Below, one piece after another: positions 1 through 64,000 of a DNA stretch of 64,000 nucleotides; position 1 is the stretch's first letter, and the number at the start of each line of letters is the position of its first letter. The notes beneath the pieces are model-generated. The model did not search any database. It was not told the origin of the DNA and saw only the letters and a list, made by a program, of their open reading frames with translations. The translations under genes were made by a program, and so were the position numbers. Source of the stretch: Natrinema salsiterrestre (GTDB taxonomy: Archaea; Halobacteriota; Halobacteria; Halobacteriales; Natrialbaceae); NCBI RefSeq assembly GCF_029502005.1, contig NZ_JAMQOT010000002.1, positions 186,001 to 250,000 on the forward strand, written 5' to 3'.

Positions 1-365
1 CGTGCGTTGCCCGCCGCCCACTCGACCATGTGCCAGGCCTCGGTGACGTCGGCTTTCCCCTCCGAAATCTCCTTGCCGCACTCCTTCGAGACGATCTCCC
101 CGAGTTCCTCGTGTCGCTCCCGCAGCTCGTGATAGATGTCCCAGAGGTACTCCGCGCGGTCGATGTACGACAGGGAGCGCCACTCGTCGAAGGCGTCCTC
201 GGCCGCCTCGAGCGCCGCGTCGACGTCGGCCGCCGTCCCGCGCTGGAAGGTCGCCAGCGTCTCACCCGTCGCGGGGTTCTCGCTCTCGAACGTCTCTTCC
301 GCAGTGTCAGTCCACTCGCCGCCGATGTAGTGGCCGTGTACCTGTTCGGTGATTTGCTGACTCAT
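1..365 (-). CDS. Aldehyde dehydrogenase family protein, N-terminal part (cut by window edge)
   Basis: The first 121 residues of an NAD(P)-dependent aldehyde dehydrogenase are encoded; the rest, including the catalytic cysteine, lies outside the window. The reading frame starts at an ATG (MSQQITEQVHGHYIGGEW) and contains the typical substrate-entry opening (YIGGEW) and the family's ENPATGE stretch near residues 28-35. Family membership is clear, but the substrate cannot be told from the N-terminus. A second, complete aldehyde dehydrogenase of another subtype lies at 11056-12456. The ATG is preceded on the minus strand by an AT-rich stretch around 390-400 that could be its promoter. Confidence 0.9.
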   Translation of the reverse strand, partial: MSQQITEQVHGHYIGGEWTDTAEETFESENPATGETLATFQRGTAADVDAALEAAEDAFDEWRSLSYIDRAEYLWDIYHELRERHEELGEIVSKECGKEISEGKADVTEAWHMVEWAAGNA

Positions 366-519
366 ACTCGGACGGACGACGGGAACTGTGAAAAATCATA
401 CTGGTCGTTTACAGATTTCGAGTGAATTACCGAGTTTGTGACACTGTACCAGTCGATTCGTCCATCGACACCGCTGGCAGGTCGACGTATGTATGAACGC
501 GAAAGTGAGCCGCGCCGTC

Positions 520-1041
520 CTATCGGTCCTCCTCCTCACCGCGATCTTTCGTCACGGTTCGGTCGCCCTCCGGCGGGGCCTGCTCGGTATCCGGGTGCCG
601 CTCCCCACCTGACTCGGTCATCCCTTCCTCCGACGGCTCGAGACCCTCTCCCGTCCGGCCCTCCGCATCCGCCGCCGGTTCGTCCGGCGTCCCGGAGGGC
701 GGTCCCATGGTCCGCTGCTCGTCGCCGTCGTCCTGCTGTTCCGTGCTCTCGGTTCGCTCGATGACGGGATCGGTACCCGCCTCGGCCGGTTCGTCCGGCG
801 ACGATCGGTCGTCTTCGAGCCGTATCGTCGTCTCGGTGATCTCGCTCACGGCGCTCGCGCCCATCGGGACGATATCCTCGTCGGTCTCCCACTCGAGGAT
901 CGCTCGTATCGTATCCCTCGCGTCGTCGTTCGCGTCGACGTACGCCGTGTCCGGCTCGGTCAGTTTGACGGTGCCGAGCGGGTCGCCGCTCGCGGTTTCG
1001 ACCCGCTTGCCGACGTCGTCGTCGGTGAACGGTGGGCACAT
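520..1041 (-). CDS. PRC-barrel-like haloarchaeal protein with acidic tail
   Basis: This 173-residue protein has a small folded N-terminal domain (residues 1-80) that looks like a PRC-barrel or DUF2171-type module: it opens with FTDDDVGKRVETASGDPLG, followed by short beta strands and an IVPMGASAV segment. The second half is a low-complexity tail rich in Glu, Asp, Pro, Gly and Thr, typical of soluble haloarchaeal proteins. No signal peptide or membrane segment is visible, so it is probably cytoplasmic. PRC-barrel modules occur in RNA-processing and electron-transport assembly proteins, but no function can be assigned here. It is likely a single-gene transcript between two other minus-strand genes. 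Confidence 0.75.
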   Translation of the reverse strand: MCPPFTDDDVGKRVETASGDPLGTVKLTEPDTAYVDANDDARDTIRAILEWETDEDIVPMGASAVSEITETTIRLEDDRSSPDEPAEAGTDPVIERTESTEQQDDGDEQRTMGPPSGTPDEPAADAEGRTGEGLEPSEEGMTESGGERHPDTEQAPPEGDRTVTKDRGEEEDR

Positions 1042-1124
1042 GCGCGGCCGTAGCGCTCCCTCGCGAAAGCGCGTGGTGCCTGCACTGGCCTGTCGGACGG
1101 CGACCGATCGCCGTCCGATTCCGG

Positions 1125-1934
1125 TTACCCTCCGCCCAGATCGGCCGCCTTCTCGAGTTCGCTGCGCAAGGTCGTCGAATCGAACTCGTGATCCGGCCGG
1201 AGTCGGACGAAGTCCAGGAACTCCCGCGCGGAGAGCAACGCGTCAGGTTCGTAGGCCGTCGCAGCCGCGTTGACGGCCTCCCGCGGGCCGATGCGGGGCT
1301 CGAGGACGGCCAGCGCACAGGCCAGGTCGTAGGCCGTCGTCTCGTCGGCGCGGTCGTCGTGAACGCTGGTCGCGTCGATGAAGTAGAACTCGCCGTCACA
1401 GAGTAAGATGTTCTCCGCCCGCAGATCGCCGTGGGCGAGCCCGTGGTCGTGAAGGGTCGCGAGCATCGAGAAGAGCTCCGGCGCTCGCTCCGTCACGACG
1501 TCGTCGGAGACGTCGCCGAGGGACCGGAACTCCGGCAGGTACTCGAGGACGAGGACGCCGAGCCCGTTGACCTCGAAGGCGTCGATCGGCCGCGGGGCGT
1601 TGATGCCGATCTCCTGCATCCGCTCGGTCGCCTCGTACTCGTGTTCGACCATCTCACGGGGGGTGTCGAACCGATCGAAGAAGCCCTCGGTTCCCGAGGA
1701 GAACGCGCCGACGTTCCGGCCGGTCGTCAGTACGGCGTGTACCAGGGCGTTCTGCCGGGAGACGATCTTGACGAACCACTCGTCGTCGATGACGCAGGGC
1801 GTCGAGAGCCAGTTGTCCGCCTCGAGAAACTCGACCCGGACCTCCTCGCGGTCGTAGCGATCCGCCAGCGTGCGGACGACACGCTCGATGCGGCTCCACT
1901 CGATGGATCCTCGTGCGAGCCGGCGGATGTCCAT
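1125..1934 (-). CDS. RIO1-like serine/threonine protein kinase
   Basis: A 269-residue kinase of the RIO-like type common in haloarchaea. The ATP-binding lysine is probably K56 (in FVKIVS). The catalytic loop HGDLRAEN gives D170 and N175, and the metal-binding aspartate is D187 in FIDAT, which replaces the DFG motif of eukaryotic kinases. The long helical N-terminus (residues 1-100) is unlike canonical RIO1 or RIO2, so this is probably one of the extra haloarchaeal RIO-type kinases rather than the ribosome-biogenesis enzyme itself. It would phosphorylate serine or threonine, or autophosphorylate, in the cytoplasm. Substrates are unknown. The ATG at 1934 fits the family start. Confidence 0.85.
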   Translation of the reverse strand: MDIRRLARGSIEWSRIERVVRTLADRYDREEVRVEFLEADNWLSTPCVIDDEWFVKIVSRQNALVHAVLTTGRNVGAFSSGTEGFFDRFDTPREMVEHEYEATERMQEIGINAPRPIDAFEVNGLGVLVLEYLPEFRSLGDVSDDVVTERAPELFSMLATLHDHGLAHGDLRAENILLCDGEFYFIDATSVHDDRADETTAYDLACALAVLEPRIGPREAVNAAATAYEPDALLSAREFLDFVRLRPDHEFDSTTLRSELEKAADLGGG

Positions 1935-2080
1935 ACGGAACGTATCTCCGGTCGGCGTTAAATGCTCCTCGAAGTGTTATCGGGGAGAGAGATCGCGTTC
2001 GGCGAGTTTCGTATCCACGTATTCGCTCCGTTAGTAGTAGCTAATACCGGTATATCTGAAACGCCCCGATACGTAAATGG

Positions 2081-2090
2081 ATAATATTAA
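2081..2090 (+). promoter_or_regulatory. TATA box of the DUF7544-like gene
   Basis: The AT-rich block ATAATATTAA lies about 26-35 bases before the ATG at 2116, the spacing expected for a leaderless haloarchaeal transcript. It stands out in GC-rich DNA. Confidence 0.5.
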
Positions 2091-2115
2091 CACGGAACGT
2101 TGAATATCCGAAAAC

Positions 2116-3318
2116 ATGTACGCGACAAAAGACCTGAGTGACGCGATCGACGTGACCCGGGCGTTTCTGGCGGGGGCCAGTTTCTGGACGTGGATCAAAC
2201 TGGCAGTCATCGTCTTTTTCGTGGGCGGCGTCATGTCCGGGACTCCACCGACGCCCGGCGGCGGTGGCGGCGAGTTCGGCGGCGAGCCGACGCCCGGTAC
2301 CGGTACTGACCCCGGAGCAGCAGTCGGCTTCGGCGAAATGCTGCCGGTACTCATCGGCATCGCGGCCATCGGCCTCGCGATCTATCTCGTGTTCGCCTTC
2401 ATCGGCTCGCTCCTCGAGTTCGCGCTGCTCGAGTCGCTGCGCTCCGGCGAGGTTCACGTCCGTCGGTACACGAAGCGTAATCTCGAGCTCGGCGTTCGAC
2501 TCTTCGGATTCCGGCTCGCACTGATACTGATCGCACTCGTCGTGTTCGGCGTCCCCGCGTACGCCTTGTATACGACGATGGAACCGAATTCGGCGGCGTT
2601 TCTGGGGGCGATCGCACTGCTCGCGATTCCGGTATTTCTCGTCTACGCCGTCGTCAACCGGTTCACGACCGTCTTCGTCGCGCCGACCATGCTCCAGGAG
2701 GACCTGGGAGTCGTCGCCGCCTGGAAGCGGTTCCGACGGACGCTGGCCGCGAACTGGAAGGAATATCTGGTCTACCTCCTGCTGGTCTGGATCGTCCAGC
2801 TGGGACTCGCCTTCGCGCTCGGCATCGTGTTTTTCATCGGATTCATCATCCTCGCCATTCCGCTCATCTTGATCGCCTTCATTCCGATCATCGGCATCCT
2901 CATCGTTTTCCTCGCCATTCCGTTCCTTCTCCTGCTCTCTTCACTGGTCCAGGTCCCGGTGGTCGTCTATCTGCGGTACTACGCGCTCCTGGTACTCGGC
3001 GATACGGACGCGGAACTCGATCTCGTCCCCGACCAGCGAGCGAGGGTCCGCGGCGACGTCACGACGGAGTCCGGCGAGTCCGACGGGTGGGATTCGAACG
3101 GCGACCACCCCGACGACGGCTGGGATTCCGACGACGATCGACCCGACGACCGCCCCGCCGACGAGGACGGTGACGACGGGACGGATTCCTGGAGCGGCCC
3201 CGATCACTGGGACTCGAGCGATGAGGGCGACTCGGGGAAGGACACCGATTCACCGGACAGCACCGACCGGTGGGACGATTCCGACACCGACCGCGACGAC
3301 GACCGGTCCGGCTGGTAA
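2116..3318 (+). CDS. Multi-pass membrane protein, DUF7544-like, with acidic repeat tail
   Basis: A 400-residue integral membrane protein. Residues 1-300 hold about five or six hydrophobic segments (near 18-38, 78-98, 130-155, 162-182, 218-265 and 268-285), interrupted at residues 42-66 by a Gly/Pro-rich loop. The opening MYATKDLSDAIDVTRAFL resembles haloarchaeal DUF7544 proteins, a family of unknown function; the family name is from memory and should be checked. The last 85 residues are an extremely acidic tail with imperfect repeats around DDGWDS and DDRPDD. The tail is probably cytoplasmic or surface exposed and fits salt adaptation. A TATA-like box 26-35 bases upstream supports the ATG at 2116. 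Confidence 0.75.
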   Translation: MYATKDLSDAIDVTRAFLAGASFWTWIKLAVIVFFVGGVMSGTPPTPGGGGGEFGGEPTPGTGTDPGAAVGFGEMLPVLIGIAAIGLAIYLVFAFIGSLLEFALLESLRSGEVHVRRYTKRNLELGVRLFGFRLALILIALVVFGVPAYALYTTMEPNSAAFLGAIALLAIPVFLVYAVVNRFTTVFVAPTMLQEDLGVVAAWKRFRRTLAANWKEYLVYLLLVWIVQLGLAFALGIVFFIGFIILAIPLILIAFIPIIGILIVFLAIPFLLLLSSLVQVPVVVYLRYYALLVLGDTDAELDLVPDQRARVRGDVTTESGESDGWDSNGDHPDDGWDSDDDRPDDRPADEDGDDGTDSWSGPDHWDSSDEGDSGKDTDSPDSTDRWDDSDTDRDDDRSGW

Positions 3319-3387
3319 CGACGCGACCGCCCTCCGATCGATGCAGTTCTCCGGTGCGTTTATTTCGCGCCTCGGCAAGTATTGCGT

Positions 3388-4530
3388 ATGCCCCTCGAGC
3401 TATCCGACGAACACCGGATGATTCGGAAGACCGTCAGGGACTTCTGCGAAACCGAGATCGAACCGATCGCGCAGGAAATCGAAGACGAACATCGCTTCCC
3501 CGCGGAGATCTTCGACCAGCTCGCGGATCTCGATATGATGGGCGTCCCGATCACCGAGGAGTACGGCGGCCTGGGCGGCGATACCCTCATGTACGCGCTC
3601 GTCGCCGAGGAACTCGGCCGCGTCTCCGGCGCGATCGGGCTCTCCTACGTGGCACACACGTCGCTCGCGTCGAAGCCGATCGAGCTGTTCGGCAGCGAAG
3701 CCCAGAAAGAACGCTGGCTCCGTCCCCTCGCGGAGGGCGAGTATCTCGGCGGCTGGGCGCTGACCGAGCCGAGCAGCGGCTCCGACGCCTCCGATATGGA
3801 TACCACCGCGGAGCGAGACGGCGACGAGTGGGTTCTCAACGGGACCAAACAGTTCATCACGAACGCCTCCGAGGCCGGCTCGATACTCGTAAAGGCCGTC
3901 ACCGACCCCGAGGCGGGCTACGACGGCATCTCGACGTTCATCGTCGACCCGGACGAAGACGACGGCTTCGAGGTGACGACGATCTGGGACAAGATGGGGC
4001 TCAATGCGTCGCCGACCTGTGAGATTTCCCTCGAGAACGTGCGCCTGTCCGAGGACCGCCTGCTGGGCGCGGCGGGCGACGGCTGGGACCAGACGAAGAA
4101 GACGCTCGACGGCGGTCGCATCTCGATCGCCGCGCTCTCGACGGGGCTCGCACAGGGGGCCTACGAGCACGCGAAGCAGTACAGTACGGAGCGCGAACAG
4201 TTCGGGCAGCCGATCTGCGAGTTCGACGCGATCCGGGACACGATCGTCGACATGCACCGAAAGACCGAGCGGGCGCGACTGCTCACCCGCGACGCCGCGC
4301 GGAAATACGACCGCGGCGACCCCGTCACGAGGGAGTCCGCCCTCGCGAAGCTCGACGCCAGCGAGGCCGCCCGCGAGGTCGCCGAAGACGCCGTACAGGT
4401 GCTCGGCGGCTACGGGTATACGACCGACTTCGCGCCGCAGCGGTTCTATCGCGACGCGAAGCTCATGGAGATCGGCGAGGGAACGAGCGAAATTCAACAC
4501 CTGGTCATCGGCCGCGAACTCGGACTCTAA
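3388..4530 (+). CDS. Acyl-CoA dehydrogenase
   Basis: A 380-residue FAD-dependent acyl-CoA dehydrogenase catalysing the first oxidation of beta-oxidation or branched-chain amino acid breakdown and passing electrons to electron-transfer flavoprotein. All three domains are present: N-terminal helical (ELSDEHRMIRKTVRDF), central beta domain (ALTEPSSGSDASDM, the flavin signature) and C-terminal helical domain (LGGYGYTTDFAPQRFYRDAK). The glutamate in GEGTSEIQH sits where the catalytic base of medium- and short-chain enzymes lies. An in-frame TTG lies two codons earlier, but the ATG at 3388 is the more likely start. A paralogue is at 42247-43392. Chain-length preference cannot be read from the sequence. 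Confidence 0.93.
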   Translation: MPLELSDEHRMIRKTVRDFCETEIEPIAQEIEDEHRFPAEIFDQLADLDMMGVPITEEYGGLGGDTLMYALVAEELGRVSGAIGLSYVAHTSLASKPIELFGSEAQKERWLRPLAEGEYLGGWALTEPSSGSDASDMDTTAERDGDEWVLNGTKQFITNASEAGSILVKAVTDPEAGYDGISTFIVDPDEDDGFEVTTIWDKMGLNASPTCEISLENVRLSEDRLLGAAGDGWDQTKKTLDGGRISIAALSTGLAQGAYEHAKQYSTEREQFGQPICEFDAIRDTIVDMHRKTERARLLTRDAARKYDRGDPVTRESALAKLDASEAAREVAEDAVQVLGGYGYTTDFAPQRFYRDAKLMEIGEGTSEIQHLVIGRELGL

Positions 4531-4617
4531 CGTTCGCGGCCGCGTTCGGAGACGGTTCGGAGTTGAAAACTGTTCGAATCCGAGCGACGAAGTAACTCTC
4601 CGCGAATTCGGTCGGCC

Positions 4618-5379
4618 TCAGCCGAGGACGCCGTCGTCACTCTCGTTGTCGTCGGTTTCGTTGTCACTGCTTCCGTCGGTTTCGTTATCACTACTTTCGT
4701 TTCCGCCGTCGTCGGACCCGGAATCGCCGGTCGAGGCGTCCTCATCAACCTCCGTCGTCACCGCCTCCGTGACCGTCTCGATGTTCGGCTCCTCCTGATC
4801 TCTCGCGTACTGCGGATAGACGCCGATGGTCACGAGCAGGTCCTCGTCGGCCTCGACGGCCTCGGTGATGTGGATGTCGACGTCGACACTCTGTCCGTCG
4901 AACTCCGCGTCCGCGGTGAACTGCGTCTTCGTCGTGGTTTGCTCGAGGATCGTGATGTCGGAGTCCTCCACGCGGGAGATGTTGCTGATTCCGTCGTAGT
5001 TGCTCCTGACGAGGTCCATGAGCTCCTGCGTCGACATCTCCCCGACGGGGTTGAGCTCCCTGCCGACGATGCTCACCTGCGGCGTCGTCAACACGTTGAA
5101 GATGGCGCCGCGGCGGCTACCGAGCAGCCCCATGTCGATCGACTTCTCGTGTTTGGTCATGTGATTGGTGACGGTGACCGTCTCGTCCGTCGGTCCGACG
5201 TCCCGTTCGATCGGGAGCGCTTCGATAGCGGTCTGCTCGTAACCCGTCTCCTCGCGAGCGGCGGCTTCGACGCCGGCGGGGGACGACTCGTGTTCGGCCA
5301 GCCCGAGCATACCCAGACAACCCGACAGCCCGGCGAGACCGGCAGCACCGACGCCTGCGATGAGGGTTCGTCGTTTCAT
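4618..5379 (-). CDS. Tat-exported lipoprotein, DUF6517-like
   Basis: A 253-residue secreted lipoprotein. The N-terminus carries a Tat motif (KRRTLIAG), a hydrophobic stretch and the lipobox LSGC with lipidated C21, so the mature protein should be anchored on the outside of the membrane. The body (residues 30-210) resembles the haloarchaeal DUF6517 family: a conserved EETGYE segment and an alternating beta pattern, including TVTNHMTKHEKSID and a strand-rich C-terminal half. The tail after residue 212 is a low-complexity Asp/Glu/Ser/Asn linker. Function is unknown. The gene stands alone between the acyl-CoA dehydrogenase (convergent) and glutamate dehydrogenase. Confidence 0.8.
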   Translation of the reverse strand: MKRRTLIAGVGAAGLAGLSGCLGMLGLAEHESSPAGVEAAAREETGYEQTAIEALPIERDVGPTDETVTVTNHMTKHEKSIDMGLLGSRRGAIFNVLTTPQVSIVGRELNPVGEMSTQELMDLVRSNYDGISNISRVEDSDITILEQTTTKTQFTADAEFDGQSVDVDIHITEAVEADEDLLVTIGVYPQYARDQEEPNIETVTEAVTTEVDEDASTGDSGSDDGGNESSDNETDGSSDNETDDNESDDGVLG

Positions 5380-5545
5380 CTCCCTGCAAATGGCGGGGCA
5401 GTTGGTAAGTGTTTGTTGGAACGGCGACTGTCTGTCAGACGAGAAGGAAATCGTCGGTGCCGTCGGTGCGAAACGGAATCGCCGGGAGAAACAACGGCTC
5501 GAGAGATGCCGTCCGTCGGGTCGTCCGAACCGATCGCTCCCCGAG

Positions 5546-6802
5546 TCAGGGCCAGCTGCCGGCTTCCTCGAACGAGTCAGCGACGCGCTGGATCGCGACG
5601 ACGTACGCTGCGGTTCGCGGGTTCTCGAGATCGTGTTCCTCGTAGGTCTCGACGAGAGCGTCGAAGGCGTCGACGATGACCCCTTCGAGTTCCTCGTTGA
5701 CGCGTTCCTCCGACCAGGAGAACCGCTGCCGGTTCTGGACCCACTCGAAGTAGGAGACCGTGACGCCGCCCGCGTTCGCGAGGATGTCCGGAATGACGAA
5801 GACGTCCTTGTCCTCGAGCACCGCGTCGGCGGTCGGCGTCAGCGGCCCGTTCGCGGCCTCCGAGATGACGTCAGCCTCGACGTCCTCGGCGAGGTCAGCG
5901 TCGATCGCGTTCTCGAGCGCCGCCGGGATCAGCAGGTCGACGTCGAGGGTGAGGACGTCCTCATTGGTGAGCTCCTCCTCGCTGCCCTCGAAGCCGACGA
6001 CGCTGCCCGTCTCGTTCTTGTGGTCTTTCGCCGCCACCGGATCGAACCCGTCGGGGTTGTAGACGCCCCCGCTCGAGTCGCTGGCGGCGACGACGGTCGC
6101 GCCCATCTCGTCGATCAGTTTGGCGGCGATCCAGCCGGCGTTCCCGTACCCCTGCACGGCGACGGTCGCGCCCTCGAGGTCCTTGTCGAGGTAGTCGAAC
6201 GCCTCGCGCGCGGCGAGGACCGTCGAGCGGCCGGTCGCCTCGACGCGGCCCTCGCTGCCGCCGGAGTCGAGCGCCTTGCCCGTGATGACCCCCGGCTCGG
6301 TCGTGTTCTCGAGGGTCTCGTAGGTGTCTTTGATCCAGTTCATCTCCCGCTGGCCCGTGTTCACGTCGGGCGCGGGGACGTCTCGATCCTCGCCGATCAG
6401 CGGGCGGATCTCTTTCGCGAACGAGCGCGTGAGTCGCTCGAGTTCGCTCTCGGAGTAGTCGTCCGGATCGAGGACGATCCCCCCCTTGCCGCCGCCGAGC
6501 GGAATGTCGACGATGGCGGTCTTGTAGGTCATCCAGCCGGACAGCGCCTTGACCTCGTCGCGGGAGACCTGCGGGTGGTAGCGGATACCGCCCTTGTACG
6601 GCCCGCGATCGCCGTTGAACTGCGAGCGGAACGCTTTGAACCGCTCGAGGTCGCCGTCGTCGCGTTCGATCGTGAGGTTCGCCTCGAGGACTCGCTCGGG
6701 GTGTTTGAGTCGCTCGATGACGTCGCCGCCGATGTCGAGGTACTGTGCGGCCTCGTCGATCTGTGACTGGAGGCTCTCGAACGGGTTGGTATCCTCGCTC
6801 AT
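5546..6802 (-). CDS. gdhA: Glutamate dehydrogenase (Glu/Leu/Phe/Val dehydrogenase family)
   Basis: A 418-residue hexameric-type glutamate dehydrogenase, interconverting glutamate with 2-oxoglutarate and ammonia using NAD(P). The glutamate-binding and catalytic lysines are visible: K70 in [12 protein letters not shown]94 in TYKTAIV and K106 in PLGGGKGGI. The dinucleotide-binding domain starts near residue 195 and has GYGNAGW. The length is normal for the family. In haloarchaea the enzyme serves nitrogen assimilation or glutamate catabolism; it also feeds the methylaspartate cycle, and the next gene on the same strand is a CitE-type lyase of the kind used in that cycle. Several paralogues usually exist per genome, so the gene letter is uncertain. 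Confidence 0.95.
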
Positions 6803-6825
6803 ACTCGGTTGGTTCCGCCACCCGG

Positions 6826-6834
6826 GGCATAAGC
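6826..6834 (-). promoter_or_regulatory. Candidate TATA box of glutamate dehydrogenase gene
   Basis: On the minus strand GCTTATGCC lies 24-32 bases before the ATG at 6802. The spacing fits a leaderless promoter, although the box is weak. Confidence 0.35.
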
Positions 6835-6910
6835 GTAGCGAATATCTATCATGGGAGGGGATGTGCGTTCACTTTAATTATGATATTTACCTTGTATACT
6901 GGGCATTCGG

Positions 6911-7768
6911 TCAGCTTTCGTCGGCGGCCGCGGCCCGTTCCCGAATCCGTTCGGCGCGTGCGATCAGCGGCGCGTCGATCATCTCCCCGTCGACCGCGAA
7001 GACCCCCCGTCCCGCCGCGTCGGCCTCGCGTTTGGCTTCGAGGACGCGATCGGCCCACTCGCGTTCCTCGGCGGAGGGCGTGAACGCCTCGTTGATCGGC
7101 CCGATCTGCGCGGGGTGGATCGCCAGCTTTCCGTCGTATCCGAGTTGGATCGCGAAGTCGACGTCCTCCCGCAGTGCGGCCTCGTCCTCGAAGTCGGTGA
7201 CGAGTGTATCGATCGCCGCGCAATCGTTCGCCGCCGCCGCGAGCACGACGCGTTCCCGCGCGTAGAGTACCTCCGTCCCCTTGGCGGTCCGCGTCGCTCC
7301 GATGTCCGCCGAGAGGTCCTCCGCGCCGAACGCCAGCGCGTCGGTTTCCGGGACGGCCGCGATCTCGGGCGCCTCGAGGACGCCGTCGGCGCTCTCGAGC
7401 AAGGCCAGGACGGGCAGGGACGCGTCGTAGCTGCCCAGTTCGTCGGCGAGCGTGCGAACGTCGTCCGCCGAACCGACTTTCGGCAGCATGAGGCTCTCGA
7501 GGGACTCGCTGTGGTCATCGGCGAACAGCGCGTCGAGATCGTCCGCTCGAGTCGCGTCCGTCGCGTTGACGCGAACGCACACCTCGCAGTCGGGATCGAA
7601 TTCGGGATCGGAAAGCACGTCTCGCACCGCCTCGCGGGCCTCCGACTTCCGCCGCGGGGCGACGGCGTCCTCGAGATCGAAGACGATCACGTCGGCTCCC
7701 GCGTCGGGCGCTTTCCGGCACATCTCTGGTCGGTCACCGGGCGTGAAGAGTACGCTTCTGCGGACCAT
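6911..7768 (-). CDS. CitE-type HpcH/HpaI lyase (probable malyl-CoA or beta-methylmalyl-CoA lyase)
   Basis: A 285-residue member of the HpcH/HpaI aldolase/citrate lyase beta family. It shows the family pattern RSVLFTPGDRPEM at the N-terminus, the metal-site DLEDAV segment near residue 32, and GYDGKLAIHPAQI in the C-terminal third. Such proteins reversibly cleave 3-hydroxyacyl-CoA esters such as malyl-CoA, methylmalyl-CoA and citramalyl-CoA. Haloarchaea use one in the methylaspartate cycle, and the neighbouring glutamate dehydrogenase is compatible with that role, but the exact substrate is inferred. I start at the ATG at 7768 (MVRRSVLF), because the nine residues that an upstream start would add do not look like family sequence. 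Confidence 0.85.
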   Translation of the reverse strand: MVRRSVLFTPGDRPEMCRKAPDAGADVIVFDLEDAVAPRRKSEAREAVRDVLSDPEFDPDCEVCVRVNATDATRADDLDALFADDHSESLESLMLPKVGSADDVRTLADELGSYDASLPVLALLESADGVLEAPEIAAVPETDALAFGAEDLSADIGATRTAKGTEVLYARERVVLAAAANDCAAIDTLVTDFEDEAALREDVDFAIQLGYDGKLAIHPAQIGPINEAFTPSAEEREWADRVLEAKREADAAGRGVFAVDGEMIDAPLIARAERIRERAAAADES

Positions 7769-8181
7769 GCTGGTCGTTCCGACAGCCAGGGTCAAAACCG
7801 TCGGTGTGGCGGCGAACCGGTACCGATCGCTCGATCGGCCCGTTTTCGACCGGCGCTACTGGGAGGCCGACACTGTCGGACGGATCGACCTCGAGGCAGG
7901 TGCGATGGCGTGGGACGGACACCACACTCAGAGTGAAACGCGGTCGAACGAACCCGGGGACGGAGAATCGGATGGGACGGGTCCGGACCGATCCGTCCGG
8001 GAACCGTAGAGTATGCGGCTCGTTGGAGGCGATTTCGGGAGTCTGCGTCGGACGATTCGCGATTAATTCACCGACGACACATTGCTGCCCAGATCAGGAA
8101 TTCAGTAATCGACTCCGTATTCGATTTTGATCGAGAGAACGACACTATCCGCCTGACAGGTAAGACACCATCAGTATGGTA
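7769..8181. other. 413-base stretch without a convincing gene
   Basis: The stretch holds the upstream region of the CitE-type gene and then becomes visibly poorer in GC from about 8040. Short open frames exist on the plus strand (one ending near 8009 contains DRRYWEADTVGRIDLEAGAM), but none has a clear start signal or family resemblance, so I do not call a gene. Confidence 0.4.
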
Positions 8182-8304
8182 CTATTCGTCTGAGTCGCGG
8201 TTGTCCTGTTCGTCTGACTGATCGCGGTGTAGCCCATAGAGTCTGGCCACTATGGGAATCATTGCGACCACGACGAATAGAATAGTTACGAAGATTTCGA
8301 CCAT
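8182..8304 (-). CDS. 40-residue single-pass membrane protein
   Basis: A tiny frame from ATG at 8304 to TAG at 8182. The product starts MVEIFVTILFVVVAMIPIVA, one clean transmembrane helix of about 20 residues, followed by RLYGLH and a very acidic tail (DQSDEQDNRDSDE). The hydrophobic helix plus acidic cytoplasmic tail is the usual shape of haloarchaeal small membrane proteins, which argues for a real gene. Codon use is poorer in GC than that of neighbours, and the segment lies in the low-GC part of an accessory stretch. Function is unknown. Frame, length and composition are seen directly; expression is inferred. Confidence 0.55.
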   Translation of the reverse strand: MVEIFVTILFVVVAMIPIVARLYGLHRDQSDEQDNRDSDE

Positions 8305-8478
8305 CGATCTGTTATTATTTATCTAAGAGAGCTGTCCTACTATTTTCGATGTGAGTGGGATATACTCACTGTACCGAACGCGAGTTTCACAGCGAGGACT
8401 GAATACAGAATCCGTGCTCTCGATCGGTATCCGCGGCCTCAATTTTGGTCGACTCCATTCGCGACGAGTGAAAACCGC

Positions 8479-9981
8479 CTACGAGGACGCGTTCCACTCC
8501 CGCAACTCGCCGTCGACGACGACCTCGCTACCGACAGCCTCGAACGTGACTCCACCGTAGGCGACGCTGCTACCGGGCCCCGCGTAGACGCCCGCGTCGC
8601 CACAGTCCGCCGCTCGAGCGGTCGTCAGCGTCGCATCGACGTTCTCTCGGAAGCGGAACGCCTGATCCGACGCTCCCTTGGCCGTCACGGTACTCAGTTT
8701 CAGGTCGTCCATGTCGTCGAAGAGGATCGAGTTCGTGAACGCTCCGTCGACGATGGTGTTCGATATTTCGGCACCGTCGAATCCGGCCGCGTAGATTCCC
8801 GATCCAGCGGCCAGTCCCCGGTTGTCGGTCCTGATCGTGACGTTGGTTATCGTCAGCTCTCGTCGGCCGCTCTCGAGCTGTCCGAGCGAGATCCCCCTCG
8901 CGTTCTCGATACACGAGACGCGGTCGATCGTCAGATCAGCGATCTCGTCACCGGTGTCACCCCTGATCGCCGCGTACAGGCAGCCGGTGATGTAGCCGTC
9001 TCTGATCGTGATCGACTCGTTGCCGTTCCGGTGCATGTGGACGCCGTACTCGGGGCCGTTCTCCGGATCGATCTCGAAGTTCTCGAGCGTACAGTTCTGC
9101 GTCCGCGTCCCGTCGCTTCCGGTCAACGACTCGTCGGTGCCGTCCCAGATGCTGTTCGACGCGATCTCCGACGTCTGATTGTCGAACTGTATCGGCGCGT
9201 TCGACCCGGCGTCGCCCCCTCGAGTCGCCCAGTAGCCGTCGATAGTGACGTTCGTGGACGACACGACGTCGATGTGATGGTAGTAGATGCGGTCGCCGTA
9301 GACGTTTTCCAGTCGAACGTTTTCCGCGTGTGCGAGCATGATGCCGTTCGTTTCCGGCGAATCGATTCGGACGTTACGGATCCCCCAGTTCGATGCGCCA
9401 CCGTACTCGACCCCGTCGTAGCCCCTGTTGGAGACGAGGGCCCGTCCCTCCTCGCCGTCGGGGCGCGATCCCTCGAAGACCGTCGCGCGACCCGCGCCCA
9501 GCAGGATCGTATCGTCGCCGATCAGCGGCGTCCGCTCGAGGACGTACCGTCCGGGCGGGAAGTAGACGATCCCGCCGCCAGCTGACTCGACTTCCGCGAG
9601 AAGGTCGTGGACGTCCCGACCGACCTCGGTTTCGCCGTCGCCCTCGATCCCGTGGGCTTCGACGTTCCAGACGGGCGTTTCCGCGGTACGCGCGTCGACG
9701 AACTCCGCCGCTTCGAAGTGGCTCGTTCCCGGAACCGGCTGTTCAGAACTCCCCCGTCCGCCGAAGTACACCCAGTCCTCGTCTGCGGCGTCCCAGCGCC
9801 ACGTGATTCCCTGATCGGTCGCGTGGTAGAGTTCGTCGTCGTACTCGCCCTCGGCGGGGCGGTCGCTAATCGGTCCCCGAACGATCGCGTGTTCGTCGAC
9901 GGCCTCGACCGTGTCGGTGTGGTCCCACTCCTCGCCTTCCTCGAACGTGCCCAGGTCGAGTCGCGGCGTTCGCTCGCCCAC
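8479..9981 (-). CDS. Right-handed parallel beta-helix protein (pectate-lyase superfamily fold)
   Basis: A 500-residue protein. Residues 105-145 carry the opening of the pectate-lyase-3 type fold (GIEGDGETEVGRDV and GGGIVYFPPGRYVL). From about 160 to 470 there are repeated short strands with Asn-rich turns typical of beta-helix coils (LENVYGDRIYYHHIDVV, LTITNVTIRTDNRG). Residues 1-85 form a separate N-terminal module with several Trp residues. The family acts on or binds polysaccharides outside the cell, yet this frame has no signal peptide of its own. It starts at a GTG two bases after the stop of a 49-residue Tat-lipoprotein frame, so the two may be a split secreted protein. Substrate is unknown. 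Confidence 0.8.
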   Translation of the reverse strand: MGERTPRLDLGTFEEGEEWDHTDTVEAVDEHAIVRGPISDRPAEGEYDDELYHATDQGITWRWDAADEDWVYFGGRGSSEQPVPGTSHFEAAEFVDARTAETPVWNVEAHGIEGDGETEVGRDVHDLLAEVESAGGGIVYFPPGRYVLERTPLIGDDTILLGAGRATVFEGSRPDGEEGRALVSNRGYDGVEYGGASNWGIRNVRIDSPETNGIMLAHAENVRLENVYGDRIYYHHIDVVSSTNVTIDGYWATRGGDAGSNAPIQFDNQTSEIASNSIWDGTDESLTGSDGTRTQNCTLENFEIDPENGPEYGVHMHRNGNESITIRDGYITGCLYAAIRGDTGDEIADLTIDRVSCIENARGISLGQLESGRRELTITNVTIRTDNRGLAAGSGIYAAGFDGAEISNTIVDGAFTNSILFDDMDDLKLSTVTAKGASDQAFRFRENVDATLTTARAADCGDAGVYAGPGSSVAYGGVTFEAVGSEVVVDGELREWNASS

Positions 9982-9983
9982 GG

Positions 9984-10133
9984 TTACTCACTCCCGGCTC
10001 CGTATTCGCGCCCGTATGCGGCCCCATAGTCGGTAGTGACCGACGAATCACTTTCCGTACAGCCTGCCAGCAGGAGGGAGGTTCCCGAGACCGCGACGAG
10101 GACGTCCCGTCGGCGGGGTCCTACATCAGTCAT
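9984..10133 (-). CDS. 49-residue Tat lipoprotein signal peptide, possibly the detached N-terminus of the beta-helix protein
   Basis: The product is almost only a signal: GPRRRDVLV (Tat motif), a hydrophobic run, the lipobox LLAGC with C25, then a short linker ending GREYGAGSE. It stops at TAA 9984-9986, and the GTG of the beta-helix gene follows after two bases. In the beta-helix frame the preceding codons are TGA GTA ACC, so the two frames are closed by overlapping stops (TGAGTAA). Either this is a genuine mini-lipoprotein coupled to the next gene, or a small frameshift has separated the export signal from its cargo. A palindromic TATA box lies just upstream. Confidence 0.6.
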   Translation of the reverse strand: MTDVGPRRRDVLVAVSGTSLLLAGCTESDSSVTTDYGAAYGREYGAGSE

Positions 10134-10688
10134 ACGAAACGACTCTACTATAATATTATAAATATGCTGTCTTGAGAGCGGCTCGGAGCGCCCAGAACTC
10201 GAAGTGCGGACCGCTGTAGAAACCGCAACCACGGCCGAAAGTCCGGGAGAGAGCGACTATCGGCTAGAGCCGGAACGGCAGATGAGATCGGCTCTTCCAT
10301 GTCGCGTAATGAAAGCGCGACAGTGAATGTTGCCAGCACAACGGGTAGCGAACAGGCGTTTCCGGGCATCATCGGGTTCGGAAAGACCGGCAGCAGGCGG
10401 TCACGGGGGAGCCCCCCGCCTCCACCACCTCGTCACCGATCCGAACCACATCGGCGAGGCCGTTCGGCGCGACTCCTCGCTCGAGGACCTCCCGACGTCC
10501 GATCGACTCCGGGAACCGAGTCCGTCGACGGGGAACCGCGACGTCCCGTCTCAGTCACTGAATCGACGAAAACGGGCCTCTGGAGGGGCGATCTCACGCT
10601 GAATCGGGGAGGAGATCCCCTGAAAACGAGTGGTGAGTGAGAAGTGTCTGGTCCGCGATTCGACCGACTCGGAACCGCGATTTTCGGG
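10134..10688. other. 555-base stretch without a convincing gene
   Basis: Apart from the promoter near 10149-10160 nothing is well supported. Plus-strand frames between 10299 and 10640 are Pro/Arg/Ser-rich and overlap one another. A piece reading LEDLPTSDRLREP near 10480-10520 could be a remnant of a decayed gene, but this is a guess. Confidence 0.4.
10149..10160 (-). promoter_or_regulatory. Palindromic TATA box of the lipoprotein/beta-helix pair
   Basis: TATAATATTATA is a perfect 12-base palindrome lying 16-27 bases before the ATG at 10133 on the minus strand. Position and composition fit a promoter. Being palindromic, it could also load TBP in the other direction. Confidence 0.5.
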
Positions 10689-10934
10689 TCACGCGATTTC
10701 GACGAGTTCGGAGCGGCGTCGCGATCGTCGGTCGACGACCGACCCGCAGTCGGTACAGACGAGCAGTCGATCGCCGTCAGCCATCGTGATCTCCCAGTCG
10801 TCGGTGAGCGGGCTTTCGTGGCCACACTCCGGACAGAAGAGGACGGTCTTCCGTCGTTCGGACGGCGGATGCGAGTCGTCCGTTCCCCGCTCGGGCGGCG
10901 GCTGCGAATCGTCGTGATACGTGCGGATTGCCAT
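10689..10934 (-). CDS. Small zinc-ribbon protein
   Basis: An 81-residue protein with two Cys pairs, CPECGH (residues 34-39) and CTDCG (residues 59-63), separated by a short beta-rich segment. This is the classic C-x2-C...C-x2-C zinc ribbon of about 30 residues. The N-terminal 28 residues contain an imperfect duplication (DDSQPPPERGT followed by DDSHPPSERRK). Such small zinc-finger proteins are abundant in haloarchaea and often act in regulation, but a specific role is unknown. The C-terminus is basic (RRSRRRSE), which would suit nucleic-acid contact. It stands divergently from the aldehyde dehydrogenase gene at 11056. Confidence 0.75.
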   Translation of the reverse strand: MAIRTYHDDSQPPPERGTDDSHPPSERRKTVLFCPECGHESPLTDDWEITMADGDRLLVCTDCGSVVDRRSRRRSELVEIA

Positions 10935-11055
10935 TGCCGCTGTTATGAACTCGACGGGGATAGGGGTTGTGCGGCACGAATTATCGTGACGGACCGGGAC
11001 ACGCCATTGGTAGGCAGCCCCGCGTACTAAGCAGTTCGTCGTGGTCGGTCACTGC

Positions 11056-12456
11056 ATGTCCATCGAGAGTACCAATCCGGCGACGGGGGACGTCGTCGAC
11101 AGCTTCGAGGAAACCTCCGACGAGGAGCGAGACGACCATCTCGAGCGGGCGACCGAGACCTTCGAGGAGTGGAGCGAGACGCCGATCGAGACGCGCCAGC
11201 GGCTGCTGGCGAGGGCGGCCGACGTCCTCCGGGAGAGCGAGGACGAGTACGCGGAACTGATGACCGAAGAGATGGGGAAACCCATCGGACAGGCACACGC
11301 TGAAGTCGAGAAGTGCGCGTGGGTCTGTGACTACTACGCCGAAACTGCGGCCGAGCACCTGCAGGACGAGGTCGTCGCGAGCGACGAGCGCGCGAGGACC
11401 GTCGTCGCCCACCAGCCGATCGGCCCGGTGCTCGCGATCATGCCGTGGAACTTCCCCTTCTGGCAGGTGTTCCGCTTTGCGGCCCCGAACCTCGCCGCGG
11501 GCAACGTCGGCCTGCTGAAACACGCTTCGAACGTCCCCGGCTGCGCCCGGGCCATCGAAGACGTCTTCGAGCGGGCGGGCTTCCCGGAGGGGGCGTTTAC
11601 CTCGCTGCTAATCAGCTCCGGCGAGATCGACGCGGTGATCGAGGACGACCGGGTTCGGGCCGTCACGCTCACTGGGAGCGACGGCGCGGGGAGAGCGGTC
11701 GCGGAGTCCGCCGGGAGTCAGCTCAAGAAGACCGTCCTCGAGCTCGGCGGGAGCGATCCCTTCGTCGTGCTCGAGGACGCGCCGATGGAGGAGACCGTCG
11801 AGACGGCGGTCCAGGCCCGGCTCATCAACAACGGTCAGTCCTGTATCGCGGCGAAGCGCTTTATCGTGGTCGACGACGTCTACGACGAGTTCGTCGACCG
11901 GTTCGTCGACGAGATGGACGCACAGACCGTCGGCGATCCGATGGACGACGAGACCGACATCGGCCCGCAAGCCCGTGAGGACCTCATGGCAGACCTCCAC
12001 GAGCAGGTCGAAGAGACGATCGAGCAGGGCGGCGAGCTGGAACTGGGCGGCGAGCCGATGGACCGCGACGGCGCGTTCTACCCGCCGACAGTGATCACGG
12101 ACGTCCCCGAAAACGCGCCCGCGGATCAGGAGGAACTGTTCGGTCCGGTCGCGACGGTGTTCCGAGTGCCCGACGAGGACGCCGCGATCGAGAAAGCCAA
12201 CGACACCCGCTTCGGACTCGGCGCGAGCGTCTGGACAGAGGATCTCGAGCGCGGCGAGCGGGTCGCCCGCGAGTTCGAGTCGGGACTGGCGTTCGTCAAC
12301 GAACTCGTCAAGTCCGATCCCCGACTCCCCTTCGGCGGCGTGAAGGACTCGGGCTACGGCCGGGAACTCTCGCGACAGGGAATCCGAGAGTTCGTGAACA
12401 CGAAGACGATCTGGGTCCAGCGGGACGCCGGCGACGAGCCCGACATGGTCGAATAA
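11056..12456 (+). CDS. NAD(P)-dependent succinate-semialdehyde/aldehyde dehydrogenase (short SSADH type)
   Basis: A complete 466-residue aldehyde dehydrogenase. The catalytic cysteine is C263 in NNGQSCIAAKR and the general base is E229 in LELGGSDPF. MPWNFPFWQVFR and LTGSDGAG mark the cofactor site. The sequence pattern (NNGQSCIAAKRFIV, and a total length near 460) resembles the short succinate-semialdehyde dehydrogenases of the YneI/Sad group, so oxidation of succinate semialdehyde or a similar aldehyde is likely. The ATG at 11056 (MSIESTNPATG) is chosen over an upstream in-frame GTG. A nested inverted repeat lies 40 bases after its stop. Confidence 0.9.
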   Translation: MSIESTNPATGDVVDSFEETSDEERDDHLERATETFEEWSETPIETRQRLLARAADVLRESEDEYAELMTEEMGKPIGQAHAEVEKCAWVCDYYAETAAEHLQDEVVASDERARTVVAHQPIGPVLAIMPWNFPFWQVFRFAAPNLAAGNVGLLKHASNVPGCARAIEDVFERAGFPEGAFTSLLISSGEIDAVIEDDRVRAVTLTGSDGAGRAVAESAGSQLKKTVLELGGSDPFVVLEDAPMEETVETAVQARLINNGQSCIAAKRFIVVDDVYDEFVDRFVDEMDAQTVGDPMDDETDIGPQAREDLMADLHEQVEETIEQGGELELGGEPMDRDGAFYPPTVITDVPENAPADQEELFGPVATVFRVPDEDAAIEKANDTRFGLGASVWTEDLERGERVAREFESGLAFVNELVKSDPRLPFGGVKDSGYGRELSRQGIREFVNTKTIWVQRDAGDEPDMVE

Positions 12457-12495
12457 CCTCCGATCGGTCACCCGAGAGCGCGTCTGCGGCGGTGT

Positions 12496-12570
12496 TATAG
12501 TCGGCGTTGAAAGTCATTGTGCTCCCGCTCGAGTGCGAGCGGTGAGTAAATCGTTTCAACGACGACTATA
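12496..12570. repeat. 75-base nested inverted repeat (REP- or MITE-like)
   Basis: Outer arms of 17 bases, TATAGTCGGCGTTGAAA (12496-12512) and TTTCAACGACGACTATA (12554-12570), pair with a single mismatch. Inside them an exact 7-base stem, CCGCTCG/CGAGCGG (12525-12531 and 12536-12542), closes a four-base loop. The element sits between two genes and has no coding frame. Such a structure fits a small non-autonomous mobile element or a REP-like palindrome; a transcription terminator is less likely, because no T-tract follows. Confidence 0.6.
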
Positions 12571-12659
12571 GCTCTCGAGCACCGAACGAGCGCCGACCCC
12601 TCCCGCACACCTTTCGAAGAGACGACACGTTTTTGTGCGTACTGCGCGACTCCGAACTT

Positions 12660-13142
12660 ATGACCGGACTGTACTACGAGGAGTTCGAGGTCGGCGAGAC
12701 CATCGAGCACGACCGCCGGCGGACGATCTCCGAGAGCGACAACCAGCGCTTTTGCGACATGACGATGAACCAGCAGCCGCTCCACCTCGATAGCGAGTTC
12801 GCGGCCGACACGGAGTTCGGCGAGCGGCTGGTCAACGGACTCTACACGATGTCCCTCGCCGTCGGCGTCTCGATTCCGGAGACGACCGACGGCACCATCG
12901 TCGCGAACCTCTCGTACGACAACGTCGAACACCCGACCCCGGTCTTCCACGGGGACACGATTCGCGTCCAGTCGACGGTCACGGACAAGCGCGAGACCAG
13001 CGACGGCGAGCGCGGAATCGTCACCATGCACGTCGAGGCGTTCAAGGTGAACGATTCGGACGAACCGCTCGTCTGCGAGTTCGACCGAACCGCACTCTCG
13101 CTGAAACGAGAGCACGCTGAGACCGACGGAAACGGGGAGTGA
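12660..13142 (+). CDS. MaoC-family hot-dog dehydratase
   Basis: A 160-residue single hot-dog protein. The active-site region reads SESDNQRFCDMTMNQQPLHLD, with D33, N37 and H42 as the likely catalytic/oxyanion residues, followed by the long helix FGERLVNGLYTMSLAVGVSI. This sequence type (N-Q/P-Q-P-L-H-L-D) is that of the MaoC proteins often paired with CitE-type lyases in methylmalyl-CoA or mesaconyl-CoA chemistry, rather than the PhaJ type. It probably hydrates an enoyl-CoA. The CitE-type gene lies 5 kb away (6911-7768) on the other strand. I start at the ATG at 12660, since an upstream in-frame GTG would add nine atypical residues. Confidence 0.85.
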   Translation: MTGLYYEEFEVGETIEHDRRRTISESDNQRFCDMTMNQQPLHLDSEFAADTEFGERLVNGLYTMSLAVGVSIPETTDGTIVANLSYDNVEHPTPVFHGDTIRVQSTVTDKRETSDGERGIVTMHVEAFKVNDSDEPLVCEFDRTALSLKREHAETDGNGE

Positions 13143-13147
13143 CGACG

Positions 13148-13774
13148 ATGAGCACCGAACCCACGGACGAAGACGTCGGCGTCGACCTCGAGTGGCTATC
13201 GCTGGACGACGGCGAAGACGTGATCTGGGCCGGCGGTCCGGATCGGCGGACGCTCATTCCGGCGTTCGCGATCGGGATTCCGCTCTCGATCGTGCTGATC
13301 GGGCTCGTCATCATCGCCAGCGAGTACCTCCGCGTGACGAACACCCACTACGTCGTGACGACCCGCGCGCTGTACAAGAAGACCGGCGTGCTCTCGCGGG
13401 ACGTCAAGCGGATCGAACACGCGAAGGTCCAGGACATCTCCTACAGCCAGAGCGCGCTGGGAACCCACTTCGGCTACGGCTCCGTCGAGGTCAGTACCGC
13501 CGGCGGCTCCGGCGTCGAGATGGCCTTCAAGTCGGTCCCCGACCCGAAGGCCGTCCAGCAACGGATCAGCGAGCGGATCAAACGCGAACGGGGCGAGTCC
13601 GGGGACGAGCACACGAAAGACGACGTCCTCGAGGAGATCCTCACCGAACTCCGGGCGATTCGGACCGCCGTCGAGGAGGACGCCCCGGGTCGCTCGAGCG
13701 CCGAGAACCGTGCCGCTGACCGACAGGGTGACGGCCACCAGTCCTACGAGTATGACGAAGACCGATCCGTCTGA
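13148..13774 (+). CDS. PH-domain (YdbS/DUF304-like) membrane protein 1
   Basis: A 208-residue protein with an N-terminal acidic stretch, one or two membrane segments (around residues 38-60), and a bacterial-type PH domain (bPH2) beginning at YLRVTNTHYVVTTRALYKKTG and continuing through RIEHAKVQDISYSQS. The C-terminal 65 residues are charged, partly helical and probably cytoplasmic. Proteins of this family are membrane-associated and of unknown function. A GTG three codons upstream (13139) would make it overlap the stop of the MaoC gene, so the two may be co-transcribed. The 3' end overlaps the following paralogue by 23 bases. Confidence 0.8.
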   Translation: MSTEPTDEDVGVDLEWLSLDDGEDVIWAGGPDRRTLIPAFAIGIPLSIVLIGLVIIASEYLRVTNTHYVVTTRALYKKTGVLSRDVKRIEHAKVQDISYSQSALGTHFGYGSVEVSTAGGSGVEMAFKSVPDPKAVQQRISERIKRERGESGDEHTKDDVLEEILTELRAIRTAVEEDAPGRSSAENRAADRQGDGHQSYEYDEDRSV

Positions 13775-14372
13775 CCGTGACCGGGAGCGGACCGAGGGTG
13801 AGAACGGGCCGATTCCGGGCGGTGAGTCAGCCGCGGTAACCCAGTGGCTCCCCCTGAAGGAGGGGGAACGGATCCGCTGGCAGGGCGGCCCGCGGATCCA
13901 GACCGTCTTGCCGTGGGTCGCGTTCGCCCTCGTCGGGACGGCGGTCCTGCTGGCAGCGATCGCTCTCGACGTCGTGCCGACCGTCGCCGTCGTCGGCGTG
14001 GCGCTTTTGGTCATTCCGGCACTCTGGCAGTACGCCCGCGTCTCGCGGACGGCGTTCGTCGTCACGAACACGGTCGTCGCGACCCGACACGGCGTTCTCG
14101 GGCGGACCGTTCGGACCGTCTCGCTCGAGCGAATCCAGAACACGACGGTCGAACAGGATCCCATCGGCCGGCTCGTCGGTCACGGGACCGTCACGATCGA
14201 AGCCGCCAGCGGCTCGGAACTCGCCTTCTGGAACGTCGACGATCCGGGGGCAATTCGGGACCGTCTCGAGGCCGAACGCGAGCGCCTGACCGGCCGGGAC
14301 GTTCCGGGCCGACGCGACCAGTGGGAAGCGGTCCTCGCCGAGGTTCGGGAGTGGCGGCGGGCGCTCGAGTAG
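13752..14372 (+). CDS. PH-domain (YdbS/DUF304-like) membrane protein 2
   Basis: A 206-residue paralogue of the preceding gene and translationally overlapping with it. Residues 1-35 are acidic and unstructured. Two hydrophobic helices lie near residues 48-68 and 72-90. The bPH2 domain follows (VSRTAFVVTNTVVATRHGVLGRTV, then LERIQNTTVEQDPIGRLVGHG). The pair resembles the YdbS/YdbT arrangement of bacteria, where two PH-domain proteins are made together, so a membrane complex is plausible. The C-terminal helix (QWEAVLAEVREWRRALE) mirrors the one in the first protein (VLEEILTELRAIRTAVEE), which could mediate pairing. Function is unknown. Confidence 0.8.
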   Translation: MTKTDPSDRDRERTEGENGPIPGGESAAVTQWLPLKEGERIRWQGGPRIQTVLPWVAFALVGTAVLLAAIALDVVPTVAVVGVALLVIPALWQYARVSRTAFVVTNTVVATRHGVLGRTVRTVSLERIQNTTVEQDPIGRLVGHGTVTIEAASGSELAFWNVDDPGAIRDRLEAERERLTGRDVPGRRDQWEAVLAEVREWRRALE

Positions 14373-14420
14373 AGTCAGTCGGTCGGACTCGAGGCGAGAC
14401 CGACAGTTCCCGCCGGCGCC

Positions 14421-14771
14421 TCAAACCACGGTCGAGATCGTGTACACGTTGAGAATCGCCGCTGCCAGCCACGGGACCGCGAGCCCCGCCGGGACGATCG
14501 CCCGATACTCCCGCTCGAGCAGCGGCCGACAGACGAGCCCGACGCCGATCGCGCCCGCCTTCAGCGCGACCATTCCGCCGAGACCGTAGCTCTCGATCGC
14601 CCCGCGGGCGGCCGGGTTCGACTCGGAGAGCCCGAGGTGGAGGCCGACGAACGTCGTGACGATATCGGCGACGAGGGAGAGGAGTACGATCCCCCAGAGC
14701 AGTCGCTCGAGATCGACGGGCGTCACGTCGCCGGGGAGCCGATGGTGAAGGGTCGCGCCCTCGGAACTCAT
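14421..14771 (-). CDS. DUF5658-like four-helix membrane protein
   Basis: A 116-residue integral membrane protein with about four hydrophobic segments (residues 22-44, 60-80, and two more in the C-terminal part), and the segment LSLVADIVTTFVGLHLGLSESNP, which is characteristic of DUF5658 proteins. The function of the family is not known. A longer upstream frame exists, but the ATG at 14771 (MSSEGATLHHRL) gives the normal family length and avoids a non-family extension. It is convergent with the second PH-domain gene. Confidence 0.75.
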   Translation of the reverse strand: MSSEGATLHHRLPGDVTPVDLERLLWGIVLLSLVADIVTTFVGLHLGLSESNPAARGAIESYGLGGMVALKAGAIGVGLVCRPLLEREYRAIVPAGLAVPWLAAAILNVYTISTVV

Positions 14772-14987
14772 AGGCTCCCCGCCGGAGTCGAACCGGATCG
14801 CCGTGCCACCGGGAGCACGCGCCGCTTCCACTATGCGGGGTTTTGTTATGGGAGGCGTAGCCGCTGCTCCGACGGTGGTAAGGAATGATAACCGGTCGGG
14901 ACGAGCGGCCTCTCGACCGCTCGAGCACACGGGTTCTCGGACGGATCGACCGAGCCGGTGGGACGACCGCCGGTAGAAGGAGGCCGA

Positions 14988-16787
14988 TCAGAGGATCGTC
15001 CCGTGTTTCTTGTCCGGCAGCGATTTTTCGATGTCTTCGTAGAAGTCGAAGCGGGCGGCTAACTCCTCGCGCAGCGTGCTCGGCGGGACGATCTCGTCGA
15101 TGACGACCTCGCTGGCCATCCGGTGGACGTCGATGTCCTCGCGGTACTCCTCTCGGAGCTCCCGTTCCATCCGTTCGCGTTCCTCGGGATCGTCGATCTC
15201 GGAGAGCTTGCGCGCGTAGACGGCGTTGATCGCCGCCTCGGGCCCCATGATGGCGATCTCGCCCGAGGGAAGCCCGATGACGCTCTCGGGGTCGTAGGCG
15301 GGGCCGCCCATCGCGTAGATGCCCGCGCCGTAGGCCTTGCGGACGACGACGGTCTGTTTGGGGACCGTCGCCGAGGAGGTCGCGTAGATCATCTTCTTCC
15401 CTTGCTCCAAGATGCCGTCTTTCTCGACCTGCGAGCCGGCCATGAAGCCGGGCGTGTCACAGAGGTAGAGTAAGGGGATGTTGAACGCGTCCGATTTCCA
15501 GATGAACTCCGCGGCCTTCTCCGCCGCGTCCGGGAAGATCGCGCCGGCGCGGTGGGCGGGCTGGTTGGCGACGATACCGACCGGGCGGCCGTCGATCCGG
15601 GCGTACGCCGTGAGTATCTCCGGGCCGTAATCGGGGCGTAACTCGAAGTACGACCCCGCGTCGACGATTCGATCGATGACGTCGGTCATATCGTACCCCT
15701 TGTTCGGCTCCTGAGGAACGATGGCGTCGATTCCGTCCGGAGACTTCGCGGGCGACTTCGGTTCCCGTTTCGGCGGGTCCTCGTCGGCGTTGTCCGGCAG
15801 GTAGGTGATCAACTGCGCGACCAGCTCGCGGGCGTGTTCCTCGTCGGACGCGATCAAGTCGGCCGATCCCGACTCCCGCATGTGGACGTCCGGTCCGCCG
15901 AGTTCCTCGAGACTGATATCCTCGCCGGTGACCATCTGCACCATCCGCGGGGACGCGATCGCCATCGCCGACATCCCCTCGACCATGATCGTGAAGTCCG
16001 CGAAGACCGGCGTGTAGGCCGCACCGGCGATGGACGGGCCGTAGAGGACGCAGATCTGGGGCACCCGCCCGGAGAGCATCGAGTGATTGTAGTAGTACTT
16101 GCCGATGCCCTCTCGATTGGCGAAGAACCCGGTCTGCTGGTCGATGCGACCGCCCGAGGAGTCCATCAGGTAGAACACCGGGTTCCCCGTCTTGAGCGCG
16201 CGCTGTTGCATCCGGAGGAACTTCTCGACGCCCTTGGCGGCCATGCTGCCTCGTTTGACCGTGTAGTCGTTGGCCATGACGTGGACGTCCCGCCCCTCGA
16301 AGGTGGCCGCCGCCGTGATGAGTCCGTCCGCCGGCAGTCGATCGTCATCGTCCTCGTCGGTGTTCGCGCCGTCGGGATGCCAGTCGTCGAACGCGGCGAA
16401 CTTGCCGTCCTCGAAGTGCAACTCGCTGTCCTCGCCGGAAAACCACAGCTCGAGTCGATCCCGGACGAACAGCTTCCCGTCCTCCGAGAGCTGGGCCCGG
16501 TACTTCTCGGGGCCGCCCTCGAGGATGTCAGCGATCTCGTCCCGCAGTCGTCGCTCGCGCTCCGTCGGTCCGAGGTCGGCGGCGGACTCGCCGTCCCCCT
16601 CGTTACCGCCGGTGGACGATTCTCCACCGGCCGAGCTGCCACTTTCCTGCTCGACATCCTGAACTACCGCCGGGTCCGTCTGGTCGCCGAGATACACTTC
16701 GACCGTCTCGCCGACGTGGTCGGCGAGCGCGGCGCCGATCGCCGCCGCTTCGTCGTCGTCGGCACCAGCCGTAATACGAACGCGCAT
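14988..16787 (-). CDS. Acyl-CoA carboxylase carboxyltransferase subunit with epsilon-like N-terminal domain
   Basis: A 599-residue carboxyltransferase of the propionyl/acetyl-CoA carboxylase beta family, or the related methylmalonyl-CoA decarboxylase alpha. Core motifs include DSSGGRIDQQTGFF, CVLYGPSIAGAAYTP and CDTPGFMAGSQVE, giving the two crotonase-like halves that form the active site. Residues 1-45 (ITAGADDDEAAAIGAALADH) resemble the small haloarchaeal acc-operon/epsilon protein (PccX type), followed by a low-complexity linker up to residue 75. The usual beta subunit is about 515 residues, so the extra N-terminus is real. No biotin carboxylase or biotin-carrier gene is adjacent; the partner must be elsewhere. 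Confidence 0.9.
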   Translation of the reverse strand: MRVRITAGADDDEAAAIGAALADHVGETVEVYLGDQTDPAVVQDVEQESGSSAGGESSTGGNEGDGESAADLGPTERERRLRDEIADILEGGPEKYRAQLSEDGKLFVRDRLELWFSGEDSELHFEDGKFAAFDDWHPDGANTDEDDDDRLPADGLITAAATFEGRDVHVMANDYTVKRGSMAAKGVEKFLRMQQRALKTGNPVFYLMDSSGGRIDQQTGFFANREGIGKYYYNHSMLSGRVPQICVLYGPSIAGAAYTPVFADFTIMVEGMSAMAIASPRMVQMVTGEDISLEELGGPDVHMRESGSADLIASDEEHARELVAQLITYLPDNADEDPPKREPKSPAKSPDGIDAIVPQEPNKGYDMTDVIDRIVDAGSYFELRPDYGPEILTAYARIDGRPVGIVANQPAHRAGAIFPDAAEKAAEFIWKSDAFNIPLLYLCDTPGFMAGSQVEKDGILEQGKKMIYATSSATVPKQTVVVRKAYGAGIYAMGGPAYDPESVIGLPSGEIAIMGPEAAINAVYARKLSEIDDPEERERMERELREEYREDIDVHRMASEVVIDEIVPPSTLREELAARFDFYEDIEKSLPDKKHGTIL

Positions 16788-17328
16788 GCTGTTGCCTGCG
16801 ACGGGGGATCAAATACCGTTTTCGACGAGTCGCGATCTCTCGAGCGGGGCCGTCTTTCGCGATAAATCCCGCCTCAGGAGTGCCTATACGGGGCGTTCGG
16901 AGACAGAGAGGGTGGAAGAGGAGAGATCGGATCCCACCGGACCGGATCACCGGGGCTCGCCGGAGGCGAGGAGGAGGGCAGTGTCGCGGCCGGGGGGATC
17001 CGATCGAGAGGGGATCGTCGCCTCCGTGGTCACCAGCACGGAGACAGTGCGTACTGAACGGGTGTTCGATACGAACGCTCGCGTTCAGTCGTGCAGCTAT
17101 TATAGCGAGGGCGATTCCTCGAGGAACGCTGCCGGATCGCGTCGGGTTCGCCGATCCTCGCGAAAGCTGTCGGAGCGATCGATCCGGCTGCGAACCCATT
17201 GGCGGCACCTGCAGGCAGAACCGCTTTTATCGAATTCGTCGTCCGTCCCAACGGTTATCGAGCCCGTGTCCGTGAATAGACGGCTCGGCGGAACGGGAAG
17301 CACAGCGGTCGAACAGCTCTGTCGCGGT
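16788..17328. other. 541-base stretch without a convincing gene
   Basis: The reading frame of the downstream protease stays open back into this stretch, but the residues show no family character (mostly Arg, Ser and Thr). It carries the divergent upstream regions of the carboxyltransferase and the protease. A TATA-like CTTTTATC is present at about 17224-17231. No RNA gene is seen. Confidence 0.4.
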
Positions 17329-18501
17329 ATGTCGGGAAGACACATCGAAGGTCTCGTCCAGCGGCTCGCGACGCTTCGCGACCGACTCGAGACGGGAATG
17401 GATCGGCGAGAGTTCGTGCGAACCGTCGCTAGCGGCGGCTTCGCCATCGGGATGGCTCGGTGGCTCGGCGTCGACGACTTCCTCGCCGCCGACGACGGAG
17501 AGGTCCCCATCGTCACGGCGCTCGTCAGGGACGATCCGGACGACCCGTGGACCGTCCGCGAACGAACGCGGTACGTCCCCGCGGAGTGGTACGCCGCCGT
17601 CGAGAAGGCCTTCGAGGTGAACAGGCGGTTGGCTCGGTTCGCTTTCACGGGCTATCTGGGCAGCGCAGTCATCCCCGGCGACTACGGGAGCGGGACCGCC
17701 ACCGTCTCCGTCGGCCTCTCGAGCGACGGTCACTCCGTCGGCGAGCTGCTCGGGGAGTTCGCCGAGGGTATCGACATCGATCCGGAGACGATCATCGATG
17801 TCGAAGAGATCCAGGACGGTCCCGAAGCCTACGAGCCCCGCTTCGCCGACAGTCTCGCGGACGGCTCGGTCCCGAGCGGCGTCGCCTGCGAGACCCCCTC
17901 GAGCATGGCGACGCTCGGCCCGACGCTGTACCACCCCGACAGTAAGCAGCGGTTCTTCGTGACGGCAGATCACGCGTTCGGCGGGGATCGCGATTCGACC
18001 GAGGACGCGCTGTCGTTGCCGCGGCCGGACGACGACGCCATCGAACTCGGGGACGTCGTTCACTATCACCCCGTCGAAGACGTCGCCGCCGTCGAACCGA
18101 ACGGCTGGCTCGAGCCCGCGAGCAGGATCGACGCGCAGTCTCGGCCCCGCGTCCGCGGCCAGTTCACCAAGTTCGGGCTCGCCGACCTCGTCGCTCGAGA
18201 CCGGGAACTCGAGAAGGTCGGGGCCATGACCGGCCATACGACGGGAGAGATACAGGGCGTCGATGCCGTCACGTGTTTCACCGACGAGTTCTGTCGCCGC
18301 GGGCAGATCCGCTGGGGCGGCGAAATGGACCTGACCGACGGCGACAGCGGCTCGGTGAGCTACCACCCCGACCCCGAGGGCGAGGACGGCGACGTCCTCG
18401 TCGCGGGGTTCAACAACGCCCGGACCTGGTGGCCCGGACAGAGCTACGTCTGGGGCGTCGGCGCCTATCGATTGACCGAGAAGCACGGCTATCACTTCTG
18501 A
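17329..18501 (+). CDS. Tat-exported trypsin-like serine protease (putative)
   Basis: The 390-residue product has a Tat motif, DRREFVRT (R26 R27), followed by a weakly hydrophobic segment. A chymotrypsin-fold triad can be proposed: H215 in FFVTADHAFGG, D251 in PVEDVAAVEP and S340 in GDSGSVSYHP. Spacing and order (His, Asp, Ser) match family S1. Residues 55-190 form a large N-terminal region without known motifs. Cys316 and Cys322 could form a disulfide outside the cell. The start is uncertain: a GTG at 17266 and an ATG at 17398 (just before the Tat motif) are alternatives. The enzyme would act at the surface or in the medium. The next gene follows after five bases. Confidence 0.65.
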   Translation: MSGRHIEGLVQRLATLRDRLETGMDRREFVRTVASGGFAIGMARWLGVDDFLAADDGEVPIVTALVRDDPDDPWTVRERTRYVPAEWYAAVEKAFEVNRRLARFAFTGYLGSAVIPGDYGSGTATVSVGLSSDGHSVGELLGEFAEGIDIDPETIIDVEEIQDGPEAYEPRFADSLADGSVPSGVACETPSSMATLGPTLYHPDSKQRFFVTADHAFGGDRDSTEDALSLPRPDDDAIELGDVVHYHPVEDVAAVEPNGWLEPASRIDAQSRPRVRGQFTKFGLADLVARDRELEKVGAMTGHTTGEIQGVDAVTCFTDEFCRRGQIRWGGEMDLTDGDSGSVSYHPDPEGEDGDVLVAGFNNARTWWPGQSYVWGVGAYRLTEKHGYHF

Positions 18502-18506
18502 GACGA

Positions 18507-18755
18507 ATGAGCAACGATACGACGCGCGCCACGGAAACGGAATCCGGCCGGACACCCAGCGCCGCCAGCGCCGCCGTCAGCGGTATCCTCCGACTGCTTC
18601 TTGACCTGCTCGCCGTCTCGCTGTGGGTCCTCCTCCTGACGCTGCTGTTCCTCGAGACCGCCTGGCCGCGGTGGGCGTTCTACGCCCTCCTCGTCGCCGG
18701 CGTCGGGGTCTACGTCACCGTAACTGCGGCCTGGATACGACCTGACGAGAACTGA
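18507..18755 (+). CDS. Small two-helix membrane protein (DUF8119-like)
   Basis: An 82-residue membrane protein with two hydrophobic helices (residues 25-48 and 52-73) linked by a short Trp-Pro-Arg-Trp turn (TAWPRWAFYA). The N-terminal 20 residues are polar and Thr/Ser-rich. The pattern matches a widespread small haloarchaeal family that I believe is DUF8119; the identification is from memory. Function is unknown. It lies five bases after the protease gene on the same strand, so co-expression is likely and it might assist membrane association or export, but nothing in the sequence proves that. Confidence 0.7.
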   Translation: MSNDTTRATETESGRTPSAASAAVSGILRLLLDLLAVSLWVLLLTLLFLETAWPRWAFYALLVAGVGVYVTVTAAWIRPDEN

Positions 18756-18765
18756 TTCGACTCCG

Positions 18766-19635
18766 CTACGCGAGCGCCGCCTCGAGTCGCTCGATCAGGT
18801 CGTCGTTCCCGACGTGGAGCGGCGTCCGGTCGTGTAGATCGTCGGGTTCGACGGAAAGCAGCGACTGAGAGCCGTTCGAGGAGCGACCGCCGGCGCGCTC
18901 GACGACGTAGCCGATCGGGTTCCCCTCGAACTGGAGCCGGAGCTTTCCCTCGGGACGGGACTCGAGTGCGGGGTAGCCGAAGGTACCGCCGTACGTGAGC
19001 ACCTGATTGACGTCGCCGATCAGCGCGCCGCCGTAGCGGAGTTTGAGCTCCGATTCGATCTCGCGGGCGTACTCGCGGAAGTCTGCGGGCCAGTCGGGGA
19101 CGCGACCGCCGAAGCCGTAGACCACCGGCTCCGCGGGGAGGGTGACGTCGCGTTCGATGAGCGTTCGCTCGCCGCCGGTGAGTTCGTACTCCGAGACGGT
19201 CTCGTCGGTGGCGAGCACCATCGTCGTGATCGGGCCGTAGAGGACGTACCCCGCGGCGACGAGGGAGTCGCCGCGAGCCGGCAACGCGGCGTCGTAGACG
19301 CCGAAGATCGTCCCCATCGCGTTGTTGGACTGCAGGTTCGACGACCCGTCGAGCGGGTCGACCGCGACGGCGTAGGCCGACGACGCGGCGGGATCGTCGC
19401 CGCAGTCGACGACGGCGGCTCGTTCCTCGCTGGCGTACTGGCCGACGCCGTCGATTCCGGCGATCCGATCGCTGAGCAACTCGTCGGCCCAGACGTCGGC
19501 TTCCGCCTGCGTCTCGCCGCTCGGATTCTGCTCGTCGACCGTCCCGCGCCGGCCGATCAGTCCCTGTCGAATCTCCGTCGCCGATCGGCTGATCGTCGCC
19601 ACGACGTCTTCGACGACTGGATCGGACACCGTCAT
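18766..19635 (-). CDS. fbp: Class I fructose-1,6-bisphosphatase
   Basis: A 289-residue phosphatase hydrolysing fructose 1,6-bisphosphate to fructose 6-phosphate in gluconeogenesis. The metal-binding and catalytic signature DPLDGSSN lies near residue 103. The C-terminal region shows [19 protein letters not shown] and ERAGG, as in the eukaryote/bacterial-type FBPase of haloarchaea. The gene follows the aldolase gene by a single base on the same strand, so the two successive gluconeogenic steps are expressed together. The ATG at 19635 ([12 protein letters not shown]) is the family start; sequence upstream in frame belongs to the aldolase gene. Confidence 0.95.
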
Positions 19636-19636
19636 C

Positions 19637-20431
19637 CTATTCGGTCGCCTCGAGCGCCGCGTCGGCGGTCGCTTCCTCGTAGATGACCTCCTCGAGGGCG
19701 TCCAGGATCCGGGTCGGATTCTCGCGCTGCCACACGTTGCGGCCGACCGCGAGCCCGCTCGCACCGGCGCTGACGGCGGACTCGACCGTCGAGAGGAAGT
19801 CGTAGTCGGAGGTCTTCGACCCGCCGCTCATGACGACCTTCATGTCGCCCGCCGCCTTGCAGGCGTGCTCCATGGCGTCGGAACTGCCGGGATACTTGAC
19901 TTTCGCGATGTCGGCACCGACCTCGAGGGCGATGCGAGTCGCGTAGGAGATCGTGCCGGGTTTGGTGTCGTTCTTGAGTCCCTGGCCGCGCGGATAGGAC
20001 CACATGACGACGGGGAGGCCGTACTCCCGGGCTTTCTCGTGGATCTCTCGGAACTCCTCGTACATCTCGACTTCGTGGTTGGAACCGCTGTAGACCGTAA
20101 AGCCGACGGCATCGGCCCCGATCTCGGCCGCGTAGTCGACCGAGCAGTTGATCGCGGAGTCGGGTTCGCCCATCCACATGTTCGACGTGCCGTTGAGCTT
20201 CAGGAGGAGATTGACGTCGTCCTCGTAACTGGGGTAGTACCCCTCCGCGATCCCCTTCTGGACGGCCATCGACGTGACGGCGTCGTGCGTCGCCGTCTCG
20301 AATACCGTCGCCGGATCGAGTTTCTCCGGAACCTCATCGAAGTCGACGGGGCCGTGCTCGAGCCCGTGGTCCATCGCCAGAATCAGTGACTTGCCGTCGC
20401 GAACGATCGGAGAGTCGTCGATCGGGATCAT
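19637..20431 (-). CDS. fba: Class I fructose-bisphosphate aldolase, archaeal DhnA type
   Basis: A 264-residue Schiff-base aldolase joining or splitting fructose 1,6-bisphosphate and triose phosphates. Conserved features are [11 protein letters not shown] (residues 18-28) and AKVKYPG (176-182), where K177 is the expected Schiff-base lysine. W144 and Y146 (MWSYPRG) match the proton-relay residues of the archaeal enzyme, as known from Thermoproteus tenax. [10 protein letters not shown] near the C-terminus binds phosphate. It is the first gene of a two-gene operon with fructose-bisphosphatase, and the pair points to gluconeogenesis. A TATA box 27-30 bases upstream suggests a leaderless mRNA. Confidence 0.95.
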
Positions 20432-20454
20432 CTGATAGACGGTCCAACAGGCCG

Positions 20455-20463
20455 CTATAAATC
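20455..20463 (-). promoter_or_regulatory. TATA box of the aldolase/FBPase operon
   Basis: On the minus strand ATTTATAGC lies 24-32 bases before the aldolase ATG at 20431, the expected spacing for a leaderless promoter. Confidence 0.55.
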
Positions 20464-20643
20464 TCTAATGATCCGGGTTATCGAAATTGAGTATAAGAGT
20501 AGTAACACTCCCGAATTTCGGAGGACGGCGATCCGACCGGGCGACGCGTCAGTGGCCCGTTCGAGTACCGAAGCGGGTCGCTTTCCGTCTGAATCGGTGG
20601 CCGAGAGTCACAGCACGTCACGTGAACGGCCAGAGTCGAGCGG

Positions 20644-21396
20644 TTACTCGACGAGTTCGCGCGCGTTGTGCCGCCACGTCCGGACGTGCAGCACGTTCAG
20701 TTCGAGCACGTTCGCGACGCCCATCGCGTCCACCGTCGCCAGTCGCTCCGCCGAGCGGATCCCGGCCTCGGCCAGTACCTCGGCGTCGTCGGGTCCGACA
20801 CCCGTGACGGCGGTGATCGGCGTGGGTCTCGGATACGGCCGCTCCGACGGTCGCTCCCGTTCGACCGCGATGGGTTCGGAATGTTCGTACTCGAAGGTCT
20901 GCCACTCCTCGTCGTCGCTGACGGCGATCCACTCGCGTTCGGCGTCGCCGAGCCCGCGGACTTCGCTCGAGCGCCGGTCGAGGTCCCCCTCGCTCTCGAA
21001 CGACCACGGTAGCGAAAACCGCCGGCGAAGCGCGGCCGCGACCGTTTCGTCGACGCCCTCGTCCAGTAGCATCCGATAGGAGTACTCTTTGTTCGGGACC
21101 ACGCCCGGATCGATACCCGCCGCCTCGAGATCTGCGCGCTCGTCGGCATCGATCCCCGCGTCGACCGCCCGAGCGGACCCGCGGTCCGTCGTATCGTCCT
21201 CCGTCGCCGCCTCGAGCGGGTCCGCTTCGTCGAACCCGAGCTGGACATCGTCATCGGCGGCGTCGACCGGATGGCTGATGTCGCTGACGTCGACAGTGAT
21301 ACCGATGTCGACGACGGTGTTCTCTTCGCCGTCGACGTCGCTAGCGTTCCCCGAACCTATCTTCCCACCAACGTGTTTCTTGCTCACGCGATTCAC
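20644..21396 (-). CDS. Helix-hairpin-helix protein (DUF7409-like)
   Basis: A 250-residue soluble acidic protein. The C-terminal 55 residues form a helix-hairpin-helix unit (ITAVTGVGPDDAEVLAEAGIRSAERLATVDA), the DNA-binding or oligomerising element of repair and recombination proteins. A second related piece lies at about residues 95-140 (AGIDPGVVPNKEYSYRMLLDEGVDETVAAALRRRF). The N-terminus (SKKHVGGKIGSGN) is followed by an acidic linker. It resembles the haloarchaeal DUF7409 group; the name is from memory. Its role is unknown, though binding of DNA is plausible. It is close to the end of the CO dehydrogenase operon, but its start is preceded by a 127-base gap. Confidence 0.65.
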   Translation of the reverse strand: MNRVSKKHVGGKIGSGNASDVDGEENTVVDIGITVDVSDISHPVDAADDDVQLGFDEADPLEAATEDDTTDRGSARAVDAGIDADERADLEAAGIDPGVVPNKEYSYRMLLDEGVDETVAAALRRRFSLPWSFESEGDLDRRSSEVRGLGDAEREWIAVSDDEEWQTFEYEHSEPIAVERERPSERPYPRPTPITAVTGVGPDDAEVLAEAGIRSAERLATVDAMGVANVLELNVLHVRTWRHNARELVE

Positions 21397-21523
21397 CGAG
21401 TCTGTCTTGAACTCACATCCATCGCCCTTGAAGGTTTCTCCGATTCGTTACCGTCGGGGAAGAATCTGTCGCGGTCGAGGCGGACTGCCGCGAGCGACCG
21501 GCCCGCACAGAGATCCCGGCGAT

Positions 21524-21856
21524 TCACGGAACAACGACGGCGAGAATCAGGAGAACGCCACCGAAACCGAGACTCGCGATTCGCCACGGTTCCCGCATCC
21601 AGGCGGCCCACGCCCCGACGGCCAGTGGCGATTCCACGGCGTCCCGACCGTCCCCGCGACGGCCCTTCTCTGTACGCGAGGCTGACGACGACCGCACGCC
21701 GTTCTCGAGCGTTCGGGCGACCGTCAGACACCCCTGACAGCAAAAGGTACCCTCGAGCGCCGGATCGGTAATCGATCGCGGGGCCGGGAGCGAACACAGC
21801 GAACAGTTCGAACTCGAGTCAGACGGGCGGTCGCCGTGGCAGCTGTCGCGGCTCAT
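21524..21856 (-). CDS. Small Cys-rich membrane protein with heavy-metal-ATPase-like metal-binding domain
   Basis: A 110-residue protein, last in the CO dehydrogenase gene chain. Residues 18-43 hold C-x2-C (CSLC) and FCCQGC, six cysteines in all when C6 is included. This resembles the N-terminal metal-binding module of haloarchaeal copper/heavy-metal P-type ATPases. Residues 92-109 form one C-terminal membrane helix. A copper-handling or storage role at the membrane is plausible. The ATG at 21856 overlaps the stop of the preceding DUF2061 gene (ATGA), so the two are translationally coupled. The FCC-x-GC motif recurs in the XdhC-YHS fusion of the same cluster. The role in CO dehydrogenase maturation is inferred. 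Confidence 0.7.
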   Translation of the reverse strand: MSRDSCHGDRPSDSSSNCSLCSLPAPRSITDPALEGTFCCQGCLTVARTLENGVRSSSASRTEKGRRGDGRDAVESPLAVGAWAAWMREPWRIASLGFGGVLLILAVVVP

Positions 21857-22125
21857 CGCGTGTTTCGAGGCCCGCTCGCTCCCGTGGTCCGAGCGCCCCA
21901 CTCGATGCGATCCCACAGCCGCTCATAGCCGTAATAGGTCCCCGTCTTCACCAGATTCGCGGCGATCCCGATGTTGAGCGCGTCGCCGACGTCGCCGACG
22001 AACAGCCAGGCGATCGTGACCGTGATACAGAGCATGACGAACCGATAACAGACGGTCTTCACGATCACCCGTGACCGGCCCTGAAGCGGCTGGCCGGCGA
22101 GGACCGAACTACTGCGGAGCGACAT
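21853..22125 (-). CDS. DUF2061 membrane protein
   Basis: A 90-residue membrane protein of the DUF2061 family. The family signature is visible as KTVCYRFVMLCITVTIAWLF and GDALNIGIAANLVKTGTYYGYERLWDRIEWG, giving two membrane helices with a characteristic YYxYERLWxxIxWG end. The function of the family is unknown; elsewhere members are sometimes fused or adjacent to sulfate-activation genes. It overlaps the upstream XdhC gene by 17 bases and the downstream Cys-rich protein by four, so it is firmly part of the operon. Its presence in a CO dehydrogenase locus hints at a membrane role in sulfur or metal supply, but this is inference. Confidence 0.85.
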   Translation of the reverse strand: MSLRSSSVLAGQPLQGRSRVIVKTVCYRFVMLCITVTIAWLFVGDVGDALNIGIAANLVKTGTYYGYERLWDRIEWGARTTGASGPRNTR

Positions 22126-23278
22126 CGCCCTCCGACTCGACGGTCACGCGGTCGTGAATGTGCCCCTCTCGGGTTCGCAGGTGGCGCGGCGTCCGATCGT
22201 TGGAGACCGCCAGTACCTCCGCGACGATACTGTGTGCGATCTGGTAAGGGGACCCGCCCCCGAGGTCGAGCCCGATCGGCGTGTACAGCGACGACAGCGT
22301 CGCCTCGTCGAACGTCCGCCCTTCGTCTTTGAACGCCGCGAGCATCTCCTGAAACCGCTTTTCCGGCCCCATCAGGCCGACGTACGGAACGGGCGAGTCC
22401 AGTAACCCCTCGATCGCCAACCGATCGTCGACGAAGTTGTGCGACATGACGACCGCGTACGTGCGCTCGTCGAGATCGATCGCGTCGGCGACGGCTCCCG
22501 GCGAGGTCGTCAGCGTCTCGTCGGCGTCCGGAAACCGCTCCTCGAGGTCGACGCTCCCGCGGAAGCCGACCACGGTGACCCGGAAATCGTTCTTCGCGGC
22601 CAGTTCCGTGACCGGCCCGACGTCGTGACCCGACCCGAACACGACGAGATCCGTCGGCGCGGCGATCCCGTCGGTGAAGACCGCGAGCGATCCCCGCTCC
22701 GACTCGAGTTCGACGACGTCGGCGCGGCCGCGCTCGGCCAGCTCGCCCGCCGGCCCCGAGAGTTCGGCGGGCCACTCCGACGCCGGCGCTCCCGTCGGCG
22801 TCGTGAGCCCCTTCTCCTCCGAATGGTAGTACGCGCGGTCGCCCTCCTCGAGCCGGCCGCTCCGGCCCTCGAGAACGGTGAGGACGGCGACGTTCCGCCC
22901 GTCCGCGAAGGCCTCGACGGCCGGCCGGTAGGCCTCGGTCAGCGGCTCCAGCAGGACGTCGATGATCCCGTTGCAGCCGACGCCGAGCCCCCAGACGTCC
23001 TCGTCGCCCTCCATCAGATCGTAGGTCACCAGCTCCGGGCGGCCGCGTTCGCGGACGGACTCCGCCGCCGCGAGCAGTTCGTCCTCGAGGCAGCCGGCCG
23101 TAATGCTCCCGACGCCCTCGCCGGCGTCGTCGAGGAGCATCTTTGCGCCCGGCCGTCGGTACGCGTTCCCCTCGACGTCGATGATCGTCGCCAGGACGTC
23201 CGTCCCCGCCGCGTCGAGTCGCTCGTGAACCCGCTGTACTACCTCGGTCTCCGGAACGCTCCAGTTGCTTCGTGTCAT
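22109..23278 (-). CDS. XdhC/CoxI-family molybdenum-cofactor maturation protein
   Basis: A 389-residue XdhC family protein with both domains: the N-terminal XdhC_CoxI domain (residues 10-110, with GSITAGCLEDEL and a GVGCNGIIDVLLEP segment), and a C-terminal Rossmann domain starting near residue 200 (LVVFGSGHDVGPVTELAA) and ending YQIAHSIVAEVLAV. Family members bind molybdenum cofactor, help its terminal sulfuration and insert it into xanthine-dehydrogenase-type enzymes. The gene is four-base coupled to the DUF364 gene upstream. A second XdhC, fused to a YHS domain, lies in the same operon, so the two may have divided the work. The ATG at 23278 (MTRSNWSVPETE) is favoured over an upstream frame. 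Confidence 0.92.
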   Translation of the reverse strand: MTRSNWSVPETEVVQRVHERLDAAGTDVLATIIDVEGNAYRRPGAKMLLDDAGEGVGSITAGCLEDELLAAAESVRERGRPELVTYDLMEGDEDVWGLGVGCNGIIDVLLEPLTEAYRPAVEAFADGRNVAVLTVLEGRSGRLEEGDRAYYHSEEKGLTTPTGAPASEWPAELSGPAGELAERGRADVVELESERGSLAVFTDGIAAPTDLVVFGSGHDVGPVTELAAKNDFRVTVVGFRGSVDLEERFPDADETLTTSPGAVADAIDLDERTYAVVMSHNFVDDRLAIEGLLDSPVPYVGLMGPEKRFQEMLAAFKDEGRTFDEATLSSLYTPIGLDLGGGSPYQIAHSIVAEVLAVSNDRTPRHLRTREGHIHDRVTVESEGDVAPQ

Positions 23279-24177
23279 TGTCTGGTCTGTAACGAGTCGA
23301 TATCCCGGTCGTTCACCGCGTACACTTTGCGGACGCCGATATCGTGCAAGTCCGTCCCGCACGCGCCGGCCTCGACGGCCTCACGAACCCGGTCGCGGTC
23401 GGTCACCGACGCCCCGGCGACGACGTCGACGCCGGCGTCGAACGCCGGTGCAGGAAGCACCGACGCCGTCGCTCCGATCAAGACCACCGTCGACGTCGCC
23501 GGTGCGGCCTCGAGATACGCCTCGAGCCCGCCGTAAATGAACGCGGAACCCGTGACGAAGATCACGTCGGCGTCCGCCATCGCCGCGCTCGCTTCTGTCG
23601 GCGGGAACGTCGTGACGCGGACGCTCTCGGGTACCGAGATCGTGCCGACGTCCCGCCGTTCGATGACCCGAACGTCGACGTCGGCGAATTTCCGGAACGC
23701 CGGGCGAAAGAGGCCGACCGTCGCGATCACGTCGACGTCCGGGTCCAGGAGGGCCATCGGATCGCCCGGCTCCCAGTCGACGAACGGCGCCGACAGCGCG
23801 TTGACCGCCGCGACGCCGAGCGCGGTCTCGACCGACGGTTCCGCCTCCCCGTCGCCGGAACCGTCGGTGGCCTCGCCCGACGAGTCGCTCCGCGGCCGCG
23901 TCGCCCACTCGAGGAGCGTGTCGAGGTCGACGCCGTCGGCGGGCTCCTCGAACGCGATCGTGGTCCCCGCGCCCCCGGACGGGCGGTGAGCGAGGCCCGC
24001 ACTCCGTCGGCCCTCGGGTGTCCCCTCGGCGCCGGCCGCGTCCTCGTCCGCGGGACCGACGCTCGCTTCGACCATGACCGCCGCCGTCCCGACCGTGACG
24101 CGCTCGCTGCACGCTCCGTCGAGCGCGCTCATCGACCGGAGACGGTCGACGACGGCCGGAAGGATCGGCTCGATCAT
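23275..24177 (-). CDS. DUF364 (putative heavy-metal chelation) Rossmann-like protein
   Basis: A 300-residue protein. The C-terminal half has the DUF364 pattern: IATVGLFRPAFRKF, a middle segment VIERRDVGTISVP, then ADVIFVTGSAFIYGGLEAYL, VVLIGATASVLPAPAFDAGVDVVAG and a closing helix. The N-terminal third (TVGTAAVMVEAS, and a Ser/Gly/Glu-rich stretch at about 95-112) matches the DUF4213-like half usually found with it, but is interrupted by an acidic insertion. The family is listed as a putative heavy-metal chelation protein and is often near molybdenum enzymes. Four-base overlaps on both sides tie it to coxE and XdhC. Its presence suggests a metal or cofactor chaperone role here (inference). 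Confidence 0.8.
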   Translation of the reverse strand: MIEPILPAVVDRLRSMSALDGACSERVTVGTAAVMVEASVGPADEDAAGAEGTPEGRRSAGLAHRPSGGAGTTIAFEEPADGVDLDTLLEWATRPRSDSSGEATDGSGDGEAEPSVETALGVAAVNALSAPFVDWEPGDPMALLDPDVDVIATVGLFRPAFRKFADVDVRVIERRDVGTISVPESVRVTTFPPTEASAAMADADVIFVTGSAFIYGGLEAYLEAAPATSTVVLIGATASVLPAPAFDAGVDVVAGASVTDRDRVREAVEAGACGTDLHDIGVRKVYAVNDRDIDSLQTRQ

Positions 24178-25592
24178 CCGGCATCGCCTCCGTCGGGTTC
24201 GGCTCCGATCCGCCGCGGATCGTGTTCGTATCCGATCGGCCCGTCGGTCCCGCGGCGCTCGAGCTGTCGCGCGGCCTCGGCGAGATCGGACGGTCCGGCG
24301 AAGCCGAACAGCCCGTCGACGTACGGGAGACAGGTCGCCATGCCCCGCGAGCTGGGTTCGTAGGCCGGCGAGACCGCCAGCGGATTGAGCCAGACGACCG
24401 CGTCGGCCCGGCGGGCCAGCCAAGTGACGCCGTCCTCGAGGGCTTCCGGGTCTCCGACGTCGAGGCCGTCGCTGACCACGACGACGACGGTTCGGCGATC
24501 AACCGCGTGGGGGTGGCGTCGCCGGAGCGTCTCGAACGCGCCGCCGATCCGCGTCCCGCCGCCCCACTCGATCTCGGCCTCTCGGAGCGCGGTGGCGGGA
24601 TCGCCGTCCGCACGCTCGAACTCCCTGGTCGCGTCGATCAGGTCGGTATCGAACAGGAAGACTGAGCCCCTGCGAGCGGTGTCCTGTAACCGTTCCGCGA
24701 CGGCGAGTAGCGTGTCTCGGTCGATGGTATCGAGGACGGAGCCGCTGACGTCGATCAACAGGCAACAGCGGAGTTCGCTCGGGACCGGTTCGCGCGTCGG
24801 GAGTTCCATCGCGGTCCCGCCGGTCCCGAGGCTCTCCCGGAGGGCCCGCCGTGCGTCGACGCGGTCGCCGCGCTCGGCCCGCCGGGTGCGCCGTCCCGAG
24901 ATCGTCGCGAGCGCGGCGACGAACCGGTCGATCGCCGCGCCCTCGCTATCGGACAGCGAGGCGCCGTCGGCGGCTACGGGCTCGCGGTCGCCGACGGCGC
25001 TATACCGACGCGCGGCGCCGTCGGCGGCGTCGACCGCCGTTTCGCCGGTGGCGTGCCGGCGCCCGGTCGAAATCCTGACGTCGACGCTCTCGGTCCCCTC
25101 GCTCGCGTCGGGCGTCGACGCTTCGGCGTCGGACAGGAACTCGGACTCGGCGTCCGACTCGAGGTCGGCCGCCGGCTCCGTCTCGGACTCGTCGCCGTCG
25201 GTCGCGGGAGTCCCCTCGTGGGTCGCGATTCGGTCGATTCCGGTCCGCAACCGGTGCCAGAACGTCGGAAACTCCTCGTCGAAGACCGCACCGTCGTCCG
25301 CGCCGGTCAGCAGCGTCGCTCGCAGCGCGTCCGCGGCGGGCTCCCGGTCGGCGAGACCGACCACGGAGAGCGCGCGCGCTGCCTCGAGCGTTCCGTCCGC
25401 CGCCACCGTCGCGCCCTCGCGGCGGAGCCGCCCCACGAACCGAACGAGTTCCGTCAGGACGTGCTTCCGGGCGCCCTCGAAGTCCGGCACGGCGTCCCCG
25501 CTCGCTCGGTCGAGGCCCCGCACCACGCGCCGCTCGGCGTCGGCTCGGGAGCCGTCGTCGACGGGGTTCGAGGGGGTCCGATTTGGAGACAT
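24174..25592 (-). CDS. coxE: CoxE-like von Willebrand A domain protein
   Basis: A 472-residue cytoplasmic protein of the CoxE/VWA-containing family. Residues 15-120 form a helical region, 125-235 an acidic low-complexity linker, and 270-460 the VWA domain with the metal-binding site DVSGS (281-285) in LLIDVSGSVLD, plus GGGTRIGGAF and VVVSDGLD. CoxE works with the AAA ATPase CoxD in building the CuSMoO2 centre of CO dehydrogenase, as shown for Oligotropha (Afipia) carboxidovorans. The gene overlaps coxD by one base and the DUF364 gene by four. The long acidic linker is longer than in bacterial CoxE and fits halophilic adaptation. Confidence 0.88.
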   Translation of the reverse strand: MSPNRTPSNPVDDGSRADAERRVVRGLDRASGDAVPDFEGARKHVLTELVRFVGRLRREGATVAADGTLEAARALSVVGLADREPAADALRATLLTGADDGAVFDEEFPTFWHRLRTGIDRIATHEGTPATDGDESETEPAADLESDAESEFLSDAEASTPDASEGTESVDVRISTGRRHATGETAVDAADGAARRYSAVGDREPVAADGASLSDSEGAAIDRFVAALATISGRRTRRAERGDRVDARRALRESLGTGGTAMELPTREPVPSELRCCLLIDVSGSVLDTIDRDTLLAVAERLQDTARRGSVFLFDTDLIDATREFERADGDPATALREAEIEWGGGTRIGGAFETLRRRHPHAVDRRTVVVVVSDGLDVGDPEALEDGVTWLARRADAVVWLNPLAVSPAYEPSSRGMATCLPYVDGLFGFAGPSDLAEAARQLERRGTDGPIGYEHDPRRIGAEPDGGDAG

Positions 25593-26623
25593 CAGTCGGT
25601 CGGTTCGATTCGGTCGTCGGCGGCGGCCGCGGCCGCCTGCAGGCGCTCCAGCAGTTCGGTATCGACGCGCGTGACGTCCTCGACCTCCTTGAGGAGGCAG
25701 CCGATCGTCCGTTCGATTTCGTCCGTCGAGAGCGATTCGGCCTCGCCGTCGGCCCGAAGCGAGGCGACCGCTCGCGCCCAGTCGAGCGTCTCCGCCACGC
25801 CCGGCCGTTTGAGGAACGATTCCTCCCGGAGCCGTTCGACGACGGCACAGACTTCGGCCGCGATCGCCCCGTCGAGTTCCGGCACCTTGCGGGAGACGAT
25901 CTCATACTCCGTCTCGAACGACGGCGGGTCCACGTGCAGGTACAGACACCGCCGCTTGAGCGCGTCGCTGAGTCCCCGCGTTCGGTTCGACGTGAGGACG
26001 ACGATCGGCGGATTCTCGGCGCTGACCGTCCCCAGTTCCGGAATCGACACCTGATAGTCCGAGAGGAGCTCGAGCAGGAAGGCCTCGAAGGCCTCGTCGG
26101 CGCGGTCGATCTCGTCGATCAACAGAACCGGGGACCGGTCCCCGCCGGCGGTCAGCGCGCGCAGGAGCGGCCGCTCGAGCAGGAACTCGTCGTCGAAAAC
26201 GGACTGGGGGCGCTCCCCCTCGGCGGCGGCTCCGGAGCCGGAATGGGATGCCGCGCCGCTCGCGTCATCGATTGCGTCCATCGATTCAGGTCCGGTCCCG
26301 CCGGCGACCGTTCCCTCGTTCGACTGCACCGCGAGCAGCTGTTTCGTGTAATTCCACTCGTAGAGCGCGTTCTCGGCGGTGAGTCCCTCGTAACACTGGA
26401 GCCGGATCAGTTCGGTGTCGAACCCCTCGGCGAGGACCTTGCCGAGTTCGGTCTTCCCGCTGCCCGGTGGCCCCTCGACGAGCAGGGGCCGCCCGAGCTG
26501 GAGGGCGAGCTGGACCGTCGTGACCACGCGGTCGTCGGCGACGTAGTTCTGGCGCTCGAACCGCTCGCGAATAACGGACTCGGACAGCGTCTCGGCGGGC
26601 GTTCGGGGCGTCTCTCCCGTCAT
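25592..26623 (-). CDS. coxD: CoxD-like MoxR-type AAA+ ATPase
   Basis: A 343-residue AAA+ ATPase of the MoxR/CoxD group. Walker A is GPPGSGKT (51-58), Walker B LLIDEIDRAD (167-176), and sensor 1 is at VVLTSNRTRGLSDALKRR. The segment YEGLTAENALYEWNYTKQLL is typical of CoxD-like proteins. In bacterial CO oxidisers CoxD is a membrane-associated chaperone needed to insert sulfur and copper into the molybdenum centre. An acidic/Gly/Ser insertion lies at about residues 103-143. It is four-base coupled to the XdhC-YHS gene upstream and overlaps coxE by one base. Start at 26623 (MTGETPRTPAETLSES). Confidence 0.92.
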   Translation of the reverse strand: MTGETPRTPAETLSESVIRERFERQNYVADDRVVTTVQLALQLGRPLLVEGPPGSGKTELGKVLAEGFDTELIRLQCYEGLTAENALYEWNYTKQLLAVQSNEGTVAGGTGPESMDAIDDASGAASHSGSGAAAEGERPQSVFDDEFLLERPLLRALTAGGDRSPVLLIDEIDRADEAFEAFLLELLSDYQVSIPELGTVSAENPPIVVLTSNRTRGLSDALKRRCLYLHVDPPSFETEYEIVSRKVPELDGAIAAEVCAVVERLREESFLKRPGVAETLDWARAVASLRADGEAESLSTDEIERTIGCLLKEVEDVTRVDTELLERLQAAAAAADDRIEPTD

Positions 26624-27780
26624 GCCGATTCCATCGCCTCCTCGTCGGTCGCGAGATACTCGTCGGGATCGGTTCGGAAGGAGTCCGCACAGCCGTGACA
26701 ACAGAAGTAGTAGGTCGTCCCGTCGTGGGCGACGCTCGCGGAGTCGGCCGGATCGACCGCCATCCCGCAGACGGGATCGGTGACCCGCTCGTCGGCCGAT
26801 GTCGAGTCGTCGGTCGCGTCAGTACCGCCGGAATCGGGGGCTTCGGCCGTCGCGTCGGCGTCACCGGCATCGGTCGACTCGCCGTCGGCCGATCCGCCGC
26901 TCGAGCCGCTCCCGGACGCGACGGTCGTCTCGCTGTCGGCCCGGACGTCGATCAGTTCGGCGAGCAGGCTCGTCGCGATCTCCGGCCCGGTGGTCGCCGA
27001 GATGTCGACGCCGGCCGGGTTCGTGACCGCCTCCCGAACGGCGTCGGGATCGCGATCCAGGAGGCCGGCGGCCCGCTCGACGACCTCGTCCGCGCGGCTA
27101 TCGCTCGCGACGAGGCCGACGTACGGCGCGTCCGCGAGCACGCCGGCGGCGACGCCGCGGGCATCGTACTCGCCCATCGAGGCGACGACGACGAACGGTC
27201 CCGCACCGACCGCGTCGGCGATCTCGTCCGGCTCGAGGGTGGAGATCACGGTTGCTCTGTCGGGAAGGTCGGCCGCGGCCGCGTCCGGGTCGACGACCGC
27301 GATCTCCACGTCGAGTTCGGTCGCCAGCGTGACCAGGGACCGCGCGATCGGCGAGTCGCCTACGACGAGGAGCCGCGTCGCCGGAATCATCGGTTCGACG
27401 AATATCTCGAGGGTGCCCTCGCTGTGACACATCATGGGAAAGGCCGCGAGGCCGGGGCGATCGACGTCGTCGGGATCGGGTGCGAGGCCGATCAGTCGGG
27501 GTTCGCCCTCGGCGATCGCCGCTCTGGCCTCGCTGGCGACGCGGGACTGCGCGCAGGCCGCACCGCCGACCCACCCGTGGAGGTCGCCGTTCGCCGTGAC
27601 GAGCGCGCGATCGCCGACGTTCGCGGAGACCGGCGGCTCGCGGCGGACGACCGTCGCCCGGGCGTAGGGCTCCTCGCGGTCCCGCAGGGCGTGCTCTCGC
27701 TCCGCGAGGTCGCCGTCGGTCGCGACGGCTGTTCGATCGCTGGTCGTCTCGTCGTCGGCGTCTGGTGTATCTGCCGTCAT
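26620..27780 (-). CDS. XdhC/CoxI-family protein fused to a C-terminal YHS metal-binding domain
   Basis: A 386-residue protein. Residues 30-130 form a shortened XdhC_CoxI domain (WVGGAACAQSRV, MMCHSEGTLEIFVEP), and 135-275 the XdhC Rossmann domain (LLVVGDSPIARSL, VVVASMGEYD, YVGLVASDSRADEV). Then comes an acidic linker and, at 333-376, a YHS domain with C338 (DPVCGM), C360, C361 and C364 (YYFCCHGC). YHS domains occur in copper and heavy-metal transport proteins. XdhC handles molybdenum cofactor sulfuration, so the fusion physically joins molybdenum-cofactor and metal chemistry. It starts 130 bases after coxL and overlaps coxD by four bases. I know of XdhC proteins in most cox loci, but a YHS fusion is unusual to me. 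Confidence 0.88.
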   Translation of the reverse strand: MTADTPDADDETTSDRTAVATDGDLAEREHALRDREEPYARATVVRREPPVSANVGDRALVTANGDLHGWVGGAACAQSRVASEARAAIAEGEPRLIGLAPDPDDVDRPGLAAFPMMCHSEGTLEIFVEPMIPATRLLVVGDSPIARSLVTLATELDVEIAVVDPDAAAADLPDRATVISTLEPDEIADAVGAGPFVVVASMGEYDARGVAAGVLADAPYVGLVASDSRADEVVERAAGLLDRDPDAVREAVTNPAGVDISATTGPEIATSLLAELIDVRADSETTVASGSGSSGGSADGESTDAGDADATAEAPDSGGTDATDDSTSADERVTDPVCGMAVDPADSASVAHDGTTYYFCCHGCADSFRTDPDEYLATDEEAMESA

Positions 27781-27910
27781 TTCGGTGGTATCATATCTGC
27801 GTCGGCACCCGCAACGCGGGTGGGAAGGCTGCTGGTTTCGACCGATTTCGGGGGTCGGTCCCCGGACCAAATCGGGATAGCGGCTGTCCGCGATTCGGGC
27901 TTCGCTCGAG

Positions 27911-30394
27911 TCAGTCGTCGGCCGTGCCGCCGCTTTGCTGGTCGTCGAACTCGAGGCTGACGTTGTCGGCGGGATCCATCGACAGCCCCGCTTCGTCGAG
28001 TTTCTCCCAGACGGTGTCGGGCGTCATGGGCATCTCGACGTGGCTGATCCCGCCGTGAGACATCGCGTCGACGACGGCGTTGACGATCGCCGGCGGCGAG
28101 CCGACGGTCGGCGATTCGCCGACGCCCTTCGCCCCGATCGGGTGGTGGGGCGACGGCGTGACGGTGTGTCCCGTCTCGAACTCGGGGATCTCCATGGACG
28201 TCGGCAGCAGGTAGTTCATGAAGTCGCCGCCGGTGACGTTACCGTTGTCGTCGAAGGTGACGTGCTCGAGCATCGCCGTCCCGATTCCCTGGGCGAGACC
28301 CCCGTGGATCTGGCCCTCGATGATCATCGGGTTGATTCGGTTCCCGCAGTCGTCGACCGCGACGAACTTCTCGAACTCGACCTCGCCGGTCTCGCGGTCG
28401 ACCTCGACGACCACGATGTACGAGCCGAAGGGGTAGGTCATCTCCGGCGGGTCGTAGTAGTTGATCGCCTCGAGGCCGGGCTCCTCGCTCTTCGGGTGGT
28501 TCATGTACGCGCCGGCGGCGATCTCGGTGATCGAGATCGACCGGTCGGGCGCGCCGGTGACGTGGAACTGGCCGCTCTCGCGGTCCCAGTCGATGTCCTC
28601 CTCGGCGGCCTCGAGTTCGTTGGCCGCGATGGCTTTCGCCTTCTCGCGTACTTTCCGGGAGGCGACGGCGGCCGCCGCGCCCGCGACCGGCGTACTTCGG
28701 GAGCCGTAGGTGCCGAGGCCGTAGGGGTCGGTGTCGGTGTCGCCGTGTTCGACGGTGATGTCGTCGACGTCCATCCCGAGCTCCTCGGCCACGATCTGCG
28801 CGAACGTTGTCTCGTGGCCCTGACCCTGGGTCTGGACCCCGACCCGCACCGTCGCGTTGCCGGTCGGGTGGACCCGGATCTCGGCGGAGTCGAACATCTC
28901 GACGCCCGCGATGTCACAGGACTGGCCGGGACCCGCCCCGACCACTTCGGTGAACGAGGAGACGCCGATGCCGAGGAGCTTGTCGGCGTCCTCCTCGATC
29001 CGGCGCTGTTGCTCCTCGCGGTAGTGATCGTAGTCGGCCATCTCGAGGGCCTTGTCCAGCGCCTTCTCGTAGTCGCCGGAGTCGTAGTTCCACCCGGTCG
29101 CGCTCTCGTAGGGGAACTGCTCGGGCTGGATGAAGTTCTTCCGCCGGACCTCGGCGGGGTCCATGTCGAGTTCGTCCGCGAGCACCTTCACCATCCGCTC
29201 GATGAGGTAGACCGCCTCCGTCACGCGGAACGAACACCGATAGGCCACCCCGCCCGGCGCGGTGTTGGTGTAGGCCGCCGTCAGCGTCCCGTAGGCCGTG
29301 TCGATGTCGTACGACCCGGTGAAGATGTTGAAGAACCCGGCGGGGAACTTCGAGGGCTGGGCGACGGCGTTGAACGCGCCGTGGTCGGCCAGCACGTCGG
29401 TTCGGACCGCCTGGATCTCGCCGTCCTCGGTCGCGGCGATCTCGCCGGTCATGTCGTAGTCGCGGGCGAACCCGGTCGACTGGATGTTCTCCGAGCGCTC
29501 CTCGACCCACTTGACCGGCTCCTCTAAGACGTACGACGCCGCGGCGGCGACGACGTAGCCCGGGTAGATCGGCACCTTGTTGCCGAACCCGCCCCCGACG
29601 TCCGGGCTGACGATCCGGATTTTGTGCTCGGGGATCCCCGAGACCTGCGCGAACAGCGTCCGGTGGATGTGGGGCGCCTGCGAGGTCATGTGGACCGTCA
29701 GCTTGTCCTTGCCGGGATCGTAGTCCCCGACCGCTCCGCAGGTCTCGATCGGCGCGGGGTGGAGCCGCTGGTAGAGCATGTCCTCCTTGACCGTGACGTC
29801 GGCCTCCTCGAAGGCCTTCGCGGTGGCCTCCTCGTCGCCGGTCTCCCAGTCGAGGCAGTGGTTGTCCTCCTTGCCCTCGATGTCGTCCCTGATCACCGGC
29901 GCGTCGTCCTCGAGCGCCTTGTCCGCGCCGATAACGGGATCGAGCACGTCGTAGTCGACGACGACCTTCTGGGCCCCGTCTTTGGCCGTGTACCGGTCGG
30001 TCGCGATGACCGCCGCGACCTCCTGGGACTGGAACTTGACCTTGTCGTTGACCAGAACGTCCTGCGTGTCGTCCATCAGCGTCGGCATCGTCGCGAGGTC
30101 GTGCTCGAGCAGGTCCTCGGCCGTGAGGACGGCGACGACGCCGTCGACCTTCAGCGCCCGCGACTTGTCGATGTTCTCGATCCGGGCGTGTGCGTGCGGA
30201 CTGCGAACGATCTCGCAGTGGAGCATCCCCGGTTTCTTGATGTCGTCGACGTAGTTGCCCCGGCCGGTGATGAAGCGCTGGTCTTCCTTTCGTTTTACCT
30301 CCTCGCCCATCCCGCCGCGGCCGTGCCCGCAGTGTTTCTCGGGCTGTGGCCCGCCGTCTTCGGCCTCCGCGAATCGTTCGGAATCGCTGCTCAT
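27911..30394 (-). CDS. coxL: Aerobic carbon monoxide dehydrogenase, large (molybdenum) subunit, form I
   Basis: An 827-residue molybdopterin subunit of a CO dehydrogenase that oxidises CO to CO2 and gives electrons to the respiratory chain. The decisive motif is AYRCSFR (residues 384-390), the form I signature whose cysteine (here C387, C388 in Oligotropha) binds copper; form II and xanthine dehydrogenases have other residues there. Other active-site parts are VGGGFGNKV (267-274), [11 protein letters not shown] (523-533) and E760 in KGVGES, matching the essential glutamate. Length and residue numbering match the bacterial enzyme closely. The N-terminal 30 residues are an extra acidic piece containing HCGHGRGG. 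It is four-base coupled with coxS. Confidence 0.97.
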
Positions 30395-31050
30395 TCGCTC
30401 TCACCTCCGGAAATCGAATCGTGGTCGCGATCGGTCGTCGGCCCACCACAGCAGTTCTCGACGCCGCAGTCGAACTCGTCGTCCTCGTCGGTCAGCCCGG
30501 CCGGCGTGACCGTCGAGCCGTCGGCGTCCGTGACGACACCGCCGTCCGCGGCTGCGATCTCTCCCTCCTCGAGTTCGTCCGCGGCGTACTCGATCGAGCG
30601 GACGATGTTCTGGTAGCCGGTGCACCGACAGAGGTTGCCGCTGATCGCCTCGCGGATCTCCTCCTCGTCCGGGTCCGGATTGTTATCGAGCAGTGCCTTA
30701 CCGGACATGATCATCCCGGGCGTACAGTAGCCACACTGCAGGCCGTGTTCCTCGCGGAACCCCTCCTGCAGCGGGTGCAGGTCCTCGCCGGCCTCGGGGA
30801 GGTCCTCCATGCCCTCGACGGTCATCAGTTCGCTCCCGTCCGCCTGCGTGGCGAACATGAGACAGGACTTGATCGGCTTCCCGTCCTTGAGGACGGTACA
30901 CGCCCCGCAGTTGCCGGTGTCACAGCCGATGTGCGTGCCGGTCAGGTCCAGTTCCTCCCTGATCGCGTGGACGAGCAGCTGCCGCGGTTCGACGTCGATC
31001 GTGTGTTCGGTGCCGTTGACCGTCAGCGTGATTTCTCGCGTGTCTGTCAC
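30391..31050 (-). CDS. coxS: Aerobic carbon monoxide dehydrogenase, small (iron-sulfur) subunit
   Basis: A 219-residue subunit with two [2Fe-2S] clusters that pass electrons from the Mo-Cu site to FAD. The plant-type cluster uses C43, C48, C51 and C63 ([12 protein letters not shown]...SC). The second uses C106, C109, C141 and C143 (QCGYCTPGM and CRCTGYQNI). Bacterial CoxS is about 160-170 residues, so residues 160-219 are an extension. It is acidic and ends with CGVENCCGG (C195, C200, C201), an extra cysteine set not needed for either cluster. The gene is four-base coupled to coxM and coxL in the form I order M-S-L. Confidence 0.97.
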
Positions 31051-31934
31051 TGTGATACCCTCCGTTTGACCAGTCCCGCGCGTTCGGCTGCGTCGCCGAG
31101 CGCGCGCTGGGTGAGGACGTTTACCATGCGTTCCTTGTAGCCGGCGTCGCCGTGCTCGTCCGATTCGGGGTTGGACTGCTCGGCCGCCAGCTCGCCGGCG
31201 CGTTTGAACACCTCGCTGCCGGGCCGCTCGCCCTCGAGGTGGTCCTCGGCGTCGGTCGCCCGGACGTTCGTGATGTCGACGGCCGTGAGACCGACGTCGG
31301 CGGTCTCGATCCGGCCGTCCTCGTCGAGGACGAGCCGCGCGGCCGAACCGGCCATCGCGTAGTCGCCGACCTTCCGTTTGAGCTTGTGGTAGGCACTACC
31401 CTCGCGTGGGGCCGGTGTCGGGACTCGGATCTCGGTGATGAGCTCGTTCTCGTCGAGGGTCGTGTCGTACGGCAACAGGAAGAAGTCCTCGGCGGGGATG
31501 ACCCGCTCGCCGTCCGGGCCCTGCGCGACGATTTCGCCCTCGTGGGCGAGCAGGACGCTCCCCCAGTCGCCTTTCGGATCCGCCTGCGCGATCGCGCCGG
31601 CGACCGTGCCGCGGTTCCTGATCTGGGGGTCTGCAACCAGCGGGGCTGTATCCGCGAAACTGCCGTACTGCTCGTCGATCAGATCGGACTCCTCGACGTC
31701 GGCGTGGCGCGCGAGCGCGCCGATCCTGAGCCAGCCGTCGTCCTCCTCGAGGTAGTCCAGCCCGTCGATGGCGTTGATGTCGATCACGGTCTCCGGAACG
31801 GCGAGCCGAAACCGGAGCATCGGTACCATGCTCTGCCCGCCGGCCAGGATCGCCCGATCGTCGAGGCTCTCGAGCAGACTCACGGCCTCCTCGACGGTAT
31901 TCGGCTCGTGGGTCTCGAACTGTGCCGGTTTCAT
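31047..31934 (-). CDS. coxM: Aerobic carbon monoxide dehydrogenase, medium (FAD) subunit
   Basis: A 295-residue flavoprotein subunit of the molybdenum hydroxylase type. FAD-binding motifs are [15 protein letters not shown] (residues 31-45) and [18 protein letters not shown] (107-124). The C-terminal CO_deh_flav_C domain starts near residue 175 with [15 protein letters not shown]. It takes electrons from CoxS and passes them on to the membrane quinone or cytochrome pool. Length agrees with bacterial CoxM (about 288). The ATG at 31934 overlaps the coxG stop (ATGA), and its own stop overlaps the coxS start. A longer upstream frame shadows coxG and is not part of the gene. Confidence 0.96.
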
Positions 31935-32524
31935 AGCATCCCGCGGATCCGGTCCGTGATGCCCGAATCCGTCTCGTCGACGTCGCTCATCTGTGTCTCG
32001 ATGTCGCTGAAGAAGTTGTTCACGATCTTGTTGGCGACCGGGTTGATGACCCGCGAGCCGAGCTGGGCGATGCGTCCCGAGATGTCTGCCTCGGTCCACC
32101 ACTCGATTCGCGATCCCTCGCCGTCCTCGAGCGGGTGGATCTGCATTCCCGACTCCATGCTGAAGCTACTGCCGCTGGCGGTTCCCGTTCCCGTCGCGGT
32201 CATGATGAAGTTCTCCTCGTCGCGTTCCTCGATCGTCACCGACGTCTCGAAGCGGGGCTTGACGCTCCCGACGCCGACCTGCATCAGCGCGGCGTACTCC
32301 TGGCCCTCGACGAACGCCCGCGCGGCGACGGCCTCCGGATCGGCCTCGGGGAGCGTCTCCGCGTCCTCGTCGGCCTCGTAGTCGTCGTAGCTGAAGTCGT
32401 CGTCCATCGGGGTGATGTACTGACACCCCTTCAGCGAATTTCGGACGGCGATCGGGTCCGAGAGGACGACCCACGCTTTCTCCGGCGGAACGTCCTCGAG
32501 TTCGAACTCCCCGTCGAACTCCAT
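31931..32524 (-). CDS. coxG: CoxG-like SRPBCC-fold protein of the CO dehydrogenase locus
   Basis: A 197-residue CoxG family protein (SRPBCC fold). It opens EFDGEFELEDVPPEKAWVVLSDP, the family's beginning, followed by LKGCQYI, VGVGSVKPRFETSV and a C-terminal helix containing RIAQLGSRVINPVANKIVNNFF. Such proteins are thought to help attach CO dehydrogenase to the membrane or its quinone; recent work on Mo hydrogenase/CODH relatives supports quinone handling, though not proven here. An acidic insertion (residues 45-65) is haloarchaeal. It is the first gene of the operon. An upstream in-frame GTG (32533) exists, but the ATG at 32524 is preferred. A TATA box lies about 50 bases upstream. Confidence 0.9.
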   Translation of the reverse strand: MEFDGEFELEDVPPEKAWVVLSDPIAVRNSLKGCQYITPMDDDFSYDDYEADEDAETLPEADPEAVAARAFVEGQEYAALMQVGVGSVKPRFETSVTIEERDEENFIMTATGTGTASGSSFSMESGMQIHPLEDGEGSRIEWWTEADISGRIAQLGSRVINPVANKIVNNFFSDIETQMSDVDETDSGITDRIRGML

Positions 32525-32574
32525 TATGACCACCCGCGCCGGAGCCGCGATGGTCGTGTGTCGGTCGCCGTCAT

Positions 32575-32584
32575 CTTTTATAAC
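32575..32584 (-). promoter_or_regulatory. Candidate TATA box of the cox operon
   Basis: On the minus strand GTTATAAAAG lies 51-60 bases before the coxG ATG. With initiation about 25 bases downstream, the leader would be near 28 bases. The box is the best TATA match in the divergent region. Confidence 0.5.
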
Positions 32585-32640
32585 CCTGCACTATGTGCAT
32601 ACTATTTACCACAGTACATGATATCCCCTACCACACAGAT

Positions 32641-32670
32641 AAACATGAGTGTTTCCCGACAAACACGTTT
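32641..32670. promoter_or_regulatory. Two tandem palindromes ahead of moeA (candidate operator)
   Basis: AAACATGAGTGTTT (32641-32654) has perfect five-base arms, and AAACACGTTT (32661-32670) four-base arms. Both read AAAC...GTTT. Their centres are 18 bases apart. They lie 19-48 bases before the moeA ATG, in the 164-base region shared with the cox operon. A regulator binding here could control both directions. Confidence 0.4.
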
Positions 32671-32688
32671 AGTCGTTTATTTAGGTTT

Positions 32689-33918
32689 ATGACGAGAGAC
32701 AAACCCCATGCCGGCGACGATCTGATCGAACTGGACGCGGCCGTTGACCGGGTTCGAGCGCTCCGAACGGAGTGGCTGCCGTCCCTCGAGACGGAACGCG
32801 TCTCCCTCGACGGCGTCGCCGGACGGACGCTCGCGGAGCCGATCCGCGCCCCGGTCGACGTGCCGGCCCAGAGTCACGCGACGATGGACGGCTTCGCGTT
32901 CGACGCGACCGACGAGTATCCGCTGACGGTGGTCGACGACCCGGTATACCCGGAGGACGAACCCCCGGCGCTCGAGTCCGGCACGGCGATCCGGATCGCG
33001 ACCGGCGCGCCGCTGCCCCGGTCGGCGAACGCGGTGCTCAAGCGCGAGGAAGCGACCGTCGACGACGGCCGGCTTACGGGGACGCCGATCGAGCCCGGCC
33101 AGTACGTCTACCAGCGCGGGAGCAACGTCAGCGAGGGGGAGAGACTGTTCGAGGCGGGGGAGCGGCTCGGTGCGAAGGACGCGCTGTTGCTCGGCGATCT
33201 CGATATCGACGACGTCGCCGTCCGCGAGCGCACGTCGGTCGGACTGCTCGCGACCGGTACGGAGATCCACGAGGGGCGCCACCGGGATCTCGACTCGCCG
33301 ATGCTGGCCGGTCTCGTCCGCTCGTGGGGCCACGAGGCGACGTACGAAGGCTCGGTCCCCGACGAGAACGACCGAGTCGAGTCGCGAATCGACGAGCTGG
33401 CCCGCGAGTACGACGTCGTCGTCACGACGGGCGGCACGAGCGTCGGCGACAAGGACTACGTGATCCGCACCCTCGCCGAGCTCGGCGACGTGCTGTTCCA
33501 CCGGGTCCGACTCCGACCGGGCAAACCGATCGCCGTCGCGCGGCTTCCCGACCACGACGCAGTGGCGATCGCGGTCCCCGGAAAGCCGGTCGGTGCCTAT
33601 CTGGTGACGGCGCTCGTCGCTCGCCCGTTCTTTACGGGCGACGCGTCGCTGCCGACGGTGTCCGCGCGGATGGCCCGCGACGTCGGAATCGCCACCCCAG
33701 GCTTCACCTACGCGATTCCCGTCACGCTAGCGGACGGCACTGCGATGCCGCTGGGTCACGCCGACTCCGCACTGCCGATCTACGAGGAGACCTTCGACCC
33801 GAGCGTGCTCTCCTCGAGCACGCGCGCCAGCCGCGCCGACGGGTTCGTCCTGACGACCGAGGCCGTCGCCGCCGACGAGACGGTCGCCGTCGTTCCCTCT
33901 CCCGTCCTGGAACGATGA
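32689..33918 (+). CDS. moeA: MoeA-type molybdopterin molybdenumtransferase
   Basis: A 409-residue MoeA protein that inserts molybdate into adenylated molybdopterin. It shows all domains: the N-terminal ring (GRTLAEPIRAPVDVPAQSHATMDGFAF), domain II with ATGAPLPRSANAV, the molybdopterin-binding MoCF domain (VGLLATGTEIHEG, VVTTGGTSVGDKDYV), RPGKPIAV and AVPGKPVGAYLV, and a C-terminal beta domain. It is divergent from the cox operon, and its stop overlaps the start of the MocA-like gene by four bases. The placement points to cofactor supply for CO dehydrogenase rather than housekeeping. The ATG at 32689 follows the tandem palindromes closely. Confidence 0.94.
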   Translation: MTRDKPHAGDDLIELDAAVDRVRALRTEWLPSLETERVSLDGVAGRTLAEPIRAPVDVPAQSHATMDGFAFDATDEYPLTVVDDPVYPEDEPPALESGTAIRIATGAPLPRSANAVLKREEATVDDGRLTGTPIEPGQYVYQRGSNVSEGERLFEAGERLGAKDALLLGDLDIDDVAVRERTSVGLLATGTEIHEGRHRDLDSPMLAGLVRSWGHEATYEGSVPDENDRVESRIDELAREYDVVVTTGGTSVGDKDYVIRTLAELGDVLFHRVRLRPGKPIAVARLPDHDAVAIAVPGKPVGAYLVTALVARPFFTGDASLPTVSARMARDVGIATPGFTYAIPVTLADGTAMPLGHADSALPIYEETFDPSVLSSSTRASRADGFVLTTEAVAADETVAVVPSPVLER

Positions 33919-34586
33919 CGGGAGAGCCCTCCGCGGGGGACTCGGAACGGCCCGCGACCGGCGACCTCCCGATCCTCGAGCCGGCGGCGCTATCCGGTGA
34001 GTCCGGGTCGCCGACGGTCGCCGGCGTGTTGCTCGCCGCCGGGACGAGCACCCGCTTCGGTGCGGCGAACAAGCTGCTGGCGACGGTCGACGGTGAGCCG
34101 GTGGTCCGCCACGCCGCGCGAACCCTCCTCGAGAGCGACGTCGACCCGGTCGTCGTCGTCCTCGGCCACGAGGCCGATCGGGTTCGGGCCGCGCTCGAGG
34201 GACTGTCGGTCGAGACGGTCGTCAACGAGGCCTACGATACCGGACAGGCGTCCTCGCTCCGGGCCGGTGTCCGAGCGGTTCGGCGGCACGATGTCGACCC
34301 CGACGCCGCCCTCGTCGCGCTCGGCGACATGCCCTTCGTTTCGCCGACGACGATCGACGCGCTGGTGACCGCTTACGCCGCGGACGCCGGGGACGCGATC
34401 GCGGCGGCGTTCGACGGAAGCCGCGGCAACCCCGTCCTGTTCGACGAGCGGTTCTTCGACGTGCTCGCCGACGTCGACGGCGATATCGGCGGTCGAGAGA
34501 TACTGCTCGAGGACGATGCGAGCGTGCTCCTATCTGTCGACGACCCCGGCGTGCGCCGCGATATCGACGTGCCCGAGGACCTCTGA
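33915..34586 (+). CDS. mocA: MocA/MobA-like molybdenum cofactor nucleotidyltransferase
   Basis: A 223-residue NTP-transferase. The nucleotide-binding N-terminus reads VLLAAGTSTRFGAANKLLA (residues 38-56), with VVVVLGHEADRV, the substrate loop YDTGQASSLRAGV, LGDMPFVSP carrying the catalytic metal aspartate, and GSRGNPVLFD near residue 170. These match MocA, which adds CMP to molybdenum cofactor; CO dehydrogenase uses the cytosine dinucleotide form, which makes this assignment fit the locus. The first 33 residues are an acidic lead. Translation is coupled to moeA (ATGA). The choice of CTP over GTP is inferred from context. Confidence 0.9.
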   Translation: MTGEPSAGDSERPATGDLPILEPAALSGESGSPTVAGVLLAAGTSTRFGAANKLLATVDGEPVVRHAARTLLESDVDPVVVVLGHEADRVRAALEGLSVETVVNEAYDTGQASSLRAGVRAVRRHDVDPDAALVALGDMPFVSPTTIDALVTAYAADAGDAIAAAFDGSRGNPVLFDERFFDVLADVDGDIGGREILLEDDASVLLSVDDPGVRRDIDVPEDL

Positions 34587-34668
34587 GCGGCGTGCTCGAG
34601 GACGTGTGGATGGCACTCGAGTGCGCATCGGTCACAGAGGGGAGCGCGAACGGGCGCTGACCGATGCG

Positions 34669-34821
34669 CTACTCGGACTCGACCTTTTTAACGACGATCT
34701 TCCCGTCTTCGACGTGCCACTCGATGCGATCTCCTTCGCCGACGTCGAGGAAATTACGAACCGGTTTCGGGACCGTCGTCAGGTTCTTTTCCGAGACTTT
34801 CGTATCCGTGAGATTGCCCAT
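34669..34821 (-). CDS. AbrB/SpoVT-type small DNA-binding protein
   Basis: A 50-residue swapped-hairpin AbrB domain protein: TDTKVSEKNLTTVPKPVRNFLDVGEGDRIEWHVED, then KIVVKK. This is the usual single-domain haloarchaeal AbrB/MazE type, which binds DNA as a dimer. An in-frame ATG at 34851 would add ten residues (MYRLGVYVPI), but the family normally starts just before the TDTKVS element, so I favour 34821. No toxin gene lies beside it, so a free-standing regulator is more likely than an antitoxin. It lies next to the Mo-cofactor genes and could regulate them, which is a guess. Confidence 0.8.
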   Translation of the reverse strand: MGNLTDTKVSEKNLTTVPKPVRNFLDVGEGDRIEWHVEDGKIVVKKVESE

Positions 34822-34878
34822 TATCGGCACGTACACGCCTAGTCGATACATAGTTTACGCTATGGCGAGAGCGGTGGA

Positions 34879-35172
34879 TCAGCCGCTCGAGCGCCATCGG
34901 TGAGCGCCCCCGTCGGACGCCTTGCTGAAGTCCAGATCGTATCGATCGGACTCGACGAGCACCGGGCCCGGGACGTACCGGTCGTCGGCCCCGTCGACGG
35001 GTTCGAGGAGGTTTCGGTCCGCCATCGTCGAGAGGACGTCTCGAACCGTCCCCTCGCGGCCGGGTATCAGATTCGCCTCTTCCATCACGCCGTCGACGTC
35101 GACCTGCCCGCGAAGGAACGCCAGCCGGATGGCGGACACCCACGCCGGCTCGCGCTTCGTTTCCCGACACAT
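34879..35172 (-). CDS. Unrecognised 97-residue helical protein, possible winged-helix regulator
   Basis: I do not recognise a named family. The sequence is mostly helical: EPAWVSAIRLAFLRGQVDVDGVMEEAN, then GREGTVRDVLSTMADRNLLEPV and a beta hairpin with DRYVPGPVLV. A helix-turn-helix-like middle followed by a hairpin wing (RNLLEPVDGADDRYVPGPVL) is the pattern of small winged-helix DNA-binding proteins. The ATG at 35172 is supported by a TATA box 25-34 bases upstream (AAACTATAAC). An in-frame ATG further upstream would place that TATA box inside the gene. The gene sits beside the CO dehydrogenase locus and is a candidate for its regulator. Confidence 0.55.
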   Translation of the reverse strand: MCRETKREPAWVSAIRLAFLRGQVDVDGVMEEANLIPGREGTVRDVLSTMADRNLLEPVDGADDRYVPGPVLVESDRYDLDFSKASDGGAHRWRSSG

Positions 35173-35196
35173 GAGGGGTACCTCGAGGGCGACGTT

Positions 35197-35206
35197 GTTA
35201 TAGTTT
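35197..35206 (-). promoter_or_regulatory. TATA box of the putative winged-helix gene
   Basis: On the minus strand AAACTATAAC lies 25-34 bases before the ATG at 35172, as expected for a leaderless transcript. It decides between alternative starts. Confidence 0.5.
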
Positions 35207-35308
35207 CTGACGGAAACGTGCAAGCGGTCTCTCAACATCGCCGATCCCACGGTGGACGGCACCGGCGTCCACCGCCAGCCTTACGCCGGTCTTCGGTATA
35301 CGTGGCGT

Positions 35309-36163
35309 ATGGTTCGCGAGCAGATCGATCGGATCGGCGTCGTCGGCGCGGGAACGATGGGCAGCGGCATCGCACAGGTCGCGGCGACAGACGGCTACGA
35401 CGTCGTCATGCGCGACATCGAACGGGAGTTCGTCGAGAACGGATTCGACACCATCGACGACAGCCTCGGACGACTCGCAAATCGTGGCGATCTCGAGGAG
35501 GAACCCGCGACGATCCGCGATCGAATCGAGGGAACGACCCACCTCGATGACCTCGGGGACTGCGACCTCGTCGTCGAGGCCGCCCTCGAAGAACTGGACG
35601 TCAAACAGAGCATCTTCGCCGACCTCGAGCGGGTCTGCGAGCCGGACGTCCTGCTGGCGACGAACACGAGCACGCTCTCGATCACCTCGATCGCGAGCGA
35701 CCTCGAGCATCCCGAGCGGGTGATCGGACTGCACTTCATGAACCCCGTCCCGATCATGGAGGGGGTCGAGGTCGTCGTCGGCGAGAAGACGACCGACGAC
35801 GCGACCGAGCTGGCCCACCGGCTCGCCGAAGACCTCGGGAAGACGACCTGGGAGGCCGACGACAAGCCCGGCTTCGTCACCAACCGCATCCTGATGCCCT
35901 GGATCAACGAGGGGATTCGCGCGTACGACGAGGACGTCGCCTCGAAGGAGGACATCGACACGGGAATGGAACTCGGGACGAACGTCCCGATGGGGCCGCT
36001 GACGCTGGCTGATCACATCGGGCTCGACGTCTGCCTCCACGCCTCGGAGACACTCTACGAGGAGCTGGGCGACCGATACAAGCCCGCCTACCTCCTCAAA
36101 CGAAAGGTCGAGGCCGGCGACCTCGGAAAGAAGACCGGGACGGGGTTCTACGAGTACGAATGA
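35309..36163 (+). CDS. hbd: 3-hydroxyacyl-CoA dehydrogenase
   Basis: A 284-residue NAD-dependent 3-hydroxyacyl-CoA (or 3-hydroxybutyryl-CoA) dehydrogenase for beta-oxidation. The Rossmann fingerprint GVVGAGTMGSGIAQVA lies at residues 10-25. The catalytic dyad histidine is in GLHFMNPVPIMEGVEVV, and the NTSTLSITSIA and GFVTNRILMPWINE stretches bind NAD and substrate. The C-terminal helical domain ends GKKTGTGFYEYE. Length equals the short single-function type; no hydratase domain is fused. The ATG at 35309 (MVREQIDRIGVVGAG) is the family start. Confidence 0.95.
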   Translation: MVREQIDRIGVVGAGTMGSGIAQVAATDGYDVVMRDIEREFVENGFDTIDDSLGRLANRGDLEEEPATIRDRIEGTTHLDDLGDCDLVVEAALEELDVKQSIFADLERVCEPDVLLATNTSTLSITSIASDLEHPERVIGLHFMNPVPIMEGVEVVVGEKTTDDATELAHRLAEDLGKTTWEADDKPGFVTNRILMPWINEGIRAYDEDVASKEDIDTGMELGTNVPMGPLTLADHIGLDVCLHASETLYEELGDRYKPAYLLKRKVEAGDLGKKTGTGFYEYE

Positions 36164-36232
36164 CTCGCGTCTCGACGGCTCTCTCCGGCTGAAACGTCGG
36201 GGCCACGGGTTTCACGGACCGCTCGAACGGAG

Positions 36233-36242
36233 TAAATTATTT
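36233..36242 (+). promoter_or_regulatory. TATA box of the exported membrane protein gene
   Basis: TAAATTATTT lies 27-36 bases before the ATG at 36269 in otherwise GC-rich DNA, fitting a leaderless haloarchaeal promoter. Confidence 0.5.
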
Positions 36243-36268
36243 GTTTTTGATACTCGAGTGTCGAGACG

Positions 36269-37552
36269 ATGCGAACGACCCGCCTCGTGGTTGCCCTCTG
36301 TTGTTGTGCCGCCCTCGGAGTGGCCGGCGTCACCGCCGTCGCCGCACCACCACCATCGCAACTCTGTGGCGTCTGCGGCCCTGGGACCGCGAACGACGCC
36401 GAAATCAGCGGCGCGACGGGTCAGGGTACGCTCGATATCTACGTCGACGAGGCCGGCGACTCGCGATGGCACGCTCGCGTGCCCGTCACCGAATCGGCTG
36501 CCGAACGATATCGGACGAACGCGACCGCACTCGAGGCCGCGGTCGACGACGCCTGGGCGCGATACCACGCGGCAGCGGGTGACGTTCGGGACGTCGAGCC
36601 GACGCTCGAGGGAGACGCGGTCGTCGTGAACTACACCGTAGACGACGTGGCCGAACGGGGCGTCGGAGACACCTGGCTCCTCGACTACTTTAAGACCGGA
36701 ACCTCGCTCACGCGCTACGAGATAGTGGCCGAGCGAGTGACGATCCACACACCCGACGGGACGACGATCACGAATCGCGTCTCCGACGCCGACGTCGACG
36801 GGAACGCCGCCACGTGGACCGGCGACGAATTCGACGATCAGACGTACGTCACCTACGGTAGCGGCGGCGTCCTCGACACCGCGAGGGGGTACGCGACGAT
36901 CGGTCTCGAGATCGGTCCGACGGCGCTCTATCACGGCGTGAGCGGTGGAATCGTCCCCGGACTGTTGATCGCGGGTACCGGCATCGCGATCGGTCGTCTC
37001 GACTGGGGGAGCGCGGCGTTCGACGCGAGGGAACTCGAACGGATGATCGTCGCAGTCGGGGCTGTCGGTGCCGGTGGTTTTCTCGTCGTCGGCGCGGCCT
37101 CGAGCGGTGGCGGTTTCGCACCGGGTGCCGTCGCGCTGGCCTCGCTCGGAGTCGGGTACGCCCTTTTCGGAAGTGCAGCGCGACGTCTCGGAGACCGATT
37201 CGGGACTCGGGAGTTCGCCGGGCTCTCCGTACTCGCGACGATGGCCGCCGTGGGGCTCACACTCCTGCTCGTCGGTCCGCCAGTGTACCCGTTCCCGCCC
37301 CTTTTCGGTCTGGCCACCGCACTCTGCCTCCCGATCGGTCACGCGACCGAGCGCGGCCGGACGCCGATCGGTCTCGTCGTCGTCGCCGCGCTCACGCCGA
37401 TCGCTGCGGTCGCAACCGTCGCCCCCGTTTCCGTGTTCGGATTCGGACCGGCCGTGTTCGGTCTCTTGCTGTTGCCGTGGGTCGTCAGCGTCGCCATCTT
37501 CGGCTACCCGCTCGCGCTACTGGGTCGACGCCTCGCTGTCGACGACGAGTAA
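36269..37552 (+). CDS. Exported multi-pass membrane protein of unknown function
   Basis: A 427-residue protein with a Sec-type signal peptide (LVVALCCCAALGVAGVTAVAA, cleavage probably after AVAA near residue 26). An extracellular domain follows (residues 27-205, rich in Asp/Glu/Thr, with a C-x2-C pair at CGVC). The C-terminal half has about seven hydrophobic helices starting near residue 218, ending GYPLALLGRRLAVDDE. The extracellular part contains YIDVDEAGDSRWHARVPVTE-like beta strands. I do not recognise the family. The architecture (soluble outer domain plus membrane bundle) suggests sensing or surface assembly, but this is not supported by any motif. Confidence 0.7.
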   Translation: MRTTRLVVALCCCAALGVAGVTAVAAPPPSQLCGVCGPGTANDAEISGATGQGTLDIYVDEAGDSRWHARVPVTESAAERYRTNATALEAAVDDAWARYHAAAGDVRDVEPTLEGDAVVVNYTVDDVAERGVGDTWLLDYFKTGTSLTRYEIVAERVTIHTPDGTTITNRVSDADVDGNAATWTGDEFDDQTYVTYGSGGVLDTARGYATIGLEIGPTALYHGVSGGIVPGLLIAGTGIAIGRLDWGSAAFDARELERMIVAVGAVGAGGFLVVGAASSGGGFAPGAVALASLGVGYALFGSAARRLGDRFGTREFAGLSVLATMAAVGLTLLLVGPPVYPFPPLFGLATALCLPIGHATERGRTPIGLVVVAALTPIAAVATVAPVSVFGFGPAVFGLLLLPWVVSVAIFGYPLALLGRRLAVDDE

Positions 37553-37579
37553 CCACACGCATTGCGGATCAGTACGCCG

Positions 37580-38002
37580 TCACTCGAGGAACCGAGCGTT
37601 GACGTCGACGTCGGCCGGCGGCATCGCACACTGGTCTTTCTTGCCGAACCAGCGATAGCGGCGGGCGGCGACGAAGTCGTAGCAAAAGTCCCGAAACCGA
37701 CGCGGCAGGAACCGGGACGGTCCGAGGAGCGCGTAGACGCCGCCGAGGCGTCTCGCGATTCGAATGACCGCGTCCGACTTCACGTAGCAGTCGTCCTCCT
37801 CGATCAGGACGATCGACTCGAGTTCGTCGGTCGGGAGACCGTGCTCGGCGAGCAACTCGGTTCCCACGTCGGACTGCAACGAGGCGAAGCGAAAGACCCC
37901 ATCCGTATCCCGCGGGAGGATGAACTGGACGAACCCGTTACAGAGGTTGCAGACGCCGTCGAACAGGACGATCGGGTTGTCGTCGGGGATCTCCTCGCTC
38001 AT
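37580..38002 (-). CDS. DCC family thiol-disulfide oxidoreductase-like protein (DUF393)
   Basis: A 140-residue DCC family protein. The signature is VLFDGVCNLCNGFVQFILPRD, with the C-x2-C redox pair (C18, C21). SLQSDVGTELLAEHG and SDAVIRIARRLGG follow, and the family's C-terminal helix RRFRDFCYDFVAARRYRWFGK ends it. It has a thioredoxin-like fold and probably a redox role in the cytoplasm; a target is not known. Its ATG overlaps the stop of a small upstream frame (37999-38241), suggesting translational coupling if that frame is real. Confidence 0.92.
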   Translation of the reverse strand: MSEEIPDDNPIVLFDGVCNLCNGFVQFILPRDTDGVFRFASLQSDVGTELLAEHGLPTDELESIVLIEEDDCYVKSDAVIRIARRLGGVYALLGPSRFLPRRFRDFCYDFVAARRYRWFGKKDQCAMPPADVDVNARFLE

Positions 38003-38241
38003 CGGTTACGGTGATTCGGGGCCGGCCCCAATTCAGCGTTCCGGTCATCGGTGGCAACCGCTGTCGGACACGACCGCTCGAGGACAGTCTCCGTCGTCGG
38101 CGCTTCGCCCTCGCCCTCGAGGCGGATCAGGCCTTGCGTACAGCCGGTATCGATCGAGAGGACCGGACACCCCCGATCGAGTTCGAGGTACTGAACTCGA
38201 GCGGAAGCAGCGTAACTGAAAGAAACAACAGCAGGGGACAC
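37999..38241 (-). CDS. Possible 80-residue protein coupled to the DCC gene
   Basis: The frame runs from a GTG at 38241 to a TGA that overlaps the ATG of the DCC gene by four bases (ATGA), an arrangement typical of real haloarchaeal operons. The middle reads VQYLELDRGCPVLSIDTG and GLIRLEGEGEAPTTETVLE, with native-looking codon use (CTCGAG pairs) and three cysteines. The first 15 residues look less coding-like, so the true start may be further in. No family is recognised. The opposite strand also has an open frame, but its composition (Arg and Ser rich) is poorer. Confidence 0.4.
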   Translation of the reverse strand: MSPAVVSFSYAASARVQYLELDRGCPVLSIDTGCTQGLIRLEGEGEAPTTETVLERSCPTAVATDDRNAELGPAPNHRNR

Positions 38242-38320
38242 AGCGCGACGCCGCACCGGTATCGGCTCTGGGTGGCCGCTCGGGCTCGCCGGACGGACTC
38301 CCCGTGTCAGCACCGATCGG

Positions 38321-39367
38321 TCACTGATGGAGCGGCCGTTCCGACATCGTGCGCCGGAGCTCCTCGAGTCGCGAGCGAGAGACGCCCTCTTCGAACTGCT
38401 GGAGGAGGGCGAACACTTCCGCGCGAGACACCTTGACGTCGCCCTCGCGGACGACGTCCTCGGGGCGTTCGCGAAGTTCACGGAGGGTCCCGACCGCGAG
38501 CAGGTACGGAATCGCCCACGCGGAGAGTCGGTTGCCGTGCTGTTCCGGGACGACTTCGAGGTAGCGCTGGGCGTCGTCGAGGTAGCGTTCGGCGCGGCCT
38601 GTCACCCGGTTGATGACGTTCGTGACGCCACCGTGGTGGGCCTCGTCGGTGACCGCCTCGACGTCGACGTCCTCCGCCGCGAGCCACTCGGCGGGGAGAT
38701 AGACGTTGTTTTCCTCGTGATAATCGTCCTGGACGTCCTTCGCGATGTTGACCAGCTGGAGGAGCAGCGCGAACGAACGGGCGTTCTCCCGCATCTCCGT
38801 CGCTCGCTCCTGTGAGGTCCCGCGGGCGACCAGCCCCGTGATCAGGGTGCCGACGGTCCCGGCGGCGTACCAGCAGTACTCCTCGAGTTCCTCGATCGTC
38901 TGCAGGCGCAGGCCGCCCTCGGTGGCGTACCGATCCGTGAACATCGCCATTCCGTCGACGAGTTCGCGGACCGGTTCCCGCATGATTTCCCGGGGCTCCT
39001 CGTCGAGCGATTCGAACGTTCGCAACACCCGGGGCGTCTCCGCGACGACCTCCCAGTCGTCGTTTCGATCCTCGGGAATCCACGGCTCGACATCCTCCAT
39101 GAAGGCTCCGACCGAACCCGCCGACTCCGGATCGAGCAACCGATCGTACTCCGCGAGCAGTTCGGTCTGCGTCTCCGGCGGGATGTGTCCCGCGTCCTCG
39201 ATCGTGTCGGCGATTCGACAGAGGAGGTAGCCGATACAGATATGTCTCGCCATCGGCTCCTCGAGCCGATCGATCGTAATCGAAAAAGTCCGCGAAACGC
39301 CGTGAACGGCGTCGTAACACCACTCGAGGTCGGCGTCAGTTGTGGATTCGGTCTGGCCCGTGGTCAT
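38321..39367 (-). CDS. Squalene/phytoene synthase family protein, squalene synthase type
   Basis: A 348-residue trans-isoprenyl diphosphate head-to-head synthase. The first aspartate-rich motif is DTIED (54-58) and the second DVQDD (211-215) in NIAKDVQDDYHEENNVYLPAEW. FSRTFSI-like GVSRTFSI lies near residue 23, and EEYCWYAAGTVGTLITGL fits the squalene synthase pattern (YCxYVAGxVG). It likely condenses two farnesyl diphosphates to squalene, a major neutral lipid of haloarchaeal membranes, rather than making phytoene. It is a single gene. A C-terminal membrane anchor, common in eukaryotes, is absent. Confidence 0.88.
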   Translation of the reverse strand: MTTGQTESTTDADLEWCYDAVHGVSRTFSITIDRLEEPMARHICIGYLLCRIADTIEDAGHIPPETQTELLAEYDRLLDPESAGSVGAFMEDVEPWIPEDRNDDWEVVAETPRVLRTFESLDEEPREIMREPVRELVDGMAMFTDRYATEGGLRLQTIEELEEYCWYAAGTVGTLITGLVARGTSQERATEMRENARSFALLLQLVNIAKDVQDDYHEENNVYLPAEWLAAEDVDVEAVTDEAHHGGVTNVINRVTGRAERYLDDAQRYLEVVPEQHGNRLSAWAIPYLLAVGTLRELRERPEDVVREGDVKVSRAEVFALLQQFEEGVSRSRLEELRRTMSERPLHQ

Positions 39368-39501
39368 CTACTCGAGTTAGTTTGGTTAGCATCCGGGAAA
39401 AACGCCGCGGTCGCGGCGTGATCTTCCGATCGGTGTCGAACGGGGGCCGCAGACGGATCGCGTGACCCCCGTTCGTCCCGTCGATAGCCGACGAAATTCG
39501 T

Positions 39502-40170
39502 ATGGGATCGGGGGTCGAAGCCGCGCCCGTGACTCGAACCGTACTCGTCGCCGGGGCAAACGGACAGGTCGGACGACACGTGACGGAATCGCTCGCCGAG
39601 CGTGGCGACACCGCCCGAGCGATGATCCGCGAGGCGTCGCAGGCCGACGAGATGGAACGACTGGGCGGGGAGCCGGTCGTGGCGGACCTGACCGAAACGG
39701 TCGATCACGCGGTCGAGGGCTGTGACGCGGTTGTCTTCGCGGCCGGTTCCGGCGGCGAGGACGTCTACGGCGTCGACCGCGACGGAGCCATCCGCCTGAT
39801 CGACGCGGCGACCGAAGCGGGCGTCGACCGGTTCGTCATGCTCAGTTCGATGGGTGCCGATGACCCCGACGCCGGCCCCGAACCGCTTCGAGACTACCTG
39901 ATCGCGAAAGCCGAGGCCGACGAATACCTCCGAAACAGCGACCCGGTCTCGACGATCGTTCGCCCGGGCGAGTTGACCACCGAACCCGGAACCGGCGAGA
40001 TTCGGGCGGGGACCGGGCTCGAGCTCGGCTCCGGCGACATCCCACGCGAAGACGTCGCCGAGACGCTCGTGACCGCTATCGACGTCGAATCCCTCCACGG
40101 GGAGACGTTCGAAATTCTGTCCGGAGACGAGTCGATCGAGGCGGCCCTCGAGACGGTCGGCTCGCAGTGA
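39502..40170 (+). CDS. NAD(P)-binding atypical SDR (NmrA/NAD(P)H-binding) protein
   Basis: A 222-residue Rossmann-fold protein of the atypical short-chain dehydrogenase type. The dinucleotide motif VLVAGANGQVGRHV lies at residues 15-28. GEPVVADLTET, AVVFAAGSGG and MLSSMGADDP are typical strands. The STIVRPGELTTEPGTG segment and AETLVTAIDV follow the family pattern. The Tyr-x3-Lys pair appears as YLIAK. The substrate is unknown. A GTG at 39529 (VTRTVLVAGANG) gives the usual family N-terminus and may be the true start; the ATG at 39502 adds nine residues. Confidence 0.85.
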   Translation: MGSGVEAAPVTRTVLVAGANGQVGRHVTESLAERGDTARAMIREASQADEMERLGGEPVVADLTETVDHAVEGCDAVVFAAGSGGEDVYGVDRDGAIRLIDAATEAGVDRFVMLSSMGADDPDAGPEPLRDYLIAKAEADEYLRNSDPVSTIVRPGELTTEPGTGEIRAGTGLELGSGDIPREDVAETLVTAIDVESLHGETFEILSGDESIEAALETVGSQ

Positions 40171-40395
40171 ATCGATTGCGAAGCGGTCGTGGCGTACGGC
40201 TCCGTGCCGTCCGGCGGAACGCCCGACTCGGCTCGCACGGAGCGGTCGGATAACCGACCGCTGTCGTGACTACCACGGTCGCTCTGAAAACGGCCGGGAG
40301 ACACCTGTCAGGTATGCTGTCACTCTGGGTTTCACCCCCTCGAGAGTCTGGGATGACGATGTCTCTACGGAGCCAGCAGCATATGTATGGAAAGA

Positions 40396-40402
40396 ATAAT
40401 AC
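40396..40402 (+). promoter_or_regulatory. TATA box of the acyl-CoA ligase gene
   Basis: ATAATAC lies 28-34 bases before the ATG at 40430 in an AT-rich patch, matching a leaderless promoter. Confidence 0.5.
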
Positions 40403-40429
40403 AGTCTTTGTGCCACAGTATGAGACGAG

Positions 40430-42082
40430 ATGCCAGCAGGTACAGACCAGACACTTCGGCCGTTTTTGTGGCGAGCGAGCAAGCTGTATTCCGACACGGA
40501 GATCGTCTCTCGGAATCACGACGGGATGCAGCGATACACCTACAGCGAGTACGAGGATCGAACGAGCCAGCTCGCGAACGCCCTCGACGAGTACGGGATC
40601 GAGGAGGGTGACCGGGTCGGAACGTTCTGTTGGAACCACTCCCGCCACTTCGAGACGTATTTCGCCGTGCCGTCGATCGGCGCGCAACTGCACACGATCA
40701 ATCCGCTCCTCCCCGACGCGCACATTCAGTTCATCGTCGACAACGCCGACGACGAACTGATCTTCGTCGACCAGTCGCTCGCACCGAAGCTCGCGGGCGC
40801 CGTCGCCGACGCCGACGACGAGTTCGACGACGTCGACTTCGTCGTCATGGGCAGCCAGCCGGCCGACGACCTCGAGGCGACCCCCTACGAGTCCTTCATC
40901 GAGGGCCACGAGCCGGAGTACGACTGGCCCGACGTCGACGAGGAGCAGCCCGCGGGGATGTGTTACACCTCGGGGACGACCGGCAACCCGAAGGGCGTCG
41001 AGTACACCCAGCAGATGCTCTGGAGTCACACGATGGCGACCCAGACGCCACAGGGGATCCCGATGGCCGACGACGACGTGGTCATGCCCGTCGTGCCGAT
41101 GTTCCACGTCAACGCCTGGGGGATGCCGTTTACGGCGACCGCAGGGGGCGCCAAGCAGGTCTTCCCCGGCCCCTCTCCCGAGCCCGAGGACCTCGCGAAC
41201 CTCATCGAAAACGAGGGCGTGACGATCAGCGCGGGCGTCCCCACCGTCTGGCTGGGCCTGATGGAGTACTGCTCGGAGAACGAGGTCGACCTCTCGACGC
41301 TCGACACCGTGATCGTCGGCGGCTCGGCCGCGCCGAAGTCGATGATCGAGTGGTTCGACACGCAGGGCGTCGAGGTGCTCCACGCCTGGGGGATGACCGA
41401 GATGTCCCCGATCGGTTCGGTGTCCCACCTCAAATCCGACCTCGAGGACGCCGACTACGACACGCAAGTCGAAAAACGAGGCAAGCAGGGACTCGTCGTT
41501 CCCGGCCTCGAGTTCAAGGTCATCGACGAAGACGGCGAGGAGATCGCCTGGGACGGCACGGAGTTCGGCGAACTGTGGATCCGCGGCCCGTGGGTGACCA
41601 AGGAGTACTTCAAGCGGCCCGAAGCGAACGAGGAGGACTTCGAGGACGGCTGGCTCAAGACCGGCGACGTCGTCACCGTCGACGAGGACGGCTACCTCAA
41701 GATCGTCGACCGGGAGAAGGACGTGATCAAATCGGGCGGCGAGTGGATCTCGTCGGTCGAACTCGAGAACGCGATCATGGCCCACGACGACGTCGCAGAG
41801 GCGGCCGTCGTCGGCGTGCCCCACGAGCGCTGGCAGGAACGACCGGTCGCGTTCGTCGTTCCGGCCGAGGGTGCGGACCGCGAGACGCTCGTCACCGAGA
41901 TCAACGAGATGCTCGCCGACGAGTATCCCAAGTGGTGGCTGCCGGACGAGATCGAGTTCATCAAGGAGGTGCCCAAGACGGCGACGGGCAAGTTCTCGAA
42001 GAAGGACATCCGCGAGGAGTACGCCGACCAGTCCCTCGTCGAGGGGCAGGTTCCGGAAGACGCCGCGCCGGACGGTAACTGA
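40430..42082 (+). CDS. Long- or medium-chain fatty-acyl-CoA ligase (AMP-binding)
   Basis: A 550-residue acyl-adenylate-forming ligase that activates fatty acids with ATP and CoA. The P-loop motif is CYTSGTTGNPKGVEYT (near residue 178). GMTEMSP, GWLKTGDVV and DREKDVIKSGGEWISSVELE are the other core motifs, and the catalytic lysine is in PKTATGKFSKKDIRE. The enzyme fits with the acyl-CoA dehydrogenase gene just downstream on the same strand (gap 164 bases), so the first two steps of fatty acid breakdown lie together. A T-tract after the stop may end transcription. Chain length is not determinable here. Confidence 0.95.
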   Translation: MPAGTDQTLRPFLWRASKLYSDTEIVSRNHDGMQRYTYSEYEDRTSQLANALDEYGIEEGDRVGTFCWNHSRHFETYFAVPSIGAQLHTINPLLPDAHIQFIVDNADDELIFVDQSLAPKLAGAVADADDEFDDVDFVVMGSQPADDLEATPYESFIEGHEPEYDWPDVDEEQPAGMCYTSGTTGNPKGVEYTQQMLWSHTMATQTPQGIPMADDDVVMPVVPMFHVNAWGMPFTATAGGAKQVFPGPSPEPEDLANLIENEGVTISAGVPTVWLGLMEYCSENEVDLSTLDTVIVGGSAAPKSMIEWFDTQGVEVLHAWGMTEMSPIGSVSHLKSDLEDADYDTQVEKRGKQGLVVPGLEFKVIDEDGEEIAWDGTEFGELWIRGPWVTKEYFKRPEANEEDFEDGWLKTGDVVTVDEDGYLKIVDREKDVIKSGGEWISSVELENAIMAHDDVAEAAVVGVPHERWQERPVAFVVPAEGADRETLVTEINEMLADEYPKWWLPDEIEFIKEVPKTATGKFSKKDIREEYADQSLVEGQVPEDAAPDGN

Positions 42083-42097
42083 GGCCGTCGGCTGCGA

Positions 42098-42103
42098 TTT
42101 TTT
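42098..42103 (+). terminator. Possible T-tract terminator after the acyl-CoA ligase gene
   Basis: Six T residues follow the stop codon by 16 bases. Archaeal transcription can stop at such tracts without a hairpin. The evidence is position and composition only. Confidence 0.3.
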
Positions 42104-42246
42104 GTGACGCGGCGTTCGTACCGGGAGAGATAGCGGTTCGTCATCGGTACACCAGAGGAGTTCGCGACGCTCCCGTAGCGTGGTACTGAGGAGCACGATC
42201 GAGGAAAGAGAGAACAGTAAAGGGTCACGATTCCTAATTCCGTGAT

Positions 42247-43392
42247 ATGGACTTCGCACTCTCGGCCGAGCAACAGCAGATTCGCGACATGGTCTCGGAG
42301 TTCGTCGACGAGGAGGTCGTCCCCGTCGCCGACGAGATCGACCACGACGACGAGTTCCCCGCCGACCTCGTGAGCGAAATGGCCGACCTTGGGCTGATGG
42401 GGATGCCGTTCCCCGAGGAGTACGGCGGCGCAGGGCTGGACTATCACTCGTACGCGATCGGCCTCGAGGAGATCGCCCGCGGCTCGGGCGGGCTGGGAAC
42501 GATCGTCGCCGCCCACACGTCGCTCGCGGGGAACATGCTCTACGAGTTCGGCGACGAGTCCCAGAAAGAGGAGTTCCTGACGCCGGTGGCCGCCGGCGAG
42601 GATATCGGGGCGTTCGCGCTCTCGGAGGCCGGCGCGGGCAGCGACGTGCCGGCGATGGAGACGACCGCCGAAAAGGAGGGCGACGAGTACGTCATCGACG
42701 GCGGCAAGCTCTGGATTTCGAACGGCTCGGTGGCCGACACGGTCACTCTCTTCGCGAAGACCGATCCCGACGCGGGCAACAAGGGGATCTCCTCCTTCAT
42801 CGTCCGCCCGGAGGAAGACGACGGCTTCATCGTCGAGGGCACGGAGGACAAGCTCGGCGACAAGGGCTGTCCGACCGCCGAACTCCGGTTCGACGACCTC
42901 CGGATTCCCGAGGACCGGCTGCTCGGCGAGGAGGGCGACGGCTTCGTCCACGCGCTGAAGACCCTCAACGGCGGGCGCATCACCATCGCCGCTCGCGGCG
43001 TCGGCATCGCCCGCGCGGCCTTCGAAGAGGCACGGGACTACGCCAACGAGCGCGAGCAGTTCGGCCAGCCGATCGGGGAGTTCCAGTCGATCAAACACAA
43101 GCTCGCGGACATGGACACCAAAATCCAGGCCGCGACGATGCTCATGCACAAGGCGGCCGACAAGAAGATCCGCGGCGAGGACTACATCAAGGACGCCTCG
43201 CAGGCCAAGCTCTACGCCTCGGAAGTGAGCCGTGAGGTGGCGAACGAGGGCATTCAGATCCACGGCGGCTACGGCTACACCAAGGACTTCGCCGCCCAGC
43301 GGTTCTACCGAGACGCCAAGCTCAACGAGATCTACGAGGGCACCAGCGAAGTGCTCCGGAACACGATCGGCGACCAGTTGCTCGACCAATAA
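42247..43392 (+). CDS. Acyl-CoA dehydrogenase
   Basis: A 381-residue acyl-CoA dehydrogenase, a paralogue of the one at 3388-4530. The flavin signature reads ALSEAGAGSDVPAMET (near residue 124), followed by IDGGKLWISNG. The C-terminal ends with GGYGYTKDFAAQRFYRDAKLNEIYEGTSEVLRNTI, in which the glutamate of YEGTSE is the catalytic base of the short- and medium-chain type. It oxidises acyl-CoA to enoyl-CoA and passes electrons to ETF. The start is the ATG at 42247 (MDFALSAEQQQIRD). The location after the acyl-CoA ligase supports a role in fatty acid degradation. Confidence 0.95.
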   Translation: MDFALSAEQQQIRDMVSEFVDEEVVPVADEIDHDDEFPADLVSEMADLGLMGMPFPEEYGGAGLDYHSYAIGLEEIARGSGGLGTIVAAHTSLAGNMLYEFGDESQKEEFLTPVAAGEDIGAFALSEAGAGSDVPAMETTAEKEGDEYVIDGGKLWISNGSVADTVTLFAKTDPDAGNKGISSFIVRPEEDDGFIVEGTEDKLGDKGCPTAELRFDDLRIPEDRLLGEEGDGFVHALKTLNGGRITIAARGVGIARAAFEEARDYANEREQFGQPIGEFQSIKHKLADMDTKIQAATMLMHKAADKKIRGEDYIKDASQAKLYASEVSREVANEGIQIHGGYGYTKDFAAQRFYRDAKLNEIYEGTSEVLRNTIGDQLLDQ

Positions 43393-43486
43393 GCTGTCGG
43401 CCGTCGGACTCGTTCGTTCCGTCGCCCGGCTCGGTTTCGGGTACCCACATATTGATTCGGTTGCAGCGCTACCCTTCTCACCAGGG

Positions 43487-43717
43487 ATGTCAGAGCAGGT
43501 TCGCCTCGAGGATCGCGTCTACGAACGGATCGAATCGAAACGACGGAGCGACGAGTCGGTCAGCGAGGCCGTCGAGCGGCTCATCAGCGGCCCGACGCTC
43601 GGCGAGCTTCGGGCCGTGCTGGACGACGAACAAGTCGAGGATATTCGCGACGCGATCGACGACGTCGACCGCGCCGATCTCGAGGAGGTCCGCGAGGTGA
43701 GCGAGTGGTTCGAATGA
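43487..43717 (+). CDS. VapB-like antitoxin family protein (DUF7557-like), without adjacent toxin
   Basis: A 76-residue acidic protein. The N-terminus reads EQVRLEDRVYERIESKRRSDESVSEAVERLI, the ribbon-helix-helix-like arrangement of haloarchaeal VapB/DUF7557 proteins, followed by a helical C-terminal half with repeated acidic turns. Typical VapB genes are followed by a PIN-domain toxin; here the next gene is a PadR-type regulator on the other strand, so a toxin is missing. It may act as a free regulator or be a relict of a lost pair. The ATG at 43487 gives the compact length expected. Confidence 0.7.
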   Translation: MSEQVRLEDRVYERIESKRRSDESVSEAVERLISGPTLGELRAVLDDEQVEDIRDAIDDVDRADLEEVREVSEWFE

Positions 43718-43730
43718 TCGCTGGGCCGGG

Positions 43731-44030
43731 TTACGGCGACTCGGCGTCCGTCTCGAGACAGTCCCCGACCCACTCGTAGTGCTCTCGAACTCGTCGTTCA
43801 CCGCCGTCGGTCAGCGCGTACACGTCGTGAAGACCCTCGGTCCGTTTCTCGACGAAACCGGCGTCGACCAGCGCCGACAGCGAACCGTAGAACGATTTGG
43901 GATCGAGCCGGTCGTCGTAGTGTGACTCGAGGCTGGACTTGAGCTGTTGGCCGCGCGCTTCGCCGTCCTCCGCGGCCGCGAGCAGGAAACAGATGTCCCG
44001 CCGCCGGCCGCTGCGGAGAAACTTGCTCAT
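43731..44030 (-). CDS. PadR-family transcriptional regulator
   Basis: A 99-residue winged-helix protein. The pattern GQQLKSSLESHYDDRLDPKSFYGSLSALVDAGFVEKR corresponds to the recognition region of PadR proteins, followed by the wing (TEGLHDVYALTDGGERRVREHYEW). Members of the family usually act as repressors that respond to small molecules. Length is typical for the short haloarchaeal type, lacking the long C-terminal dimerisation helices. Its target is not apparent; it lies 31 bases upstream of the DUF3267 gene on the same strand, so the two may form one transcript. Confidence 0.85.
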   Translation of the reverse strand: MSKFLRSGRRRDICFLLAAAEDGEARGQQLKSSLESHYDDRLDPKSFYGSLSALVDAGFVEKRTEGLHDVYALTDGGERRVREHYEWVGDCLETDAESP

Positions 44031-44061
44031 ACGTCGCGGTCGACGTACACGCGCTCGAGCG

Positions 44062-44979
44062 TTACGGTTCCTCGCGACCGCGGCTGACTCGTCGGCGAAC
44101 GGCCGTCACGAGCGTCCAGACGAGGCCGCCGAGGGTAGCCAGGCCGAGGAGGGCGCCGTCACCGATCTCGAGGAGCGCGCTGCCGCCGGGCTGGCGGTCG
44201 TGACGGAAGAGCAGCCAGCCTTGGTCGGGATCGCCGAGTACGACGTCGCCGGAGCCGAAAGCCAGCGAAAGGAATACAGCGAGGAGCGCGTACGCCGCCA
44301 CCGCGGCGAGGGTTCCGACGCTCCCGGTCACGAATCGCGACAGGAGTCTCATGCCCGGGCGTCGGCTGACCGGGCGGTCGCTCGAGCCGTAGAGTCCGAA
44401 TCCCCGGACGCCGCCGGGCGGGTCACCCACGCGCACGTCGGCGGGGTACTGACACAGGACGGCGGCCATCCAGAGGTCGCCGATCGAACCGGCCGCGTTC
44501 GCCGCGAGCGGGACGAGCAACAGGGGCGTCGGGACGACGACCATCGCGGCGAGTCCGACGGCAGTGATCACCACGAACGGGGCGAGCAGCGCGACGAGGA
44601 GCTGGTTTCGGGTGTAGCTCGCGCCGCTGGTCTCGGCGTAGGCGTACGGCAACACGAAGTAGGAGACGCCGATCCCGTAGCTCGGCGACTCGCCGTACCG
44701 GGCCATGAACACGCCGTGGAGCAGCTCGTGGGGGACGACGACGCAGACGAGCAGTCCCAGGGAGACGGCGACCCAGCCGAGCACCGTCGGCGGGGAGGAC
44801 GGCGCGATGACGATCGGTTCGAGCGGAACGCCTCGAATCCACGCGAGGACGTGCCCGAAGCAGTAGACGAATCCGAAGAACCCCACGGCGGAGACGACGA
44901 GCCACTGCAGCGCGACTGATCGCGTCAGTCGAAACGTCGCAAGCGGGCGACTGGCCGTGACGGGTTCCGAACGGCTCAC
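44062..44979 (-). CDS. DUF3267 membrane metalloprotease-like protein
   Basis: A 305-residue integral membrane protein with about six hydrophobic helices. The zinc motif HELLH (residues 84-88) lies within a membrane-embedded segment, VVPHELLHGVFMARYG, which matches DUF3267, the putative zinc-peptidase family (related to site-2 protease-like folds). A third ligand may be the conserved Asp or Asn further on. The central part contains hydrophobic helices near 107-155, and the C-terminal half has a GPSDRP-like loop (SDRPVSRRPG). Substrates are unknown. It may share a transcript with the PadR-type gene. Confidence 0.85.
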   Translation of the reverse strand: MSRSEPVTASRPLATFRLTRSVALQWLVVSAVGFFGFVYCFGHVLAWIRGVPLEPIVIAPSSPPTVLGWVAVSLGLLVCVVVPHELLHGVFMARYGESPSYGIGVSYFVLPYAYAETSGASYTRNQLLVALLAPFVVITAVGLAAMVVVPTPLLLVPLAANAAGSIGDLWMAAVLCQYPADVRVGDPPGGVRGFGLYGSSDRPVSRRPGMRLLSRFVTGSVGTLAAVAAYALLAVFLSLAFGSGDVVLGDPDQGWLLFRHDRQPGGSALLEIGDGALLGLATLGGLVWTLVTAVRRRVSRGREEP

Positions 44980-45083
44980 TGCACGAACCCTCGAAGGCGA
45001 CCGAAAAATCGGTGTCGATGTTCGTCCCGGACGTCTCGACCGGAACCGACAGGTTCCCGGTGATCGATTCCCGAGTGCCGACT

Positions 45084-45380
45084 ATGACCGACGATCGGAC
45101 GGCCGAAGCCAACGGGATCAGGGCGACCTACGACGAAACCGAGACGGAACGAGTCCTCGCGTTCGAACGCGACCCCGGCGAGTACGGCGCGGGCGGGACG
45201 GCCGCGATCGCACAGAACATCGAGGGGTACGCGATGCTGAAAGTGCGACCGTCCGCCGACGGCGACGAACTCGAGCGCTACTACGGGTTCGACATGGCGC
45301 TGGATCACGCCGGAGAGTTGCTGGGCGTCTCCCCGCACGAGCTCCCGGTGCCGGACGCCGCCGAAGACATGGGTATGTGA
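45084..45380 (+). CDS. Conserved haloarchaeal protein (DUF7111-like)
   Basis: A 98-residue acidic soluble protein beginning TDDRTAEANGIRATYDETETERVL. It has NIEGYAMLKVRPSADGDELERYYGFDMALDHAGELLGVSPHELPVPDAAEDMGM-type features that I recall from the haloarchaeal family DUF7111, whose function is unknown. The region around GYAMLKVRP forms beta strands, and the second half is helical. The start at 45084 avoids a non-conserved 24-residue extension. It is convergent with the next gene, a zinc-finger protein. Confidence 0.7.
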   Translation: MTDDRTAEANGIRATYDETETERVLAFERDPGEYGAGGTAAIAQNIEGYAMLKVRPSADGDELERYYGFDMALDHAGELLGVSPHELPVPDAAEDMGM

Positions 45381-45383
45381 CCC

Positions 45384-45725
45384 TCAGACGACGAACGCGG
45401 CGGTGATCAGCAGTCCGAAGTAGAGCGCGACGAGGGTGCCGAGCGCGTACAGCCGAAACCGCCGCAGTTCCGCCCGTTCCGAGCGAGCGGCCCGCTCGAA
45501 GACGGCGCGTTCGCGGTCGGAGAGGCGGTCCGGATGCTCCCGGCCGCGGTGGAGGGACTCGTACCGATCGCGCCGAAACGGTCGATCGCAGTAGGGGCAC
45601 CGAACGGGGGACTGGTCGTCGCGGGCGTCGAACTCGACACCACCGGTGGCGGGGATGGCTTCGGTCGGATCTCCGACTGCGGGCGATCGGGCGCGCGGTT
45701 CGCCGGGCACGGGAACGGCTACCAC
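45384..45725 (-). CDS. C2H2-type zinc-finger membrane protein (DUF7410-like)
   Basis: A 113-residue protein with a zinc finger in the middle: CPYCDRPFRRDRYESLHRGREH (C44, C47 and H59, H65 probable ligands). A basic-acidic helix follows (DRLSDRERAVFERAARSER), then a C-terminal transmembrane helix (LYALGTLVALYFGLLITAAFVV). The N-terminal 35 residues are disordered. It starts at a GTG. I recall this arrangement as DUF7410, a haloarchaeal family that tends to lie beside the haem A synthesis gene, as it does here (divergent from the CtaA-CtaB fusion). A role in respiratory-complex assembly is possible but unproven. Confidence 0.7.
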   Translation of the reverse strand: MVAVPVPGEPRARSPAVGDPTEAIPATGGVEFDARDDQSPVRCPYCDRPFRRDRYESLHRGREHPDRLSDRERAVFERAARSERAELRRFRLYALGTLVALYFGLLITAAFVV

Positions 45726-45864
45726 GGGAGACCGGATCGTTCTTTGGTCTGTGCTCGGACACTGTCCCCATGGCTGACACTACTCGCGATTGCGATGGTC
45801 AGAGCGGTGGGAAAAAGCGGGACCCCTAAATACGCGGAGTCGAAGACTGTAGACGAGAATAGCC

Positions 45865-47289
45865 GTGGTAACAGAGTCGTTTCCCCGTCCGATCGGTACG
45901 CGCCGTCGCTTCTCCGCACTGCTCGCAGCGACCGCGCTGGGCGTCTACCTGCTCTTGATCGTCGGCGCGACGACGTCGCTGACGAACGCGGCCGCGTCGT
46001 GTTCGACGTGGCCGACCTGTCACACGCCGGTCGACCCGCTGAACCAGACCGAACTCGCGATCGCGTGGGGACACCGGATCGCCGCCGTCGTCGTCGGCCT
46101 GCTCGTCGCGATGACGGCCGTCGCCGCGACCCTCGGTGACGTATCGCGTCGCGTCCGAGCGACGCTCGTCGTCGCCGCCGTGCTCTACGCCGTGCAGGTC
46201 GGGGTCGGTGCCATTACTGCGACGATGGGCCCCGACGCAATCCTTCCCGGTCTCCACCTCGCGCTCGGGCTCGTGATCTTCACGGGGGTCGTTGCCGCGC
46301 TCGCGTGGGACCTCGAGATCGCCACCGGAACCGAAGACGATGCCATCGACTCACCGGAACCGATCGAGGAACTCGAGGACGGCCCGGCCGCACCCGAACG
46401 GACGCTTCCGACGAGCCGCCTCGCTCGCGCCCGACTCACCGCCTTCGCGTACTTCCAGATGATGAAACCGCGGCTGATGTGGCTGCTCTGTCTCGTCGCC
46501 GCCGCGGGCATGGCGCTGGCCGCCGGCGACGGACTCGAGATCTACACCATCGTCGCGACCCTCGGCGGCGGCGTCCTCGCGATCGGTGCGAGCGGCACGT
46601 TCAACCACGTCCTCGAGCGCGACGTCGACCAGAAGATGTCGCGCACTGCGGATCGGCCGCTGGCGGTCGATCTGATTCCCGTTCGAAACGCCCTGCTGTT
46701 CGGCGCCGCACTGACCGCGGCGTCGCTGGCCGCCTTCCTGACGATCAACCGGCTCGCGGCGGCGCTCGGGCTGGCCGCGATCGTGTTCTACAGCGTCGTC
46801 TACACGCTCCTCCTCAAGCCGAACACCGTGCAGAACACGGTCATCGGCGGCGCTGCGGGTGCCTTACCGGCGCTCATCGGCTGGGCCGCCGTCACGAACG
46901 AGATCGGCTGGCCGGGCCTCGCGCTCGCGGGCGTCATCTTCCTCTGGACGCCGGCGCACTTCTACAACCTCGCGCTGGCCTACAAGGACGACTACGCCCG
47001 CGGCGGGTTCCCGATGATGCCGGTCGTCCGCGGCGAGACCGTCACCCGGAAGCACATCCTCTACTACATCGCGGCCACGCTCGTGAGCTCGATCGCGCTG
47101 GCCCTGCTCACCGACCTCGGCGTGTTGTACGCCGGCACCGTCGTGGTCTTCGGCGGCGTCTTCCTCTGGGCCGCGGTTCGGCTCCACTTCGAACAGACGG
47201 AGGCCGCCGCCTTCCGGTCGTTCCACGCCTCGAACGCGTTCCTCGGTGCCGTACTCGTTGCGATCCTGATCGACGCGCTCGCGTTCTGA
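45865..47289 (+). CDS. ctaB: CtaA-CtaB fusion: haem A synthase-like half and protoheme IX farnesyltransferase
   Basis: A 474-residue membrane protein. Residues 1-150 form a four-helix haem A synthase-like half: C46 and C52 (CSTWPTC), H70 (GHR) and H131 match the haem-liganding histidines and loop cysteines of CtaA. Residues 190-474 form CtaB, with the diphosphate motifs NHVLERDVDQKMSRTADRP (247-265) and YKDDYARGGFPMMPVV. The product would convert haem B to haem O and then haem A for a terminal oxidase. Archaeal CtaA can be a four-helix half unit, so the fusion may act as a single bifunctional enzyme. It starts at a GTG 30-37 bases after an AT-rich box (CTAAATAC). Confidence 0.88.
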   Translation: MVTESFPRPIGTRRRFSALLAATALGVYLLLIVGATTSLTNAAASCSTWPTCHTPVDPLNQTELAIAWGHRIAAVVVGLLVAMTAVAATLGDVSRRVRATLVVAAVLYAVQVGVGAITATMGPDAILPGLHLALGLVIFTGVVAALAWDLEIATGTEDDAIDSPEPIEELEDGPAAPERTLPTSRLARARLTAFAYFQMMKPRLMWLLCLVAAAGMALAAGDGLEIYTIVATLGGGVLAIGASGTFNHVLERDVDQKMSRTADRPLAVDLIPVRNALLFGAALTAASLAAFLTINRLAAALGLAAIVFYSVVYTLLLKPNTVQNTVIGGAAGALPALIGWAAVTNEIGWPGLALAGVIFLWTPAHFYNLALAYKDDYARGGFPMMPVVRGETVTRKHILYYIAATLVSSIALALLTDLGVLYAGTVVVFGGVFLWAAVRLHFEQTEAAAFRSFHASNAFLGAVLVAILIDALAF

Positions 47290-47540
47290 GGGCGGTCGCC
47301 GTACTTCGGAACCATTGCGAGACCAGGAATCCAACGTGGGCCACTGTTCCCGATTTCCGCGAATCTCACCGCGGAGCGTTCGAGAATATCCGGTTTTGCT
47401 CGGCATATAAGAAAGCGGTTCGAGCGACGCAGTCACTGCACCCGATTCCGTCTCTCGATATCACGAACGCCACTCACTAAGAGACAGGAATTATATAAGT
47501 TGCCGGCTATTACACTTAATTATAATAATAAAAATAGCTA

Positions 47541-47549
47541 AATATATAT
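47541..47549 (+). promoter_or_regulatory. TATA box of the cohesin-domain gene
   Basis: AATATATAT lies 19-27 bases before the ATG at 47568. It is the last part of an AT-rich block that begins near 47480, which suggests a strong promoter. Confidence 0.5.
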
Positions 47550-47567
47550 CTGAGGGTCGTTTATGAT

Positions 47568-48368
47568 ATGGACTGGGGGGCGAAAGTAGCGATCATCGGA
47601 GTCGTACTGATACTGATTGCGGGAGCGGCGTTCGTCGGAGCGATGGGTCTCAATATGTCTCAAGGCGACGGATCCGAGGGACAGGCGACGACCACACAGT
47701 CACAACCGACGAACTCCGAGACGTCGGACGGAAACGGGTCCGACGATGCGACCAGCGGCGAGGGTGACGACCCGGAATCGGAGGGCCAGACCGACGATAC
47801 TTCGACGGATAACGGGTCTACCGATACCACTGAGGAGGACGACGATACTCCCACCGATATCAGCGGTGGGAATGGTGGTACCACAACCGGTGGCAGCGGC
47901 GGGAGCAACGGCGACGATAGTTCAGACACCGGTAGTGGTAGCGGAAATGATAGCACGAGCGGCGACGAAGACGATATCACCCTCTCCTCGGCCGAGGTCG
48001 ACTCCGGAGAGCGTACGACTCTCCCGCTCGTCCTCGAGTCGGCATCCGAGGGAATGGCCGGATTCCAGAGTACGGTTACGGCCGACACCGGCCTTGTCAC
48101 CATCGAGAACGCCACGATCGCCGACGACTTCGAGAATCTCTCGAGCGTCAGTGTGGCCGACGACGGGTCGTCAGTGACGGTCAAGGCCCTGGACGTGAAC
48201 GAAACCGCTGAGCCCGGGGCGACGGACGTTCAGCTCGCGACCCTGACGATCGAGGGCGTCGAGTCGGGGACGACCGCGCTCCGGCTGACGAGCGATCGGT
48301 TCGAGGACGACGACGGCGATCCGCGTCCCGTCTCGACGACGGACGGCGAGGTGACCGTGACCTCCTAG
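47568..48368 (+). CDS. Membrane-anchored surface protein with cohesin-like domain
   Basis: A 266-residue protein. Residues 6-27 form a membrane anchor (VAIIGVVLILIAGAAFVGAMG). Residues 30-145 are a very low-complexity stalk of Ser, Thr, Gly, Asp and Asn with repeated DGNGSDD and GGSGG patterns. Residues 148-266 resemble a type I cohesin-like beta sandwich (VDSGERTTLPLVLESASEGMAGFQSTV, and DVQLATLTIEGVESGTTALRLT). Cohesin-type domains bind dockerin or other partners, and haloarchaeal versions are known as surface adhesion modules. No dockerin is present in the window. The stalk would lift the domain away from the S-layer. Start and TATA box are well positioned. Confidence 0.75.
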   Translation: MDWGAKVAIIGVVLILIAGAAFVGAMGLNMSQGDGSEGQATTTQSQPTNSETSDGNGSDDATSGEGDDPESEGQTDDTSTDNGSTDTTEEDDDTPTDISGGNGGTTTGGSGGSNGDDSSDTGSGSGNDSTSGDEDDITLSSAEVDSGERTTLPLVLESASEGMAGFQSTVTADTGLVTIENATIADDFENLSSVSVADDGSSVTVKALDVNETAEPGATDVQLATLTIEGVESGTTALRLTSDRFEDDDGDPRPVSTTDGEVTVTS

Positions 48369-48503
48369 CGGTCATTCGGTCGTCGGTATCGAACACATCG
48401 GGAAGCGCCGAGACTGACCGCGTCCGTGGATCGGCGACCGGGTTCGATATCGAAAGGGCGACAGTCGCGATAGCGGACACTGCAAAACCGACCCGGACGG
48501 AAC

Positions 48504-49571
48504 TTACAGCGTGTAGTCGTACTCGCCGTCTTCCGTCGCCAGGAACGCCTCGAGCAGGTCGATCGTCGCCGCGATATCGTCGACGTGGGCGGTCTCGGTG
48601 ACGGTGTGGAGGTATCGCGTGGGGATCGAGATCGCACCGACCGGCTTCGCGCCGGCGGTGTGCTGGAAGCCGGCGGTGTCGGTGCCGCCCGCGGGGAGGA
48701 TTTCGAGCTGGTAGTCGATTTCCTCGTCCTCGGCGATCGACTGGAGTCGCCCGTGGAGTTTCGGGTTGGTGATGACGCTCGAGTCCTTGAGCTTGATCGC
48801 GGTGCCGTTACCGAGTTCGGTGACGCGCTCGCCGTCGTCGAAGCCGGGGATGTCGTTGGCGACGGTGACGTCCAGCGCGAGCGCGAGGTCGGGGTCGATG
48901 TCGACGCCGAGGGCGCGGGCACCGCGGAGCCCGACTTCCTCCTGCACGGTCGCACAGAAGTGAATCGTCACGTCGGGGGTCGTCAGTCGCCGGGCGGCCT
49001 CGAGCATGGCGAACAGGCAGACCCGATCGTCCAGGGCCTTGCCGGTGATCGTCTCGCCGACGCGTTCGGTCGTCTGCGACATCGTCACGAGGTCGCCGGG
49101 CGAGACGCGTTCCGCGAGTTCCTCGTAAGGGAGGCCGGGATCGACGACGACGTCCTCGACGTCCGGGGTCTTCTCCCGTTCCGTTTCGTCCAGCGTATGC
49201 GGCGGCGGCGAGCCGATAACGGCGGGGATGTCCTCGTCTGCGGCGTGGATCGTCACGCGCTGAGCCTTGAGTACGCGCGCGTCCCAGCCGCCGAGGGCGT
49301 CCAGTTCGACGAAGCCGTAGCCGTCCTCGTCGCCCCGGACGTGACGCACCATGAAGCCGATCTCGTCCATGTGTGCCGCCACGGCCACCGAATACTCGCT
49401 CTCCCCCTCGAGCGTCCCGACGACGTTGCCCATCGCATCGGTGCGAACGCTATCGACGGCCTCCTCGAGTTCTCGAACGACGAGGTCGCGAACGCGGTCC
49501 TCGTACCCGGGGACGCCGCTCGTCTCCGTCAGTTCGGTCAGGAGAGCCGAATCGAATGGAACGGTTGGCAT
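48504..49571 (-). CDS. M42-family glutamyl aminopeptidase / TET-like peptidase
   Basis: A 355-residue M42 metallopeptidase that removes N-terminal residues from peptides in the cytoplasm. Conserved metal ligands: H67 and D69 (AAHMDEIGF), D in GKALDDRVC, E pair in VQEEVGLRGA, D in LDVTVANDIPGFD, and H in TRYLHTVTE near the C-terminus. M42 enzymes form 12-subunit tetrahedral particles in archaea (TET peptidases). A TATA box lies 22-30 bases upstream of the ATG at 49571. The gene is alone on its strand. Confidence 0.92.
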   Translation of the reverse strand: MPTVPFDSALLTELTETSGVPGYEDRVRDLVVRELEEAVDSVRTDAMGNVVGTLEGESEYSVAVAAHMDEIGFMVRHVRGDEDGYGFVELDALGGWDARVLKAQRVTIHAADEDIPAVIGSPPPHTLDETEREKTPDVEDVVVDPGLPYEELAERVSPGDLVTMSQTTERVGETITGKALDDRVCLFAMLEAARRLTTPDVTIHFCATVQEEVGLRGARALGVDIDPDLALALDVTVANDIPGFDDGERVTELGNGTAIKLKDSSVITNPKLHGRLQSIAEDEEIDYQLEILPAGGTDTAGFQHTAGAKPVGAISIPTRYLHTVTETAHVDDIAATIDLLEAFLATEDGEYDYTL

Positions 49572-49592
49572 GCATTGCCGTGTAACGTGATA

Positions 49593-49601
49593 TCATATAA
49601 G
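49593..49601 (-). promoter_or_regulatory. TATA box of the M42 peptidase gene
   Basis: On the minus strand CTTATATGA lies 22-30 bases before the ATG at 49571, fitting a leaderless transcript. Confidence 0.5.
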
Positions 49602-49735
49602 CGCGTGGAAACGATCCGAGCGCTGCCGCGAACCGTGTCGCCAGTAGTTGTCTCGCGGTCGGATAAGTTCAGTTAGCCGACGCTCCGCGTCGTAACCGCG
49701 GAGTATTAACCGGCCGACCTCCTACACGGACAGAC

Positions 49736-50902
49736 ATGAAAGACGTACGTGTCGCAGGCACGGGGCTGACCTCGTTCGGGAACACTCCCGAGCGAACCAG
49801 CCGTGATCTCTTTGCCGAAGCGAGCATCGCGGCCTTCGAGGACAGCGGCGTTCCGCGGGACGATGTCGAGGCCGTTCTGTATGGGAACTTCATGGGCGAA
49901 CTCGCCGAACATCAGGGGCACCAGGGACCGCTGATGGCCGAAGCGGCGGGCGTACAGGCCCCCGCGACCCGCTACGAGTCCGCCTGCGCCTCGAGTGGCA
50001 CCGCGGTCCGCGAAGCCGTCAAGCGACTCCGCAACGGTGAGAACGACGTCTTGCTCGTCGGCGGCGCAGAGCGGATGACCAACCTCGGGACCGCGGGCGC
50101 GACCGAGGCGCTCGCGATCGCCGCCGACGACCTCTGGGAGGTGCGAGCCGGCGTGACCTTCCCCGGCGCGTACGCGCTGATGGCACAGGCCTACTTCGAC
50201 GAGTTCGGCGGCGAGCGCGAGGATCTGGCCCACATCGCGGTCAAGAACCACGCGAACGCCCTGACCAACGAGAAGGCCCAGTACCAGAGCGCGATCGAGG
50301 TCTCGGACGTCCTCGAGGCCCCGCCGGTCTCCGAACCGCTCGGCCTCTACGACGCCTGCCCGATCTCCGACGGCGCGTCCGCGCTGGTTCTGACGAGCGA
50401 TTCCTACGCCGACGAGCACGACCTCGAGGCCCCGGTCGCGATCACCGGTACCGGACAGGGCGGCGACCGAATGGCGCTGCACGACCGCGAGCACCTCGCC
50501 CGTTCGCCCGCTGCACGCGAGGCCGGCGAGGAAGCCTACGCCGACGCCGGCGTCGACGCCGGCGACGTGGACGTCGCGGAGGTCCACGACTGCTTTACGA
50601 TCGCGGAAGTGCTCGCGCTCGAGGCGCTCGATCTCGAGCCGATCGGTGAAGGGATCTCGGCGGCCCGCGACGGCCGGACGACGGCGGACGGCGAGACGCC
50701 GATCAACCTCTCGGGCGGACTGAAGGCGAAGGGCCACCCGGTCGGCGCGACCGGCGCGTCCCAGATCGCCGAAGTCACCGATCTGCTGGCCGGCGAACAC
50801 CCCAACAGCGACCACGTCGAGGGCGCGACGACCGGCGTCGCCCACAACGCGGGTGGCACGGTCGCGAGTGCGACCGTTCACGTGCTGGAGGTGGACCGAT
50901 GA
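49736..50902 (+). CDS. Thiolase alpha subunit (acetyl-CoA acetyltransferase, SCP2-like)
   Basis: A 388-residue thiolase-fold protein. The first catalytic Cys region is YESACASSGTAVREA (C85). HDCFTIAEVLALEAL carries the conserved His and Cys, and GLKAKGHPVGATG the second His. It resembles the alpha subunit of haloarchaeal two-part beta-ketothiolases (PhaA/BktB alpha of Haloferax mediterranei), in which an OB-fold/Zn-ribbon beta subunit is needed. The next gene is exactly such a subunit and overlaps by four bases. It makes acetoacetyl-CoA or cleaves ketoacyl-CoA, and may channel acetyl groups into the mevalonate route. Confidence 0.92.
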   Translation: MKDVRVAGTGLTSFGNTPERTSRDLFAEASIAAFEDSGVPRDDVEAVLYGNFMGELAEHQGHQGPLMAEAAGVQAPATRYESACASSGTAVREAVKRLRNGENDVLLVGGAERMTNLGTAGATEALAIAADDLWEVRAGVTFPGAYALMAQAYFDEFGGEREDLAHIAVKNHANALTNEKAQYQSAIEVSDVLEAPPVSEPLGLYDACPISDGASALVLTSDSYADEHDLEAPVAITGTGQGGDRMALHDREHLARSPAAREAGEEAYADAGVDAGDVDVAEVHDCFTIAEVLALEALDLEPIGEGISAARDGRTTADGETPINLSGGLKAKGHPVGATGASQIAEVTDLLAGEHPNSDHVEGATTGVAHNAGGTVASATVHVLEVDR

Positions 50903-51291
50903 GCGACTCCGAGCGCGTCCCCGACGCGGGCTTCGACGAGTGGCTCGACGCCGCCGAAGACGGCAAGGGCTACTACCTCGAGTGTGCGAACGGTCACGGC
51001 TCCCTGCCGCCCCGTCGGGTCTGCCCCGACTGCGGGTCGACCGATCTCGAGGAGGTCGACCTGCCCGAGACGGGCGAAATCCAGACGTACACCGTCACGC
51101 ACGTCCCGACGCCGGCGTTCGAGGAGGACGCTCCCTACGCGACGGCCGTCGTCGACTTCGGTCCCGTTCGGCTCACCGGACAGGTCGTCGGAACGGATCC
51201 GGACGACGTCGAGACCGGGCTGACGGTCGCTCTCGAGATCACGGTCTCAGAGACGACGGACGAGCGCGTGATCGGGCTTCGGCCGGCCTGA
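50899..51291 (+). CDS. Thiolase-associated OB-fold/Zn-ribbon subunit (DUF35)
   Basis: A 130-residue DUF35/ChsH2-like protein. The N-terminal zinc-ribbon-like segment has C-x2-C (CPDC) near residue 40 with C28 upstream (CANGHG), followed by the OB-fold beta strands (IQTYTVTHVPTPAFEED, FGPVRLTGQVVG). In haloarchaea this is the beta subunit required for thiolase activity (PhaA/BktB type), and in other archaea the partner that links thiolase to HMG-CoA synthase. It overlaps the thiolase gene (ATGA), showing stoichiometric co-translation. Confidence 0.92.
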   Translation: MSDSERVPDAGFDEWLDAAEDGKGYYLECANGHGSLPPRRVCPDCGSTDLEEVDLPETGEIQTYTVTHVPTPAFEEDAPYATAVVDFGPVRLTGQVVGTDPDDVETGLTVALEITVSETTDERVIGLRPA

Positions 51292-51351
51292 ATCGGCGGG
51301 ATCGTCCCTCTTTTCGGCGCGGTCGGACGACCGTGTCGCTCCCTCGCCGGT

Positions 51352-51365
51352 GGATATTTTTATCC
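51352..51365 (+). promoter_or_regulatory. Palindromic TATA region of the DUF502 gene
   Basis: GGATA-TTTT-TATCC is a perfect five-base inverted repeat, 20-33 bases before the ATG at 51385. Its AT-rich centre sits at the right distance for a leaderless promoter. Confidence 0.5.
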
Positions 51366-51384
51366 GTGCGGGCAGAACGGCGGT

Positions 51385-52056
51385 ATGAACGTCTCGGCCG
51401 CCATCAAGAGCAGCTTCATCGCGGGATTGATCCTCGTCGCTCCGCTCGTAGTCACGCTGTACGTCCTGCGATTCCTCGTCAACTGGACCGTCCGATTCGT
51501 CGATCCGGTCGTCGACGCCGCGGGACTGACGCGGTATACGGCCAATGTCGAAATCGTCGCGCAGTTGCTGGCCGTCGCGGTCATCCTGGCGGCGATCGTC
51601 GCGCTCGGCTTCCTCGCCCAGCGGAGCGTCGGTCGGCACCTGTTCGGAAACGTCGGTCGACTCGTCAACGTCGTCCCCCTCGTCAGCACGATCTACTCGA
51701 GCGTGCGACAGGTCGCCGACGCTCTGGTCGAGCGGCGGACGGCCTACGAGAGCGTCGTGCTGGTGGAATACCCCCGCGAGGACGTATACATGATCGGACT
51801 GGTGACGGGAGAGAGCCCGGAAGCGGTCGCCGACTTCGCGGGAGGGGACGTCTACAACGTTTTTCTGCCGAACAGCCCGAACCCGACCGGCGGGAAACTG
51901 GTGTTGCTCTCCGAGGATCAGGTCCACGAGATCGACATGAGCGTCCGCCGCGGAATGCGCCTGATCGTCACGACCGGGATGGGCGAGGAACGGGAGTCAG
52001 CGACGCTACCGACGCTCGACTCCCCCGCGGCGGAATCTCCCGAGACGGCCGACTAG
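51385..52056 (+). CDS. DUF502 membrane protein
   Basis: A 223-residue DUF502 family protein. The first helix FIAGLILVAPLVVTLYVLRFLVN (residues 11-33) and the second (VEIVAQLLAVAVILAAIVALGF) bracket a loop. The soluble part shows PLVSTIYSSVRQVADAL, YPREDVYMIGLVTGE, VFLPNSPNPTGGKLVLLSEDQVHEIDMSVRRGMRLIVTTGM, all typical of the family. Its function is unknown in archaea; members contribute to membrane integrity in plants and bacteria. It is convergent with the alpha/beta hydrolase gene with a four-base 3' overlap. Confidence 0.9.
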   Translation: MNVSAAIKSSFIAGLILVAPLVVTLYVLRFLVNWTVRFVDPVVDAAGLTRYTANVEIVAQLLAVAVILAAIVALGFLAQRSVGRHLFGNVGRLVNVVPLVSTIYSSVRQVADALVERRTAYESVVLVEYPREDVYMIGLVTGESPEAVADFAGGDVYNVFLPNSPNPTGGKLVLLSEDQVHEIDMSVRRGMRLIVTTGMGEERESATLPTLDSPAAESPETAD

Positions 52057-52997
52057 TCGCCGGTACCGAGATCGGCTCGCGGGAGTTCGGCGCGCAGGTA
52101 CTCGACGAACTTGTCGGGGTGTTCGGCGTGGGGCAACTGGGTCGCGTAGTCGATGACGACCAGGTCGAGATCGGCGGCCTCGGCGAGGTCCCGGCCGTCC
52201 CGGAGCGGGACGAGTTCGGCGTCGCGGCCCCAGACGAGCGTGGTCGGCGTCTCGAGGGCGGCCAGCTCCGTTGCGAGGTCGAAGTCGGCGTTGAGGGAGC
52301 CGGCGGCGAAGGACGCGGGGGCGTAGCGCGCGCCGGGCTGGTGGGCGCTGTCCCAGGCGTAGGCGACTTCGTCCGGATCGATCCGGTCGGAGTCGTAGTA
52401 GCCGTCGCGATCGTAGAAGTACCGGATCGAGGGTTTGCTCGCGAGCAGGTTGTACAGCGTCGTGCCGACGATGGGCGTCCGCAGGAGCGTTCGGACCCAC
52501 GGCCGTTCGTCGGTCGTCTCGCCGGTCGGACAGATCAACACGAGGCGTTCGAATGCGGTCTCGTCGGCGGCGTCGACCGCGAACGCGCCGGTGAGCGACG
52601 ATGCGAGGACGATCGGCTCGTCGGTCACGTCGGCGGCGAAGTCGCGGAGGAATTCGGCGTACAGCGTCGCGGAGTAGACCAGCGGCGGCCGCTCCGAGCG
52701 GCCGAATCCCGGGAGATCGACCGCGTACACGTGGTAGTCCTCGGCCAATCGCTCGACGATCGGCTCGAACTCGTGACTGCTCGCCCCCGTGTAGATCCCG
52801 TGGAGGAGGAGCATGTCCGGATCGTTCGGATCGCCGGCGACGGTGTAGGTCGTCTCGATCCCGCGCCAGCGATACGTCCGTTCGATACCGGGAAGGGGGC
52901 TCTCGAGATCGCTTGCACGCTGCTTGAGCAGGCGATTGCCGAGGACCGCACCGCCGACGGTTCCGAGGGCCGCACCGAGGACTGTTCGGGCTTTCAT
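52053..52997 (-). CDS. Alpha/beta hydrolase with N-terminal membrane anchor
   Basis: A 314-residue hydrolase. The first 22 residues (VLGAALGTVGGAVLGNRLL) could be a weak membrane anchor. The core has LLLHGIYTGASSHEF (oxyanion hole at LHG), VYAVDLPGFGRSERPP, and a nucleophile elbow ASSLTGAF with S134 as candidate nucleophile in place of the classic G-x-S-x-G. The histidine is in QLPHAEHPDKF. The lid region contains DRDGYYDSDRI. It probably cleaves an ester or lipid-like substrate; no specific class is evident. It is convergent with the DUF502 gene. Confidence 0.85.
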   Translation of the reverse strand: MKARTVLGAALGTVGGAVLGNRLLKQRASDLESPLPGIERTYRWRGIETTYTVAGDPNDPDMLLLHGIYTGASSHEFEPIVERLAEDYHVYAVDLPGFGRSERPPLVYSATLYAEFLRDFAADVTDEPIVLASSLTGAFAVDAADETAFERLVLICPTGETTDERPWVRTLLRTPIVGTTLYNLLASKPSIRYFYDRDGYYDSDRIDPDEVAYAWDSAHQPGARYAPASFAAGSLNADFDLATELAALETPTTLVWGRDAELVPLRDGRDLAEAADLDLVVIDYATQLPHAEHPDKFVEYLRAELPRADLGTGD

Positions 52998-53140
52998 ACG
53001 GGGAGATAAGTCGTCGATGCTCTTAGGTTTCGGGTTCGGTTCGGATCTCGTGCGAATCGGTCGGCGTAGCGAGGGGAACCCAACGCCCAGCGATCGAGAA
53101 CCGACCCCCGGCGGCCACTCCCCAATCCCGGAGATTCGAC

Positions 53141-54235
53141 CTACTCAGTGCCCGAGTCCGCATCGGCGTCGGTCTCGAGGTTCTCGACGCAGGCCGCGAC
53201 GGGCGCGAGCACGTCGCCGGCGATCGAGTAGGGGTCGGTCTCGCCCCGGCGGACGGCGTCGGCGAGGTCGTCGATCCCGCCGCTCGCGGCGAGTTCGTCC
53301 TCGAGCATGGCGTGGACGTCCTCGCGAAGCAGGGTGCGGATCTCTTCGGCGTAGCGCTGACGGGCCTTCTCGGCGCGGGTGCCGGAGTCCACGAGGTACG
53401 TGCGGTGATTCGCGAGTTCGTCGATGAAGGTCTCGACGCCGGTCCCCTTCGTGGCGACCGTTTCGACGATGGGTGGCGTCCAGCCGTCTTCCGAATCGTC
53501 TCCCTCGCCGACCTCGTCCCGGCCGTTCCCGCCGCCCATCGCGCCGGCACCGTGGTGGCCGCCACCGCCGAGTCCGCCCTCCTCGCCGAGGTGGACCATC
53601 TCCCGCAGTTCCTGCACCGTTCTGTCCGCCCCGTCGCGGTCGGCCTTGTTGACGACGAAGACGTCGGCGATCTCGAGGATGCCCGCTTTCAGCGTCTGGA
53701 TGTCGTCGCCGGAGCCGGGCGGGACGAGGACGGCGACGGTGTCGGCGGTGCGGACGATGTCGATCTCGTTTTGCCCGGCACCGACGGTCTCGATGATGAC
53801 CTTGTCCTTGCCGAAGGCGTCCATCGCCTTGACCGCGTCCGCGGTCGCCGTCGAGAGGCCGCCGAGCGTCCCGCGAGCGCTCATCGAGCGCACGAAGACG
53901 TCCATGTCGCCGACGGTCGAGGCCATCCGGATCCGGTCCCCGAGGACCGCACCGCCGGTGAACGGCGAGGAGGGGTCGATCGCGATAACGCCGACCGTCT
54001 CGCCGCGGTCGCGGTACTCCTCGGCGAGTTTGTCGACCAGCGTCGACTTGCCCGCGCCGGGGCTGCCCGTGATTCCGATCACGTCGGCGTTGCCCGTGTG
54101 CGCGTACAGTTCCGAGACGAGATCGCGGTAGCCCGGCGACCGGTTCTCGATCTTCGAGATGACCCGAGCGAGCGCGCGGTGTTCACCCGCCAGTAGCGCC
54201 TCGAGGAGCGCTTCGTCGTCGGGATCCATGCTCAT
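53141..54235 (-). CDS. meaB: MeaB-type G protein for methylmalonyl-CoA mutase
   Basis: A 364-residue GTPase that protects and reloads methylmalonyl-CoA mutase with adenosylcobalamin. P-loop GSPGAGKST (57-65), [18 protein letters not shown] (switch region), [15 protein letters not shown] (Walker B area), and [12 protein letters not shown] (guanine specificity, NKxD). An unusual insertion rich in Gly/His ([17 protein letters not shown]) lies after the NKxD region, near residue 230. The ATG at 54235 overlaps the stop of the B12-binding subunit gene (ATGA). In its usual role it acts with the mutase in propionate and branched-chain breakdown. Confidence 0.95.
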
Positions 54236-54648
54236 CGCTGCGGCGCGTTCTCGCGAACGAACTCGATGGTCTCCTCGATCGAGGTCCCGGGGCCGAAGAT
54301 GGCCGCGACGCCGGCGTCTTTGAGCCCCTCGCGGTCCTCCTCCGGGATGACGCCGCCGGCGAGGACCAGCGTGTCGTCTTTGGCGCCGTACTCCTCGAGG
54401 CCGTCCATGATCTTCGGGACGAGCGTGTCGTGAGCGCCCGAGAGAATAGAGATGCCGAGCACGTCGACGTCCTCCTGGACGGCGGCCTGAACGATTTCCT
54501 CCGGCGCTTTGTGCAGTCCGGAGTAGATGACCTCGAAGCCGGCGTCCCGGAACGCCCGCGCGATGACGTGGGCACCGCGATCGTGACCGTCGAGCCCGAC
54601 TTTGGCGACGAGACACCGAATCGACTCCGCTTCCTGTTCGCTGCTCAT
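54232..54648 (-). CDS. Methylmalonyl-CoA mutase, cobalamin-binding (small) subunit
   Basis: A 138-residue B12-binding domain. The cobalamin lower-ligand motif D-x-H-x2-G is [10 protein letters not shown] (D20, H22, G25), with [16 protein letters not shown] and [20 protein letters not shown] as the base-binding segments (SxL and GG). In archaea methylmalonyl-CoA mutase is split; this is the small subunit, and the large catalytic subunit is not in the window. The next gene, meaB, is coupled to it. The pair belongs to the propionyl-CoA to succinyl-CoA route, which fits the acyl-CoA carboxyltransferase at 14988-16787. Confidence 0.95.
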
Positions 54649-54838
54649 ACGGGCACGTACCCGAGCCGACTGTTTGACTTTAACGGAAAATGGTTGTGTT
54701 ATTCGGTGTCGTGGACTTCCCTCGGGAGCGGTCGGAGTAACGTCGGTTCGGGTAGTGGCGACCCCCGCCTCGTCGGTCAGATACTGTGTATTGTTATCGA
54801 ACCACAACTATTTTGCCCGGACGGCGTAACCACGTGCC

Positions 54839-57280
54839 ATGGATCGGGATGCTAAACGAACAATTGGGGAACAGTTTACCCCTCGAGAACGGACGCGTCG
54901 CGGCGTTCTCGCTGCCGTTCTCGGAGGCGGTATGGTGGGTGCGACCGCCACGCCACTGCGGGGCTATCTCGATCGCTTCGCTCCGTTTAGTGGGTCGGTC
55001 TGGGATACCGTCGGAGACGACCTCCCGGAGCAGGTGGAGAGTCCCTACGGATCCGCGACACTCAGATACGACGGCGACGGCGTCCCACACGTCCAGGCCG
55101 ACTCGGAAGAAGCGCTCTACTTCGCCGCCGGCTACGCTCAGGGGGCCGACCGCCTGTTCCAGATGGACCTCCAGCGGCGGCAGATGCGCGGCCGGCTCTC
55201 GGCCATCGTCGGTGACCGTGCGCTCCCCTCCGACCGATTCCACGTGAAGATGGATTTTGCCGGCGCGGCGGCTGCCAGCTGGGATCTCGTCCGGGACACC
55301 GAATCCGGCCGGCTCACAGCGGCGTTCGCTGCGGGCGTCAACCGACACCTCGATCGGCCGCTGCCACAGGAGTTCGACCTGCTGGAGTACCGGCCCGAAC
55401 CCTGGCAACCGGTCGATACGTTACTCGCATCGATTCAGATCGCCTGGGGACTGACCGGCAGCTTTCGGACCCTGCGCAAGGAGACGATCGCGGCCGAAAT
55501 GGGGACGGAGACCGCCGAGACGCTGTTGCCCGACCGACTCGACCACGACGCGACTATTCTGGACCACAGCGGTGACACGGCCGAGAACGCGGGGACGACC
55601 CCATCGACCGGCCGGCGACGGATCGATCCCGAGTTGACACGATGGGTGTCGACGTTCGAGTCCCCGCCCGACGTCGGCTCGAACTCGTGGGTCGTCTCGG
55701 GCGATCACACGCGTTCGGGCTCGCCGATCGTGGCGAACGACCCGCACCTGACGCTGATGGCGCCGCCGGTCTGGTACGAGATGCACCTCGAGGGGCCCGA
55801 AACGCACACCAGAGGGGTCACCTTCCCCGGCATCCCCTTCGTCGTCATCGGCGAGAACGAATCGGGCGCGTGGGGACTCACCAACGCCGGTGCCGATACC
55901 ATCGACTTCTACGAGTACGAGACGGAGGACGGCCGCTACCGCTACGGGGACGAGTTCCGGGAGTTCGATGAGGAGGACCGGATGATCGAAGTCGCCGACG
56001 GGCGCGACCGTGAGATTACCGTACGGAAGACCGTCCACGGTCCCGTCCTCGGAACCGAAAGCGACGGCGACGAGCTCAGAAGTCAGGTCGCGGTCTCCTG
56101 GGTCGGGTTGACTGCCACCCGGACGAGCGAAGCGATCCTCGAGCTCGGGCGGAGCGACGGGATTGCCGACGTACGGGACGCGCTCCGACGATTCGACCTT
56201 CCGACCCAGAATTTCGTGTACGCCGACCGCGACGGCAATACGCTCTATCGCGTCACGGGGAAGGTACCGGTCCGGCAGACGGACGGCGATCCCGTCCCCG
56301 GAAACCGGGTGTTCGACGGCTCCAGTCGGGAGGGCGAGTGGCCGGGCTTCGTCCCGTACGGCGAGTCCACCTGGGACGGGTTCGTTCCCTACGAGGAGAT
56401 GCCCCACGTCGTCGATCCCGACTACATCGGAACGGCGAATCAACGGATCATCGACGACGCCGACTACCCGTACTACTTCGCGGAAGCCTATTCCACGCCG
56501 TTCCGAGGAATCCGGCTCTGGAACCGACTCGACGGGCGCGTCGAAAGCGATCGACCGGTCACCCGGGAGTTCATGCGCGATCTCCAGCGCGATACCCACG
56601 ACGAGCGGGCGGCGATGTTCGTCCCGACGATGATAGACGAAGGAGCGGATGCCGTCGACGGCGCGACAGCGGACCTACTCGAAGATCTCGAGGGATGGGA
56701 GTATCGGATGGATCGGCGCTCGCGGGCCGCACTCGTCTTCGCACGGTTTCTCCCTCACTATCGCGACGTCGTCTTCCGATCACGACTGGCGGAGGGACTG
56801 GACAGTCGACGCGACCCCGAGGAGTACTACGGCAACGACTGGGTCCTCATCACGCTCCCGCCGGACTCGCCGTGGTTCCCCGACGGTCGGAGCGCTGCGA
56901 TCGCCGAAGCGCTCGACCGCACCGCCGCGGAACTCGAGGAGAACGGGTGGGAGACCTTCGGTGATTACAACACGACGGCGATCGACCATCCCTTCGACCG
57001 GGAGTGGCTGAACTATCCGCGCTATGCGACGGACGGCTCTGCGGCGTCGCTCAACAATTTCCGCACGGAGAGCGACGTCGGGAGTAGCTGGCGACAGCTC
57101 TGTCCGATGGACAAGTCACGCGGCCCATCGCGGGGCGCGTTCCCGGGTGGCAACGACGGCTCTCCGTTCTCCGACCACTATGCCGACCAGCTACAGCAGT
57201 GGGCCGACGGGGAGTACAAACCGATCCCGCTCGCGACACCGGATACCACTGCCGTCCGGTTCACGGAGGGCGACGAATGA
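54839..57280 (+). CDS. Tat-exported penicillin acylase-family Ntn hydrolase
   Basis: An 813-residue N-terminal-nucleophile hydrolase. A Tat signal (ERTRRGVLAAVLGG, R20 R21) precedes a lipid-free hydrophobic stretch. The proenzyme is split at G280-S281 in DVGSNSWVVSG, so S281 becomes the catalytic N-terminus of the beta chain. The alpha-chain part includes YAQGADRLFQMDLQRRQ, and the beta part IVANDPHLTLMAPPVWYEMHL, plus SGAWGLTNAG and NFVYADRDGNTLYRVTGK. Members cleave amides such as acyl-homoserine lactones, beta-lactams or other acylated amines. It is likely extracellular. It is translationally coupled to the next gene. Confidence 0.92.
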   Translation: MDRDAKRTIGEQFTPRERTRRGVLAAVLGGGMVGATATPLRGYLDRFAPFSGSVWDTVGDDLPEQVESPYGSATLRYDGDGVPHVQADSEEALYFAAGYAQGADRLFQMDLQRRQMRGRLSAIVGDRALPSDRFHVKMDFAGAAAASWDLVRDTESGRLTAAFAAGVNRHLDRPLPQEFDLLEYRPEPWQPVDTLLASIQIAWGLTGSFRTLRKETIAAEMGTETAETLLPDRLDHDATILDHSGDTAENAGTTPSTGRRRIDPELTRWVSTFESPPDVGSNSWVVSGDHTRSGSPIVANDPHLTLMAPPVWYEMHLEGPETHTRGVTFPGIPFVVIGENESGAWGLTNAGADTIDFYEYETEDGRYRYGDEFREFDEEDRMIEVADGRDREITVRKTVHGPVLGTESDGDELRSQVAVSWVGLTATRTSEAILELGRSDGIADVRDALRRFDLPTQNFVYADRDGNTLYRVTGKVPVRQTDGDPVPGNRVFDGSSREGEWPGFVPYGESTWDGFVPYEEMPHVVDPDYIGTANQRIIDDADYPYYFAEAYSTPFRGIRLWNRLDGRVESDRPVTREFMRDLQRDTHDERAAMFVPTMIDEGADAVDGATADLLEDLEGWEYRMDRRSRAALVFARFLPHYRDVVFRSRLAEGLDSRRDPEEYYGNDWVLITLPPDSPWFPDGRSAAIAEALDRTAAELEENGWETFGDYNTTAIDHPFDREWLNYPRYATDGSAASLNNFRTESDVGSSWRQLCPMDKSRGPSRGAFPGGNDGSPFSDHYADQLQQWADGEYKPIPLATPDTTAVRFTEGDE

Positions 57281-57618
57281 GTTCGATCGGGGCGTGGCTC
57301 GACGAGACTCGAGCTGACGATCGCCGCCGGCGGCTACTGGTCGCCGGTGGGGTCGTCTTCGGACTCGCGTTCGCGTGGGTCCACTGGCTCGGGTTCGTCG
57401 CCGGTGGAGCGGTCGTGGCGCTGCCACAGCCGTCGATTCGCCGCGGCGTCCTCGCCGGACTCGGATTCGGCCTGTTGTCCGCACTCGCCTTCGGCGGGTG
57501 GATCGCAACGGCTGGCGTCCTCGATACGTATCTCACGATGGAGCAGGTACTCGTCGTTAGCGTCGTGATTCCGCCGGCGTGTGCACTGTTCGGATCGCTC
57601 GTTCGCGGACTCCGATGA
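57277..57618 (+). CDS. Small membrane protein coupled to the acylase
   Basis: A 113-residue membrane protein with about three or four hydrophobic helices (near 22-40, 41-60, 68-85 and 90-110). The N-terminus (GAWLDETRADDRRRRLL) is hydrophilic and basic. No family is recognised. Its ATG overlaps the acylase stop (ATGA), so the two are made together, and it could anchor or assist the exported enzyme. Confidence 0.7.
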   Translation: MSSIGAWLDETRADDRRRRLLVAGGVVFGLAFAWVHWLGFVAGGAVVALPQPSIRRGVLAGLGFGLLSALAFGGWIATAGVLDTYLTMEQVLVVSVVIPPACALFGSLVRGLR

Positions 57619-57762
57619 TACCACCAGAACGCGCGAACGAGCCGTTAGTCGTCGGAATGTCATACTATCAGTACGATTCCCTCTCAGCGAAACCGTACCG
57701 AACCAAAGGCTAAAGAACGAAACGACCGAACATTCCGTTAATGACTATCGTTCGTCTATTGC

Positions 57763-57769
57763 GGAGGGA
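57763..57769 (+). promoter_or_regulatory. Shine-Dalgarno site deciding the start of the HD-domain gene
   Basis: GGAGGGA lies six bases before a GTG at 57776. Strong Shine-Dalgarno sites are uncommon in haloarchaea, so it supports GTG 57776 as the start rather than a far-upstream in-frame ATG. Confidence 0.6.
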
Positions 57770-57775
57770 TCTATC

Positions 57776-58450
57776 GTGGGCGTTGAAATAAAAGAAACCC
57801 GAGTGAGCGACGCCGAGTTCGAGGAGATGAAAGGGTTCGTCTTCGAGTATCTCGCGGCCAGCGTCGAGAAGGAAGAGGAAGGCGGCCGCATGCGGTGGTA
57901 TCCCTGGCACTCCGCGGAGTACCGGCACAACCACATCCTCAACGTCGTCGACATCGCGACCGATATCGCCGAGGAGGAAGGCGCGGACATTGACGTCACC
58001 CGCGTCGCCGCCCTCTTCCACGACGTCGCCAAACTCGAGACCGATCAGGAACTCCACGCCGAAGCCGGCGCTCGCGTCGCCCGCGAGTACCTCGAGTCCC
58101 GCGCCGACTACCCCGAGTCGTTCATTCAGCAGGTGTGTCGCGCCATCGAACACCACTCCTATCAGGGCGATCTGACCGACCTCGCGCTCGAGACACAGTG
58201 TCTCATCGAGGCCGATCTGCTCGACAAGGTCGGCGCGAACGGCACCGCGCTGATGCTGTTGCGGATGGGCTATGAGGCCCGTACGCACATGGACTGCGAC
58301 GAGATGGTCGAGCGCGTCCTCGAACGCGGCTACGACGCCGCCTCGCGCGTGCAGAGCGACACCGCCGAGAGCATCGCCCACCAGCGCCTGAAACGCGTCA
58401 AGTGGTTCAGCGAGTGGCTCGAGGACGAGATCGCCGCGCTGGGCGAGTGA
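57776..58450 (+). CDS. HD-domain phosphohydrolase
   Basis: A 224-residue HD-superfamily protein. The metal-binding set is H51/H53 (YRHNHIL), HD at H82 D83 (LFHDVAKLE), a pair H-H (AIEHHSYQG), and a later D (EADLLDKVG). HD proteins hydrolyse phosphate bonds in nucleotides or cyclic dinucleotides; the substrate is unknown. The acidic lead (MGVEIKETRVSDAEFEEMKGFVFEYLAA) and the C-terminal helix (LKRVKWFSEWLEDE) lie outside the catalytic core. The GTG start is backed by a strong ribosome-binding site. Confidence 0.88.
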   Translation: MGVEIKETRVSDAEFEEMKGFVFEYLAASVEKEEEGGRMRWYPWHSAEYRHNHILNVVDIATDIAEEEGADIDVTRVAALFHDVAKLETDQELHAEAGARVAREYLESRADYPESFIQQVCRAIEHHSYQGDLTDLALETQCLIEADLLDKVGANGTALMLLRMGYEARTHMDCDEMVERVLERGYDAASRVQSDTAESIAHQRLKRVKWFSEWLEDEIAALGE

Positions 58451-58646
58451 GCACCGACGGCCGGACGATCCGACTGCGGCCCCCCGGACGGAAGTAATTC
58501 CGAGCGGCCGCTCCGAGAGGGGCCGGCCGATTCGATCGAACTGCTGTCACCGATTCTGCCGGTCGCGCGCCATCCGTCCTCCCGATAGCCGTCATCGCGA
58601 TCGGACCGGCCAGTGCGTTCATATCGATCTGGACTCGAGGAGGCGT

Positions 58647-59174
58647 ATGGGTGCCTCCCGTCCGCCGATCGCCATCGCAGTCGCGATGCTGTGCTGTATC
58701 GCTCTCCTCGCCGTCGCGCCGGCCGCGACGATCGCCCAGCAGTCCGCACCCAGCGTTCAGACCGCTGGCGATTCGAACGGCCAGCCCGTATCGACGTGTC
58801 TCACGGGGACGGGAACGTCGTTCACCGTCGGATCGTCGAACAGCACCAACATCTGGATCCGACTGCACGCCTCGATACTGACCGGCTCCGGCGGCTCAGT
58901 CGGCGCTGAGCTCGTCGGGTCGACCAACGGGACCTCGATCGTCGAGGTCGCTGCCGGCGTACAGTACGGTGCTGACGGGATCTTCGACTTCCTCACGAAC
59001 CCCATCGGATCGTTCGACACGGTCAGCGGATTCTCCCTCCGGCTCCCCATGCTCGAGGACGTGAGGACGGGACTCGGTGCCGAAGAACCGCCCCGGTCCG
59101 ACGATCGGTCGGCCGAGGACGACGGCGATACCGCGGGCTCCGAGGACAGCCCCTTCGAGATGCTCAGGTGTTAG
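58647..59174 (+). CDS. Exported haloarchaeal protein of unknown function (DUF7332-like)
   Basis: A 175-residue protein with a Sec-type signal peptide (IAIAVAMLCCIALLAVAPAATIA, likely cleaved after TIA near residue 29). The body is strand-rich, with CLTGTGTSFTVGSS, WIRLHASILTGSGGSVGAELVGS and VVEVAAGVQYG-type segments. A disordered acidic tail (RSDDRSAEDDGDTAGSEDS) ends in a terminal cysteine. I recall the family DUF7332 with similar segments, but the match is by memory only. The protein is probably at the cell surface. Function is unknown. Confidence 0.65.
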   Translation: MGASRPPIAIAVAMLCCIALLAVAPAATIAQQSAPSVQTAGDSNGQPVSTCLTGTGTSFTVGSSNSTNIWIRLHASILTGSGGSVGAELVGSTNGTSIVEVAAGVQYGADGIFDFLTNPIGSFDTVSGFSLRLPMLEDVRTGLGAEEPPRSDDRSAEDDGDTAGSEDSPFEMLRC

Positions 59175-59240
59175 CCGATTTCGATTCGAGGGGCCGCGAG
59201 GAAACGACCGGCGGAACGGACGCCAGTCGACCGGGCCCAG

Positions 59241-59921
59241 TCAGGTGAGCCGAAGCGTGCCCAGGACGAGAAAGAGCGCGCCGAACCCGACGAGGACGAC
59301 GGCGCTCAGCGCGGCGACCGCGGGGGCGAACGCGTCCACGCGCCGCCCCGCTGCGACCAGCGCCGCCGGATAGGCCACGATCCAGACGGCGATCCCTCCG
59401 AAGAAACCCAGCAACAACGCCGGAGAGCCGGTCTGGACGATCAGGGTTCCCGCGAGCGCCTCCCCGATCGCCGGCGCGTAGGCGAGCACGTCGAGGGTCC
59501 CCGGCTCGAGCAGGCCGACGCCGACGGTGAGCCAGAAGCCGATCTGGTAGGGGTTGGTCAGGGAGAGGACGAGCGTCTTCCGAAATCCCGTCGCAGCGGT
59601 ACGGCCGGTCTCGGTAAACGACGTGGCGGCCCTGGCCTCTCGAACCGCACCGAGGGCGAAGTACAGCATCAGACACCCGCCGGCGAGATAGAGCACGGGA
59701 CGGACGATCGGGGCGCGGTCGAGTACGGCGACGATACCGGCGAGCGTGAGGACGAAGAAGATCGCGTCCGCGAGCATCGCACCGAGTCCGGCCCGGAATC
59801 CGGCCGTCCACCCGCTGACGACGCTCTCCTCGGCGATAATCGCGTTCATCGGTCCCGGGGGAGCCGCGAGCGCGAGCCCGAAGATCACGCCGGCCAGTGC
59901 TGTAATCGGAAGGGAAGCCAT
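59241..59921 (-). CDS. LysE-family amino acid exporter
   Basis: A 226-residue translocator of the LysE/RhtB superfamily with six hydrophobic helices. GLALAAPPGPMNAIIAEESVVSGW is the family N-terminal signature, followed by GAMLADAIFFVLTLAG, TLVLSLTNPYQIGFWLTVG and GFFGGIAVWIVAYPAALVA. It would export amino acids or related metabolites across the cell membrane. The substrate is not determined by sequence. It is a single-gene unit, with the ATG at 59921. Confidence 0.9.
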   Translation of the reverse strand: MASLPITALAGVIFGLALAAPPGPMNAIIAEESVVSGWTAGFRAGLGAMLADAIFFVLTLAGIVAVLDRAPIVRPVLYLAGGCLMLYFALGAVREARAATSFTETGRTAATGFRKTLVLSLTNPYQIGFWLTVGVGLLEPGTLDVLAYAPAIGEALAGTLIVQTGSPALLLGFFGGIAVWIVAYPAALVAAGRRVDAFAPAVAALSAVVLVGFGALFLVLGTLRLT

Positions 59922-60068
59922 GAATTCTGATCCGAAAGAGGCGCGCTGCCGTGAAAAAGACGGTGAGTTCGGCCGAATCGTACTCGTTCAGTACCGGTCT
60001 GCCCACCCGGCCTCCGGGTGTGGGACCGATCGGCCGACCGGATCCGACCGATCGACGCGTCTCACCGC

Positions 60069-60704
60069 CTAGTCACGGGTTCCTTCGACCGGATACGACT
60101 GCGTGCCACCGCTCGAGCGCCGCGCGACGAGCGTCGCGACTGCGACAGCGCCGTCCCCAGTCTCGTCGCCCCCACTGCCGCCGACCGGCCGCCGTCGCTC
60201 CTCGTAGGAGAGGATCGTCAGATCCAGACACGCCCGGAGCAGATCGTTCGACCGGTAGCGGTAGCGATCCGTCGAGGGACCGGCGACAGGATCGCTCGAG
60301 CGGAGGTGGTGTTCGGAGACGAGCACGCCGCCGGGGGCGAGCGCCTCCTTGAGGTCCGGCAGGTGCTCGAGGGCGGCGAAGAAGCTCACGGTGATCACGT
60401 CGTAGCGCTCACGGCCGGGGTCGAACTCGGCCAGATCGGCGCGGATCCAGTCGACGTCGACGCCCCGGTCGGCGGCCCGATCGCGGGCGCGTTCGAGTCC
60501 GGCCTCGGAGATATCCACTGCGTCCACGTCGTACCCCTGTTCGGCCAGAAACAGCGCGTTGCGGCCGGTTCCGGTCGCGACGTCGAGCGCGCGACCATCG
60601 GGAAGCGTCGCGATGCGGCGCTCGAGTTCGGGTATCGGATCGTCCGCGGGGTCGAACGCGTCCCGTCTGTATCGTTCGTTCCATCGGTCGCGGTCGTCGC
60701 TCAC
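60069..60704 (-). CDS. Class I SAM-dependent methyltransferase
   Basis: A 211-residue methyltransferase. SAM-binding motif I reads ALDVATGTGRNALFLAEQG, with acidic residue D after strand 2 (DAVDIS), then RADLAEF and an EHL segment (FFAALEHLPDLKEALAPGGVLVSEHH). The fold is that of the TehB/UbiE-type small-molecule methyltransferases. The C-terminal end has RPVGGSGGDE. Substrate unknown. A GTG at 60704 (VSDDRDRWNERYRR) gives the family start; frames further upstream do not look coding. Confidence 0.88.
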   Translation of the reverse strand: MSDDRDRWNERYRRDAFDPADDPIPELERRIATLPDGRALDVATGTGRNALFLAEQGYDVDAVDISEAGLERARDRAADRGVDVDWIRADLAEFDPGRERYDVITVSFFAALEHLPDLKEALAPGGVLVSEHHLRSSDPVAGPSTDRYRYRSNDLLRACLDLTILSYEERRRPVGGSGGDETGDGAVAVATLVARRSSGGTQSYPVEGTRD

Positions 60705-60907
60705 GGGGGTGACGACGAGCGGAAGCGGCTTAACTCGTGTCCCTCGCGGCGTCGCGAGCGGATCCCCATCAGGTGCAGGCCGACCGCACAACCGCGTTCG
60801 TCACCTACCCGCTACGACCCGTTCCCGAGCAGACGCGGAATTCTAACTGGGAGTGAGAGTATGAGACGACAGGCGATCGCTGCAAGTAGAGGTGACGAGA
60901 GGGACGG

Positions 60908-62491
60908 ATGACCGGGCGATACCCCGAGACGACGCGTCGAAACGTGCTCGCCGCCCTCGGCACTGCAGGCGGTGTGGCGCTCGCGGGCTGTTCGTCGACG
61001 CTCGGGTCGGATTCCGGGGCGACGTTCCGCGTCGGAACGCTCCGCCCGCCGGTCACGCTCGACCCGATCGTCGCGGCATCGATCGGCTCCGAACAGGCGA
61101 TCGGGCGGCTCTTCGACGGGCTCTACGCGTACGGCGACGGGACCGACACCGTGCCCAAGATCGCGACCGGTGAGCCCCGATACGGGGACGACCGCCGGAC
61201 GGCCATCGTCGAACTCGAGGAGCGAGCGCGGTTCCACAACGGCAGGGACGTGGTCGCCGAGGACGTCGTCTACTCGTTTACCGCACCCCTCGAGGAGGAC
61301 GCGCCGACGGCGTGGCGAGTCAGTCCGATCGAGTCGGTCGAAGCCGTCGACGAATACACCGTCCGATTCGCGCTCGAGGAACCGTATCCGGCCTTCGACC
61401 ACGTCCTCACGCACCCGATCGTTCCCAGGCAGGAGCGGGAAGACGATCGGGAGGCGTTCGCTACGGAACCGATCGGGGCCGGTCCGTTCGAAGTGGCGTC
61501 GTTCAGCCCGGAAACGAAAGCCACGCTCCGTCGGTGGGACGACTACTGGGGTGAGCCGGCCCCCGCGATCGATCGGTTCACCATGGCCTACGTCGAGTTC
61601 CCGATGACGCAGCTGACGAGCCTCCGAACCGACCGCAACGACGCGATCGAGCCGGTTTCTCCGATGATCGTCGATCACGTCAGCGACGTCTCGAACGCGT
61701 CGGTGAAGCGACGGCAGGGGTACACGTCATTCTATTTCGGCTTCAACCTGAACCAGGGGCCGACAACGGATCCCCGCGTCCGGGAAGCGATCAGTTACTG
61801 CATCGATCTCGAGACGGCCGTCACCGAGTTCATCGAACCGATGGGACGACGCCAGTACAGCCCGCTACCGCCGCAGGTCGCTTCCGAGTGGGACATGCCG
61901 ACCGACGAGTGGGCCGAGCTCGCGAACGAGAAGAACGCCGAGCGGGCCCGTCAGCTGTTCCGAGAGGCCGACGCGGGTCGCGGCCAGATCCGGATCCTCA
62001 CCTCGACGGATCCGAAGCACAAGGAGCTCGGCGAGGCGCTGGGCGGCGGACTCAGAGACGCCGGCCACGGCGCGCTCGTCGTCTCGAAACCGGAATCGGC
62101 GTTCCTCGAGCGGTCCGTCACCGGCTCCGAGCGCGACTACTCGGTGTTCGTCGGCGAGATCACCGGGACCCCCGATCCGGACTCGCACCTCTATCCGACG
62201 TTCCACGAGAACATGGCGGGGGTAACGAACGGCACCTTCTACCGCGAGGACGCCGTCATGGAGCGGCTCGCGGCGGCTCGCGAGACCGAGGACCGCGAGC
62301 GGCGACGCCGGCTCTACGAGACCGCGATCGCGCGGCTGCTCGAGGACCGCGTGTGTCTGCCGATCTGCTCGTTCGAAAACAGCTTCGCCGTGGATGCGGA
62401 CGTGCAGAACTTCCGCGTGCATCCGATCGCGGAGGTCAATCCGCGGCTCGCAGCGGGTGCCGACGTCGTCACGATGGGGTCGGAATCATGA
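60908..62491 (+). CDS. Tat lipoprotein, peptide/solute-binding protein of ABC type (SBP_bac_5)
   Basis: A 527-residue extracytoplasmic binding protein. The signal has TTRRNVLAALG (R10 R11), a hydrophobic run and the lipobox LAGC with C28. The mature body follows SBP family 5: GTLRPPVTLDPIVAAS, NGRDVVAEDVVYSFT, GAGPFEVASFSPETKATLRRWDDYWG and NAERARQLFREADA. It binds peptides, nickel or similar solutes. No ABC permease or ATPase is nearby; the gene overlaps by four bases with an APC-type permease, an odd pairing. Either it delivers substrate to an unlinked ABC system or assists the permease. Confidence 0.9.
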   Translation: MTGRYPETTRRNVLAALGTAGGVALAGCSSTLGSDSGATFRVGTLRPPVTLDPIVAASIGSEQAIGRLFDGLYAYGDGTDTVPKIATGEPRYGDDRRTAIVELEERARFHNGRDVVAEDVVYSFTAPLEEDAPTAWRVSPIESVEAVDEYTVRFALEEPYPAFDHVLTHPIVPRQEREDDREAFATEPIGAGPFEVASFSPETKATLRRWDDYWGEPAPAIDRFTMAYVEFPMTQLTSLRTDRNDAIEPVSPMIVDHVSDVSNASVKRRQGYTSFYFGFNLNQGPTTDPRVREAISYCIDLETAVTEFIEPMGRRQYSPLPPQVASEWDMPTDEWAELANEKNAERARQLFREADAGRGQIRILTSTDPKHKELGEALGGGLRDAGHGALVVSKPESAFLERSVTGSERDYSVFVGEITGTPDPDSHLYPTFHENMAGVTNGTFYREDAVMERLAAARETEDRERRRRLYETAIARLLEDRVCLPICSFENSFAVDADVQNFRVHPIAEVNPRLAAGADVVTMGSES

Positions 62492-63879
62492 GCGGAAGCG
62501 GAAAGGGTGCGGGAGCGAACGGAACCGGTGGACACGGGAACGGAAGCGGAGATAACGGGGGCGGAGACGACGGCGGGTTCGGTGTCGGAACCGCGGTCGC
62601 CCTCGGTGTCGGCGGGATCGTCGGCGGCGGCATCTACGCGGCGATCGGCATCGTCGTGGCCGCCGCGGGAATCCTGACGTGGTTCGCCTACAGTCTCGCG
62701 ACCGTCGTCGTCCTCTGCTGTGCCTACTCGTACGTCAAGCTCAACGACGCGACCGACAGCGACGGCGGCTCGGTCACGTACATCGAGGAACTCACGGGGA
62801 GATCGACGGCCGCCGGCGTCGTCGGCTGGACCCTGATCGTCGGTTACATCGGGACGATGGCGATGTACGCCTACGCGTTCGGCATGTACGGCCAGATGCT
62901 GCTCGGCTTCGAGTACGTCTGGGGGCTGCCGATCCGGCAGTTCCTCTCGGTCGGCGTGCTCGCGATCTTCATCGGGTTGAACCTCCTCGGTGCGAGTTCG
63001 TCGGCCGCGGTCGAGCGGTATCTCGTGTTCGTCCAGGCCGGGATCATCGCCGTCTTCGGCCTGATCGGCCTGTGGTACGGCGCGGCGAACTACCAGCTAC
63101 GGCTCGGCTTCGCGGAACTCGGGCTCAACCCGATAATCGCCGCGTCGGTCGGATTCGTCTCCTTCGAGGGGTGGCAGCTGCTGTTCTACGATCAGGAGCA
63201 GTTCGACGACCCCGACGAGACGCTCGCGAAGGGCGTGTTCATTTCGATCCCGATCGCGGCGGCCGTCTACGTCCTCGTCGGGTTCGTGATCACGACGCTG
63301 TTGCCCGAAGAGGTGGTCGCCGCCCAGCCCGAACCGGCGCTGCTCTACGGCGCGCTACTCATCTCGAAGTGGCTCGCGCTGGCCGTCGGGCTCGCCGGAC
63401 TCATCTCGACGGCCAGCGCGATCAACTCGACGCTGTTCAGCGAGGCCATCTTCGCCAAGAACCTGATCAGCGACGATATCTTACCCCACGAGATGGGCGA
63501 TCCCGACGCCGACGCCGCCCCGAAACGGACCGTGATCGTCATCGGCGTGCTGACGGCCGCCTTCACCGTCCTCGGGAGCCTCGAGGCCGTCGTGGAGTTC
63601 GCCTCGCTGGCCTTTATCGTCGTCTTCGGCGCGATGAGCGCGCTCGCGTTGGGAGTGCGCGATGCCGACGGAGTCGACGTCAACCCGGTCCCGCCGCTGC
63701 TCGGCGCGATCGGGTCGGCCGCCTTCTTCGTCATGCTGACGTGGTATCTCTACTCGCAGCTTCCGGCCGTCTTCTGGCTCGTCGTCGTCATCGCGGCCGC
63801 CGTCTTCGCGATCGAAGCGCTGTACTTCAAGCGCCAGACGCTCTCGGAGGGGATTCGGCAGGTCGAAAAACGAGTCTGA
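62488..63879 (+). CDS. APC-superfamily amino acid permease
   Basis: A 463-residue permease with about twelve membrane helices. The first helix carries the APC pattern VALGVGGIVGGGIYAAIGIVVAAAG, where the GxGIxGxGI-like stretch lines the substrate site. Other typical segments are GSVTYIEELTG and ASVGFVSFEGWQLLFYDQEQFDDP. The first 33 residues form a Gly/Asn/Ser-rich tail (GSGKGAGANGTGGHGNGSGD), unusual for the family. It is coupled (ATGA) to the solute-binding lipoprotein upstream. It most likely moves amino acids across the membrane using an ion gradient; the coupling suggests a peptide or amino acid substrate delivered by the lipoprotein. Confidence 0.9.
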   Translation: MSGSGKGAGANGTGGHGNGSGDNGGGDDGGFGVGTAVALGVGGIVGGGIYAAIGIVVAAAGILTWFAYSLATVVVLCCAYSYVKLNDATDSDGGSVTYIEELTGRSTAAGVVGWTLIVGYIGTMAMYAYAFGMYGQMLLGFEYVWGLPIRQFLSVGVLAIFIGLNLLGASSSAAVERYLVFVQAGIIAVFGLIGLWYGAANYQLRLGFAELGLNPIIAASVGFVSFEGWQLLFYDQEQFDDPDETLAKGVFISIPIAAAVYVLVGFVITTLLPEEVVAAQPEPALLYGALLISKWLALAVGLAGLISTASAINSTLFSEAIFAKNLISDDILPHEMGDPDADAAPKRTVIVIGVLTAAFTVLGSLEAVVEFASLAFIVVFGAMSALALGVRDADGVDVNPVPPLLGAIGSAAFFVMLTWYLYSQLPAVFWLVVVIAAAVFAIEALYFKRQTLSEGIRQVEKRV

Positions 63880-63881
63880 GC

Positions 63882-64000
63882 CTACGCCTTCGCCTGCCAG
63901 CTCCGGATCCGATCCGCGCTGACGCCCTCGACGTCCGACGCGATCGCGTCCGGATCGGCCTCGGTCAGGTCGTCGAGATCTTCGATCCCCGCGTCGGCGA
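63882..64000 (-). CDS. Helix-hairpin-helix protein, C-terminal end (cut by window edge)
   Basis: The last 39 codons of a minus-strand gene ending at a TAG at 63882-63884. They read ADAGIEDLDDLTEADPDAIA, then VEGVSADRIRSWQAKA, a complete helix-hairpin-helix unit as found at the C-terminus of archaeal DNA-binding and repair proteins. The rest of the gene lies outside the window, so the protein cannot be named. Confidence 0.7.
   Translation of the reverse strand, partial: ADAGIEDLDDLTEADPDAIASDVEGVSADRIRSWQAKA

Follow-up and report, generated by a model that had tools for sequence, protein, structure and literature searches.

Form I carbon monoxide dehydrogenase removes atmospheric CO worldwide. 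Our present picture of how its Mo-S-Cu centre is supplied with copper comes from a single alphaproteobacterium and from a short motif suspected to take part. In Oligotropha (Afipia) carboxidovorans OM5, CoxF is encoded with coxMSLDE on plasmid pHCG3, consists of XdhC_CoxI and XdhC_C domains with a C-x-S-x-G motif, and is needed for CO dehydrogenase to acquire its copper (PMC4240915). The coxE and coxF mutants, each without both proteins, contain CO dehydrogenase with some sulfur and no copper, and the suspected copper site of CoxF is MCPSHGTM (PMC4240915). The adenylyl cyclase of Mycobacterium phlei has a C-terminal YHS domain with the ligand pattern D-xx-C...C-xxx-C. This cyclase is activated by Cu2+ and by no other metal ion tested, and D/N-xx-C...C-xxx-C was proposed as the ligand set of copper-responsive YHS domains (PMC4626032).

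The window (the whole 64-kb stretch of DNA that was analysed) is part of a haloarchaeal genome of 4.79 Mb and carries a cox locus on its minus strand. Along this strand, the gene order is coxG-coxM-coxS-coxL-XdhC·YHS-coxD-coxE-DUF364-XdhC2, followed by the gene for a membrane protein (DUF2061) and by an ORF of 110 aa:

31931..32533, minus strand: coxG (PF06240, E 2.6e-20)
31047..31934, minus strand: coxM, FAD subunit (matches to FAD subunits of the xanthine oxidase family and place in the locus)
30391..31050, minus strand: coxS, 2Fe-2S subunit (PF01799, PF00111)
27911..30394, minus strand: coxL, form I, with AYRCSFR (TIGR02416, 1214 bits)
26620..27780, minus strand: coxF-YHS, XdhC-YHS fusion of 386 aa (PF02625, PF13478, and PF04945, all above cut-offs)
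27415..27429, minus strand: CHSEG, residues 118-122 of CoxF-YHS, the C-x-S-x-G motif (alignment with Oligotropha CoxF)
26623..26784, minus strand: YHS domain, residues 333-386 of CoxF-YHS (PF04945, 49.1 bits, cut-off 30.3)
26689..26706, minus strand: FCCHGC, residues 359-364 of CoxF-YHS (position checked in the translation)
25592..26623, minus strand: coxD, MoxR-type AAA+ ATPase (PF07728, MadB_ATPase-like, locus order); its start overlaps the stop of coxF-YHS
24174..25592, minus strand: coxE, von Willebrand A domain protein (PF05762, E 2.7e-41)
23275..24177, minus strand: DUF364 protein (PF04016, E 3.6e-22)
22109..23278, minus strand: second XdhC (CoxI-like), without YHS (PF13478, PF02625)
21853..22125, minus strand: DUF2061 small membrane protein (PF09834, 58.5 bits)
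21524..21856, minus strand: 110-aa ORF with FCCQGC at residues 38-43 (PF12156, 19.6 bits, below the cut-off of 27)

CoxL is form I according to both TIGR02416 (1214 bits vs. a cut-off of 991) and the active-site motif AYRCSFR, which fits the form I criterion AYxCSFR. The only other close CoxL homologue in the genome carries AYRGAGR and is therefore not form I. The XdhC-YHS gene, located immediately behind coxL in every haloarchaeal cox locus, encodes the CoxF of this form I CO dehydrogenase, to which a YHS (TRASH-like) domain is attached by a flexible linker. Its XdhC part was recognized by PF02625 (50.8 bits) and PF13478 (63.8 bits) and its C-terminus by PF04945, above the gathering cut-off. 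The C-x-S-x-G motif is common to this protein and Oligotropha CoxF, while XdhC and CoxI sequences show C-GG at the same alignment position; CHSEG aligns with MCPSHGTM. Oligotropha CoxF differs in having 280 aa and no YHS domain. The CoxF of Thermomicrobium roseum (WP_143714800.1) shares the entire architecture, with intact YHS cysteines and a gene directly after coxL; however, it is bacterial, and no coxD, coxE, or DUF364 is annotated in the part of its flanks that was shown. This protein is annotated merely as an XdhC family protein.

Residues C76, C118, and S120 of the CoxF core and C338, C360, and C364 of the YHS domain were invariant in 52 sequences. The YHS ligands follow the arrangement D/N-P-V-C ... 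F-C ... C, i.e., D/N-xx-C...C-xxx-C. Among 95 fused domains, the three cysteines were kept in 94, 94, and 95, respectively, and the first ligand position was D or N in 92. The candidate site thus has the pattern of the M. phlei domain, which is fused to a cyclase and acts as a sensor, whereas the CoxF domain is fused to a chaperone. The AF2 model of CoxF-YHS (mean pLDDT 84.7) was confident for both the core and the YHS domain and of low confidence (pLDDT 40-50) for the linker at about residues 291-329. The YHS domain is therefore predicted to fold independently, and its placement against the core was not fixed by the model (pTM 0.69). Linkers of 78 proteins were 19-80 residues long (median 37.5). 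A search of solved structures with a single CoxF or YHS sequence gave no match; a profile search retrieved XdhC proteins (2WE7/2WE8, 3ON5), which the CoxF core resembles, and phenol hydroxylase, the nearest solved YHS-like sequence.

The fusion protein was strictly associated with form I coxL in haloarchaea. Among 293 genomes, CoxF-YHS was present in all 24 with form I coxL and in none of the 269 without it (p 1e-35). The picture was much alike in 201 Chloroflexota genomes: all 42 with form I coxL have the fusion, as does 1 of the 159 others, and in this lone exception (G403), the fusion is cut at the contig start. Apart from G403, Chloroflexota with only lower-scoring, non-form-I CoxL homologues did not have it. 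In a further 24 genomes of bacteria that carry form I loci, YHS was found only on the best XdhC match, which was of the CoxF type, and the remaining XdhC matches ended before the YHS domain. A further set of 199 genomes, labelled Gemmatimonadota on the basis of one member (G300), included 29 with a strong form I coxL, and 27 of these have CoxF. Nine more genomes of this presumed phylum contain CoxF without a strong coxL: three hold coxL fragments, and in the other six (five with YHS) no coxL was found, possibly due to incomplete assemblies. In the same set, coxF was sometimes located 10-20 kb from coxL. The preliminary description had proposed to test whether three genes of the locus co-occur only with form I coxL; for XdhC-YHS this is the case in haloarchaea, but the protein is not peculiar to them and is found in many bacterial phyla.

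The spread of the domain in bacteria was assessed in a survey anchored on CoxL, from which the best 80 form I loci were taken (Chloroflexota, Bacteroidota, Acidobacteriota, Armatimonadota, Gemmatimonadota, Bacillota, and others). CoxF-YHS was encoded in 63 of these loci, and 63 of 64 intact CoxF proteins carried the domain, the single intact C-x-S-x-G CoxF without it being that of locus L086. The rest of the 80 loci were cut by contig ends, had other XdhC types, or had no XdhC in sight. Plasmid loci were of both kinds. CoxF-YHS is encoded on plasmids of Thermomicrobium, Paraburkholderia, and Caballeronia; YHS is absent from the plasmid loci of Afipia (Oligotropha), Bradyrhizobium, Roseivivax, Rhizobium, Shinella, Marivivens, Aestuarium, Pseudosulfitobacter, and Nonomuraea, and a Deinococcus plasmid encodes a CoxF with a decayed YHS domain, two cysteines of which are gone. 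All nine alphaproteobacterial CoxF sampled, including that of Oligotropha, were without YHS. In the CoxF tree, which was rooted for drawing only and in which Actinomycetota were hardly sampled, these nine sequences formed one supported clade inside a YHS-bearing background, with YHS-bearing Burkholderiaceae as the sister group. A group of YHS-less XdhC paralogues fell outside, and the presence or absence of YHS could be mapped on the tree with few changes. One gain on the CoxF stem followed by few losses would be the simplest reading of this pattern. Loss of the domain also took place in the haloarchaeon G036, which has a YHS-less CoxF in an otherwise complete and intact cox locus. The distribution suggests that a delivery arm may have been lost in the model organism Oligotropha. 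We tentatively propose, with slightly less than an even chance, that copper was ancestrally loaded into form I CO dehydrogenase of both bacteria and archaea by a YHS arm tethered to CoxF, and that Alphaproteobacteria lost this arm; if true, the only species with studied maturation displays a derived pathway.

As the overall explanation, we lean, a little beyond an even chance, towards CoxF-YHS being a copper-delivery chaperone with a swinging YHS arm. The XdhC core with its C-x-S-x-G motif would dock on apo-CO dehydrogenase already sulfurated by CoxD. The YHS arm, on a linker of about 20-80 residues, would collect copper at the D/N-xx-C...C-xxx-C site and deliver Cu(I), either directly or via the Cys of C-x-S-x-G, to the Mo-S group and to the AYRCSFR cysteine. 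That YHS binds copper in the majority of form I systems is our inference, as is the direction in which the metal would move, with the core presenting it to the sulfurated Mo site. It is plausible that CoxF-YHS has a copper role, and this would fit the copper-free enzyme of the Oligotropha coxF mutant (PMC4240915). Several observations speak against a delivery arm: YHS is dispensable in Alphaproteobacteria, including the species with the solved Mo-Cu centre; the CoxF of G036 is YHS-less, Deinococcus has lost cysteines, and six presumed Gemmatimonadota have CoxF with no coxL found; a YHS-like stretch also occurs in phenol hydroxylase, and the pTM of the AF2 model is 0.69.

The metal at the YHS-like stretch of the solved phenol hydroxylase is presumably zinc, and we know of no copper use by this enzyme. 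The YHS domain could accordingly be a structural or zinc module aiding the binding of CoxF to a partner (CoxL, CoxE), with copper coming by another route; the Alphaproteobacteria manage without YHS. This is unlikely, however, for a domain exclusive to the partner of the one copper-needing Mo hydroxylase and absent from XdhC paralogues of the same genomes. Since the one fused YHS domain for which we found biochemical work acts as a copper-dependent switch (PMC4626032), the domain might also be a sensor gating CoxF, the delivered ion coming from elsewhere. We regard such gating as quite unlikely, because CoxF is genetically required for copper insertion (PMC4240915), for which a carrier is the simpler reading, and because a long flexible linker fits delivery better than gating. 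A very unlikely role of the YHS cysteines would be in sulfuration (a persulfide/sulfide relay) or in shielding the sulfurated Mo site rather than in copper binding: sulfurated Moco is protected or delivered by XdhC proteins, and part of the sulfur is lost in coxF mutants too (PMC4240915), but enzymes of the xanthine oxidase family share the sulfuration step, and YHS is confined to form I partners. The YHS domain of CoxF therefore stands as a testable candidate copper carrier, conserved and separately folded by prediction, in many phyla and in archaea, and missing from the model species. Such a domain on CoxF gives a test at the level of single cysteines and may help the production of active enzyme in other hosts. 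The fusion is visible to anyone running Pfam, and our search, which covered openly available papers, found no paper combining YHS with XdhC, CoxF, CoxL, or carbon monoxide dehydrogenase.

The preliminary description had gone further and proposed a full copper route of a small membrane receptor, a CoxF-YHS carrier (with the DUF364 protein), and a CoxD/CoxE insertion machine. In the source strain, all these genes do form one chain, and the presence of the DUF364 protein between coxE and the second XdhC was confirmed (PF04016, 79 bits vs. a cut-off of 23). This protein is encoded in 22 of the 24 coxL-bearing haloarchaeal genomes and in 7 of the 269 others (p 6e-25), so that its tie to form I coxL is an association and not an exclusive one. 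In several of the seven coxL-less genomes, the gene is an orphan among unrelated genes. In one of them (G267), coxD-coxE-DUF364-XdhC2 is kept without coxL and XdhC-YHS, and moeA lies close to coxD; this remnant looks like the result of a deletion from coxG to coxF. The window protein matches PF04016 and the structure 3NPG. The heavy-metal label of the family, of which Dhaf4260 is a known member, goes back to structural data and to an association with the transport of Fe, W, V, and Mo rather than copper (PMC2954201). The invariant Cys273 and His278 recur in three DUF364 proteins whose genomes lack form I coxL, and a scan of bacterial cox loci revealed no DUF364. A function as copper chelator is thus unsupported, and a role on the molybdenum side is at least as likely as one with copper.

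The receptor had been linked to CoxF by the motif FCC-x-GC. Both motif positions were reported correctly, but the motif is not a special signature shared by the two proteins. The FCCxGC pattern occurs five times in the DNA of the genome and equally five times in a control read backward. All five real matches encode TRASH-type proteins, namely two metal P-type ATPases, a permease (in which we read a TRASH-like motif), CoxF, and the small ORF. In relatives of CoxF, the middle Cys and the Gly vary (FCGEGC, FCSEGC, FCCPDC; middle Cys in 74/95). FCCxGC is a family feature of TRASH/YHS domains and P-type ATPases, and we rejected it as a pathway link.

In the 293 genomes of the order, a search with the small ORF gave matches in 185. 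With few exceptions, the matches listed fall within open frames of some 740-1290 residues (a few frames are shorter), and those that were read are P-type ATPases. Co-occurrence with form I coxL thus gave no support to the small Cys-rich protein, whose domain forms the N-terminus of metal P-type ATPases in the majority of these 185 genomes. Among the matches listed, a single relative lies outside P-type ATPases, and the stand-alone form is known from two strains, the source genome and G211. The ORF has a CxxC-LP ... FCCxGC region like that of the PF12156 N-terminus of haloarchaeal metal P-type ATPases, no ATPase part, and a single C-terminal hydrophobic stretch. Although its PF12156 score was below the cut-off (19.6 vs. 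27 bits), direct comparison showed its kinship with ATPase N-termini, and it is a detached fragment of such an N-terminus. The G211 copy has an in-frame stop and ends before the hydrophobic stretch. Between the two strains, the dN/dS of the small ORF was 0.78, compared to 0.04-0.41 for every neighbouring gene. It is probably a relic outside the cox system, evolving almost neutrally, and was rejected as a membrane copper receptor. With the small protein absent from 22 of the 24 loci, the three-step route is refuted as a conserved system, and in any form we find the full route hardly credible; what stands of it is the plausible CoxF-YHS carrier. The DUF2061 protein, among cox loci, was likewise present only in the window and G211, and its dN/dS of 0.12 indicates purifying selection.

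In the haloarchaeal genome G267, coxD-coxE-DUF364-XdhC2 was kept at positions 3647–9426 of locus L050 (G267:C1:1906000-1922000), and coxG-M-S-L-F was absent. The frame gap from moeA to coxD was about 110 bases, and the enzyme block looks to have been cleanly deleted. Two features of the window adjoin its cox operon:

a DUF2061 membrane protein encoded on the minus strand at 21853-22125, its frame overlapping XdhC2 at the latter's end
genes resembling moeA and a MocA-type nucleotidyltransferase, on the plus strand at 32593-34586 and divergent from the cox operon

The moeA-like/MocA-type arrangement was identical in Natronorubrum bangense (L063) and G267 (L050). Among cox loci, the DUF2061 gene, which is under purifying selection, was present only in the window and the haloarchaeal genome G211.

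Seven Gemmatimonadota loci (L185-L188, L190, L191, L193) carried coxD together with coxF-YHS but had no adjoining coxL. Some of their relatives had coxL at a distance of 10–20 kb; in other relatives coxL was sought and not found. On a plasmid of Deinococcus sp. AJ005, CoxF (L064, 6007-7068) had a YHS-like tail in which two of the three cysteines were lost. The FCCGGC match of the window's genome (L071, G000:C20:397175) was TRASH-like and sat between membrane parts of a permease.

Follow-up and report, generated by a model that had tools for sequence, protein, structure and literature searches.

A CoxF maturation factor with a fused YHS domain accompanies form I CO dehydrogenase in haloarchaea and may hold copper for the Mo-Cu site

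The gene at 27780-26620 of the window (the whole analysed stretch of 64,000 nucleotides from Natrinema salsiterrestre, contig NZ_JAMQOT010000002.1) is coxF of an operon for form I (Mo-Cu) CO dehydrogenase, and its product ends in a YHS domain. This CoxF-YHS protein is probably a form I CoxF variant with its own metal-holding module, in which YHS would serve as a tethered copper carrier delivering to the apo-enzyme. The published CoxF model for how copper reaches the Mo-Cu site in aerobic CO dehydrogenase, as presented in excerpts of PMC4240915, was built on matches to short motifs, and the protein concerned has no recognised copper domain. With the fused variant come four candidate ligand residues and a small separable domain, in haloarchaeal as well as bacterial CO oxidisers. 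Its recurrence in archaea and several bacterial groups points to where copper may be held before insertion.

The XdhC-YHS fusion proposed in the initial annotation is borne out by the reading frame, which runs unbroken on the minus strand from an ATG at 27780 to a stop at 26622-26620 (386 aa), the stop overlapping the start of the next gene. All three Pfam domains lie above their curated cut-offs, with E-values of 1.2e-13 for XdhC_CoxI, 2.5e-17 for XdhC_C and 5.1e-13 for YHS; the YHS match (PF04945) scores 49.2 bits against a gathering score of 30.3. Both XdhC domains are found in all 86 CoxF proteins compared. Fold searches return the XdhC-family crystals 2we8 and 3on5, with matches confined to the XdhC part; the YHS part is barely probed by them.

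The two modules are joined by a linker that had been described as acidic and about 55 residues long; its acidity holds (27% Asp plus Glu), and at about 45 residues it is slightly shorter than stated. Linker length varies between 21 and 75 residues in the 38 of 41 haloarchaeal CoxF copies measured. AlphaFold2, run on 15 aligned sequences, gives residues 285-329 a pLDDT below 50 and places them between a confident XdhC core and a confident YHS domain, for which block means reach 88-95 at residues 331-370. The predicted disorder between well-modelled parts confirms a flexible linker and agrees with the earlier suggestion of separately moving modules. Some haloarchaeal linkers contain a His-rich run or CC pairs (L068, L088, L058-L061).

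Table 1. Features of the cox region, with positions given in the window
Feature	Position	Strand	Remarks
coxF-YHS	26620..27780	-	XdhC-family CO dehydrogenase maturation factor with C-terminal YHS, 386 aa
XdhC part of coxF-YHS	26953..27684	-	XdhC_CoxI ~27490-27684; XdhC_C Rossmann domain ~26953-27372; Pfam
acidic linker of coxF-YHS, residues 285-329	26794..26928	-	predicted disordered
YHS domain of coxF-YHS	26650..26784	-	D335, C338, C360, C364 (M = 1)
coxL, large subunit	27911..30394	-	AYRCSFR motif of form I; TIGR02416 1214 bits (cut-off 991)
coxS, [2Fe-2S] subunit	30391..31050	-	Pfam
coxM, FAD subunit	31047..31934	-	Pfam
coxG	31931..32524	-	PF06240
coxD, MoxR-type AAA ATPase	25592..26623	-	profile matches
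coxE, VWA protein	24174..25592	-	PF05762
DUF364 protein (Pfam: putative heavy-metal chelation)	23275..24177	-	Pfam
second XdhC-family gene (CoxI-like), without YHS	22109..23278	-	also occurs at form II loci
MoeA-like gene	32593..33918	+	divergent to cox operon

On the minus strand, the genes follow each other in the order coxG-coxM-coxS-coxL-coxF(YHS)-coxD-coxE-DUF364-second XdhC, with overlaps of a few bases between most neighbours. The translated CoxL contains the AYRCSFR motif and, at 1214 bits, exceeds the TIGR02416 cut-off of 991, and therefore the enzyme of the window is a form I, Mo-Cu CO dehydrogenase. A form I coxL thus lies directly upstream of coxF-YHS, in line with the Mo-Cu context that had been assumed for the fusion. 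CoxF and CoxI are the two known XdhC homologues of cox clusters (PMC2997495, in part). The window protein is assigned by phmmer to CoxF rather than to xdhC2, and it is encoded together with form I coxMSL, coxD and coxE; the CoxF type is absent from the form II loci examined. Identity between the window CoxF and the second XdhC of the operon amounts to only 28% over 167 residues.

Across haloarchaea, the fusion and the form I enzyme occur in the same genomes. Relatives of the window CoxF-YHS with E < 1e-50 are present in 41 of 391 haloarchaeal genomes, the best match in the next genome being 1.4e-19, and CoxL above the TIGR02416 cut-off is found in an identical set of 41; the search scores few candidates per genome, and weaker homologues may be missed in these counts. 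All 41 form I loci that we read encode AYRCSFR or SYRCSFR together with coxF, and in 40 of them YHS lies within the coxF frame. The recurrence of the same fusion in 40 of 41 loci indicates that it is not a frame artefact. The single exception (G020, locus L093) has a CoxF that ends cleanly before coxD, its CoxL retains AYRCSFR, and a search of every frame downstream of its coxF yields no YHS.

As a contrast set, 30 of the 89 places with CoxL-type genes below the cut-off were chosen by hand, with L209 omitted as a second fetch of a genome already counted. The form II motif AYRGAGR is present in 24 of these loci, coxD in 15, coxE in 14 and a second XdhC in 13, whereas none of the 30 examined contains coxF, YHS or DUF364. 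The Mo-Cu link drawn for the fusion in the initial annotation therefore stands in haloarchaea, where YHS follows form I rather than form II (40/41 vs 0/30); the Fisher value of 3e-19 for this comparison is too strong, as related genomes are non-independent samples.

Because coxD, coxE and the second XdhC also occur at the sub-cut-off loci, what haloarchaeal form I loci add to this shared kit comes down, when form II loci are set beside them, to CoxF-YHS and the DUF364 protein. DUF364 is encoded at 38 of the 41 form I loci, and two of the three loci lacking it (L195 and L199) are cut at a contig end. From its sequence and distribution, the DUF364 protein is a second candidate for a form I-specific maturation factor. 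In a separate alignment of 14 DUF364 relatives, H64, C273 and H278 are invariant. The gene is also retained in the reduced cluster of L090, where coxD and coxE were not found.

The fusion is not confined to haloarchaea. When the window protein was scanned against a database, fusions came up at 14 haloarchaeal loci, two of which belong to a single organism, and on one Eremiobacterota contig, on which coxL (AYRCSFR), coxG and the fusion stand in a row. Among 149 Eremiobacterota genomes, 20 encode form I CoxL in full or in large part; CoxF is present on 18 of these 20 stretches, and 16 of the 18 CoxF carry YHS. A profile search adds eight further Eremiobacterota contigs (one belongs to a genome of the set of 20), with five intact YHS domains, one broken (L224) and two CoxF without YHS (L221, L225). 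Seven of the eight have a partial CoxL match; on the short contig of L223 the fusion is present and CoxL is not. In L224 (minus strand, 7981-9051), the coxF frame breaks inside YHS and continues into coxD-like sequence, which could be an assembly error or a true fusion.

In Pseudomonadota, form I CoxL occurs in 17 of 398 genomes and CoxF on 15 of the stretches, with YHS in just one of the 15; YHS is likewise missing from three CoxF-like genes (G679 twice, G654) in two genomes of the sample that lack form I CoxL. The fusion is encoded at three of twelve plasmid loci (Thermomicrobium roseum, Paraburkholderia and Caballeronia), and is decayed in Deinococcus, where the first Cys motif of YHS is lost; the remaining eight loci, that of Oligotropha pHCG3 included, lack it. 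In Thermomicrobium roseum, it directly follows coxMSL and is the sole cox accessory gene seen in the stretch. The search for the XdhC-YHS combination and its gene context thus shows it next to form I CoxL also in Eremiobacterota, Thermomicrobium and Burkholderiales. Records L128-L132 were not recounted, being the same as L114, L115, L117 and L015.

Overall, Pfam places YHS in 60 of 86 CoxF (L126 and L127, which are not form I, were excluded from the alignment). On a tree of these 86 sequences built without the YHS columns, haloarchaea form one group with a support of 100, Eremiobacterota do not form one group, and the YHS state changes six times; the tree comes from a quick method, is unrooted and has long branches, and the order of YHS gain and loss is not readable from it. 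The absence of YHS from 14 of 15 Pseudomonadota CoxF, from eight of twelve plasmid loci and from G020 means that not all form I enzymes require the domain. The suggestion that the fusion joins two chemistries required for a Mo-Cu site accordingly holds as far as the tie to form I in haloarchaea, but not as an obligatory arrangement, since most proteobacterial CoxF lack YHS. Many proteobacterial clusters without YHS have MHYT genes nearby, and the haloarchaeal and Eremiobacterota loci showed none. This raised the idea that MHYT proteins might replace YHS, which we dropped: a weak MHYT match also occurs at two Burkholderia-type loci with YHS (L115, L156), and the split between MHYT and YHS therefore looks like ancestry.

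Within YHS, all 15 aligned sequences have D335, C338, C360 and C364 unchanged (14 haloarchaeal sequences and one bacterial; in alignment A1, L004 is excluded as coming from the same organism as L003); a pattern-based count of these residues is circular and is left aside. According to Linder (excerpts of PMC4626032), the Mycobacterium phlei adenylyl cyclase, which also has a C-terminal YHS domain, is stimulated by 1-10 uM copper only with YHS present, and its copper is probably bound by one Asp and three Cys. Asp335 and the three Cys of the CoxF domain fit this ligand set. The same excerpts report a toluene hydroxylase YHS crystal without metal and cadmium in the related L24e TRASH domain, so the fold alone is no proof of copper. 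From the four conserved ligand-type residues and the one biochemical precedent, we infer that the YHS domain of CoxF binds copper.

Genetic work in Oligotropha links CoxF itself to the copper step. The coxF::km and coxE::km mutants produce a CO dehydrogenase without copper, with molybdenum partly sulfurated, and CoxF has been proposed as copper donor on the basis of a short Cys motif, MCPSHGTM (PMC4240915, in part). Since the enzyme of the coxF mutant is copper-free, the XdhC half is part of the copper step already. The initial annotation, which assigned this half to molybdenum-cofactor maturation, thus needs correcting in one respect: CoxF is more than a Moco factor. The Cys of MCPSHGTM does not serve as a mark of copper; it is invariant in 86 of 86 aligned CoxF, and, judged by eye, a counterpart appears to be present in the second, generic XdhC of the window. 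The fused YHS is a much better candidate for a copper site on CoxF, and we therefore favour a tethered carrier.

We hypothesize that YHS would take up copper via Asp335, Cys338, Cys360 and Cys364 and hold it, probably as Cu(I), and that the XdhC half would dock on the sulfurated apo-CO dehydrogenase. The flexible acidic linker would let YHS swing to reach the docked enzyme, and copper could then pass to the sulfido ligand on molybdenum and to the Cys in the AYRCSFR motif of CoxL. That the metal is copper, that it is held as Cu(I) and that transfer is direct are what we infer from this combination of features.

The CoxF proteins of Eremiobacterota that lack YHS suggest that another metal-binding element might take its place. 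All four (L133, L142, L221, L225) finish in a tail rich in Cys and His, in which two of these residues stand side by side as CC, HC or CH; the last 20 residues contain 3, 5, 5 and 5 Cys plus His. Among 129 tails of other cox proteins from these loci, not one contains a pair of this kind or reaches four Cys plus His in its last 20 residues; the pattern was spotted before it was counted and is based on four sequences. The four frames end cleanly, and no YHS remnant is found in their other frames. Because the CoxF of L225 is ~78-80% identical to YHS-bearing relatives, its exchange of YHS for the tail looks recent. For the most specific form of the proposal, namely that CoxF-YHS is a dedicated tethered donor of Cu(I) to the Mo-bound sulfide of the folded enzyme, combining Moco and copper chaperone in one chain, with YHS exchangeable for a Cys/His tail in some lineages, we regard the chances as even.

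The same tails bear on the possibility that YHS is a copper sensor, reporting copper and switching the XdhC half on, so that the apo-enzyme is processed only when copper is present. The strongest biochemical parallel for a YHS at the C-terminus, that of the Mycobacterium phlei cyclase, is indeed a sensor (PMC4626032, in part), yet the tails that replace YHS in Eremiobacterota resemble ligands rather than a switch domain. A linker of variable length that is predicted to be disordered in the window copy also suits delivery better than rigid allostery, and we consider a sensor unlikely. Somewhat more doubtful still is a structural or docking role, with a zinc-finger-like YHS that binds zinc or no metal and contacts CoxL, CoxE or CoxD. 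The L24e TRASH domain as a small metal-holding fold, the metal-free hydroxylase YHS (both from PMC4626032, in part) and the phenol hydroxylase chains that are the nearest solved sequences to the CoxF domain would all suit such a role. It fits less well with the tight tie of YHS to a copper-containing enzyme form, nor does it agree with the company that YHS keeps elsewhere: among the plasmid matches listed (40 of 96 records), at least ten are YHS-only, and of these eight are annotated as heavy metal translocating P-type ATPase and two are unannotated. That a YHS gene was joined by chance and kept without an important role, as its lack in most proteobacterial CoxF and in G020 might suggest, is very improbable given its retention in 40/41 haloarchaeal and 16/18 Eremiobacterota CoxF and the invariant ligand-type residues of the 15 aligned sequences.

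The preferred reading, YHS as a tethered copper carrier on CoxF, sets the window protein apart from several known systems. Like it, CoxF of Oligotropha (Afipia) carboxidovorans has XdhC_CoxI and XdhC_C and belongs to a form I cox cluster with coxD and coxE; unlike it, the Oligotropha protein is a 281-aa frame with neither YHS nor linker. The XdhC/CoxI molybdenum-cofactor chaperones share both XdhC domains and the fold seen in 2we8 and 3on5, whereas YHS is absent from the second XdhC of the window operon and from XdhC at form II loci. The YHS domains of the Mycobacterium phlei cyclase and of heavy-metal P-type ATPases resemble that of CoxF in the module of Asp and three Cys, C-terminal also in the cyclase (PMC4626032, in part). 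There, however, YHS is joined to a catalytic domain or a transporter, and in CoxF to a molybdoenzyme maturase. A full-text search of the open-licence literature found no paper on the combination of XdhC and YHS, and none of the papers listed by a looser search around CoxF and CO dehydrogenase names a YHS domain. A term search of the available text of two broad studies surveying CO oxidisers with form I (PMC6794299, PMC13203968) gave no mention of CoxF or YHS.

YHS is also encoded in haloarchaea as a free-standing gene. The neighbours of such genes were examined at 11 loci for a link to copper; a P-type ATPase signature is found at four, with a CPC motif only in L175. The genome of the window itself contains further YHS frames on the plus strand of L169, a free-standing one of 48 codons at 6412-6555 and one within a 216-codon frame at 7235-7882.
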